Source: K189A clade bacterium (GTDB taxonomy: Bacteria; Pseudomonadota; Gammaproteobacteria; Pseudomonadales; Azotimanducaceae). From it: DNA of 40,227 nt. Positions 1-40,227 of the stretch are shown one piece after another. The stretch is taken from NCBI GenBank assembly GCA_902631405.1, contig CACOYI010000014.1:1-40227 (forward strand). Direction: 5' to 3'. The position numbers and the translations under genes are program-made. The notes beneath the pieces are model-generated. The model was not told where the DNA came from and did not search any database. It was given only the letters and a program-made list of their open reading frames with translations. The number at the start of each line of letters is the position of its first letter. Position 1 is the stretch's first letter.

Positions 1-1007
1 CCAAATAAAATAAGAACTCCCCAAGGGATTCTCTCGGCAGTGGCCCAGTCGAGGAGTTTTTGGGCTTCACCGTTTGTTTTGTCTATCTCCCCATTGGGAA
101 CAATAAAAAGAAGAATAATGGCAGTGAATGCGACCATTGCATCGTTCGTGTAGGGAAAGTCTAACCAGGCGGACCATCCCCCAAATGGACCTGTCCTTGT
201 GACCCAGCAAAACGCAGTCAAGGAGAAAATTATAAGAACACGTTTCTCAGCCACAGAAATGGGATCAAGCGTGGGCAGGATTATTTGAGATCGTTCCTTC
301 AGGTCGCGAGTAATCCAAAAAGCAGCAATCGGTAGCATTACTAAAATGATCGGGAGGGCCCATATCATCCATTGACCAAAGCTCACCGCTCGCCCACTAA
401 TCTCCTCGTAGACGCCCATGAAGATCATGTTGGGCGGAGTGCCGATCGGGGTCCCAATTCCGCCAATGCTAGCCGCGTAGGCTATGCCCAGAAGCAATGG
501 AGTCGATAATTTCGCCTCGTCCTCCGAAAGTTGTAAGACCGCTATAGCCACGGGCAATAGCATTAGAGTAGTAGACGTATTAGAGATCCACATGCTCAAG
601 AAAGCGCTCGCACACATAAAACCCAAAACGAGTCGTCTGGGACTCGTTCCTCCAAATAGTCGGATCATAAAAAAAGCAAGTCTGCGATGGGCCCCGCTCC
701 TCTCCAGTGAGGCTGCGATAATGAATCCGCCCAACATAAGCAGTACGAGTGGGTGTCCGTAGGCTGCTCCCAGTTCTCTTGCTGTAATGATTTCGAACGC
801 AGGAAACAGCGCCAACGGGAGCAGGGCCGTGACAGGTATTGGAATTGGCTCGGTGATCCACCAGATGACTACCCAAATAGTTACTGCTAGGGTGATGGCT
901 GCATTTGGCTCGACAGTTGTTTGGTATAGCAGTACGCCAACGAGAAGACCAGCGGTGGGCCCCAAAGTTAAAGCGAGAGTTCTTAGATTAAGTTGAGTGC
1001 TCGGCAT
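1..1007 (-). CDS. SLC13/DASS-family sodium-coupled anion (dicarboxylate/sulfate) symporter, C-terminus cut off by window edge
   Basis: Reading the minus strand from the ATG at 1007 gives 335 codons with no stop before the window edge. The protein is strongly hydrophobic with many membrane segments. It carries the hallmarks of the divalent anion:sodium symporter family: an SNT motif followed by TT (about residues 142-147) and a GIGTPIGTPPN loop (about 183-193), which together form the substrate/sodium site in this family. The early segment ITEPIPIPVTALLP (about 51-64) is also typical. Family members are usually about 450-500 residues, so roughly the last third, including the second SNT motif, is off the window. 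It would import C4-dicarboxylates, citrate or sulfate across the inner membrane; the substrate cannot be read from the sequence. It is divergent from sbcB, with only 19 bases between the two start codons. Confidence 0.9.
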   Translation of the reverse strand, partial: MPSTQLNLRTLALTLGPTAGLLVGVLLYQTTVEPNAAITLAVTIWVVIWWITEPIPIPVTALLPLALFPAFEIITARELGAAYGHPLVLLMLGGFIIAASLERSGAHRRLAFFMIRLFGGTSPRRLVLGFMCASAFLSMWISNTSTTLMLLPVAIAVLQLSEDEAKLSTPLLLGIAYAASIGGIGTPIGTPPNMIFMGVYEEISGRAVSFGQWMIWALPIILVMLPIAAFWITRDLKERSQIILPTLDPISVAEKRVLIIFSLTAFCWVTRTGPFGGWSAWLDFPYTNDAMVAFTAIILLFIVPNGEIDKTNGEAQKLLDWATAERIPWGVLILF

Positions 1008-1026
1008 CTGATTTAGGTTAACCAAG

Positions 1027-2463
1027 ATGAGTGAGAGTTTCTATTGGTACGATCTTGAGACTACGGGAACCAATCCAAAGTGGGATCGCATTATTCAGTT
1101 TGCGGGAGTAAGAACTGATACTGAGTTGAATATAATAGATGACCCAAAAGCCTTCTATGTTCGACTATCTGACGATGTCCTGCCTAATCCTGAAGCATCA
1201 CTAGTTACAGGCATTTCGCCTAGCACTCTTCAAAATGAAGGGGTGTTCGAAAAAGCTGGCCTGGATGCGATCTTCGAAGAACTGTCAGTGCCGGGCACTT
1301 GCACGGTTGGTTACAATAACCTTAGGTTTGATGATGAGTTTCTACGTTACGGGTTTTTCAGGAATTTTGTTGAGCCATACGCGAGAGAATGGAAAAACGG
1401 CAACTCTCGTTTTGACGTTTTTGAACTGGTGCGAGCCGCTGGTGCTTTGAGAAGAGAGGGCATTAATTGGCCATTGAATGATGATGGGACGATCAGCTAT
1501 CGCCTAGAAGCCATAACGCAGCTGAATAACATAGATCATGGAAATGCCCACGACGCGCTCTCAGACGTTTTTGCGACTATTGGTTTGGCGAGGCTTATTC
1601 GACGAGAGCAGCCTCGGCTTTTTGATTATTACTTGAGTTTGCGAGACAAGAGAAGAGTTAAGAGGCTTCTCGAGCCTTTCGGACAGACGCCAGTAGTTTT
1701 TGTCAGTGCTCTTAACTCTCGAGAGAAATTTAGTGTAGCGCCCGTGTTAGCCGTCGGATTAAACCCGCTCAATTCAAATTCAGTCATTGCGGTGGATCTA
1801 AGCTTAGATATTGATCCGCTATTAGAAGCGACTTCGGAAGAAATTCGACATAATTTATTAACCGCATCAAAAGAGGATAGGTATCCGATAAGAGATATCC
1901 GCCTAAACAAGTGTCCCTTTGTGGTAACTAAAGAAGTGGTTACTCAAAAGATTAATCACTACCTCAAAATTGATTGGGAGGAAGTAGAAAACAGACGCGT
2001 AAAACTTCAAAACGACTGGTTTTCAGAGAACTTGTTGTCAGCTTTTTCAGTCCATCCACCTATGAGAGAAGAGGATCCCGACGCCTCTCTGTATGACGGG
2101 TTCTTGAGTGATCAAGATGTTGCGAAAATGGAACCTTTCAACGAAGCGATTAAAGAAAATCGTTGGCTAGATACTCAATTCACGGAATCTCGCTTGAATA
2201 GTTTGGCCTCTAGATTGAAAGCGAGATCTTTTCCGCATTGTATGTCTAAGTCAGAGCAACGCAATTGGGGTAATTTTGTAAGGAAAAAATTAACGTCTGA
2301 CGGCCCTTGGCTGGGTATCGACGAATATTTTGAGAAAATAGGTGAATTGTCTAAAAATGCGCTCGATAGGCCCAATACATCAGACCATTTGATCCTGGAA
2401 GATTTAATGAAGCATGGTCGAAAGCTAGCTTCGAGATATCAAATTGATTTGGATAAGGCTTAG
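1027..2463 (+). CDS. sbcB: Exodeoxyribonuclease I
   Basis: The 478-residue protein matches E. coli ExoI (475 residues) along its whole length. ExoI is the 3'-to-5' single-strand DNA exonuclease that acts in recombination and mismatch repair and binds the SSB C-terminus. The DEDDh exonuclease core is intact: DLETTG at residues 9-14 (motif I, D9/E11), GYNNLRFDDEF at about 95-105 (motif II) and HGNAHDALSD at 171-180 (motif III, with H175 and D180). The following SH3-like and helical domains also show family segments, such as QPRLFDYY and LYDGFLSDQD. The start is fixed because DLETTG lies so close to the N-terminus, although the upstream sequence has only a weak ribosome site. The next gene begins two bases after the stop, so the ABC transporter genes may be read on from here. 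Confidence 0.95.
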   Translation: MSESFYWYDLETTGTNPKWDRIIQFAGVRTDTELNIIDDPKAFYVRLSDDVLPNPEASLVTGISPSTLQNEGVFEKAGLDAIFEELSVPGTCTVGYNNLRFDDEFLRYGFFRNFVEPYAREWKNGNSRFDVFELVRAAGALRREGINWPLNDDGTISYRLEAITQLNNIDHGNAHDALSDVFATIGLARLIRREQPRLFDYYLSLRDKRRVKRLLEPFGQTPVVFVSALNSREKFSVAPVLAVGLNPLNSNSVIAVDLSLDIDPLLEATSEEIRHNLLTASKEDRYPIRDIRLNKCPFVVTKEVVTQKINHYLKIDWEEVENRRVKLQNDWFSENLLSAFSVHPPMREEDPDASLYDGFLSDQDVAKMEPFNEAIKENRWLDTQFTESRLNSLASRLKARSFPHCMSKSEQRNWGNFVRKKLTSDGPWLGIDEYFEKIGELSKNALDRPNTSDHLILEDLMKHGRKLASRYQIDLDKA

Positions 2464-2465
2464 CC

Positions 2466-3197
2466 ATGGTTGCGCCGATAATCACTTTTACTAACGTATC
2501 AAAACGATACGGCGATACCGTTGTCTTATCAGAGATTGAGCTCGAAATTCCCAACGAGCAAACAACGGTCATCGTGGGTCAAAGTGGTAGTGGCAAGACG
2601 ACGTTGCTCAGAATGGTGAACGGTCTGATAAAGCCAGACTCAGGAAGACTGGAGGTTTTTGGCGATCTCGTCCCCGAGGAAAATATCGAAAACTTCCGTC
2701 GGAAGATAGGTTACGCCTTACAGGGAGCTGGTCTGTTTCCACACGTCTCTGTCAAAGAGAACATTGTGCTGATCGCCCGTTTGGTGGGATGGAGCTCTCA
2801 AGATTTAGACGAAAGGTTTGAAATGCTGATGCGTCAGATGGAGCTACCATTAGATCTGTCAGACAGAATCCCCAATGAATTATCAGGGGGTCAGCAACAG
2901 AGAGTTGGATTATGTCGAGCTTTAATGTTGAAACCAAAACTATTACTGCTCGATGAGCCATTCTCCGCTGTTGACCCGTTAACGAGGTTAGAGCTCTATG
3001 AAGTTGTAGAGAAGCTAATTTCAAATGAAGCGGTCAGTATTGTGATGGTTTCGCACGATCTCGGTGAGGCGAAGCGATTGGGTGATCGTATGGTCGTGCT
3101 GCAAAACGGAATAATTCTTCAAAACGATCTGATTAGTAATGTGATTGGAAATCCCGCGACTCCCTATGTCGAAAGGTTGGTTCAAAGTGCGACTTAA
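2466..3197 (+). CDS. Osmoprotectant/quaternary-amine-type ABC transporter, ATP-binding subunit
   Basis: A 243-residue cytoplasmic ATPase of the OpuCA/OsmV/YehX type. It has Walker A GQSGSGKTT (about 38-46), a Q-loop in YALQGAGLF, signature LSGGQQQR (about 139-146), Walker B LLLLDEP and switch histidine SHD. It lacks the C-terminal CBS domains that extend ProV and OpuA ATPases to about 400 residues, so regulation by ionic strength through CBS domains is not expected. It starts two bases after the sbcB stop and overlaps the permease fusion gene. This is an apparently complete two-gene importer, since the next gene supplies both the binding protein and the channel. Related systems import glycine betaine, choline, carnitine or other small ammonium compounds, and ergothioneine in some bacteria. 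The ligand is not determined here. Confidence 0.88.
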   Translation: MVAPIITFTNVSKRYGDTVVLSEIELEIPNEQTTVIVGQSGSGKTTLLRMVNGLIKPDSGRLEVFGDLVPEENIENFRRKIGYALQGAGLFPHVSVKENIVLIARLVGWSSQDLDERFEMLMRQMELPLDLSDRIPNELSGGQQQRVGLCRALMLKPKLLLLDEPFSAVDPLTRLELYEVVEKLISNEAVSIVMVSHDLGEAKRLGDRMVVLQNGIILQNDLISNVIGNPATPYVERLVQSAT

Positions 3198-4701
3198 ACT
3201 CCTTCCGTTGATTTTGACTACTTTCTTTATTTTTAGCGGCCTTTCGGCAACAGAGCGCTCGATAACGATTGGTTCGAAGAACTTCGGTGAAAATTTTCTA
3301 CTAGCTGAAATCTTGGCTCTCATGTTGGAGTCTGAGGGTCTTTCTGTGGATAGAGCATTTGGTTTGGGGGGCACTCTGATTTGTTATGAAGCATTGAGAA
3401 ACGAGGAAATCGATTTGTATTTCGAATATACGGGAACTCTGAGTCGTGCTGTTTTGAATCTTGAAGAAGTAGTTTCCGAGGAGAGTCTGGCAGAGCAATT
3501 ACTTACCCAAGGGTTATTTATGATGCCTCGTCTTGGATTCAACAACACATATGCCATAGCAGTTAGACGCGAAACAGCGAATCTGCTGAAAGGTAAAACA
3601 ATTGGTGCTTTAGGAGGCCAAGAAGATTTGAAAGTTGTTTTTAGTCATGAATTTCTCGAACGCCCTGACGGATGGAATGGCTTATCGAGGCGATATGGCC
3701 TGTCTTTTTCAGTCTCAGGTATTGAGCATGGCTTGGCATATCGAGCACTGGCGGACGGTGTTATCGATGTGACGGATGCATACAGCACCGACGGGGAGCT
3801 GGAGCGATATGATCTTGTTCTTCTTAATGACAGCTTATCGTTTTTTCCTACCTACTTCGCTGTCCCTCTGGTGCGAGCCTCCTGGGCCTCAGATAAAGAA
3901 AACGCCTCTATTCTCAGAGTCATAGAAAAACTAAGCGGTGAGATTGATGATGCGACTATGAGATCTCTGAATGCACAGGTTGTGTCAGAGGGCATCACCT
4001 ACCAACGGGTCGCGAGAGCCTTCGTCCTGCAAAAAGGCTTTGTCGCAGACGGAGTCATCGAAGCAGAGAAAGAAAGCGTGTTGAGGGATATCTCATCCGA
4101 TCTCAGTCGCAATCTAATTAGGCACCTGGAACTGACGGGATTGGCATTGTTCTTTGGAACATTTTTTGGCCTAGCTATTAGCCTATTTGCATACGATAAA
4201 GCAGGGATTTCCAAAATTGTTTTGAGTCTCTGCGGACTATTGCAAACAATCCCCTCGCTTGCATTGCTGGCAATCATGATTCCGATATTTGGCATTGGAT
4301 TTCTCCCTGCAGTGATCGCCCTTTTTTTGTACTCATTGCTCCCAATCGTAAGGAATTCTCTGACCGCATTGACCACTATCGACCCAGTATTGATCTCTGT
4401 CTCAGATGCCCTAGGTATGACAAAGTGGCAGCAACTGCGTTTGGTCAAGCTGCCGCTTTCCGCTCCGGCCATTTTTGCTGGAATCAGGACAGCGGCGGTC
4501 ATTAGTATTGGCACGGCGACTCTCGCTGCTTTCATAGGCGCGGGTGGCTTGGGTGATCCTATTGTTGTTGGCCTATCTCTCAGCGATATGAATTTAATAT
4601 TGCAAGGAGCAATACCCGCTGCGCTACTTGCCCTTCTGACAGAGTATTGTTTCGGTAAGGCTGAGAGTGCCGTATCCTCTCGTTACAGAAAGGTTTCATA
4701 G
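3166..4701 (+). CDS. Osmoprotectant-type ABC importer, substrate-binding protein fused to permease (binding domain first)
   Basis: A single 511-residue polypeptide. A signal-like N-terminus (basic stretch, hydrophobic LLPLILTTFFIFSGLSA) is followed by an OpuAC/YehZ-type substrate-binding domain (about residues 20-280: ITIGSKNF, GLGGTLICYEALRNEEIDLY, YTGTLSR). A five-helix permease domain fills about 310-500, with an EAA-type coupling loop near DALGMTKWQQLRLVKLPLSAP. If the binding domain is outside, five helices put the EAA loop and the basic C-terminus in the cytoplasm, which is consistent. The better known fusions (OpuC/BusB/EgtU type) have the permease first. Start choice: the open frame reaches back to a TTG at 3145. 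I chose the ATG at 3166; a GTG at 3187 is also possible and would overlap the ATPase gene by only 11 bases. Confidence 0.85.
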   Translation: MSKGWFKVRLKLLPLILTTFFIFSGLSATERSITIGSKNFGENFLLAEILALMLESEGLSVDRAFGLGGTLICYEALRNEEIDLYFEYTGTLSRAVLNLEEVVSEESLAEQLLTQGLFMMPRLGFNNTYAIAVRRETANLLKGKTIGALGGQEDLKVVFSHEFLERPDGWNGLSRRYGLSFSVSGIEHGLAYRALADGVIDVTDAYSTDGELERYDLVLLNDSLSFFPTYFAVPLVRASWASDKENASILRVIEKLSGEIDDATMRSLNAQVVSEGITYQRVARAFVLQKGFVADGVIEAEKESVLRDISSDLSRNLIRHLELTGLALFFGTFFGLAISLFAYDKAGISKIVLSLCGLLQTIPSLALLAIMIPIFGIGFLPAVIALFLYSLLPIVRNSLTALTTIDPVLISVSDALGMTKWQQLRLVKLPLSAPAIFAGIRTAAVISIGTATLAAFIGAGGLGDPIVVGLSLSDMNLILQGAIPAALLALLTEYCFGKAESAVSSRYRKVS

Positions 4702-4710
4702 GAGGGCTCT

Positions 4711-5469
4711 TTGCAACCGTTACAAAGGGGAAACATCCGCCTCGCGGCTACGGTCATGTTGGTTCGAGATAGCTACGAGGGTTTGCAGGTGTACATGATA
4801 AAGAGGCCCGGTAGAGGGGATTTTCCTGATCTTCATGTTTTTCCGGGTGGTAAATTAGAGGAGAACGATTGGAATCCAGATCTGTGCAAGGGGTTATCCG
4901 ATGAAGATGCTAGCGGCTTCATGGGAATTGAATCGGGAGGGCTGCGGTATTGGTTCTGTGTCGCGAGAGAGTGCTTCGAGGAATGCGGTGTGTTATTGGC
5001 GACGACTGCGGATGGGCAATTTCTCACCTCAGATAAACGATTAGAGTTAGCATCAAAGGGTAGACAAGAGCTTTTGGCGGGTACGCTAGATTGGGCTGTT
5101 TTTTTAGAATCGAATGACTTAGTAATTATGACGGACCGACTAGTCTATTTTAGCCATTGGATAACTCCAGAAGCAGCACCGAGAAGATTTGACACTCGAT
5201 TCTTTCTTGCTGCGATGCCTGAAGCTCAAAAGGCATTAGCTGATACATCGGAGACAGCGGACGATGGTCAATGGATAAAACCACAGTCAGCGTTGAATCT
5301 TTATAAGGAGAAAGAGTGGCTCATGATTGATCCAACTCTGCGCTCTCTGGAAGCGTTAGTTGCTTTCGATAGTGTCGAGAAAGCAATCTCCGGTGTAAGG
5401 GCTGCTGAGCACGTAATTCCCTGGACTAAAGACTTAGGACGGCAAGGTATGCAGCCGCGCTATTCTTGA
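4711..5469 (+). CDS. Nudix hydrolase, NUDT19-like with split Nudix box
   Basis: A 252-residue Nudix protein. The Nudix box is interrupted: FPGGKLEEND (about 46-55) is separated by about 30 residues from ARECFEECGVLL (about 90-101), which carries the metal-binding REXXEE part. This insertion is characteristic of the NUDT19/RP2-like branch, whose studied members hydrolyse CoA and acyl-CoA; that activity here is inference. The start is a TTG with a strong GGAGGG at 4701-4706 that overlaps the stop of the previous gene, so it is probably coupled to the transporter. No ATG occurs before the first strand of the Nudix fold (ATVMLV), so the TTG is needed. Two Nudix genes lie side by side here, with an SDR after them. 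Confidence 0.85.
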   Translation: MQPLQRGNIRLAATVMLVRDSYEGLQVYMIKRPGRGDFPDLHVFPGGKLEENDWNPDLCKGLSDEDASGFMGIESGGLRYWFCVARECFEECGVLLATTADGQFLTSDKRLELASKGRQELLAGTLDWAVFLESNDLVIMTDRLVYFSHWITPEAAPRRFDTRFFLAAMPEAQKALADTSETADDGQWIKPQSALNLYKEKEWLMIDPTLRSLEALVAFDSVEKAISGVRAAEHVIPWTKDLGRQGMQPRYS

Positions 5470-5495
5470 CCGTGATTATGTGAGGGTAGGAAGCT

Positions 5496-6059
5496 ATGGA
5501 GAAATTTGAGGAACTGAATTGGGAATTGCAAGGATCAGAATATCAGGATGCTGATTTAATTCTTTTCGATAAGCGCATAGATAAACGAAAGAATCCTCGA
5601 ACACAAAAAGTGCTGGACCGCTTGGTCCTTGAGTCGGTCGACTGGGTCAACGTCGTAGCTTTAGATTCAGAGAATCGATCATTGATGGTGCGACAATTTC
5701 GGTTTGGTGTCGGGTACGTGACTCTAGAGACTCCTGGGGGAATGGTTGATCCGGGAGAACAATCTCTTGACTCAGCTAAACGAGAGCTGTTGGAGGAGAC
5801 TGGCTTTGCGAGCGATGAATGGTCTTATTTGGGTGCAGTCGAACCAAATCCTGCTTTCCATAATCACCTTTGCCACCACTGGTTGGCAAAAAACATCTAT
5901 AAAAAAGGGGCTCAGTTATTAGGTGAAGGGGAGGCAATTCAAATCGAGTTTCTATCTCAGAAAGAGATCACGACCGCGGTTCAGGGCGGGGAATTGAAGC
6001 ACGCGTTGGCGCTCTCCGCACTCTCCAGAGTTTTCAATCTTTGGGAGGAAAAAGTCTGA
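5496..6059 (+). CDS. Nudix hydrolase, ADP-ribose pyrophosphatase-like
   Basis: A 187-residue protein with an uninterrupted canonical Nudix box: G-x5-E-x7-RE-x2-EE-x-G, reading GMVDPGEQ then AKRELLEETGF (about residues 86-108). The N-terminal beta region and the ETPGGMVDPGE context resemble the ADP-ribose/nucleoside-diphosphate-sugar pyrophosphatase group (NudF/NUDT5-like). These enzymes cleave ADP-ribose or similar X-linked nucleoside diphosphates. The exact substrate is not readable. It starts 26 bases after the first Nudix gene, behind an AGGGTAGGA-like ribosome site. The neighbouring SDR could share the operon. Confidence 0.85.
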   Translation: MEKFEELNWELQGSEYQDADLILFDKRIDKRKNPRTQKVLDRLVLESVDWVNVVALDSENRSLMVRQFRFGVGYVTLETPGGMVDPGEQSLDSAKRELLEETGFASDEWSYLGAVEPNPAFHNHLCHHWLAKNIYKKGAQLLGEGEAIQIEFLSQKEITTAVQGGELKHALALSALSRVFNLWEEKV

Positions 6060-6105
6060 CGAGGTCGCAAGGGTTGATAGATTGTTAAAAACAGAAGGTC
6101 AGTGA

Positions 6106-6867
6106 ATGAGATTATCCGGAAAGGTCGCCGTGATTACGGGTGCTGCAGGAGGCATAGGAAAAGCTGTCGCGCATAGATTTGTTAGTGAGGGGGCTAAGGT
6201 TGTTCTCTCTGATAATGATGTTGAAGGTCTAAGAAAGGTCGGTGAAGAGTTTGAACATGAAACCTGCTCTTGTATACCCGGTGACGTTACGCAGAAGCAA
6301 CACAATGAACAATTGGCGAGAGAAGCAATTGATAAATTTGGGGCGCTGGACATTTTCGTCGCAAATGCCGGTGTTGAGGGGCGTGTCTCAAGTATCCTAG
6401 AGTCTTCTGAAGAAGAATTTGAACGGCTGATGGCAGTCAATGTAAAGGGCCCCTGGCTGGGATTGAAGTCGGTAATACCCGCTATGCTCGAACAAAACGG
6501 TGGTAGCATCATAATTACTTCAAGCATTGCAGGTGTAATGGGAGCGCCGAGCTTGGCTCCTTATTCGATGAGCAAACATGCAGTGATCGGATTGATGAAG
6601 TCTGCGGCCAAAGAATTTGGTTCGCAGAACATTCGAGTTAACACCGTAAATCCTGGGTTTATTAATACTCGGATGATGAGATCCATCGAGCAGGGAATGA
6701 ATCCGGAAAAACCCTCAGACGCCAAAGATGCTATGACGCAAAGAGTACCTATGCAGCGCTATGGAGAACCGAGCGACGTGGCGGCACTAATCCTCTTTCT
6801 TGCCAGCGATGAGAGTTGCTTTATTACCGGAGCCAACTACCTTTTGGATGGTGGTAGCAGGGCTTAA
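6106..6867 (+). CDS. SDR-family NAD(P)-dependent oxidoreductase
   Basis: A 253-residue classical short-chain dehydrogenase. It has the nucleotide-binding motif TGAAGGIG (about 12-19), ANAG (about 86-89), a catalytic Ser in ITSSIAG, YSMSK (Tyr/Lys pair, about 152-156), PGFINT, and the C-terminal GANYLLDGG typical of FabG-like SDRs. Asp at the end of the second strand (LSDND) suggests NAD rather than NADP preference; this is inference. The substrate is unknown; the nearby Nudix and acyl-CoA genes do not settle it. About 100 bases without a clear terminator separate it from purC. Confidence 0.88.
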   Translation: MRLSGKVAVITGAAGGIGKAVAHRFVSEGAKVVLSDNDVEGLRKVGEEFEHETCSCIPGDVTQKQHNEQLAREAIDKFGALDIFVANAGVEGRVSSILESSEEEFERLMAVNVKGPWLGLKSVIPAMLEQNGGSIIITSSIAGVMGAPSLAPYSMSKHAVIGLMKSAAKEFGSQNIRVNTVNPGFINTRMMRSIEQGMNPEKPSDAKDAMTQRVPMQRYGEPSDVAALILFLASDESCFITGANYLLDGGSRA

Positions 6868-6970
6868 TCAGGACTCTAGGTTTGTTGTGCATAAAATAGT
6901 TCTTGGTTAAATTTGACGGGTCCGCCTTGGTGTAATTTGCGCCAGAGATCTATCTAATTAAGGAGATGTC

Positions 6971-7897
6971 TTGAATTCCGAAGCAGTACTTTCAACAGAT
7001 TTAAACCTTCCAAATAAACGATCTGGCAAAGTCAGGGACCTCTACGATGTTGAGCTCTCCAGCGGATCATCAGCCCTTCTTATTATAGCGACTGACAGAG
7101 TCAGCGCTTTTGATGTGGTGATGGAAAACGGGCTGCCGGGTAAAGGGATTGTGTTAACGCAGATATCGAATTTCTGGTTCGAATTCTTTGCCGGTAAGGT
7201 TCCGCATCATCTGATCAGCACTGACGTAAGAGATGTTCCAGGGTTGTCTGAGCAAGAGCGGCAAGCGTTGAAAGGTCGGATCATGTTATGCAAGAAGACG
7301 GAGGTCGTGCCAATCGAGTGTATAGCAAGGGGTTATATAACGGGAAGCGGTTGGAGGGACTATCAAAAAACCGGTCGAGTTTGTGGTATCGATCTTCCTC
7401 AGGGACTTCAGAATAGCGATAGACTAACAGATACCCTTTTCACTCCCTCAACAAAGGCTACCGATGGTCATGATGAAAATATTAGCTTTGATCAGGGTGT
7501 TGATTTAGTGGGACGAGATATGATGGATTGGTTGGAGAGGTCGACTCTCAGTCTTTATGACGAGGCTCGTGATTACGCCGCAAGCCGAGGCATCATACTC
7601 GCGGATACCAAGTTTGAGTTTGGTCAAGTTGACGGTCAGGGGGATCCAATCCTGATAGATGAGATATTTACGCCCGACAGTTCCCGCTTTTGGCCGGCAG
7701 AAGAGTGGCAGCCAGGGAGAGAGCAAAATAGCTTTGATAAACAAATCGTAAGAAATTATCTGGAAACAGTTGTTTCTGATGGAAAGTGGGACAAAACGCC
7801 GCCTGGGCCTGCTCTACCTGAAGATGTCGTCGAGAGAAGCATCGCCAGGTACCTCGAAGCCCATAAATTACTAACCGGGAGCGATATCTCGATCTAA
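6971..7897 (+). CDS. purC: Phosphoribosylaminoimidazole-succinocarboxamide (SAICAR) synthase
   Basis: A 308-residue SAICAR synthase, which ligates aspartate to CAIR in purine synthesis using ATP. Clear segments are SGKVRDLYDV near the N-terminus, ATDRVSAFDVVM, PIECIARGYITGSGW, FTPSTKATDGHDENI, ILADTKFEFG and DEIFTPDSSRFWP. The length is that of the yeast ADE1-like form (about 300), not the about 237-residue form of E. coli. The start is a TTG at 6971 with AAGGAG at 6960-6965, five bases away. An ATG at 6966 runs into a stop after two codons and cannot be the start. The biotin carboxylase gene follows after 29 bases. Confidence 0.95.
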   Translation: MNSEAVLSTDLNLPNKRSGKVRDLYDVELSSGSSALLIIATDRVSAFDVVMENGLPGKGIVLTQISNFWFEFFAGKVPHHLISTDVRDVPGLSEQERQALKGRIMLCKKTEVVPIECIARGYITGSGWRDYQKTGRVCGIDLPQGLQNSDRLTDTLFTPSTKATDGHDENISFDQGVDLVGRDMMDWLERSTLSLYDEARDYAASRGIILADTKFEFGQVDGQGDPILIDEIFTPDSSRFWPAEEWQPGREQNSFDKQIVRNYLETVVSDGKWDKTPPGPALPEDVVERSIARYLEAHKLLTGSDISI

Positions 7898-7926
7898 ACG
7901 GTTTAGGTCTGAGCGACATTTCGGAG

Positions 7927-9255
7927 ATGTATTCAAAAATACTCATCGCGAATCGTGGAGCAATCGCGCGACGAATCGTTCGTGCTTGTCATGACTTGAG
8001 TATCGGTAGTGCGGTCGTGTTTACCGAGCCTGATCAGGATGCACCTTATCTATCAGAGGCTGGAGAAGCTCATTTGATCGCCGGTCTATCACCTTTGGAT
8101 TCGTATATGAACACGGAGCAATTATTGAACGTTGCTAAGGAAGTAGGAGCAGACGCTATCCATCCTGGCTATGGTTTTCTATCGGAAAATGCCAACTTCG
8201 CCAAACAGGTTCGTTCTGCAGGCATGCATTTTATTGGCCCTAGCCCAGATTGGATAGAGCGAATGGCCGATAAGGTTGAGGCCAGAAAATTGATGAAAAC
8301 CGCGGGGGTGCCTACCTTCCCCGGTAGTGGACAAATAACCAACGAGAAAGAGGCCTGTGAATTCGTAGCGGAGAATGGATTGCCTGTCATCGTCAAGCCC
8401 TCTGGCGGCGGAGGTGGTATAGGGATGAAGGTCGTATTCGATGAGAGTGAACTGGGTGAAGCAATATCGAACGCGTCGGATATGGCGGAAAAGTCCTTTT
8501 CTAACGGTTCAGTATATTTAGAACGCTGGATGGCGGATTCCCGTCACATTGAATTTCAAATCCTAGCTGACTTGAAAGGAAACGTGATGCATTTATTCGA
8601 GCGGGATTGCTCCGTCCAACGGAGAAATCAAAAATTAATTGAAGAAGCTCCTGCTTTTGGAATTGATCGAGCCGAGTGTGAAAACCTAGCGGAGCGACTA
8701 GTTGGGACGGTCAGCAAATTGGGTTACGACAATCTTGGAACTATTGAAACGCTCAGATCCTCGAGTGGCGAGTATGGGTTTTTGGAGATGAACACCAGGA
8801 TACAGGTTGAGCATGGAGTAACAGAAGAGGTCACGGGCGTTGATCTGGTCGCGGCTCAGATCCGGCTCGCTGCCGGAGAAGGTTTGCCTGAAATGACTGA
8901 CTTGGACGGATTTGCAGTGGAGGCCCGGGTTTATGCGGAAGACCCAGTCTCACTTATGCCTTCGACTGGAAAATTGCGAGTTTTCCGTCCTCCGAAACTA
9001 TACGGGGTTAGAGTGGAAACAGGATTCCAAGAGGGCCAGACCATCACCCCCTATTATGATGCGTTGTTGGCCAAGTTGATCGCGAAGGGCAGAACCAGGG
9101 AGCAGGCGATTGGAAGATTATTTGTAGCTTTGAAAGCATTTGCGATTCAGGGAGTGCAGACGAACTCTGCGTTGCTGATGGGAATAATTCAGCACCAAGC
9201 TTTTTTGGAGGGTAATATAGATACCAAATTTTTGGATAAAAATAAGATTATTTAA
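7927..9255 (+). CDS. Biotin carboxylase subunit of an acyl-CoA carboxylase
   Basis: A 442-residue AccC-like ATP-grasp enzyme that carboxylates the biotin of the carrier encoded next. Seen are IHPGYGFLSENANFA (about 78-92), the glycine-rich ATP loop KPSGGGGGIGMKVV (about 158-171), ERDCSVQRRNQK, and the catalytic EMNTRIQVEH containing the metal Glu/Asn and catalytic Arg. Two usually invariant spots differ: the N-terminal NRGEIA signature reads NRGAIA, and EHPVTE reads EHGVTE. The catalytic residues themselves are kept. Length equals stand-alone AccC (about 449), so the carrier domain is separate. It begins the likely operon 7927-11984 with carrier, carboxyltransferase and dehydrogenase. The set resembles propionyl- or other acyl-CoA carboxylases more than the essential acetyl-CoA carboxylase. 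Confidence 0.92.
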   Translation: MYSKILIANRGAIARRIVRACHDLSIGSAVVFTEPDQDAPYLSEAGEAHLIAGLSPLDSYMNTEQLLNVAKEVGADAIHPGYGFLSENANFAKQVRSAGMHFIGPSPDWIERMADKVEARKLMKTAGVPTFPGSGQITNEKEACEFVAENGLPVIVKPSGGGGGIGMKVVFDESELGEAISNASDMAEKSFSNGSVYLERWMADSRHIEFQILADLKGNVMHLFERDCSVQRRNQKLIEEAPAFGIDRAECENLAERLVGTVSKLGYDNLGTIETLRSSSGEYGFLEMNTRIQVEHGVTEEVTGVDLVAAQIRLAAGEGLPEMTDLDGFAVEARVYAEDPVSLMPSTGKLRVFRPPKLYGVRVETGFQEGQTITPYYDALLAKLIAKGRTREQAIGRLFVALKAFAIQGVQTNSALLMGIIQHQAFLEGNIDTKFLDKNKII

Positions 9256-9311
9256 GGAATGATCGATAAGAAAATCTGAGAAGTTTTTCTTTTTAGTTGA
9301 GGAAGATCGAG

Positions 9312-9536
9312 ATGGCTAAAATGGAAGTGGAGAGTGAGGTAACTGGAAACGTTTGGAAGATTCTTGTAGAAGAAGGGTCCAAGGTGACCTCTGGTGAAGT
9401 GGTTATGATACTAGAGTCAATGAAGATGGAGATACCGGTAGAAGCACCCGCGGACGGCACGATCGCTGAACTTTTGGTTCAAGAAGAGGATCAGGTTGAG
9501 GAAGATCAAGTCGTCGCCGTGATCGACGTCAACTAA
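9312..9536 (+). CDS. Small biotin carboxyl carrier protein (biotinyl domain)
   Basis: A 74-residue protein that is just a biotinyl domain. The biotinylation motif ESMKMEIPV has its target lysine at about residue 38, followed by the mirrored half-domain ending in VVAVIDVN. It lacks the long Pro/Ala linker of AccB. I chose the ATG at 9312, which has GAGGAAG six bases upstream, over an in-frame TTG at 9297 that lies inside that ribosome site. The gene lies between the carboxylase and the carboxyltransferase (12-base gap) and would shuttle CO2 between them. Confidence 0.9.
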
Positions 9537-9547
9537 AGGTAAATAAA

Positions 9548-11101
9548 GTGGCTTGGGATAGCGAAGTAAAAGAATTGGAAAGGCGGCGCCACTTAGCCAA
9601 ACAGCAAGGAGGTGCAGAGGGGGTGGCTCGTCAGCACGCAAAGGGTCGGATGACCATTCGAGAGCGTGTTGATGTTTTATTGGACCCAGGTAGTTTCAAG
9701 GAGCACGGGAGGGCTACAGCAAGTCCGGTATATGACGACAACGGAGAGCTTATAGAGTACGTTCCCGCAAATTACGTTGTAGGCTTTGGCGAAGTCAACG
9801 GGCGGAGGATAGTAGCAGCGGGTGAAGATTTTACATTAAAGGGAGGCTCTCCTAACGCGGCCGGCTTGCGAAAAAGTGTTTATGCAGAACACTTAGCTAG
9901 CCAATATAAGTCCCCCTTAGTCAGATTGCTTGAGGGTGGTGGTGGTAGTGTCAAAGGCAGTGGTAAGCAAGGCGGCACGGTTGGCGAACCCGTGTTCTCA
10001 GAACCACGATTCAAGATTATCTCGGATTCGATGGGACAGATCCCGATAGCGTCAGCGGCTTTGGGTGCTGTAGCTGGATTCCCAGCTGGACGATTGGCGG
10101 CATCTCATTTTTCAGTTATGACCGAACATACGAGTCAGGTTTTGATCGGTGGTCCTGCTTTAGTGACGAGAGCACTCGGTGTTGAAATGACAAAAGACCA
10201 ATTGGGCGGAGCCGATATTCATCTTCGTAGCGGTGTCGTTGATAACTTAGCTCGTGACGAGCATGATGCAATAGAGCAAATAAAGCGCTTTTTGAGTTAT
10301 CTACCATCGAATGTATGGGAGAGGACTCAGAGATCTCCCTGCGAGGACCCTGTCGACAGGATGGAACAAGATTTGCTGACGGTCGTCCCCAGGGATAGCA
10401 ACGCTGGTTTTGAAATGCGGTCCATAATAGAAATGGTCGTCGATAAAGGCAGTTTTTTCGAGACTGCGGCTTTGTATGGACCCAGCCAGATTTGTGGTTT
10501 CGCGAGATTAGCGGGCCAGCCCGTTGGGATTTTAGCAAATGATTGCTTGCACTACGCGGGAGCTATGACCGCCGAGGCCGCTCAAAAATATCGTCGTTTT
10601 GTAGAGCTTTGCGATACTTTTCATATTCCGGTCGTCAATCTAGTTGATCAACCTGGCTTTATGATTGGGCCCGAGTCCGAGAAAGCCGGGACTATTCGTT
10701 ATGGGATGGCAGCAGTCTCAGCTGCCTCTCAGGCGAGTATTCCTTGGGCCGTTGTTCAAATCCACAAAGGCTTTGGAGTCGCAACGGCAGCTCATTATGC
10801 GCCAGGAGCCTATGTTTTAGCGTGGCCATCTGTAGAGTCTGGCGCTTTGCCGATAGAAGGCGGTGTTGCGGTCGCTTTTCACAAGGAAATCGCCGCTGCA
10901 AAGGATCCAATTGCTAAAAGGGAAGAGCTTGAGGGACGACTTAAAGACTCACGCTCACCTTTTCCGAGGGCTGAATCCTTCGCTGTCCATGAATTAATTG
11001 ATCCCAGAGAGACCAGGCCGGTACTATGTGACTGGGTGGAATGGATTCAGCCAAATTTAGATACTCTGGTGGGACCAGTGACCTTTCCAATAAGGCCTTA
11101 A
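9548..11101 (+). CDS. Acyl-CoA carboxylase carboxyltransferase subunit (PccB/MmdA-like)
   Basis: A 517-residue fused alpha/beta carboxyltransferase of the crotonase-like superfamily. Length and segments match PccB/AccD5/methylmalonyl-CoA decarboxylase alpha: AKGRMTIRERVDVLLDPGSF near the N-terminus, a Gly-rich oxyanion loop at LLEGGGGSVKGSG, LGGADIH in the middle, and LVDQPGFMIGPESEK in the second half. The start is a GTG at 9548, 12 bases after the carrier gene. The enzyme moves the carboxyl from biotin to an acyl-CoA. Propionyl-, methylcrotonyl- or another branched acyl-CoA is possible; the sequence alone does not decide. A PrpE-like propionate-activating ligase at 30992 would fit propionyl-CoA. 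Confidence 0.92.
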   Translation: MAWDSEVKELERRRHLAKQQGGAEGVARQHAKGRMTIRERVDVLLDPGSFKEHGRATASPVYDDNGELIEYVPANYVVGFGEVNGRRIVAAGEDFTLKGGSPNAAGLRKSVYAEHLASQYKSPLVRLLEGGGGSVKGSGKQGGTVGEPVFSEPRFKIISDSMGQIPIASAALGAVAGFPAGRLAASHFSVMTEHTSQVLIGGPALVTRALGVEMTKDQLGGADIHLRSGVVDNLARDEHDAIEQIKRFLSYLPSNVWERTQRSPCEDPVDRMEQDLLTVVPRDSNAGFEMRSIIEMVVDKGSFFETAALYGPSQICGFARLAGQPVGILANDCLHYAGAMTAEAAQKYRRFVELCDTFHIPVVNLVDQPGFMIGPESEKAGTIRYGMAAVSAASQASIPWAVVQIHKGFGVATAAHYAPGAYVLAWPSVESGALPIEGGVAVAFHKEIAAAKDPIAKREELEGRLKDSRSPFPRAESFAVHELIDPRETRPVLCDWVEWIQPNLDTLVGPVTFPIRP

Positions 11102-11117
11102 TAAAAAGGAGAACCTC

Positions 11118-11984
11118 ATGACAATCAATTTCGAAAACCAAGTGGCGATTGTAACCGGTGCTGGCGGAGGACTAGGGAAATGCCACGCACTCGAACTTGC
11201 GAAGAGAGGAGCTAAGGTAGTTGTTAATGACCTTGGCGGCAATATGGATGGTACCGGCGGTTCGTCGGAAGCGGCTGAATCGGTAGTAAAGGAAATAAAA
11301 GCTGCCGGTGGGGAAGCTATTGCAAATGGCGGATCGGTGTCTGATCGAGCCGGCGCTCTCAGTATGGTTACGGACGCTATGGATGCTTGGGGTCGCGTGG
11401 ATATTTTGATAAATAATGCTGGGATTCTCAGGGATAAATCATTCTCTAAAATGTCCTTAGATGATTTTGAGACCGTGGTGAACGTGCACCTTCTCGGAGC
11501 TGCCTATTGCTCCCACGCGGTGTGGCCGATCATGCGAGAGCAAAATTATGGAAGAATCCTAATGACGACTTCGCCAACTGGCCTTTACGGGAACTTTGGT
11601 CAAACTAATTATGGAGCCGCCAAGCTTGGTCAGGTTGGGTTGATGAATAGTCTGAAATTAGAAGGTGCAAAGAACAATATTTTCACAAATACGATTGCTC
11701 CCATTGCAGCGACCCGAATGACTGAAGGAATAATGCCGGGTGAGGTCCTCGAGAAGTTGGGCCCTGAGCTTGTTACGCCGGCAGCGATATACCTAGTGAG
11801 TGAAGACGCCCCAAACGGAGTTGTTTTGCAGGCTCAGGGCGGTTCCTTTTCTCTAGCTTGTATTGTCGAAAACGATGGCGTGGAAATAGGGATCGAGGCT
11901 ACTCCCGAAGATATCCGCTCTCGCTATGAAGATATCGTGCAAATGTCGAATCTTCGCACGCGGAGCAGTATGTCTGGCTTTTGA
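11118..11984 (+). CDS. MFE-2-type 3-hydroxyacyl-CoA dehydrogenase (SDR)
   Basis: A 288-residue SDR resembling the dehydrogenase domain of peroxisomal multifunctional enzyme type 2 (17-beta-HSD4). Features: TGAGGGLG (about 14-21), VVNDLGG, NNAGILRDKSF, LLGAAYCSHAVWP, the GLYGNFGQTNYGAAK stretch with the catalytic Tyr and Lys, and NTIAPIAATRMTEGIMP. MFE-2 enzymes oxidise (R)-3-hydroxyacyl-CoA in beta-oxidation, including branched and side-chain substrates. The hydratase and SCP2 domains of MFE-2 are absent. It follows the carboxyltransferase by 16 bases with AAGGAGA six bases before the ATG, so it is probably in the same operon and acts on a related acyl-CoA. Confidence 0.88.
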   Translation: MTINFENQVAIVTGAGGGLGKCHALELAKRGAKVVVNDLGGNMDGTGGSSEAAESVVKEIKAAGGEAIANGGSVSDRAGALSMVTDAMDAWGRVDILINNAGILRDKSFSKMSLDDFETVVNVHLLGAAYCSHAVWPIMREQNYGRILMTTSPTGLYGNFGQTNYGAAKLGQVGLMNSLKLEGAKNNIFTNTIAPIAATRMTEGIMPGEVLEKLGPELVTPAAIYLVSEDAPNGVVLQAQGGSFSLACIVENDGVEIGIEATPEDIRSRYEDIVQMSNLRTRSSMSGF

Positions 11985-12012
11985 AGACGACGACTTTTTC
12001 AGAGCCCAATAG

Positions 12013-12198
12013 ATGATACCGGCAGTGCTTTTTACACTAGTGTTAAGCTTTTTGTTGGCGTGCCTGACCTGGCTGGTTATTGGCAGTAGGTTCGGTTTGA
12101 TTCGATCCCAAGCAGAGAATGACGTTTTGAATTTGCTCTCCTACTTGCTCCTCCTTGTGCCGCTTTCCTTTGTAATTGTTTTTTTTGTGATCGGCTGA
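12013..12198 (+). CDS. Small two-helix membrane protein, unknown function
   Basis: A 61-residue open frame with two strongly hydrophobic stretches (about 3-22 and 42-60) joined by a short polar loop that includes SRFGLIRSQAEND. It fits a 28-base-to-20-base slot between two genes on the same strand, which argues that it is real, but there is no clear ribosome site before the ATG and I do not recognise a family. Its hydrophobic content does not look like a shadow of anything on the other strand. Confidence 0.5.
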   Translation: MIPAVLFTLVLSFLLACLTWLVIGSRFGLIRSQAENDVLNLLSYLLLLVPLSFVIVFFVIG

Positions 12199-12217
12199 AT
12201 AGTCTTAACGTTAAACG

Positions 12218-12829
12218 ATGCCGATCCCTACAGATCTAAATTCGGTGAAAGGTTTTCTATCCGAAGAAGAGGGTGAGAAGCTCTACAGTCTTGCTTTGGA
12301 ATCTTCAAAAAAAGGCCCCATTCTTGAACTCGGCAGCTACTGCGGTAAGTCGACGATTTATATCGGTTCTGCCGTCAAGGACAATAATTCTCTGCTATAT
12401 GCTGTCGATCACCACCGCGGCTCAGAGGAGCATCAGGTTGGTGAGGAATATCATGATCCAGATTTGTATGACGCAGCTGCAGACGCCGTAGATTCTCTTC
12501 CAGCTTTAAGAAGTAATTTGCGCAGTTTCGGACTAGAGGACTGGGTCGTGCCTATTGTGGGATCAAGCGAGATGGTTGGTAGATTTTGGAATATAAGTTT
12601 ATCAATGGTTTTTATTGATGGTGGACATAGCCTTGAATCGGCACTAGCAGATTATCGGATTTGGAGCTGCCGGTTGATCAGTGGGGGATATTTGGCAATC
12701 CACGACGTGTTTGAAGACCCATCTCTCGGAGGGCAGGCTCCAAGAGAGATTTTCGAACTCGCGCAGCGATCCGGTTTGTTTCACAAAGAAGCTCTCCATC
12801 AGACTCTTGGTGTTCTAAGAAAGCTATAG
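12218..12829 (+). CDS. Class I SAM-dependent methyltransferase (Methyltransf_24-like)
   Basis: A 203-residue methyltransferase fold. The SAM-binding motif I is ILELGSYCGKST (about 35-46), an acidic residue ends the second strand at YAVDHHRG, and FIDGGHSLESALADYR followed by HDVF is typical of the Methyltransf_24 group, whose studied members act on sugars or small hydroxyls. The substrate is unknown. It is convergent with the alpha/alpha-toroid gene and the two reading frames share their last six bases. Because the neighbouring leftward cluster also contains a glycosyltransferase and a methyltransferase, it may act in the same pathway; that is inference. Confidence 0.8.
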   Translation: MPIPTDLNSVKGFLSEEEGEKLYSLALESSKKGPILELGSYCGKSTIYIGSAVKDNNSLLYAVDHHRGSEEHQVGEEYHDPDLYDAAADAVDSLPALRSNLRSFGLEDWVVPIVGSSEMVGRFWNISLSMVFIDGGHSLESALADYRIWSCRLISGGYLAIHDVFEDPSLGGQAPREIFELAQRSGLFHKEALHQTLGVLRKL

Positions 12830-13843
12830 GTGGTCTTTAAACAAGCGATGACCATGGGTTAGTTCCTCGATGGCATCAATTGCGAGAATGACTGCGGCCC
12901 CAGTCCAGGTCGGTTTTTCTGGTGGCCAAAAAATGTCCTCGAGGTAAACGTGACCCGTCCACCAACCACCGTCCCGGTCTTGATGCCATAAGATCTTGCT
13001 CAGAAGCGCCACAGCGTCTTCTCTAAGCTCCAAAGAAGCTAAGGCGATAGTTAGTTCTGAGGTCTCCGCGGCCGTTATCCATGGTTCGTCTGCCACGCAT
13101 CTACACCCTTTTTCGGACTCAACAAAAGTTTTCCATTTGGCGCGAAGCAAAGTTTTCGCTGCTTGCTTTTCATGTACCCCGCAAAGTATCGGATAGAACC
13201 AATCCATAGAATATCGGGATTTCGATGGCCAGGTACGATCAAAAAGCTGAGGCTTATTTCTGATTGCGATGCCTATTCGGTCTCTTGATTCTTCCCACTG
13301 AGTTGAATTTTCCCCTAGAAGCCTCGCTATTCTTATCCCGCATTCGATTGATTTGTAGATTGAAGAGTTCCCTGTGACGAGTGCATCTGGTTTGGAGCTA
13401 ATATCTATTCCCGCTTCCCAGATTATTTCTCCAGATTGACATTGATGACGCAAGACGAAGTTAATCGCCTCTCGGATGGTCAGCCAGTAACGCGTAAGCA
13501 CCTCTTTTTTGCCGGTTACGAGGTAGAAATGCCAAAGCCCCACTGAAGGGTAGGCGACAAAATTCGTTTCTATTCTGTTGAGAGATGGCTCCTCGCTGCC
13601 ATATGAGGATAACCAAGCTCCGTTATCAAGTTGGTTCCTTTGCAACCAGTCTAGTGCAGCTTCGGCTTCCTGCAGGTAACCGCCGACAGTCAAACCCATT
13701 AATGCTTCGGTATGATTCCAGGTATCTATGTGCCCGCCTTTAAACCAGGGTATTGCGCCTTCTTTGGTTTGAGATTCGGCAATGTGCCGGGCTGTTTTTT
13801 CGAGAATCTCTCTGGGGAAAGAACTCTTGAGGTTTTGCTTCAA
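12824..13843 (-). CDS. Alpha/alpha-toroid protein, prenyltransferase/squalene-cyclase-repeat-like, function unknown
   Basis: A 339-residue soluble protein with repeated helical pairs and QW-like repeat ends: WLQRNQLDNGAW (about 68-79) and ILWHQDRDGGWW (about 288-299). HIDTWNHTEALMGL lies near the N-terminus. These features fit the terpenoid-cyclase/prenyltransferase alpha/alpha barrel, though I see no DXDD or DDXXD catalytic motif, so a cyclase activity should not be assumed. A glycosidase-like (alpha/alpha)6 barrel is the alternative. The start is a TTG that overlaps the stop of the upstream methyltransferase gene as TTGA, so the two are translationally coupled. Its stop codon is interlocked with that of the convergent methyltransferase in the palindrome CTATAG. 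Confidence 0.7.
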   Translation of the reverse strand: MKQNLKSSFPREILEKTARHIAESQTKEGAIPWFKGGHIDTWNHTEALMGLTVGGYLQEAEAALDWLQRNQLDNGAWLSSYGSEEPSLNRIETNFVAYPSVGLWHFYLVTGKKEVLTRYWLTIREAINFVLRHQCQSGEIIWEAGIDISSKPDALVTGNSSIYKSIECGIRIARLLGENSTQWEESRDRIGIAIRNKPQLFDRTWPSKSRYSMDWFYPILCGVHEKQAAKTLLRAKWKTFVESEKGCRCVADEPWITAAETSELTIALASLELREDAVALLSKILWHQDRDGGWWTGHVYLEDIFWPPEKPTWTGAAVILAIDAIEELTHGHRLFKDHL

Positions 13844-14559
13844 TTCTTTGGCTTACAGAAATACATGGCTACACTTTTCCCAAGCAATGGATCTAAGAAT
13901 GTCTCCATCCAACGTGTGATTCTTGGTTTTTGCATCAAATCCCAAACAAGAAAATCGTGGTATCTGTCGATGAGCGAATTTGTCTCACCTTGTCCCCAGA
14001 AGAGGCATTTTAACCACCAATAAGGAACGTGAAGGCTGTGGGCTCGATGGCGTTTCTGAAAGCTAAATCCGAGGTCTTTTATTTCCTGCTTGAGTTGTTT
14101 TTCCCTAAATATCCGCAGGTGTCCACCTGGCATCTCGTGGTACGCGCTGCTCAATAGCCAACATATCCACTCTGGAAAAAAACTAGGTACGCTTACCGCT
14201 AGCGTACCGCCAGGCTTGAGGACTCGGTTCATTTCAATGAGCGCCTTTTTGTAGTCGACCAGGTGCTCGAGTACTTCGGAACAGATAATGTGCGTAAAAT
14301 GATTATCCGGGAAAGGTAAATTAAAAGCATTTCCCTGGATGAACGCACATTTCCCTTTTTTTTGGGCTGAGATTTGAAACTCATCCAGTCTAGATTTTGC
14401 TGTCAGCAGGTCGCTATGGTTAGCGTCTAGACCGAAAATCACAGCATCGGAGATGAGATGGGCGCTTATGCTGTGCCTCCCTTCTCCAGATCCGACATCT
14501 AGTAGCAGGGATTCTTTGTTCAGTGCCAATTCGCCCAGTCTTATTGTTTCTAGGCTCAC
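13840..14559 (-). CDS. Class I SAM-dependent methyltransferase (Methyltransf_11-like)
   Basis: A 239-residue methyltransferase with motif I LLLDVGSGEGRHS, an acidic strand-2 end at GLDANH, motif post-I GNAFNLPFPDNHF, and CSEVLEHLVDYKKAL followed by RVLKPGGTLAVSVP, the classic UbiE/Methyltransf_11 pattern. I chose the GTG at 14559 because it overlaps the glycosyltransferase stop as GTGA, the same 4-base arrangement used downstream. The open frame continues to a TTG at 14619, which would give a 63-base overlap. The central gene of a coupled glycosyltransferase-methyltransferase-toroid trio, it probably methylates a glycosylated or lipid intermediate; that is inference. Confidence 0.85.
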   Translation of the reverse strand: MSLETIRLGELALNKESLLLDVGSGEGRHSISAHLISDAVIFGLDANHSDLLTAKSRLDEFQISAQKKGKCAFIQGNAFNLPFPDNHFTHIICSEVLEHLVDYKKALIEMNRVLKPGGTLAVSVPSFFPEWICWLLSSAYHEMPGGHLRIFREKQLKQEIKDLGFSFQKRHRAHSLHVPYWWLKCLFWGQGETNSLIDRYHDFLVWDLMQKPRITRWMETFLDPLLGKSVAMYFCKPKN

Positions 14560-15848
14560 GAGTCGTTCGCTAGTATTTCTTTGTAGTAAGCGTCTAATCT
14601 TGTCGCCGCCTTCCCCCAAGTAAAGTTCTTTTGAACTCTATCCAAACCTTGTGCGCTGTAAGCATGCTGCGTGGCCTCATTTGATAATAATTTGCTAGCT
14701 TGACTCGCTAATGCTTGAGGGTCTCTGATTGGTGCAAGTAAACCAGCTTCACCCACAATTTCTCCTAACGAGCCTCCCACAGTCGAAACCACCGGTGTAC
14801 CGCACGCCATGGCCTCAACAGCTGGAAAGCCGAAGCCCTCGTAATCTGAAGGAATTATAGCTAGTGCAGCTTTTTGGTATAGACAGACCATTTTCTCGAT
14901 CGATAATTTTGAATGGAAATCTATCTTATCGCGCACACCAAGCGCATCTATCAGTTTGTCTAGGGCTCCCCCGATTTTTGGTGAGCCTATGAAATCTAGT
15001 CGAAGACTCGGGTAATCTTTTGCCAAAAGATGGAAAGCTTGAATCAAGTATCTCGCACCCTTTAAAGGCTCGTCTGCACTGGCAACAGATACAATCCGGT
15101 TTTGCAATTTAGGTACATCGAGAGACTTGTGAAACACGGATTGATCCACTCCGTTGTATATAACTCTAATTTTGCTTGCTTTAATCCCGAAATCTCTCTG
15201 TATATCTTGTTTAGCATTTTGGCTAACTGACACGATGTTATCTAAAGCTCTTGCGGTCCTTATCTGCATTTTCAGGAAGCGATGCCAACGTTTAGCGAGA
15301 AGTTTCAAAAACCAATCCGACTCTTGTTCCAATTTAATCCGAAGGTCCTGCGTTATTGGATGATGGATCGTAGAAATAACTGGAATTCCTAAATTCTTAA
15401 TTTTTACTAAGCCTGATCCTAGGCTCTGATTGTCGTGGACAATATCGTAGTGATTCGCGAATTCTTTTAAAAATCGAGCTGCTCGCTGACAAAAGCAATA
15501 CGGCTCTGGAAATCCTCCACTGTTGAATGATGCCCATTCAAAAAGAGTGGTCGGATCTAATAGATAAGATAATTTGAAAGACCTGAATGGTCGAGGTTCC
15601 TCGAATAGATTGAGGCCGGGCAATTTGACAAGATTGGGGCCAGGCGTAAGTTCTGGGTAGGGCTCTCCTGAGATAACGTCCACTTCATGTCCCATCTCAT
15701 GCAGGGCTTTTGCGATGTATTTAATGTAGATGCCTTGGCCTCCACTAAACGGATTGCTCCTATAACCTAGGAGGGCAATTCGCAGTTTTGAATCCTTTGG
15801 ATCTTTTTCGCTACTAGTGAGAGGCCGCGGCTTTTTGTTGATTGACAT
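14556..15848 (-). CDS. Glycosyltransferase family 4 (GT-B)
   Basis: A 430-residue retaining-type GT-B enzyme. The N-terminal domain has the acceptor-side loop NPFSGGQGIYIKYIAKAL (about 32-49). The C-terminal donor domain has VSVASADEPLKGARYLIQAF and the E-x7-E nucleotide-sugar motif in EGFGFPAVEAMACGTPVVST (about 342-361). Both catalytic-site elements look intact. The donor (UDP- or GDP-sugar) and acceptor are unknown. It leads the trio with the methyltransferase and toroid genes and follows the PNPOx-like gene after 36 bases, on the same strand. Confidence 0.9.
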   Translation of the reverse strand: MSINKKPRPLTSSEKDPKDSKLRIALLGYRSNPFSGGQGIYIKYIAKALHEMGHEVDVISGEPYPELTPGPNLVKLPGLNLFEEPRPFRSFKLSYLLDPTTLFEWASFNSGGFPEPYCFCQRAARFLKEFANHYDIVHDNQSLGSGLVKIKNLGIPVISTIHHPITQDLRIKLEQESDWFLKLLAKRWHRFLKMQIRTARALDNIVSVSQNAKQDIQRDFGIKASKIRVIYNGVDQSVFHKSLDVPKLQNRIVSVASADEPLKGARYLIQAFHLLAKDYPSLRLDFIGSPKIGGALDKLIDALGVRDKIDFHSKLSIEKMVCLYQKAALAIIPSDYEGFGFPAVEAMACGTPVVSTVGGSLGEIVGEAGLLAPIRDPQALASQASKLLSNEATQHAYSAQGLDRVQKNFTWGKAATRLDAYYKEILANDS

Positions 15849-15884
15849 GTGGTGATCGCGTTTGTCAGAAGAAGCTCGAAGTCT

Positions 15885-16508
15885 TCAGGGTACCATTGGA
15901 TAATGTTGCCAGATGCCCTCTATCAGGACAAATTTCTCACGATGGTGAGGTAGATCCCTTGAGCGGAGTTCTAACTTCTCGAATTCAAACGGTTCTAGTA
16001 ATAGTCCGGTAGCCGAATTTGGCGCTGTGGATTGGTCAGGTAAAATTAATTCTTTCAGTTTGGTTGCTAAATTTATTGCCTCTTTTGGGTCTAAGTTTGC
16101 GCTCTGGGGCTTTACTGTCTCGTAGAACCAATCAAGTTTTTGGGGGGTTTCCGGTCTTTGTTTCCAGCTATGCCTTATCAGTTTTGGATCTAAGGTGACG
16201 CAGGATGCTTTGATACGATATTGAATCTCTACACTAGGCCAGTACGTTTGTAGAGAAATCCCTTGATCTTTTTGATTCCACTTGGGACTGGATTTGTTGA
16301 TAAAGACCCCGAGTTGTCCATCGATATTCCTCAACACAAGTGTTCGTCCCGTTGGATAATCACCAGATTCTTTGGTAATAAATACGCACAGAGCCGCGGT
16401 CGGATCGTCAAGTTCCTTCGCGCGAGCTTGGTCTAAAAAGAAAGTATCTAAAGGATTCAACTGCTGTTTTCGTGGATTAGACTTTGGCTGGTAAGTTGTC
16501 CTGGGCAT
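15885..16508 (-). CDS. Pyridoxamine 5'-phosphate oxidase-like FMN-binding protein
   Basis: A 207-residue split-barrel flavoprotein related to PdxH (E. coli 218 residues). The FMN-loop segment PTGRTLVLRNIDGQLGVFIN (about 52-71) and SPKWNQ match the PdxH pattern of GR-VLLK then VFYTN-SRK. The middle VEIQYRIKAS and the C-terminal EKLELRSRDLP then W-x4-MVP echo the PdxH ending (W-x4-RLAP). It is divergent from genuine PdxH, so the substrate may be something other than PNP/PMP. The ATG at 16508 is preferred over a TTG directly before it. It is the first clear gene upstream of the glycosyltransferase trio. Confidence 0.75.
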   Translation of the reverse strand: MPRTTYQPKSNPRKQQLNPLDTFFLDQARAKELDDPTAALCVFITKESGDYPTGRTLVLRNIDGQLGVFINKSSPKWNQKDQGISLQTYWPSVEIQYRIKASCVTLDPKLIRHSWKQRPETPQKLDWFYETVKPQSANLDPKEAINLATKLKELILPDQSTAPNSATGLLLEPFEFEKLELRSRDLPHHREKFVLIEGIWQHYPMVP

Positions 16509-16577
16509 CAAACCCAGGATGAGAGATAAAGTTTTTGATGATTAGAAAATTTTTCTGTCGCGCGTTTCATTATTATT

Positions 16578-16742
16578 TTAGGTTCCTTTTTCAGAATCGT
16601 CTTCTGCGACTGATTTTTTGAGATCTGCTATATCTTTTTGAATCTCGGTTAGCCGAAACAAAACGTCCGGTAGGTCATCGCTTATCCTCCAAAGACAATA
16701 AGTGCAAACCCCCACAGCTAAAAAAGTTAGAAATTCAAACAT
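16578..16742 (-). CDS. 54-residue single-pass membrane protein with cytoplasmic coiled-coil-like tail
   Basis: A short open frame that most gene callers would miss. The ATG at 16742 has AGGAG seven bases upstream. The protein has one hydrophobic segment (about residues 3-18: EFLTFLAVGVCTYCLW), then a heptad-like polar helix (LPDVLFRLTEIQKDIADLKK) and an acidic end with SVAEDDSEKGT. It occupies nearly all of the otherwise empty 16509-16820 stretch, on the same strand as its neighbours and between the SixA-like and PNPOx-like genes. I do not recognise a family. A role in membrane anchoring or oligomerisation is only a guess. Confidence 0.65.
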   Translation of the reverse strand: MFEFLTFLAVGVCTYCLWRISDDLPDVLFRLTEIQKDIADLKKSVAEDDSEKGT

Positions 16743-16820
16743 TGGACTGCTCCTACTGGCCGTTGATTAAGTGCGACAAGATACTACGTCTTGCGGCTCT
16801 CGTTAACACAATCTACCCGC

Positions 16821-17312
16821 TTATTCGGCTTCATTGATATGGCCTCTTTGCAAGAGAAGCTCACCGCAACCAAACTTCAGGGCACCAAAATTCCCCTTAA
16901 TTTCGCAAGAGAGAAGCTCCATTGTGTTCATTTGGAATTGTGGATGCTCTTTAGCCAATAAAAAACCAGCAAGCTGACTCAGTCCAGGGTTATGCCCAAC
17001 AATTGCAAGATGCTTAATTTCGTTTGGAACAGTTTGTATAGCCTCTGCGAGTTCCGCAAATGAGGCAAGGTAGAGTGTTGGCAAGTAAAAAAACTCGCAA
17101 TCGAAGTCCTTGAAAATAGAATTCGCCGTTGTTTTTGTTCGAATTGAGGGGCTCGACCACACCCATTCAATATTCAAGGGGTTTTGCGATAACCAATAAG
17201 TTGTCTGAGCTATCTCGAGAAAGCCCTTTTTACTGACGACTCTATCAAAATCCCTCTGTCCGATTGTCTTGGTCTTACTTGCTGCGTGGCGTATGAGTGT
17301 TAACTGATGTAT
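16821..17312 (-). CDS. SixA-like phosphohistidine phosphatase with apparent ATA start (or frame-disrupted start)
   Basis: Reading upstream of the first canonical start in this frame (TTG at 17177) shows the missing N-terminus of a histidine phosphatase: LTLIRHAASKTK with the catalytic RH, then DFDRVVSKKG. Downstream are WSSPSIRTKTTA and the second catalytic His in VGHNPGLSQL. Starting at the ATA at 17312 gives 163 residues, against 161 for E. coli SixA. The frame holds no ATG, GTG or TTG between the stop codon upstream and the RHA motif. GGAG at 17321-17324 lies 8 bases before the ATA, and the stop of the upstream oxidoreductase gene ends 4 bases before it, suggesting coupling. SixA removes phosphate from phosphohistidine, as in phosphorelay or PTS-Ntr proteins. 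A one-base sequencing error or a recent frameshift is the main alternative. Confidence 0.75.
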   Translation of the reverse strand: MHQLTLIRHAASKTKTIGQRDFDRVVSKKGFLEIAQTTYWLSQNPLNIEWVWSSPSIRTKTTANSIFKDFDCEFFYLPTLYLASFAELAEAIQTVPNEIKHLAIVGHNPGLSQLAGFLLAKEHPQFQMNTMELLSCEIKGNFGALKFGCGELLLQRGHINEAE

Positions 17313-17316
17313 CCCA

Positions 17317-18222
17317 CTAACTCCAAATCTCTAAAAACTCATCTATGGCCTGCATTTGACCGCCCGATGCTGAAGACGGCACGATGATGGGCGTCTTTAT
17401 ACCAGAGTCGAACCAGGCCTCGATGCCATCTCTGACCTCCGTCGCCGTTCCAAACAAGGTGGTGTCCGATAACCACCGATCGGATAAACAATCAGGTACC
17501 CGGTCGAAATCTTTTTCGTCGATTGCTTTTTCGACGTCGCGCATCTCCTCCTCGTAGCCGGCTTCCCTCCAATAATTTCGGTAGTTTGGTAAGAAGGCGT
17601 AACTTGTCAGAGTTTTCCTGTTTACAGCGGCTGCCGCTTTTTTGTCTTCACTGATGCATGTCGGGATCATATTTCCAATGAAAAAATCATCATCTGATTT
17701 TGTCTTCTCTTCCAGCTGGCTAAGAGAGTGTTCCATATGGCTTCGCGCACCATTCGCAAAAACCATTCCACCCCCGATTTCTTCAGCGAGTCTTATCATT
17801 TTGTCTCTGAGTGTCGCTAGAACAATCGGCGGTAAGTCCCCTACTCTTGGGACTGCCTGTAAGTCCGTTACGAACTGCCGCATATCTTGCAGCGGTTTAC
17901 CGGCACTTATTCCCATCCGTTTTAAGGCTGGCTCATGACTTACACCCACCCCGAATTTGAATCGACCGTCTGAGACTTCATGAATGAAAGCCGCCGTTTG
18001 GGCAAAGTCGGTCGGATTCCTTGTGTATATTGGTGTGATACTCGTGCCAATCGTTATTTCTGAAGTTTCTAGCGCTATTGCCTGGCATAAAGCCAAACTA
18101 TCCCCCAAGCTTGGCCCGAAAATTCCTGAGAATCCCCTTGCCTCGATATCTTTCGCTAGCTGGATTGTCTTCTTTCTCCGGCCAGGTACGGCAGCAAGGC
18201 TTATCGCTGGTAAACGTGTCAT
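17317..18222 (-). CDS. LLM-class flavin/F420-dependent oxidoreductase
   Basis: A 301-residue luciferase-like monooxygenase-fold protein. Typical segments are AKDIEARGFSGIFGPS, a TSITPIYTRNP strand, SDGRFKFGVGVSHEP, and the late AWFDSGIKTPII. These fit the bacterial luciferase/F420-dependent group; whether the cofactor is FMN or F420 cannot be told, and no F420 synthesis genes are in the window. The ATG at 18222 has AAGGAT eight bases upstream. Its stop lies four bases before the proposed start of the SixA-like phosphatase. Confidence 0.85.
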   Translation of the reverse strand: MTRLPAISLAAVPGRRKKTIQLAKDIEARGFSGIFGPSLGDSLALCQAIALETSEITIGTSITPIYTRNPTDFAQTAAFIHEVSDGRFKFGVGVSHEPALKRMGISAGKPLQDMRQFVTDLQAVPRVGDLPPIVLATLRDKMIRLAEEIGGGMVFANGARSHMEHSLSQLEEKTKSDDDFFIGNMIPTCISEDKKAAAAVNRKTLTSYAFLPNYRNYWREAGYEEEMRDVEKAIDEKDFDRVPDCLSDRWLSDTTLFGTATEVRDGIEAWFDSGIKTPIIVPSSASGGQMQAIDEFLEIWS

Positions 18223-18264
18223 GAATTTTTATCCTTGAAAAGAAATATTGTAGCTTGGAATCTG

Positions 18265-19341
18265 TCAGGAAATGACAGAAAGTTTTTCCAAAAAAATCGC
18301 GTTCTGACTCCTGGTGCCAACTGTCACACGGAATGCATTTTTTAATCTTTTGGTATCGAAATAACGGACCAGCACACCCGATTCGCGTAAACGATTGTAA
18401 ATTTCTTTGGCATTGATTTTGGGCTCAGGGGATTCTACCAGAATGAAATTCGTCTGACTTGGGTTGACCTTAAAACCCAGCATGCGTAACTCTTCGCTAA
18501 GACAGCTGCGCTCTATTCTGATCTCGTTCCAGACGTTATTTGCGTAATCCTGATCTTGAAGGGCGACTAGACCAAGCTCTTGGTTTAATTTACTGGTGTT
18601 GTAACTGTCGGCGGTTTTCTCCCTAATAGGAGCAACAAGTTTTTCGTCACCCACCAGATACGCCAGTCTCAGACCGGCTAAACCATAACCTTTGCTGAGG
18701 GTTCTGAGAACTAACACGTTTTTGTGTTTTTTTACGATCTCGGCGGTGTTGTATTTCAACTCGGTGTCGACAAAGTCGAAATAGGCTTCGTCGATCAATA
18801 GAACACCAGGAGTTGAATCAGCGATAGCGCCAAGAGCCTTGGCTGTCAAAAATCTCCCGCTGGGAGCGTGGGGATTTACGATAAAAGTCAATTTTGACTC
18901 CGATTTAACTGCTCTATCGGCAAAATCCTTCGGTAAAGACCAATCGTCGTTCAGCTCTATAGATAAACTCTTTGCGTTTTGGATTCCTGCGAGAACCGAG
19001 TAGAGGGAGTAAGTCGGATCTTCGAACAAGCAATGCTCGCCAGGATCGACAAAAGTAGTCATCGCCAGTCTAAGTCCTTCGTCGCCGCCGTGAGTAATGG
19101 CAATATTCTTTGGCGTTAACCCGTGCATTTCTGCGATGAACTCCCTAAGCGAGGATGAGCTTGGGTCGGGGTAAAGATTTAGGGCCTCATAGTTGAAGTT
19201 TGCTAATAATTCTCCGACCCTTTTTGTTGGTGGGAAAGGCGATTCATTCGTATTGAGTTTTATAATATCGTGGGCTGAGAGTTGCTCCCCGGGGGCATAA
19301 CCCTCCATATTTCTTATATTAGGGCGCTCAAAGCTAGTCAT
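18265..19341 (-). CDS. Histidinol-phosphate aminotransferase-like PLP enzyme (HisC family)
   Basis: A 358-residue fold-type I aminotransferase. HisC marks include KLNTNESPFPPT (about 30-41), LYPDPSSSSLR, THGGDEGLRLA, VNPHAPSGRF, IDEAYFDF with its PLP-contact Asp and Tyr, and RTLSKGYGLAGLRLAY with the Schiff-base lysine. Family members convert histidinol phosphate or phenylalanine/tyrosine keto acids. No other his gene is nearby, so a paralogous role is possible. I chose the ATG at 19341, which overlaps the AI-2E-family gene by 8 bases; an ATG at 19353 or a TTG at 19374 would lengthen it. Confidence 0.88.
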   Translation of the reverse strand: MTSFERPNIRNMEGYAPGEQLSAHDIIKLNTNESPFPPTKRVGELLANFNYEALNLYPDPSSSSLREFIAEMHGLTPKNIAITHGGDEGLRLAMTTFVDPGEHCLFEDPTYSLYSVLAGIQNAKSLSIELNDDWSLPKDFADRAVKSESKLTFIVNPHAPSGRFLTAKALGAIADSTPGVLLIDEAYFDFVDTELKYNTAEIVKKHKNVLVLRTLSKGYGLAGLRLAYLVGDEKLVAPIREKTADSYNTSKLNQELGLVALQDQDYANNVWNEIRIERSCLSEELRMLGFKVNPSQTNFILVESPEPKINAKEIYNRLRESGVLVRYFDTKRLKNAFRVTVGTRSQNAIFLEKLSVIS

Positions 19342-20395
19342 TTTGAGCTTCATAACTCTCGTCGCTTTCCTCAACAGTCGGACCTAAAATGATAGCAATC
19401 CATTTTGTGGCCTCGTTATTTTCTAGGGCGATCTTGGCAGCGACGGTAAGAGGCACCGATAAAAACATGCCAACAGGACCCAGAAGCCAACCCCAAATTA
19501 TCAGAGATATGAAGACCACGAGTGCGGATAGCCCCAGTCCGCGTCCTAAATATTTGGGTTCTATAAAGTTGCCCACAAACGTATTGGTAAGAATGAAAAG
19601 GCCTAGCGTAATGACAGCATAAACGGGTCCCAGCTGTATTAGGGCAAGAACGATTGGAGGTATCGCCGCTATTATTGAGCCAATATTCGGTATGAAATTA
19701 AGGAATATGGCTAGAAGAGCCCACAGAATTGGAAAATCAACGCCAATCAACCATAACCCTAACCCTACGATTATCCCCGTAAGAAAGCTCGTACTCGTTT
19801 TTATAGCGAAGTATTGATTCGTCTTAGCTAAAAAGTTTTCCAGGCTTTGATCTCTTGAGGCTGACTTCCCTCTGATCAGATCGAGCTTCCCTGGGAATGA
19901 GTTTGTCTCAGCCAGGATGAAAACTGCAGTCAGACCGATTAATACTCCATTGCTGAGGATATTACCCATACTGGTAATGGTTGAAGCGACAAGATTGAGT
20001 ATCGACGAAGGTTGCAATGCGTTTATAAAAACGGAGGGCTGCAGCTGAGGGAAAGTTTGCGACAGTTGAGCGTTTAGATTCGCTTGGAGAGACTCAAGCC
20101 GCTGTTGATAAAAAGGAAGCTTGGTAGAAAAATCGGCCCCGGCCTGAAAAAAGAGCACTCCAATCAAGACAAGCAGGAAAACGCTGAGCAATAAAACGAT
20201 GGCTAAAGCTAGGTTGCGGTGTACTCCTTGACTTTGAAGCCAGAATAACGGTGAACTGGCTAAGACGGCCAAAAACCCGGCGAGTAATATCGGTACCAGC
20301 AGCCCCTGACTATATTTAATAGCGCCGGCCACGATGACCAAACAGGCCAGACCTATCAATATGTTCAATACTCGATGGTCAGTTGGGAGAACCAT
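19334..20395 (-). CDS. AI-2E family permease (PerM-like membrane protein)
   Basis: A 353-residue membrane protein. Two N-terminal helices are followed by another pair around VLASSPLFWLQSQG, a periplasmic helical domain (about 80-150), and a C-terminal group of four or five helices with LWALLAIFLNFIPNIGSIIAA, NFIEPKYLGRGLGLS and GWLLGPVGMFLSVPL. The last three are hallmarks of the AI-2E/UPF0118 family. Members are linked to export of autoinducer-2, Na+/H+ antiport or unknown solutes, so the name should not be read as function. Four bases separate it from the upstream amidase gene. Confidence 0.9.
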   Translation of the reverse strand: MVLPTDHRVLNILIGLACLVIVAGAIKYSQGLLVPILLAGFLAVLASSPLFWLQSQGVHRNLALAIVLLLSVFLLVLIGVLFFQAGADFSTKLPFYQQRLESLQANLNAQLSQTFPQLQPSVFINALQPSSILNLVASTITSMGNILSNGVLIGLTAVFILAETNSFPGKLDLIRGKSASRDQSLENFLAKTNQYFAIKTSTSFLTGIIVGLGLWLIGVDFPILWALLAIFLNFIPNIGSIIAAIPPIVLALIQLGPVYAVITLGLFILTNTFVGNFIEPKYLGRGLGLSALVVFISLIIWGWLLGPVGMFLSVPLTVAAKIALENNEATKWIAIILGPTVEESDESYEAQND

Positions 20396-20399
20396 AGTT

Positions 20400-21224
20400 T
20401 TATTGGGTACTGGAACGAAATGCTCGTTTGTTTAATAAACTGGGAATTTGAGCTCTAACCTCTGAGACCCGCTCTTCATTTATTTCTGCTAATGCGAAAC
20501 CGTCTCCATCGGGCAACTCGGCGAGGACTCTGCCCCATGGATCAATTATTACCGAATGGCCAAAGGAAGATCTATTTTTGCTGTGTCTTCCATGTTGCGC
20601 GGGCGCGATAACATAACTTTGTGTTTCGATAGCTCTTGCTCGAAGTAAAGTGTGCCAGTGCGCTTGACCTGTCTCTTTTGTAAAAGCTGAAGGGACCGCA
20701 TGAGCAATTGCCCCAAGCTCAGTGAGACGTTGGTAGAGAGCTGGAAACCTCACATCGTAACAGATCGTCAAGCCCAACTTCCCGAAAATAGTCTCAGTAG
20801 TAACCGCAATATCGCCCGCTTCGGTATGTTTAGACTCCATTAGTTGTGGGCCGTTTTCGATAGCGACATCGAACAAATGAATTTTCCTATAGGTTGTAGC
20901 AATCTCACCGAACTCATTAAGCACTAAAGTTGTGTTGAAGCATTTATCTCTGTCTGGCGCCGCCTCATGAAAACCTCCAAGTAACAATGGACATTTTAGG
21001 TTGGCTGCAAGCTCTCTACACCGAGTTAAAATTGGGCCGTTATCCGTGAGAGACTCTAGAATCTCTTTTTTACCCTCATGTCGACCTATGTATGCAAACG
21101 CTTCAGGCCAGGTTATAAATTCTGCTCCTGAGCTAGCGGCTTGTTTGCTTAAAAGCTCTAATGTAGCGAGGTTGGTTTCTACATCTGTTCCAGCGCAATG
21201 TTGCACTACGGCCACGACACTCAT
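20400..21224 (-). CDS. Carbon-nitrogen hydrolase, Nit1/deaminated-glutathione-amidase-like
   Basis: A 274-residue nitrilase-superfamily enzyme with the full Glu-Lys-Cys triad: Glu41 in TWPEAFAY, Lys114 in YRKIHLFD and Cys155 in TICYDVRFP. The Y-R-K-I-H-L-F-D and C-Y-D-x-R-F-P forms place it in the Nit1/NIT2 branch, whose members hydrolyse deaminated glutathione or omega-amidic acids as metabolite repair. The ATG overlaps the helicase stop as ATGA, so it is translated after the helicase gene. No signal peptide; cytoplasmic. Confidence 0.92.
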   Translation of the reverse strand: MSVVAVVQHCAGTDVETNLATLELLSKQAASSGAEFITWPEAFAYIGRHEGKKEILESLTDNGPILTRCRELAANLKCPLLLGGFHEAAPDRDKCFNTTLVLNEFGEIATTYRKIHLFDVAIENGPQLMESKHTEAGDIAVTTETIFGKLGLTICYDVRFPALYQRLTELGAIAHAVPSAFTKETGQAHWHTLLRARAIETQSYVIAPAQHGRHSKNRSSFGHSVIIDPWGRVLAELPDGDGFALAEINEERVSEVRAQIPSLLNKRAFRSSTQ

Positions 21225-22447
21225 ATCGATTCTGCGGTATCCGATTTGGATTTGAAGTAACGCTGCTCAGGTTGCGAACACTCGATTGACGCGCTGAGAA
21301 ATTGCTCCAATTCAGGCAGGTTAAAAGCATCCATCTCTGAAACAAAACTGATAGAGGTGCCCGTAGATCCGGCTCTACCTGTGCGTCCAATCCTATGTAC
21401 ATAATCCTCGGGATCTTCGGGTAAGTCGTAGTTGATTACATGGCTGACGTCCTCTACGTGAATGCCCCTTCCGGCAACATCGGTGGCGACCAAATAGGGA
21501 AGCTTCCCTGTTTTGAAACGGTCTAGGGTAGCCAGTCTTTTTTTCTGTGGAACGTCTCCAGCGAGAACCTCACAACGGATATCAGCTTTTTGAAGGCTTG
21601 AAGCCACTGAATGTGTCTGATCTCTCCGATTAGCGAAGATAATGGCTCGTTCAGGTTTATCAAGTTCGAGGATTTTTTTTAATACCCAATCTTTTTGGTC
21701 TGCGCCAACCACCCAAAATCGTTGCTCGACGGTATCGGTAGCGACTTGCTCGGCCTCGATTACGATGTGCTCTGGGTCAATAGTCCAACTCTGTGCGAGT
21801 CTCATTACGTCTTCATTAAAGGTTGCTGAAAAGAAAAGCGTCTGGCGCTGTCTTTTGTGTGGCGTTTGATAGACGATTCTGCGAACGTCTGGTATGAAAC
21901 CCATGTCGAGCATGCGATCGGCTTCATCAATCACCAGTGTTTCGACCTTTCGAAGATTGATCTGTCTTCGTTCTATAAAATCGATCAGTCTGCCTGGTGT
22001 TGCCACGACTAAATCCACCGCTCTTTTTTCTAACTTTTTTTGCTGTTTTTCGAAGTCCATACCGCCAACCAAAGAGAGCAGCTGGAGGTTCATATGCTTC
22101 GAAAGATCCATAGCATCGCTCTCAATCTGTAGAGCGAGCTCTCTTGTGGGAGCCAAAACGAGAGCGCGAGGGGATCCTAAGTCGGGTGCTTCTTGTAAAG
22201 GTTTTTCCCATAATTTCGTAAAAATCGAAATTAGAAAAGCCGCCGTTTTCCCGGTCCCTGTTTGGGCCTGACCGGTTACGTCATAATCAGACAAACCATA
22301 CGGAAGCGATTCGGCTTGAATAGGGGTGCAGGAGACAAAGCCCAGATCTTCTATGGCGCGAAGTAGAGGCTGGGGGAGCGCAAATTCGTCGAAGCGACAA
22401 ATTTCCCTGTCACTGCCATCTTCAATTTTGTCCTCAGCGTCGATCAA
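21221..22447 (-). CDS. rhlB: DEAD-box ATP-dependent RNA helicase, RhlB-like
   Basis: A 408-residue helicase with all core motifs: Q-motif region with TPIQAESLP, Walker A AQTGTGKT, PTRELALQ, TPGRLIDF, VIDEADRMLDMGF (DEAD), SATF, VATDVAGRGIH and HRIGRTGRAG. Sequence order and the late segments SISFVSEMDAFNLPELEQFL match E. coli RhlB, the helicase of the RNA degradosome that binds RNase E. It lacks the long RNA-binding tails of RhlE or DeaD. The start is a TTG overlapping the aminotransferase stop as TTGA, four bases shared. The symbol is by similarity only. Confidence 0.85.
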   Translation of the reverse strand: MIDAEDKIEDGSDREICRFDEFALPQPLLRAIEDLGFVSCTPIQAESLPYGLSDYDVTGQAQTGTGKTAAFLISIFTKLWEKPLQEAPDLGSPRALVLAPTRELALQIESDAMDLSKHMNLQLLSLVGGMDFEKQQKKLEKRAVDLVVATPGRLIDFIERRQINLRKVETLVIDEADRMLDMGFIPDVRRIVYQTPHKRQRQTLFFSATFNEDVMRLAQSWTIDPEHIVIEAEQVATDTVEQRFWVVGADQKDWVLKKILELDKPERAIIFANRRDQTHSVASSLQKADIRCEVLAGDVPQKKRLATLDRFKTGKLPYLVATDVAGRGIHVEDVSHVINYDLPEDPEDYVHRIGRTGRAGSTGTSISFVSEMDAFNLPELEQFLSASIECSQPEQRYFKSKSDTAESI

Positions 22448-23739
22448 AGTCGTCCTTGATTCAATATTTTTCTGGCACTTGCAAGCTTAGTGCACAGGGT
22501 CAAAACTTTCATAGCACTCTCTAACTCCGAGAGCTTTGCGAACGTCGGGGCAATTCTTATATTTTTATCTTTCGGGTCTATCCCATAAGGAAAGGTTGCG
22601 CCGGCGGGTGTGAGTGTAAGTCCAACATCTTTCGCTAGATGCACAATTTCTTTGGCTAATCCATCCATGACGTTGAATGACACGAAATAGCCTCCGTTGG
22701 GTTTAGTCCAATCAGCTATTGCCAGATCCGAAAGCTCCTCCTCCAAAATCTTTGAGACTAGGTCAAATTTTGGGCGCAAAATATCAGCGTGAGCAGACAT
22801 ATGCGTTTCTAGCTTATTGCCCAGGAAACGAGCGTGCCTGAGTTGATTAACCTTATCCGGGCCAACTGTTAGGATCGAAAGATATTTTAGTATCTCTGAT
22901 CTGACTGTATTTGAAGCGGACAGGAATCCAACGCCTGCGCCAGCAAATGTGATTTTGCTGGTTGAAGCGAAGTGAACTATGTGGTCGAGCGTTCCTTTTG
23001 ACAGAGCAGCTTCGCGGATAGAGGCCAGCGTATCCATTCGTGGAGATAAATCATGGACTGCATAGGCGTTGTCCCACAAAACAACGAAATCATTCGCAGC
23101 GGCCATATTTGGGAGGTCAGCGATAAACTCGACGGTCTCTTCAGGAAGTGTGATCCCAGTTGGATTTCCGTATTTAGGGACGCACCAAATTGCCTTGACT
23201 GAACTGTCCTGAGATACGACCCGCGTTATTTGATCGGTATCCAGTGTGTGTTCAGTGTAATCAATATTTATCATCTGCAGATCGAAAAATTCACTCATGG
23301 TGAAGTGTCTGTCATAGCCTGGGACGGGGGCGAGAACTTTTGGTGAATTTGAATTTTCCCACTTGCGTGTGTCGCCCCATAGACCCTTTTTCATAGCTGT
23401 TGACAAGGTTATATACATGAGAGTGAGGCTAGAATTACCGGCGGCGATAATTTCATCCTCTGGCACACCCATTATGGTCGCCCCAAGACTTTTAGCTTCA
23501 GGGATGCCAGATAATTCTCCGTAGTTTCTCGTGTCGATTCCGGACCCGGCGATCAGCTCATTCGGCTTCAAACTGCTTGCTAGCAGATTGCTCAACTCCA
23601 GCTGCTCTGGTGATGGTTTACCCCGGCTCAGATCCAGGTTTAGGCGATCTGTTCCCGAAAGATTGACTAATCGGTCATACTCCTGAGACCAGGAGTTCTC
23701 TAGTTCTCTGAGTTTCTCTGCTTGAAGGCTTGTCAGCAT
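22444..23739 (-). CDS. Aspartate aminotransferase, type Ic (Corynebacterium-type, PF12897-like)
   Basis: A 431-residue PLP enzyme. The N-terminal LDLSRGKPSPEQLEL (about 34-48) is the signature of the type Ic aspartate aminotransferases. It is followed by NYGELSGIPEAKSLGATIMG, PVPGYDRHF, CVPKYGNPTGIT, LWDNAYAVHDL and FASTSKITFAGAGVGF with the PLP lysine. These enzymes interconvert aspartate/oxaloacetate and glutamate/2-oxoglutarate. The ATG has AGGGAG nine bases upstream. It follows argC by 13 bases, so nitrogen metabolism genes are adjacent, but the operon as a whole is mixed. Confidence 0.9.
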   Translation of the reverse strand: MLTSLQAEKLRELENSWSQEYDRLVNLSGTDRLNLDLSRGKPSPEQLELSNLLASSLKPNELIAGSGIDTRNYGELSGIPEAKSLGATIMGVPEDEIIAAGNSSLTLMYITLSTAMKKGLWGDTRKWENSNSPKVLAPVPGYDRHFTMSEFFDLQMINIDYTEHTLDTDQITRVVSQDSSVKAIWCVPKYGNPTGITLPEETVEFIADLPNMAAANDFVVLWDNAYAVHDLSPRMDTLASIREAALSKGTLDHIVHFASTSKITFAGAGVGFLSASNTVRSEILKYLSILTVGPDKVNQLRHARFLGNKLETHMSAHADILRPKFDLVSKILEEELSDLAIADWTKPNGGYFVSFNVMDGLAKEIVHLAKDVGLTLTPAGATFPYGIDPKDKNIRIAPTFAKLSELESAMKVLTLCTKLASARKILNQGRL

Positions 23740-23752
23740 TTGGCGTGGCTCC

Positions 23753-24691
23753 CTAAATCAGCCCTAGTTTCTCGTCGCAACCCAACATTATATTGAGATT
23801 CTGTATCGCGGAACCGGCGGCCCCTTTAACGAGGTTGTCGTACCTCGCAATTAGATGTATCTGTTCACGGTTACCGAATACCATAAGCTCCATGTCATTT
23901 GTTTCATTACAGCCAAGTGGATTAAGAAAATCATCTGTCAAAGGCTGAGATGAGCCAATTGGAATTACCTTTATAAATCTCTCATTTTCGTAACGATTAC
24001 GAAGGCAGTCGTATACATCTTTTGCGTGGTGTCCGTTCAACTCTGAAGAGAATAATGAGATTTGGATGGTCATGCCTCTATAAAACGAGCAGACAGTAGG
24101 TATAAAAATCGGACGCACCACTGAGCCCGAATGAATCTGCATCTCACTAATGTGTTTGTGGTCAAGGTTGAGACCGTAAATTCGACTAACCATGGCCTCA
24201 TCATCGCTGGGCGTTTTTCCCAATTTTGAAATCATCGCTTTCCCGCCGCCCGAATAACCTGACAAAGCGTTACATCGAAGCAAAGTTTCAGCTCTCAGTA
24301 TCCCCTCTTCAATCAATGGTCTCACGAGTAACAAATATCCTTGCGGATAGCAGCCCGGATTTGAAACTTTCTCTGCGCCGGCTATTCTCTGCCGTTGAGT
24401 GCTCGTAAGTTCAGGTAAACCGTAGGTCCAATCTTTGTGGATTCGATGGGCTGTGCTCGCATCGATCACCCTGCATTTATCTCCAATGGCTTCAGCCGCC
24501 TCTGCTGCGGCCTGATCAGGCAGGCAGAGTATGACAATGTCTGCCTTCGTGTAGATTGCTGAGCGCGCCGACAGGTCTTTTCTCGAATGCTCGGGAATCT
24601 GCAGGATCGTAAGATCCTTGCGCTTGGCAAGTCTACTAGCCAGCTCCAGGCCTGTGGTGCCAGCTTGTCCATCAATGAAAACATTTGTCAT
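23753..24691 (-). CDS. argC: N-acetyl-gamma-glutamyl-phosphate reductase (short, type 2 form)
   Basis: A 312-residue NADPH-dependent reductase of arginine synthesis. Seen are VFIDGQAGTTGLEL at the N-terminus (nucleotide binding), VIDASTAHR, the catalytic cysteine in VSNPGCYPQG, CNALSGYSGGGK, and the late ARYDNLVKGAAGSAIQN. The length fits the roughly 310-residue type 2 ArgC. The ATG at 24691 begins the conserved protein; the open frame extends 32 codons further to a TTG at 24787, but those residues are not ArgC-like. This leaves about 90 bases behind the glycosyltransferase stop. Confidence 0.92.
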   Translation of the reverse strand: MTNVFIDGQAGTTGLELASRLAKRKDLTILQIPEHSRKDLSARSAIYTKADIVILCLPDQAAAEAAEAIGDKCRVIDASTAHRIHKDWTYGLPELTSTQRQRIAGAEKVSNPGCYPQGYLLLVRPLIEEGILRAETLLRCNALSGYSGGGKAMISKLGKTPSDDEAMVSRIYGLNLDHKHISEMQIHSGSVVRPIFIPTVCSFYRGMTIQISLFSSELNGHHAKDVYDCLRNRYENERFIKVIPIGSSQPLTDDFLNPLGCNETNDMELMVFGNREQIHLIARYDNLVKGAAGSAIQNLNIMLGCDEKLGLI

Positions 24692-24783
24692 AAATTTCTT
24701 TTGCCTTGGAAGTAAAAGTTCTCTCCCCGCTCGAACAAATCGGATGCGATCATAACTCAAGAGGGACAGTACCGATATGCAAT

Positions 24784-25914
24784 TCAAATTGATTCATGCT
24801 TCTGCTTTTTTGTCTTCATTATCGCCAGCAAGCTTTTGTCTGGATATTCAAGTCGCATTTGATTGATAAACCGCAAAGTTTTCAAAGCATCGAACCAGTT
24901 GGTCAGTTGCTGTAATTTTTGGTGCGGGTCGATTCTCTGTCGGTTTATCTGATCTACCTGCTTTATTATTCCCAAGTCAATCAAAGTCTTAATTGCCAGG
25001 AACTCTGCTTTGTCCGTTGTGTTTTGAGATTGACGGCTCCGAAAATCATTAAGAAATTCTGGGTTTCTGCTGATCTGTTTAATGTGTTCTAGAGCGCACT
25101 TGAGAGCCCCAAAACAAAGTTCGTTGTAACTTTTAAAATCGCCCTCTGACCCGTCTTGATCGAGGAGAGAGCTTATTTTTTTGAGATTAGTTCCGGTGCC
25201 GAAGGGCACTCTGTCAGATAATCTTGCTTCAATTTCAATTGGAGCGCCGGCCACAGATTTGATTTGGGTAAGTTTTCGAATTTTGTTCAACATGTAAAAG
25301 TCCTCGCCCGCGCTTTTCTTTGGGAAACCGCGGACCGCGGCGTAAGTTGATGCTTCGATTACCATCGTACTGCCAAGAGCGGTAAAGCCGAAAATACTCC
25401 CACTTTCGGATAAAGACTTTTCATAATATTCCATATGCAGCTCATAAAGTCTGGCGCATTTTTGTAATGCGGTGTCTCTGCTCACGTGCTTGAATGGAAA
25501 AAGTGCGGCGCCGGCAACTGGTAAATTCCGAAAGAAGTAATCCGAAGGCAAAACAGCGTCAGCATCGGTCTGGTAGATCCATCGGGATTTGATTTTATTT
25601 TGAGCGATGAGGGAAAGTGCGACGTCAGATCCTATCTTTCTTGCTAACCCAACCCCTTCTTTGGGCGGTATTCTCTGCCCCTCGGTGACACGATCCACTA
25701 TCAGCAAAGGAAACGGCGAACTTCGTCTTAATGCGTCTAGACAAGCAATTGTTCGCTCGATCTTTTCTGGTAAATATTGGACTCGTGAATCTCTAACGTA
25801 TGTCTGTTCTGGCGCATTGACTACTGGGATTATGAGCGTGTCGCGTGTCGTTATGTTCTTGAATACTGAATCAAGGCAATCGGATTGCTCGTTGAATATG
25901 GGTACCACCAGCAC
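24784..25914 (-). CDS. Glycosyltransferase family 2-like protein (N-terminus uncertain)
   Basis: A 376-residue GT-A-type protein. LVVPIFNE opens the nucleotide-binding fold, YQTDADAVLP (about 114-123) carries the DXD-like metal motif, and SAGEDFYML (about 217-225) supplies the acidic catalytic/donor residues. A helical C-terminal region follows. The acceptor is unknown. The first canonical start is the GTG at 25914, but there is no ribosome site before it. The same frame is open and protein-like for about 40 codons upstream (to 26043), without any ATG, GTG or TTG; CTG at 25998 or ATA at 26025 could be the real start. The true N-terminus is therefore unsettled. Confidence 0.75.
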   Translation of the reverse strand: MLVVPIFNEQSDCLDSVFKNITTRDTLIIPVVNAPEQTYVRDSRVQYLPEKIERTIACLDALRRSSPFPLLIVDRVTEGQRIPPKEGVGLARKIGSDVALSLIAQNKIKSRWIYQTDADAVLPSDYFFRNLPVAGAALFPFKHVSRDTALQKCARLYELHMEYYEKSLSESGSIFGFTALGSTMVIEASTYAAVRGFPKKSAGEDFYMLNKIRKLTQIKSVAGAPIEIEARLSDRVPFGTGTNLKKISSLLDQDGSEGDFKSYNELCFGALKCALEHIKQISRNPEFLNDFRSRQSQNTTDKAEFLAIKTLIDLGIIKQVDQINRQRIDPHQKLQQLTNWFDALKTLRFINQMRLEYPDKSLLAIMKTKKQKHESI

Positions 25915-26045
25915 ATTTGAGAAAATAGCTTGAGAGCCAAATTGCTCTTCGAACCTTAAGATAGAAAACTGGCTTTCTTTTTCGGCGTGTCTCTCCAGAT
26001 ACTTGTTAATGAGGATGCTGTTTATGGTTAGCCCCGCTATTTAGG

Positions 26046-26639
26046 TCAGTGGAGGCGGGCGCTTATGGGTAATCCCGATAAGATATCGTTCTCGATCTCA
26101 GACAGTTCGTTGAATCTTGATATGATCTCGCTCTCAGGATAATTACCTGAAGCTAGATTGACGAATAAAACCCAATGCCTTGCTTCACTCTTTGCTAGGT
26201 TACGGTAAAAATTGGCCAACTGGGTATCCTCGAGGTGGTGGGCTATGAGTTCGAATCTCTCTGCGCCTCTTCGCTCGATCAGTGCTGCGATGAGCAATCT
26301 GTCGAGCAGAAATTCGTCTCGACCTTTTCGTGCCTTTCGATTCAATTCGGCAACGTAGTTGTCTTTACGATCCGATTGAGGGACTAACCCCCGTTTTAGA
26401 ATGAGGTTGATCACCTGCTTGTAATGGGCGAGTTCCTCTATCGCCAAATCGGCCATGGCAGTCAGGATGTCTGGGCGATCTGGATAATGAGAAGCCATGC
26501 TTAAAGCCATTCCCGAAGCTTTCTTTTCGGCGGATGCATGATCCGACAGAAAAGTGTTGAAGTCAGCGAGCACGGCTTCCACCCATTGGGACTGGGTTGT
26601 ATCGAGATTTACTAGTCCTCGTAAATTGATTTTAGCCAT
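26046..26639 (-). CDS. miaE: MiaE-like tRNA-(ms2io6A) hydroxylase
   Basis: A 197-residue ferritin-like diiron protein. The iron ligands are visible as Glu in HASAEKKASG, E-x-x-H in IEELAHYKQ, Glu in RRGAERFELIAHH, and E-x-x-H in SEARHWVLF. This order and the W-VL-DF--FL-DHA beginning match MiaE, which hydroxylates the isopentenyl group of ms2i6A37 in certain tRNAs. The ATG at 26639 has AAGGA nine bases upstream and overlaps the esterase gene by 28 bases; an ATG at 26669 is the alternative. Confidence 0.9.
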   Translation of the reverse strand: MAKINLRGLVNLDTTQSQWVEAVLADFNTFLSDHASAEKKASGMALSMASHYPDRPDILTAMADLAIEELAHYKQVINLILKRGLVPQSDRKDNYVAELNRKARKGRDEFLLDRLLIAALIERRGAERFELIAHHLEDTQLANFYRNLAKSEARHWVLFVNLASGNYPESEIISRFNELSEIENDILSGLPISARLH

Positions 26640-27268
26640 GTCTCTAGGTCCTTGATTTCCTGAGGACATACCTGATGCCCCATGGAATACTCATGCCACT
26701 CCACCTTATATCCTAGCTCAAGCAGCTTTTGTCGGGATGTGACGGCTCTAGTTATCGGGATCATTGGATCTGCTAGACCATGAGCCATAAATATCTTCGT
26801 ATCTAGGTTAGCTAAAGCAACTCTTTGCGTAAGTTCCTCGTGATTATTAACGTAAGTGGACAAAGCCATAATTCCAGCAAATTTCCGTTCTGCAACCAGC
26901 CCGGATTCTAGCGCTATAACCCCGCCTTGCGAGAAGCCAGCTACCGTGATCTTCCCATGAGCGACTCCTTTCTCTAGTTCATCTTCGATTAATTCCTCTA
27001 TGTGCGCCCTTGACGCGTCTATATCGTCCTGGTCAGCGATCGAGGAGCCCTCTCGAATGTCGTACCAGGCTCGCATTTCCATTCCACCATTTATTGTTAT
27101 TGCGCGCTTTGGAGCATTGGGAAAAATGAAACGGAGTGGAGCTTCAATTTCGAACATATCCACAAGGGGTTGAAAATCAGTAGCGTCTGCACCCAAACCG
27201 TGAAGCCAAATAACCGTTCCTACTGGATCTGCCCCCGTTTCATTGATCAGACACTCTAGTGAAGCCAT
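26612..27268 (-). CDS. Alpha/beta hydrolase, phospholipase/carboxylesterase family
   Basis: A 218-residue Abhydrolase_2 member. IWLHGLGADATDFQPLV (about 19-35) is the oxyanion strand, AGFSQGGVIAL (about 109-119) holds the nucleophilic Ser, HGLADPMIP the Asp and MGHQVCPQE the His. This set matches the EstB/YpfH-like bacterial carboxylesterases of about 220 residues, which cut short-chain esters or thioesters. No signal peptide. The ATG has AAGGA nine bases upstream, and this is the first gene of the long leftward run. Confidence 0.9.
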   Translation of the reverse strand: MASLECLINETGADPVGTVIWLHGLGADATDFQPLVDMFEIEAPLRFIFPNAPKRAITINGGMEMRAWYDIREGSSIADQDDIDASRAHIEELIEDELEKGVAHGKITVAGFSQGGVIALESGLVAERKFAGIMALSTYVNNHEELTQRVALANLDTKIFMAHGLADPMIPITRAVTSRQKLLELGYKVEWHEYSMGHQVCPQEIKDLETWLKSIYED

Positions 27269-27385
27269 ACTTTTTATTCCTTTTTAATAAAATTCGTGTT
27301 TTGTATGTCGATTTCCGAAATTTGAGAAGAGCCTAATTTTCACTTTATTTTCCGGGAAAAACTATAACGTCCATGACACAAGATT

Positions 27386-29167
27386 TTGCATTTTAGCGAA
27401 AGAGAAATTGTCGAGGTTGCTTTGAAGGAAGGTTCGAGATCAGCTACCGCTCTAAGGTTTTTGAAGCCGTACACGGGGAAAATAGCAATTGCGACGGTTG
27501 CACTTACGCTTACCGCTAGCGCCATGTTATCGCTTGGCCAAGGGATCCGCATAATTATCGACTCTGGGTTCGCCAGTGGTGAACAGGATCTCTTGACGAA
27601 TTCTCTTCTGTTTTTCGGCATTGTAGCCTTCGTTTTGACTGTTGGAACATATATTCGTTTTTATTTTGTATCGATGATTGGTGAGGAGATTACGGCGGAT
27701 TTGCGGAGAGCCGTTTTTGATCACCTCGTTTGGGTCCGCCCTAACTTTTTTGACGTTAATTCCGCGAGCGAGATTCAATCTAGGATCACCACGGATACGA
27801 CCCTAATACAAACAGTGGTTGGCTCATCGCTTTCTGTCGCCGTTCGCAACATTCTCATGCTTGTAGGTGGCGTAATCCTGCTTTTTATAACGAATTTTAA
27901 ATTATCGGTGATCGTTCTGGCTTGTGTACCTCTGGTCGTTTTCCCGGTGGTCTTCTTCGGCCGAAAAGTAAGAACTCTCTCGTACGAGTCTCAAAACAAG
28001 ATTGCTGACGTGGGGGTACATGTGGGCGAAAGTTTTCGAAATCTGAAGATTCTACAATCTTTTAACCACGAGAAATTAGATATGCAGAGGTTTGCGGAAA
28101 TAGTCGGCATCTCCGTAGCTGTATCTATAAAACGAATCAAATATAGAGCTGCTCTTACTGCGGCGGTGATGGTCCTTGCCTTCGGCGCGATCGCGGCCTT
28201 GATATATATAGGAGGAGTTGACGTACTATCTGGGAAAATTTCGCCCGGAGATTTGGCAGCCTTCATTTTTTATGCCTTCCTTGTAGCAGGCGCTCTTGGG
28301 GCGGTGTCGGAAGTTTGGGGAGAATTGCAACGAGCTCTCGGTGCAGCCGAGAGATTGATTGACCTACTCTTCGTTCCGCAAGTAGAGAGCAAGGCGGTAG
28401 TTGCTTCGCGAACTTCAGTAAACGATGCTGATCCGCAGACCTTAAAACTTACAAACGTTACTTTCGGATACGAGACAAGGCCTGGAGAAAAGGCGTTGCG
28501 CGATATTTCGTTTGCAGTGCCGGCGAAGTCGATGGTTGCTATTGTTGGTCCCTCTGGAGCTGGAAAGAGTACGGTCTTCGATCTTATACAAAGATTCTAC
28601 GAGCCAGACTGCGGAAAAATATTTTGGGGAGGACGGGATCTAAGTGAACTTTGTTTGTCTTCGGTTAGGAGTCTTTTCGGATATGTGCCTCAGGATCCAG
28701 GGCTCTTCTCTGGGTCGATTAGAGATAACGTTATTTATGGTCACCCTCTAGCAACAATTGAAGAGATAAAACTTGCGCTACGAAACGCTCACTGTGATCA
28801 GTTCATCGCAGAATTGCCTGCTGGATTGGAGACGATTTTAGGGGAAGGAGGAGCTGGTCTATCGGGTGGGCAAAAACAACGCCTAGCGATTGCAAGAGCA
28901 ATGATAAAATCGCCGGCATGCCTTCTTCTAGACGAAGCTACCAGCTCTCTGGATGCGGATAGTGAGGACTACATTGGTGAATCACTAAAGAAATACAAGA
29001 GTCACATCAGCTTGTTGGTCATCGCCCACCGGCTATCGACGGTTAGATCAGCGGATCACATTGTAGTTCTGGACAAGGGAGAGTGCGTGGCAAGTGGAAC
29101 ACATGATGAACTATTAGAGGGAAGCGAAATTTATAGGCGTTTTGCCAAAGTTCAATTTATTGAATAG
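27386..29167 (+). CDS. ABC exporter, fused transmembrane and ATPase domains (MsbA-like)
   Basis: A 593-residue half-transporter that would dimerise. Six membrane helices fill about 30-330, starting ALRFLKPYTGKIAIATVALTL. The ATPase domain has Walker A VGPSGAGKST, Q-loop GYVPQDPGLFSGSI, signature LSGGQKQRLAIARAM, Walker B CLLLDEAT and switch histidine AHRLSTVRSAD. It resembles MsbA and lipid or multidrug exporters; the cargo is unknown. The start is uncertain: TTG at 27386 lacks a ribosome site, whereas TTG at 27422 has GAGG five bases upstream and would give 581 residues. TTCACT (27346) and TATAAC (27363) make a weak promoter candidate upstream. It faces dinB with only 6 bases between stops. 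Confidence 0.88.
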   Translation: MHFSEREIVEVALKEGSRSATALRFLKPYTGKIAIATVALTLTASAMLSLGQGIRIIIDSGFASGEQDLLTNSLLFFGIVAFVLTVGTYIRFYFVSMIGEEITADLRRAVFDHLVWVRPNFFDVNSASEIQSRITTDTTLIQTVVGSSLSVAVRNILMLVGGVILLFITNFKLSVIVLACVPLVVFPVVFFGRKVRTLSYESQNKIADVGVHVGESFRNLKILQSFNHEKLDMQRFAEIVGISVAVSIKRIKYRAALTAAVMVLAFGAIAALIYIGGVDVLSGKISPGDLAAFIFYAFLVAGALGAVSEVWGELQRALGAAERLIDLLFVPQVESKAVVASRTSVNDADPQTLKLTNVTFGYETRPGEKALRDISFAVPAKSMVAIVGPSGAGKSTVFDLIQRFYEPDCGKIFWGGRDLSELCLSSVRSLFGYVPQDPGLFSGSIRDNVIYGHPLATIEEIKLALRNAHCDQFIAELPAGLETILGEGGAGLSGGQKQRLAIARAMIKSPACLLLDEATSSLDADSEDYIGESLKKYKSHISLLVIAHRLSTVRSADHIVVLDKGECVASGTHDELLEGSEIYRRFAKVQFIE

Positions 29168-29173
29168 CGGCTT

Positions 29174-30253
29174 CTACAAATTCAATGATTCTTGCCGGTC
29201 ATCGGTCGTTTTGCTTAATGCGTCTCTAAGTTCGACCCCTACTCCTAACAAACGAATCGGAGTATTTTTTCGAGTCACGCCTTTTTTCAGAAGTTCGTGA
29301 AAAACACTCGAATCTATTTCTTGGGCTTGTCGAGAAACAGTTGTTTGCGTGAAATCGGAAAACTTTATCTTTATTGTCAGTGCTTTTATCGAAGGAGCAG
29401 GGCTAAGCTTCAAAAGTCGTTCCCGGAGATCGATTATCAGTGGATCAAGTTTTTCCAAACAAAGATTGATGTCCATCAAATCTTTGGAAAATGTTCGCTC
29501 GGTGCTCAGTGATTTTCGCTTTCTTTCGACGCTGAGCTCGCGCTCATCAATACCTCGGCAAAGTTTGAAAAGAGTTTCACCAAACTTACCAAACCTAGCG
29601 GTCAGATCTAGTTCTTTCAAACCCTGCAAATCGCCGCAAGTGAAGATATTTAATTTCTTCAATTTTTCGGCCGTAACTTTTCCAACTCCGAAAATTTTAT
29701 CTACCGGTAGATTCAGGATGAATTGCTGAACCTCGCTAGGGGCTATCGTGAATTCTCCATCTGGCTTATTCCAATCCGACGCGATTTTTGCGAGGAACTT
29801 ATTCGGCGCGATGCCCGCGGAAATAGTTATTCCGACTCGTTCTTTTACTTTTTGTCTTATTTCTCTTGCGATAAGGGTAGCGCTTCCTCCCAGATGATCA
29901 CTATCAGTTACGTCTAAAAAAGCTTCATCCAGGGATAAGGGTTCGATTAATGACGTATATTCTTTGAAAACTTGGTGAACTGATTTGGACGCTGCTCGAT
30001 ACTTTTCCATATTGGTTGGAACAACGATTAGCCAAGGTATTATTTTAAGGGCCCTCGACATGGGCATCGCGGAATGCACGCCCAAATTCCTGGCGGCGTA
30101 ATTACAGGTTGCTACTACTCCCCGAGCGTTTGGCGAGCCGCCAACTGCTAGAGGCTGGCCAACAAGGCTAGGATCGTCTCTCTCCTCTACAGAGGCATAA
30201 AAGCTATCGCAATCACAGTGTATTATTTTCCTTTGGCGGCCCCGTCTTTCCAT
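29174..30253 (-). CDS. dinB: DNA polymerase IV (Y family)
   Basis: A 359-residue translesion polymerase. Catalytic acids are in HCDCDSFYASVE (Asp14) and SLDEAFLDVT; Tyr19 sits at the steric-gate position that is Phe13 in E. coli. Other Pol IV marks are GVVATCNYAARNLGVHSAMP, SAGIAPNKFLAKIASDWNKP and FGVGKVTAEKL. The C-terminal QESLNL fits a beta-clamp binding motif. I see no LexA operator (CTGT-N8-ACAG) in the 180 bases upstream, so SOS control is not evident here. Confidence 0.95.
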   Translation of the reverse strand: MERRGRQRKIIHCDCDSFYASVEERDDPSLVGQPLAVGGSPNARGVVATCNYAARNLGVHSAMPMSRALKIIPWLIVVPTNMEKYRAASKSVHQVFKEYTSLIEPLSLDEAFLDVTDSDHLGGSATLIAREIRQKVKERVGITISAGIAPNKFLAKIASDWNKPDGEFTIAPSEVQQFILNLPVDKIFGVGKVTAEKLKKLNIFTCGDLQGLKELDLTARFGKFGETLFKLCRGIDERELSVERKRKSLSTERTFSKDLMDINLCLEKLDPLIIDLRERLLKLSPAPSIKALTIKIKFSDFTQTTVSRQAQEIDSSVFHELLKKGVTRKNTPIRLLGVGVELRDALSKTTDDRQESLNL

Positions 30254-30432
30254 ATTCTTATAGACGTATTCGTTCCCTTTTAAAGCATATCATGACCCTT
30301 GATTTGGGCAGCTAGCACTTACGTTGAGACGCCTTGGTATTCAAAATGAAAGGCTTAGCGAATCCACTAATTTTTTTGTTGATAGATTCTTCGAGTTGCT
30401 TGATCCTCAGATACATAAATGGAGGACTTCTT

Positions 30433-30933
30433 ATGAGCGTCGAGTTATTAGACAGCCCTAGATTCTATGGCTATCGAGTAAGACGTCAGATAGGCGGGAA
30501 AGCCTATCAGGAGTATCTCTCACTAATAAAAGACGGAAAGAGACTAAAAGGCAAGCATCGTATCCTGGTCAAAAATCAGGCCGAGCTACGGGATACAGAG
30601 CTTAAAAAACTTCAATCAAAAAATAAGAAAAAACTTGATAAAACAGTAAAGTTCAACGGGAAAGGCCAGGTTAAGGGAATCCTATTTCGTATGAAGAAGG
30701 AGAGGAGTGGAAGGCTGTCCCCAGTCTTTCAGGTCGGTGTTTTCTCAAGACTGGATGATAAGGTCGTGAGCACTACTGTCTCCATCAATAGGCACGGTCG
30801 TGTAGCAGCTTGGCAAAGAGCAGTAAATTTTTATTGCGAGCATAAATTGGTCTCCAAACGCACCAAGGCTTATGAGCAGTTGATTTCCCAGTGTCCTACG
30901 GGTCGCGAAATAGAAAAACTTATTAAGAGTTAG
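30433..30933 (+). CDS. Basic orphan protein, possibly AP2/ERF-like DNA-binding
   Basis: A 166-residue Lys/Arg-rich protein that I do not recognise with confidence. The ATG at 30433 has GGAGG at 30421-30425, seven bases away, a very good ribosome site; the longer frame to 30334 lacks one. Two regions look like degenerate copies of an AP2-type fold: FYGYRVRRQIGGKAYQEYLSL (about 10-29) and VFQVGVFSRLDDKV then HGRVAAWQRAVNFYCEH (about 100-140), with a linker of about 20 residues dominated by lysine (LKKLQSKNKKKLDKT). A DNA or RNA binding role is inference from charge and pattern. It stands alone between dinB and the acyl-CoA synthetase. Confidence 0.7.
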   Translation: MSVELLDSPRFYGYRVRRQIGGKAYQEYLSLIKDGKRLKGKHRILVKNQAELRDTELKKLQSKNKKKLDKTVKFNGKGQVKGILFRMKKERSGRLSPVFQVGVFSRLDDKVVSTTVSINRHGRVAAWQRAVNFYCEHKLVSKRTKAYEQLISQCPTGREIEKLIKS

Positions 30934-30991
30934 CCGATAAAAGCCATGGCCTTTAGTTCCTTGAACATAGAACAGAATAAGGAATCGAACT

Positions 30992-32875
30992 TTGAATTAT
31001 AGAGATGAATATAGACGTTCAATCGACGCCAAAGAAGATTTTTGGGAAGAGAAATCGAAAGATTTACCTTGGCTTAAAGAACCTACAAAAATGCTTACCG
31101 TGGGGGCTGATGGCTCTCCCTCATGGTTTGATGGAGGATTCCTAAACACATGCTATGCCTGCTTAGACCATCATGTCGACGCTGGGAGAGGGGACCAAGA
31201 CGCTCTCATTTATGACTCCCCAGTTAGCAATACGATTGAAACCTATTCCTTCTCAGAGTTACGCGATCGAGTCGCGCGCGTTGCGGGCTCTTTGAAGAAG
31301 TTGGGCGTAACACAAGGTGCTGTCGTTATTATTTATATGCCGATGATTCCAGAAGCTGTCATTTCAATGCTAGCTTGCGCTCGGATAGGCGCAATTCACT
31401 CAGTAGTTTTCGGTGGCTTTGCTCCAGAAGAGTTGTGTCTGAGGATAGATGACGCAAAACCTGAGGTCATACTATCTGCGTCATGTGGAATAGAATTTGA
31501 GAAGATCATTCCATATCAGCCTTTAATACGTGAAGCGCTCAGACTAGCCAAACATCAACCCAAAGCGGTCGTCATAAAATCCCGTAAAGAAATACCAGCC
31601 CCTGACTTGGGGTCCACAGAACTTGACTGGGATCTTTGGGAAGCGGATTCAGTTCCGGTCGATTGCGTAGCCCTTCCGGCAAGCCATCCCCTTTATATTC
31701 TTTACACCTCTGGCACCACGGGGAAACCCAAGGGAATTGTTCGCGATAATGGAGGCCATGCTGTGGCACTGAAATACAGTATGAAGGCCGTCTATGATGT
31801 GCAAGAAGGAGATGTTTTCTGGGCTGCCTCCGATGTTGGTTGGGTCGTAGGGCACTCTTATATCGTTTATGGGCCCTTGCTTGCAGGCTGCACGACTGTT
31901 TTGTACGAGGGTAAACCCGTTAAAACTCCTGATGCGGGGGCATTTTGGCGAGTTATTTCCCAACATAGGGTGAAAGTGTTTTTTGTCGCGCCCACTGCGA
32001 TTAGGGCGATCAGAAAAGAGGATTCGCAAGGAAAACTAATAGAACCATATGATATTTCGACTCTGGAGAGTCAATTCGTGGCCGGTGAGCGCTTGGATCC
32101 AGCTACTTACAGGTGGCTTGTTCAGCATCTAAAAATACCCGTGATTGATCATTGGTGGCAGACCGAGACGGGCTGGCCGGTCTGCTCCTCTTTTCCAGGC
32201 ATGCAAGAATTGGATACCAGGGAAGGGTCATGCGGAAAGCCTTGTCCGGGTTGGGATGTGATGGCGCTGGATGAAGAAGGAACGATTGTAGACCCCGGAG
32301 AAGAGGGTAGCTTAGTTTTTGGGTCGCCATTGCCACCCGGGGCGCTCTTGACAGTTTGGGGAGATGAAAAACGTTTTCACGATTCTTATTGGAAGAGATT
32401 CCCGGGTTTTTATCTTACCGGTGATTCCGGGTTTCTCGACTCAGATGGTTTTGTTTACGTAATGGGCAGAACGGATGACGTAATAAATGTTGCGGGGCAC
32501 AGATTATCGACGGGGCGAATGGAGGAGGTCTTAGCCGCTGATTCCGCCGTTGCCGAGTGCGCCGTGGTAGGGAAGAAAGATCCAGAAAAGGGAGAAATCC
32601 CCGTTGGTTTTGTGATTCTCAATTTAGGATTTAATACGAAAGAGGAGGAAGTTGTTAAAAGTTTAGTTAAGTTGATGCGAGAATCGGTTGGCGCCTTCGC
32701 CAACTTTAAGCTGGTCTTTTTTGTTGAAAAATTACCCAAAACCAGGTCAGGAAAGATTCTCAGGAGGTTGCTTAGGAGTATGATAGAAAAGGAGTCTTAT
32801 TCGATTCCTTCAACCATAGAGGACCCCGGTGTGATTAAGCATATAGAGACAGTGTTGAGTCAAAGTGCGCCATAG
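30992..32875 (+). CDS. Propionyl/acyl-CoA synthetase (PrpE-like, ANL superfamily)
   Basis: A 627-residue acyl-adenylate enzyme that aligns with PrpE from end to end. Seen are the ACS N-terminal domain, VIIYMPMIPEAVISMLACAR, GAIHSVVFGGFAPEEL, the ATP loop YTSGTTGKPKG, ASDVGWVVGHSYIVYGPLL, DHWWQTETGWP, LTGDSGFLD and GRTDDVINVAGHRLST. The C-terminal catalytic lysine lies in KTRSGKILRR. It activates propionate (or acetate or a similar short acid) with ATP and CoA. The start is a TTG with AAGGA nine bases upstream. It would supply propionyl-CoA for the carboxylase encoded at 7927-11101; this link is inference. Confidence 0.9.
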   Translation: MNYRDEYRRSIDAKEDFWEEKSKDLPWLKEPTKMLTVGADGSPSWFDGGFLNTCYACLDHHVDAGRGDQDALIYDSPVSNTIETYSFSELRDRVARVAGSLKKLGVTQGAVVIIYMPMIPEAVISMLACARIGAIHSVVFGGFAPEELCLRIDDAKPEVILSASCGIEFEKIIPYQPLIREALRLAKHQPKAVVIKSRKEIPAPDLGSTELDWDLWEADSVPVDCVALPASHPLYILYTSGTTGKPKGIVRDNGGHAVALKYSMKAVYDVQEGDVFWAASDVGWVVGHSYIVYGPLLAGCTTVLYEGKPVKTPDAGAFWRVISQHRVKVFFVAPTAIRAIRKEDSQGKLIEPYDISTLESQFVAGERLDPATYRWLVQHLKIPVIDHWWQTETGWPVCSSFPGMQELDTREGSCGKPCPGWDVMALDEEGTIVDPGEEGSLVFGSPLPPGALLTVWGDEKRFHDSYWKRFPGFYLTGDSGFLDSDGFVYVMGRTDDVINVAGHRLSTGRMEEVLAADSAVAECAVVGKKDPEKGEIPVGFVILNLGFNTKEEEVVKSLVKLMRESVGAFANFKLVFFVEKLPKTRSGKILRRLLRSMIEKESYSIPSTIEDPGVIKHIETVLSQSAP

Positions 32876-32911
32876 GGAAATGCGGATCTATAGAAAACAG
32901 GGGACACATTG

Positions 32912-33250
32912 ATGATCGTTGTGCAAGGTAATATCCCGCTTAAAGCGGAAGCAAGAGATAGGGCAATAAAACTAGCGATGGAAATCGAAGGTATATCCAA
33001 ACAGGAAGTGGGCTGTTTGGGCTATCAGTTTTATGTAGCGCTTACTGACCCCCTAGAACTGGTGTTGTTTCAACAATGGGAAAGTGTTGAAGCGCTTCGA
33101 AAACATTATCAGACAGATCATATGAGTCGTTTTATGAAGGAACTCCCTGATCTGGTTTCAGGGGACATAGTCACCAGACGATATGCGATAGAGCCCAGCG
33201 GCGATGAGGGCGCTCGGATTAAAATCGAAGAAAAGCCCACCATTCATTAG
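32912..33250 (+). CDS. ABM-domain (antibiotic biosynthesis monooxygenase-like) protein
   Basis: A 112-residue dimeric alpha/beta barrel type protein. The pattern VVQGNIPLKAEARDRAI, EVGCLGYQFY, PLELVLFQQWESVEALRKH and MSRFMKELPDLV is typical of the ABM family. Members are small heme, flavin-free oxygenases or quinol-modifying enzymes; here the function is unknown. The ATG at 32912 has AGGGGA seven bases upstream and lies 36 bases after the synthetase, so the two probably share an mRNA. It is convergent with the wrbA-like gene; the 84-base gap shows no convincing terminator. Confidence 0.8.
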   Translation: MIVVQGNIPLKAEARDRAIKLAMEIEGISKQEVGCLGYQFYVALTDPLELVLFQQWESVEALRKHYQTDHMSRFMKELPDLVSGDIVTRRYAIEPSGDEGARIKIEEKPTIH

Positions 33251-33334
33251 CGCTTTGGCTTAAAAAGCTAACTGTTTCTGTAGGAAATGAGAACTCGACC
33301 CTAAAACAAAGCTAATCGAAGCATATTCTGAACT

Positions 33335-33937
33335 TTATGAAAGGTTGAGCGCGAGACGCGCAATTCTCTCGCCGGCTTTTCTTGCTATTACAACTTCATC
33401 CTGTGAGAGTTTGACAAAAGTCTTGCCTTCTCCAGTCACATGAGAGGGACCGTAGGGAGATCCACCTGTTTTGGTAACTCCTAGTTCTCCGACGGAGTAA
33501 GGAACCCCTGTTATGACCATCCCGTGATGGAGCAATGGAATCATCATCGAAAGTAACGTTGATTCTTGTCCTCCGTGCATAGAGGAGCTAGAGCAAAACA
33601 CGCTCGCTGGCTTCCCCTCGAGTTGGTTGCTGGACCAAATATCGGCAGTTGAATCTAAGAAGTATTTAAGTTGGGCAGCCATGTTTCCAAACCTGGTGCC
33701 TGACCCCATAGACAAACCACTACAAAGTCTCAACTCCTCCTTTTTACAGAACGGGTGGACACTTTTTGCAGTGGACGGGGCCGTAGAGTCATTTGCTGAG
33801 TGAATATCTGGCACTGTTCTTATTTTGGGATGGATGCCTGGGACGCTGTCTATGCCTCTGGCTATTTCCACCGCAAGTGATTTCGTTGCGCCACCAGTTG
33901 AGTGGTAAAGAACTAAAACATAAGGTTCTTCAGTCAT
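33335..33937 (-). CDS. wrbA: WrbA-like NAD(P)H:quinone oxidoreductase (flavodoxin fold)
   Basis: A 200-residue flavodoxin-like protein. VLVLYHSTGGATKSLA (about 7-22) is the FMN phosphate loop, GSGTRFGNMAAQLKYFLD is the WrbA motif (usually GSPTRFG), and SSSSMHGGQESTLLS then HHGMVITGVPYS complete the family pattern. WrbA proteins reduce quinones by two electrons and help against oxidative stress. Its ATG overlaps the arsC-like gene stop as ATGA, so the two are coupled. Confidence 0.88.
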   Translation of the reverse strand: MTEEPYVLVLYHSTGGATKSLAVEIARGIDSVPGIHPKIRTVPDIHSANDSTAPSTAKSVHPFCKKEELRLCSGLSMGSGTRFGNMAAQLKYFLDSTADIWSSNQLEGKPASVFCSSSSMHGGQESTLLSMMIPLLHHGMVITGVPYSVGELGVTKTGGSPYGPSHVTGEGKTFVKLSQDEVVIARKAGERIARLALNLS

Positions 33938-34302
33938 AATAGATCAAATACTTTGTTGGGAGGCCTGCAAATGAGGGCTCTTTGCTCTGTCATAACGATA
34001 GGGCGCTCCATCAAAATCGGATGCCTTTCAATCAAGCCAGCTACTAGGCTAGGTGTCAGTTCGTTTTCGGGTATCGCCATCATTAGAAAAAGTTCTTCAT
34101 GTTTCCTTAAAAGCTTATCCGCGGGCTCATCCAATAAATCAATTAACCGAACTATTTCCTCTTTTCCAGGTGGATTTTCTAGGTACTCCAACTTATAAAA
34201 CTCTTTCTCCGCGTCTTGAAGTAGTTCGAGGACCGCTCTGGATTTCGAGCAAGACGGATTGTGAAAAAATTTTAGCAACGGGTTCGTTCCAGCATTGGTC
34301 AT
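33934..34302 (-). CDS. ArsC-like (YfgD-type) thioredoxin-fold reductase
   Basis: A 122-residue ArsC/Spx-family protein. The nucleotide-free active-site loop FFHNPSCSKSRAVLELL holds the reactive cysteine, with a Ser-Lys-Ser-Arg following as in ArsC and YfgD. RHPILMERPIV near the C-terminus supplies the conserved arginine pattern of the family. It may reduce arsenate with glutaredoxin, but YfgD-type members are not always arsenate reductases. The ATG at 34302 is preferred to a TTG at 34317. It is divergent from the thioredoxin-like gene at 34400. Confidence 0.85.
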   Translation of the reverse strand: MTNAGTNPLLKFFHNPSCSKSRAVLELLQDAEKEFYKLEYLENPPGKEEIVRLIDLLDEPADKLLRKHEELFLMMAIPENELTPSLVAGLIERHPILMERPIVMTEQRALICRPPNKVFDLL

Positions 34303-34399
34303 GAACTCATCAGTCAAGAGTTTGAGTTAATTTAATCTTCGGTAATAATGATCGCCCCCGATAGTGTAGTCAGGTCTGCAGTAAGTAAAGCCTAAGGTT

Positions 34400-34864
34400 A
34401 TGAAAATTTTCCCCCTACTTTCGTTAGCTCTTCTTTGTTTAAGCTGCACAGCGCAACAAGACGCATTGGATGACGGCAGGTTTTTTAGCTTTGATAATCA
34501 GTCCGCCGATTGGATAATTGTCAATTACTGGGCTGAATGGTGTGCCCCTTGTCGGAAAGAGATTCCCGAATTGAACGAGCTGAATGATTTTCAGATGAAA
34601 GATGGCAATGTGATAAAAGTTTATGGAGTTAATTTCGATCTCTTAGGAAGTGAGGATTTAAAACGGGTTGCCGAAAAAATGAATATCAAATTTCCAAATT
34701 TCTTGGCAGATCCGAGTTTTATGAGTAGCTCAAGTAGACCGGAAGTCCTCCCCACAACGTTCTTGTTTGATGGATCGGGTGAGCTGATTAAGGAATTCTT
34801 GGGGCCACAAACGAAGGAAGACCTTCTTGAGACTATCTCAAAAGAATTAGATTTCAGCAGTTAA
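34400..34864 (+). CDS. Thioredoxin-like (TlpA/ResA-type) secreted or lipoprotein disulfide protein
   Basis: A 154-residue protein with an N-terminal signal (KIFPLLSLALLCLSC) that could end in a lipobox-like cysteine at residue 16. The lipobox is weak, with Cys rather than Leu at -3. The thioredoxin core has WCAPC at about 47-51 in NYWAEWCAPCRKEIPELNEL and a cis-Pro in VLPTTFLFDGSG. TlpA/ResA proteins act in the periplasm on cytochrome or other thiols; a specific partner is not evident. Its 3' end overlaps proS by 18 bases on the opposite strand. Confidence 0.85.
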   Translation: MKIFPLLSLALLCLSCTAQQDALDDGRFFSFDNQSADWIIVNYWAEWCAPCRKEIPELNELNDFQMKDGNVIKVYGVNFDLLGSEDLKRVAEKMNIKFPNFLADPSFMSSSSRPEVLPTTFLFDGSGELIKEFLGPQTKEDLLETISKELDFSS

Positions 34865-36598
34865 GGAGTTATGCCGGCTAACGATTTTCTCGATAGCTTC
34901 CTTTGGCGAAAGTTTTACCATCTCCTTCGAAGAACGTGTCAAGTACTCGATCAGGTTGTCTTGTGCACCTTTCTCTCCGATTACCAGTCGATGGGGAATG
35001 CCGATGAGATCCGCCTCCGCGAATTTAACTCCCGGCCTCTCTTCACGATCGTCAAATAGAACCCCGATACCTCGCGATGAGAGTTCGTCGTAGCAATGTT
35101 CTGCGATTTCACGAACTAAATCTGATTTGTGCATATTTAGGGGAAGAAGATGAACGAAAAAGGGCGCGATTTTTTCGGGCCAGATAATACCCTCATTATC
35201 GTGATGCTGCTCAATCGCGGCGGCCACAAGACGAGTTACTCCCATGCCATAGCAACCCATGATAGCTGGTGTTTCCGTTCCTGACTCGTCCAAAACAGAA
35301 GCCTTCATAGCTTCGCTGTATTTTGTGCCCAGCTGAAAGATGTGTCCTACTTCTATACCCTTGAAAAATTTTAATTCTCCTTCTCCAGTGACGGCTTTAT
35401 CTCCGGGGGAGACGTTTCGGATATCGGTAACTCGATAATCTGTACTGGATAGATCTCTCTCGGAATTGAAACCTTCCATGTGCTTATCAACCTCGTTGGC
35501 TCCGCATACGAGATTGTTTGAAACGAAAGCCTCGTGATCGATCAAGACTTTGAGGCCACAATTTATCGGTCCAATAAAGCCGATAGGAGCATCTAGAATT
35601 TTTCTGACCTCGTTCTCGGAGGCTAGAGTGATTTCTCCCAAAACCTCCTCTTGTTTTGCCAGCTTCGTTAGATTGAGATCATGATCGCCACGAAGGACAA
35701 CAGCTAAGAAAGAATTCTTACTCACCGTCTCCTCTCCGTGATCTGAAACTCTCACAATGAGGGTTTTGAGGGTGCTCGAGGCAGGAACATTTAGAAAAGC
35801 GCACAGCTCCTCAATCGTTTTAACTCCCGGCGTAGCTATTTCGGTCAACTCATGTAACGGCGAATCAGTGGGTTCTGATTTCTTCGCTACAGCTGCTTCT
35901 AGATTCGCGGCATAACCACCTTCACTTGTGCATACGATGGTATCTTCGCCAATGTCTGACAAGACGTGAAATTCATGGGATTTTTGCCCTCCTATATTGC
36001 CGCTATCAGCTTCTACTGCACGGTAATCGAGATCTATTTCATTTAAAATTGAGGAGTAGCAGGTGAACATTTTCTCGTAAGTTTGATCAAAGCTTGTGCG
36101 ATCGCTGTGAAACGAATACCCGTCTTTCATTATGAATTCTCTGGCCCTAACTACACCAAATCTAGGGCGCCGCTCGTCTCTGAATTTTGTTTGAATTTGA
36201 TATAGGTTAATGGGTAAATCCTTATAGCTTTTGATTTCTCCTCTGAAAATATTCGTTACCACTTCTTCATGTGTTGGCCCAAGACAGAATGCCCGGTCAT
36301 GGCGATCTTTAATTCGCATCAGCTCGGGTCCCATCGCCTCCCATCTGCCAGTCTCCTCCCATAGTTCTGCCGGTTGAATGACAGGCATCAGAATTTCCTG
36401 CGCGCCAATTGAGGCAAGTTGTTTCCTAATGATCGCCTCTATTTTTTTTATGACGAGTAACCCAAGAGGTAGCCAGGAGTAGATGCCACTTGCGCCTTTT
36501 CGGATTAGGCCCGATCGAACCATGAGTTGGTGGCTGACAATTTCTGCGTCCGCAGGGGATTCTTTCAAAGTTGGTATGAAGAGAGTTGTCTGTCTCAT
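34847..36598 (-). CDS. proS: Prolyl-tRNA synthetase (bacterial type with INS editing domain)
   Basis: A 583-residue class II aminoacyl-tRNA synthetase (E. coli 572). Class II motifs appear as GASGIYSWLPLG near the N-terminus, LGPTHEEVVTNI and FRDERRPRFGVVRAREFIMKDGYSFH (motif 2). An INS-type insertion follows (about 230-400, with editing-site-like ASSTLKTLIVRV), then GCYGMGVTRLVAAAIEQHHD (motif 3) and an anticodon-binding domain with LPLNMHKSD. The insertion lets the enzyme hydrolyse mischarged Ala-tRNA(Pro). The gene lies downstream of the HU gene but behind a strong terminator, so it probably has its own promoter within 36599-36664. Confidence 0.96.
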   Translation of the reverse strand: MRQTTLFIPTLKESPADAEIVSHQLMVRSGLIRKGASGIYSWLPLGLLVIKKIEAIIRKQLASIGAQEILMPVIQPAELWEETGRWEAMGPELMRIKDRHDRAFCLGPTHEEVVTNIFRGEIKSYKDLPINLYQIQTKFRDERRPRFGVVRAREFIMKDGYSFHSDRTSFDQTYEKMFTCYSSILNEIDLDYRAVEADSGNIGGQKSHEFHVLSDIGEDTIVCTSEGGYAANLEAAVAKKSEPTDSPLHELTEIATPGVKTIEELCAFLNVPASSTLKTLIVRVSDHGEETVSKNSFLAVVLRGDHDLNLTKLAKQEEVLGEITLASENEVRKILDAPIGFIGPINCGLKVLIDHEAFVSNNLVCGANEVDKHMEGFNSERDLSSTDYRVTDIRNVSPGDKAVTGEGELKFFKGIEVGHIFQLGTKYSEAMKASVLDESGTETPAIMGCYGMGVTRLVAAAIEQHHDNEGIIWPEKIAPFFVHLLPLNMHKSDLVREIAEHCYDELSSRGIGVLFDDREERPGVKFAEADLIGIPHRLVIGEKGAQDNLIEYLTRSSKEMVKLSPKEAIEKIVSRHNSLTAEI

Positions 36599-36664
36599 TG
36601 CTTTTGGGCAATCCGAAGTTGAGCCAAGGTAACAAGCCTAGTTTATAGACCCGGAATTATCACC

Positions 36665-36693
36665 AAAAAAAACCGGCCACTGGCCGGTTTTTT
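36665..36693 (-). terminator. Rho-independent terminator, bidirectional, downstream of the HU gene
   Basis: A perfect inverted repeat CCGGCC-ACT-GGCCGG (36673-36687) is flanked by eight A on the left and six T on the right. On the minus strand the hairpin is followed by a T run, so it ends the HU transcript, whose stop codon lies 21 bases upstream. It would also work on the plus strand. Confidence 0.9.
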
Positions 36694-36713
36694 CTTCGAT
36701 AGCTTAGATGTAT

Positions 36714-37124
36714 CTAGAGGATCATGTCCTTCAATTTCTTAAGAGGTGTAACTTTTACCCTCATGCTCGCGGGCTTAGCAGCAATTACCATTTCCTCGCC
36801 TGTGGCGGGATTGCGCCCCATTCGCTTTTTGCTGGCAGGCCTCTTGGCTGTCTTGATCTTAAGGAGACCGGGTAGTACAAATTCTCCTACCGCCCTCTTG
36901 CGCATATGTCTTTCAATGAGGTCTTCTAATTCGGCCATTACAGAATCTACCTGCTTTTTCGAAAGAGCTGTTTTGCTGGCGATTTCTGAAACCATCGCGC
37001 TCTTACTCATTCTCGCCTTAATACCGGGAGCTTTTTTTACTGCGGGCGCAGCCTTCTTCTTAGCAGCCGGTTTTTTTGCTTTTGCAGGAGCTTTTTTAAC
37101 TGCAGCCTTTTTTTTAGTAGCCAT
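36714..37124 (-). CDS. HU-family DNA-binding protein with histone-H1-like Lys/Ala/Pro-rich N-terminal tail
   Basis: A 136-residue protein in two parts. Residues 1-38 are a basic low-complexity tail made almost only of Lys, Ala and Pro with repeated KKA/PAKA units, like histone H1 or AlgP tails. Residues from about 39 are an HU/IHF fold: MSKSAMVSEIASKTALSKKQ, FVLPGLLKIKT, and the DNA-arm motif GRNPATGEEM followed by KPASMRVKV. The tail should add non-specific DNA affinity and chromosome compaction. It has its own promoter (37250-37278) and terminator, so it is a single-gene unit. The ATG has AAGGA eight bases upstream. Confidence 0.9.
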   Translation of the reverse strand: MATKKKAAVKKAPAKAKKPAAKKKAAPAVKKAPGIKARMSKSAMVSEIASKTALSKKQVDSVMAELEDLIERHMRKRAVGEFVLPGLLKIKTAKRPASKKRMGRNPATGEEMVIAAKPASMRVKVTPLKKLKDMIL

Positions 37125-37249
37125 AAGTGTTCCTTTGGGATGATTTTGCTAAGAGCAAATGGTTGGGTTTCATGTTCAGCATGTTGGGTAGATTACCGAC
37201 CTTGAGTTGTTAATACCTAGTCATCACTTCCAAAAATGCTGACGGAAGT

Positions 37250-37278
37250 TTTATAGCTGAACCAGTGTGGGTGATCAA
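37250..37278 (-). promoter_or_regulatory. Sigma70-type promoter for the HU gene
   Basis: On the minus strand TTGATC (37278-37273) and TATAAA (37255-37250) are separated by exactly 17 bases, close to the TTGACA/TATAAT consensus. Transcription would start near 37243, leaving a leader of about 120 bases before the HU ATG at 37124. No hairpin or riboswitch was recognised in that leader. Confidence 0.5.
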
Positions 37279-37285
37279 CAAAAAG

Positions 37286-37316
37286 TGGACAAAATTACTG
37301 TCTTTTTAGCAATAAT
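37286..37316 (+). promoter_or_regulatory. Candidate promoter for the FmdB-aspS unit
   Basis: TGGACA (37286-37291) and AATAAT (37311-37316) on the plus strand each match consensus at five of six positions, but the spacer is 19 bases, longer than ideal. It is placed about 45 bases before the FmdB ATG in the 236-base divergent region 37125-37360, which contains nothing else that I can identify. Confidence 0.3.
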
Positions 37317-37360
37317 TTTAAGATCATTTGCCCCTGTTTTAAGTTGTTGAAGAGTTCTGA

Positions 37361-37717
37361 ATGCCAATTTATGAATATGCGTGCAGATCTTGTGGGCATG
37401 AATTCGAGGAATTGCAAAAGATAAGCGAGAAACCATTGGTGAAGTGCCCCAGTTGCGGGGATAAGTCTCTGGTCAAAAAAGTCTCGGCAGCGGGCTTTCG
37501 CTTAAAGGGGGGCGGCTGGTATGAAACCGACTTCAAAACGAAAGCAAAAAAAGATAATGATGCTGCTCCTGCCGAATCTGGCGGAAAGAATTCCGACTCA
37601 AACTCGAGCTCAGCAGAAGTTAAGAAGACGAAGGATGACAAATCGACTAACAAGGATAAATCTAAATCAACGAAGGATGCTAGTTCAGCCAAAAAGACTC
37701 CGAAAAAGGAATCTTGA
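37361..37717 (+). CDS. FmdB-family zinc ribbon protein
   Basis: A 118-residue protein. The N-terminal zinc ribbon has Cys8-x2-Cys11 and Cys29-x2-Cys32 in the order [12 protein letters not shown] and VKCPSCG, then [14 protein letters not shown], the standard FmdB/regulatory-family signature. The rest (about 60-118) is a Lys/Ser/Asp-rich, probably disordered tail. The function of such proteins is poorly known; they often sit beside aspS in proteobacteria, as here. The stop overlaps the long upstream frame of aspS, and the aspS ATG follows 41 bases later. Confidence 0.9.
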
Positions 37718-37758
37718 TCAGTTATTTTGCAGTTGAGCGCGATAACAAAAGGAAAGCC

Positions 37759-39519
37759 ATGCGAAGCCACCTATGCGGCGAGGTAAAAGGGGATTGTGAA
37801 GGAAAAGAAGTCGAGGTTTATGGCTGGGTCCATAGGCGTCGTGATCACGGTGGAGTTATATTCCTAGATGTGCGCGATCATTCAGGTATTTTGCAGGTCG
37901 TCTTCGATCCTGACTTCAAAGATAGTTTCGAGGTAGCCGATTCGGTAAGAAATGAATACGTACTGAGAGCAACTGGTCGGGTTAGAAAGCGCCCGGCAGG
38001 ATCCGAAAACCCTGATATGGCCACCGGTGAGGTAGAGGTCTTGGGGTCTGATTTGGAAGTACTGAACGAAGCGAAAACCCCGCCGTTTCAATTGGACGAG
38101 TACTCCGAAGCTGGAGAAGATATCAGATTAAGATATCGGTATCTGGATTTGCGTCGCCCTGAAATGCAAGCGAGGTTAAGGACGAGGTCCCTCATAACTT
38201 CGCAGATTCGCAATTTCCTGGAGGCGAACGGTTATCTGGATATTGAAACGCCAACACTGTCCAGATCCACGCCTGAGGGCGCGCGGGATTACCTTGTCCC
38301 AAGTAGAACTCAGCCGGGGCAATTTTTTGCTCTCCCTCAGTCTCCTCAGATCTATAAGCAGCTTTTGATGATGTCCGGTATGGATCGTTACTATCAGATT
38401 GCTCGTTGTTACCGCGACGAGGATTTACGCGCTGATAGACAACCAGAATTTACTCAAGTCGATATCGAGGCGTCGTTCGTCGATCAAAACGAAATCATGA
38501 AACTGACGGAAGAGTTGTTTAAATCATTGTGGAAAAATCTGCTCGATATTGAGCTGGAAGATTTCCCAGTAATTTCTTGGTTGGATGCGATGAGGAATTT
38601 CGGTGTTGACCGACCTGATCTCAGAAACCCCCTCAGATTGATTGATATTAACGATTTGATGGGGTCGGTGGATTTCCAGGTCTTCAAAGAACCGGCTAAT
38701 GACCCAGATAGCAGAGTGGTGGCTTTGCTGGCGCCAGGAGGCGGGGAGTTATCTCGAAAAATGATTGATGAATATACCGAGTATGTAGGTCGATATGGAG
38801 CGAAGGGACTTGCTTACATAAAGGTGAATGATGTCGAGTCGGGTATTGAGGGCCTGCAGTCGCCAATCATAAAGTTTTTGCCTGTAGAAGTCGTGCTGAA
38901 AGTCATTGAAAGAGTTGGTGCGCAAGATGGAGACCTTATTTTCTTTGGCGCGGGAAAAGCGAAGGTTGTAAATGACTCTATTGGAGCACTGCGAAATAAA
39001 TTAGGTGCTGATCTCGATTTGGTAGAAGCTGGCTTTAAGTGTTGTTGGGTTATTGATTGGCCTATGTTTCAAAAGGGGTCCGATGGAAGACTCAGCGCTG
39101 AACACCATCCTTTCACCAGCCCCACTTGTTCGCCCGAAGAGTTGCTCACTGCCCCAGAGAAGGCGCACGCTGCTGCCTATGATGTTGTTGTCAACGGATA
39201 TGAGTTAGGCGGTGGTTCGATTAGGATTGCCAACAAATCGATGCAAGCGGCGGTTTTTGAAGTTTTAAATATGGGTAGCGCGGCTCAAGAGGACTTCGGA
39301 TTTTTCCTTGATGCTCTCGAATACGGAGCACCGCCGCATGGTGGCATCGCTTTGGGGCTGGACAGAATAGCGATGCTTCTGACCGGCAGCACTTCGATAA
39401 GAGACGTGATAGCTTTTCCGAAAACCCAGACAGCGTCTTGTTTGATGATGGAAGCGCCTAGCGTGGTCGACGCAAGTCAAATAAGAGACCTTCATCTACG
39501 CTTGCGAGATAGATCCTAA
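37759..39519 (+). CDS. aspS: Aspartyl-tRNA synthetase, probably non-discriminating (Asp/Asn)
   Basis: A 586-residue class II synthetase (E. coli 590). Seen are the N-terminal OB anticodon domain ([20 protein letters not shown]), [61 protein letters not shown], the bacterial GAD insertion (about 290-420) and [19 protein letters not shown] (motif 3). His30 in RRRDHGG matches His31 of the Pseudomonas-type non-discriminating enzyme; E. coli has Leu there. Such an enzyme also charges tRNA(Asn) with Asp for repair by GatCAB. The ATG at 37759 has AAGGAAA upstream and begins the conserved protein; a TTG at 37714 does not. Confidence 0.95.
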
Positions 39520-39602
39520 CGGCAGGAGGAGTTAACCTCGAGAACGAGAGTCGAAAGCTTGAGGCGACCCTATAGTCATATCTGATAATTACGAGGTGAA
39601 CG

Positions 39603-39671
39603 ATGGCGGGGCATAGTAAGTGGGCCAATATCAAGCATAGAAAAGCTGCACAGGATAAAAATTCTGAATAA
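39603..39671 (+). pseudogene. yebC: yebC 5' fragment, cut by an inverted join
   Basis: The ATG at 39603, 84 bases after aspS and with GAGGTG before it, opens MAGHSKWANIKHRKAAQDK, the unmistakable N-terminus of the YebC/TACO1 translation or transcription factor (normally about 245 residues). After 19 codons (39659) the homology stops, and a stop codon follows three codons later. The next bases are the reverse strand of ruvA. The fragment is therefore the left side of the join described at about 39660. Confidence 0.9.
39657..39665. other. Inverted junction between yebC and ruvA (chimera or inversion breakpoint)
   Basis: Plus-strand yebC sequence is recognisable up to about 39659, and minus-strand ruvA sequence from 39663. 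The overlap or filler is at most a few A/T bases, so no long repeat joins them. No transposase or terminal repeat is present. The expected downstream order in gammaproteobacteria is yebC, ruvC, ruvA, ruvB on one strand. Confidence 0.8.
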
Positions 39672-39881
39672 CTCTCTCTCATTTGCATCAGAAAACCCAA
39701 ACAACTGCTGCACGTCTTCTCTGACGACAAAATGGGTTGAGAGTTCAATGTCATTTCCAACCGATGCCTTGGATTCCAATACACTAGCGCTAACTTCGAC
39801 TTCGTAACCAACTCCGGCTACATCCACAAGTAAGCAGTGGCCATCGATTTCTACTAAAACGCCACGAAGTCGGCCAATCAA
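39663..39881 (-). pseudogene. ruvA: ruvA 5' fragment, cut by an inverted join
   Basis: From a TTG at 39881 the minus strand gives MIGRLRG, VDVAGVGYEVEVS, THFVVREDVQQLFGF and ERELFR. These are residues 1-73 of the Holliday-junction protein RuvA (normally about 200), covering the N-terminal OB domain. Past 39663 the frame runs into the antisense of yebC and the aspS downstream region (open until 39576) and no longer resembles RuvA. Domains II and III are missing. The start lies 13 bases after the ruvC stop, the normal ruvC-ruvA arrangement. Confidence 0.9.
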
Positions 39882-39894
39882 ACCAGAACCTTTT

Positions 39895-40227
39895 CTATGC
39901 TTTATTCAAGAGAGTATCGACATGACAGAGCGCAATGGCAAGTGCATCTGCTGCATCTGACGAGGGTACGTCGGGCAGATTCAGTAAAGCCTTAACCATG
40001 AAGGCCACCTGTTCTTTGCTCGCAGTACCGGTTCCAGCCAAGTTTTTTTTAATAAGGCGCGGAGAATAAGAGAAGATTGGCAGCTTCGCGGACTTGGCCG
40101 CCGCAACCGCAACTCCACGCGCCTGCCCTAACTTTAGCGCTGAAGAGGCGTTCCTCGATACGAAGACATCCTCGACAGCCATCACAACAGGGTTTAGCTC
40201 TGATATGACTTGCTCGACTCCACTATG
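39895..40227 (-). CDS. ruvC: Crossover junction endodeoxyribonuclease RuvC, N-terminus off the window
   Basis: The minus strand frame is open to the window edge and codes for 110 residues up to the stop at 39895. AVEDVFVSRNASSALKLGQARG contains the second catalytic Glu, and SSDAADALAIALCH contains the two final catalytic Asp residues; GTGTASKEQV matches the DNA-binding loop. About 60 N-terminal residues, including the first catalytic Asp, lie outside. RuvC resolves Holliday junctions together with RuvAB. The visible part is intact, but it points opposite to aspS and yebC, because of the inverted join to its left. Confidence 0.92.
   Translation of the reverse strand, partial: HSGVEQVISELNPVVMAVEDVFVSRNASSALKLGQARGVAVAAAKSAKLPIFSYSPRLIKKNLAGTGTASKEQVAFMVKALLNLPDVPSSDAADALAIALCHVDTLLNKA

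Follow-up and report, generated by a model that had tools for sequence, protein, structure and literature searches.

The window that we analyzed is the entire contig C14 (40,227 bases) of G000, a K189A clade assembly of 82 contigs and 1.6 Mb that is estimated to be 73% complete. Near its right end, an intact gene for aspartyl-tRNA synthetase (aspS) is followed on the plus strand by the first 19 codons of yebC and then, without a gap, by ruvA and ruvC on the minus strand. This arrangement, described in a first-pass annotation of the DNA, was confirmed both by the open reading frames and by alignment with L032, a locus on contig C101 of G038, the nearest relative that a search of 39 genomes in the genus turned up (AspS 94% identical). 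In L032, the 3′ part of aspS is followed by intact yebC, ruvC, ruvA, and ruvB, all on one strand. The features at the right end of the window, with the basis of each assignment, are as follows:

37759..39519, plus strand: aspS (aspartyl-tRNA synthetase), intact; open reading frame
39603..39661, plus strand: yebC 5′ stub, 19 codons plus 2 bases; L032 597–655, plus strand
39654..39661, no strand assigned: junction microhomology GATAAAAA, 8 bases, common to both parents; comparison with L032
39654..39881, minus strand: ruvA 5′ part, codons 1–76, TTG start, frame open; L032 1862–2089, opposite strand
39895..40227, minus strand: ruvC 3′ part, residues 48–157 plus stop, cut by the contig end; L032 1516–1848, opposite strand

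The yebC reading frame opens with an ATG at 39603, and the match to YebC ends at 39661, where its last 8 bases also belong to ruvA. Read on the minus strand, ruvA (39881–39654) abuts this stub, and ruvC (40227–39895) then reaches the end of the contig. Window positions 39301–39661 correspond to L032 305–655 on the plus strand and positions 39654–40227 to L032 2089–1516 on the minus strand, in both cases with 85–86% identity. The two segments therefore meet in opposite orientations (L032 2–655 on the plus strand versus 2089–1516 on the minus strand), at points that lie 1,434 bp apart in the relative (L032 655 to 2089). This alignment places the truncation of ruvA after residue 76, whereas the first annotation had it after residue 73. 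The distance of the join from the end of the window, previously put at less than 600 bases, is 566 bases, and this end is a true contig end.

The exact overlap at the join is 8 nt (GATAAAAA, 39654–39661), and the same 8 bases are present in the relative at L032 648–655 (plus strand, in yebC) and at 2089–2082 (minus strand, in ruvA). Among 200,000 inverted joins drawn at random from L032, the frequency of overlaps of 8 bases or more was 0.00014. The first-pass annotation had reported neither a repeat nor a mobile element at this point; no mobile element was indeed seen at the join, but the 8-base microhomology had been missed. An inversion mediated by a repeat or an element was considered and rejected, the longer imperfect repeats lying elsewhere and the join having only the 8-base overlap. 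Away from the join, a 16-base motif occurs twice in near-identical form (one mismatch), at 39630–39645 within yebC and on the other strand at 39890–39905, just upstream of ruvA; L032 has AGGAAAG at both places where the window has AGAAAAG, and this pairing is probably due to chance.

We compared the locus with its counterparts in two sets of relatives that overlap in the genomes they contain. An aspS match was obtained in all 40 genomes searched (G000 and 39 of its genus), although those in G011, G034, and G035 were only weak and probably represent related synthetases. The genus set comprised 30 loci, 29 from the AspS search together with L032. In all 30, the gene after aspS is yebC, in the same orientation, and ruvC comes next in all 29 loci that reach that far; ruvA is reached in 20 of the 30 and ruvB in one. 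The second set, from a genome collection, contained 40 loci, mostly from records labeled Gammaproteobacteria or Pseudomonadales, with some labeled K189A or OM182. Here the order aspS-yebC-ruvC-ruvA-ruvB was complete in 34, and one further locus, at a contig end, held aspS with an incomplete yebC. The remaining five held aspS only: L047, L063, and L070 terminate within aspS or shortly downstream of it, and L071 and L072 come from other phyla. The comparison with related genomes that had been proposed thus gave a uniform answer, with the normal one-strand order in every locus that holds yebC (30/30 in the genus set and 35/35, of 40 loci, in the genome collection) and the inverted join in none (0/30 and 0/35, respectively), although a very recent inversion need not be shared by relatives. 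The same gene content as in the aspS-yebC-ruvC-ruvA-ruvB cluster of gammaproteobacteria, whose order is intact in L032, flanks the join in C14, whereas the cluster itself is broken there by the inverted join and by the contig end.

The rest of the contig follows the relative closely. Two 20 kb searches against G038 (window 1–20000 and 20228–40227, with 20001–20227 lying outside the queries) returned collinear blocks on G038 contigs C47, C89, C62, C104, and C101 at 86–88% identity. These blocks meet at the ends of G038 contigs, and about 0.5 kb (window 4743–5211) was unmatched. The only rearrangement seen in the window relative to G038 is the yebC/ruvA join. Neighboring G038 contigs (C89/C62/C104/C101) overlap by about 54–55 bases at their ends, as in contigs from a k-mer graph. 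Among the 82 stretches of G000 compared, there were no contig-end overlaps save two weak matches of 29–38 bases, and the idea that overlapping contig ends mark graph breaks in G000 was rejected, such overlaps not occurring among the ends sampled.

The only matches that YebC, RuvA, and the full-length L032 contig gave anywhere in G000 were the two pieces at the join. In this 73% complete assembly, no match was found to L032 656–1515 or 2090–8557, no match was obtained with the RuvB protein (a search that had no positive control alongside), and the search with full L032 found no second copy of the region elsewhere. The second breakpoint that the first-pass annotation had suggested seeking, at which the rest of yebC would be joined to the rest of ruvA, was likewise not found. 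Given the completeness of the assembly, its absence could be due to chance and is not conclusive alone.

To place the join among the other contig ends of G000, we surveyed 81 of them (both ends of C1–C40, including C14, and the left end of C41), together with the whole of C82, against 62 stretches of G038 (1.17 Mb, about half of its 2.4 Mb). Before counting, we discarded any match that was about 100 bases long or shorter, or that fell below 72% identity. Any match was kept for 29 of the 81 ends, and in 23 it reached to 100 bases or less from the end of the contig; the other six, which had inner matches only, stopping at the edge of a G038 contig or stretch, were left out of the count. Sixteen of the 23 were collinear over 2.9–3.0 kb, five ran off the G038 contig or stretch, and two broke. 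The two breaking ends were the right end of C14, at the yebC/ruvA join, and the right end of C7. Apart from C14, breaks thus occurred in 1 of 22 comparable ends, five of which were compared over a short stretch only, and chimeric ends are not frequent in G000, a point that weighs against the amplification chimera proposed below. Among eight contig ends of G038, which is metagenome-assembled (the starts of C47, C89, C62, C104, C101, C25, and C36, and the end of C104), none had such a break. In two places, neighboring G000 ends are separated in G038 by short gaps, as if by fixed-length trimming: C9 right and C28 right (against G038 C7, L164) by about 204 bases, and C43 left and C19 left (against G038 C36, L193) by about 220 bases.

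Contig C7 follows G038 contig C25 for 14.5 kb, up to C7:53957, and then switches to G038 contig C36. Its last ~497 bases (53954–54451; L124 2503–3000) correspond to G038 C36:8297–8793, within an open reading frame that looks by eye like an amino-acid permease and is cut at the join. The transition is sharp: C25 is matched at 99 of 103 bases ahead of it and C36 at 86 of 94 bases beyond it. Four bases (ATCA) are covered by both alignments; the permease copy in G038 reads ATTA, however, which leaves only one base of certain overlap. The two pieces lie on different contigs of G038, and their relative orientation could be either. By the order in G038, the native place of the terminal piece is between the right end of G000 C6 and C43; if G000 shares that order, this place falls in an assembly gap. 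The C7 join looks false as well, although it might represent a real difference from G038. Gene-breaking joins within several hundred bases of a contig's end occur at least twice in G000.

Inverted joins of this kind have been described for multiple displacement amplification (MDA) with phi29 polymerase. In DNA amplified from a single E. coli cell, 406 of 475 chimeras (85%) were reported to be inversions, the joined segments mostly lying less than 10 kb apart, with priming at 2–21 nt of complementarity; of the inverted joins spanning less than 10 kb, 93.5% had complementary bases at the junction (Lasken and Stockwell, 2007; PMC1855051). A re-analysis from 2015 gives overlaps of mostly 5–8 nt and distances of 0–5,000 nt, most commonly 250–300 nt (PMC4595205), and a paper setting a standard for single-cell genomes names chimeric molecules among the known products of MDA (PMC6436528). 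The yebC/ruvA join, which is inverted, spans 1.4 kb, and has an 8 nt overlap, falls within all of these published ranges. Inversion, short distance, and short overlap are thus features common to the phi29 chimeras and to the C14 join. The failure to find a reciprocal junction agrees with such a chimera too, less strongly because the assembly is 73% complete. The published chimeras are, however, read-level events, whereas the C14 join is built into a contig from DNA whose amplification is itself deduced. Contigs of less than 2,000 bp were discarded in a compendium of marine single-cell genomes (PMC10224968); the length of C82, the last-numbered contig of G000 (2,022 bp), is in keeping with a pipeline using a 2,000 bp filter, and is no proof of it.

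These observations lead us to conclude, with considerable confidence, that the join is false and was made before or during sequencing, most likely as a phi29 MDA chimera in a single-cell assembly. Of the two possibilities raised in the first-pass annotation, in-place inversion and false join, it had leaned toward the latter in the form of a chimera. The chimera is well supported, but the in-place inversion is not, there being no reciprocal junction or remaining yebC/ruvA sequence found in the 73% complete assembly and a further gene-breaking join on C7. We infer three elements of this explanation: amplification by MDA, a single-cell origin, and low local coverage. During amplification, a displaced 3′ end would have come to a halt either within yebC, at GATAAAAA, or within ruvA, at its complement TTTTTATC. 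Either strand may have been the growing one, the new template lying downstream in one reading and upstream in the other. The 3′ end would then have paired with the same 8 bases on a displaced strand, at a distance of about 1.4 kb, and been extended, joining codon 19 of yebC to codon 76 of ruvA in inverted orientation. With poor coverage, the chimeric molecule may have been all that the assembler had, and the contig would cross the join and stop 566 bases later. This link between chimeras and contig ends is our own reasoning and is not drawn from the papers cited.

A false join might also have come from elsewhere if the genome had been assembled from a metagenome and had never been through MDA: as a chimeric library molecule formed by PCR or ligation, or as a misjoin by the assembler. 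Microhomology could be used by any template switch, and the C7 join, with little certain microhomology, would suit such an origin. We nevertheless regard this as unlikely. An overlap of 8 bases is shorter than the k-mers usually used in assembly, and an assembler on its own has little reason to join sequences at such a point; an inverted arrangement spanning 1.4 kb belongs to the MDA class; and all eight of the contig ends counted in the metagenome-assembled G038 were free of such a break.

Much less probable is a real and recent inversion between yebC codon 19 and ruvA codon 76, produced by microhomology-mediated recombination and breaking both genes. The 8-base microhomology would suit such a mechanism too, and the uninterrupted reading frames in the ruvA and ruvC pieces would be expected if the inversion were very recent. 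On the other side, neither a reciprocal junction nor any other yebC, ruvA, or ruvB sequence was found in the (incomplete) assembly, and both the position at a contig end and the presence of a second gene-breaking join on C7 would have to be coincidences. Compared with G038, the differing codons number 13 synonymous and 7 amino-acid-changing in the 76 codons of ruvA, and 27 synonymous and 16 amino-acid-changing in the 110 codons of ruvC. This synonymous excess, in which no decay is apparent after the divergence from G038, is the pattern expected of genes still under selection, but it counts only against an old inversion, because a very recent one would show no decay. In a real fold-back, a template switch at a replication fork in the cell would have given an inverted duplication whose palindromic join encloses a loop of 1.4 kb and leaves no reciprocal junction behind. 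This would account for the missing reciprocal join no less well than MDA, but we consider it scarcely credible, because a normal copy should remain and none was found in the assembly, the contig ends before re-entering its own sequence, and the C7 join, with its pieces on different G038 contigs, is left unexplained.

There is accordingly only a slight chance that a real microhomology-mediated inversion or fold-back broke yebC and ruvA in this marine gammaproteobacterium, leaving the cell without RuvAB-dependent branch migration of Holliday junctions. The earlier statement that the cell would lack intact RuvA and YebC does not follow, being conditional on a real join. We attach no biological significance to the join itself, which matters as a point of quality control: the truncated yebC, ruvA, and permease-like genes that an annotation of G000 would report should not be taken as gene loss, and caution is advisable with the terminal few hundred bases of each of its contigs. 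The chromosome of the cell very probably carries an intact aspS-yebC-ruvC-ruvA-ruvB cluster on one strand.
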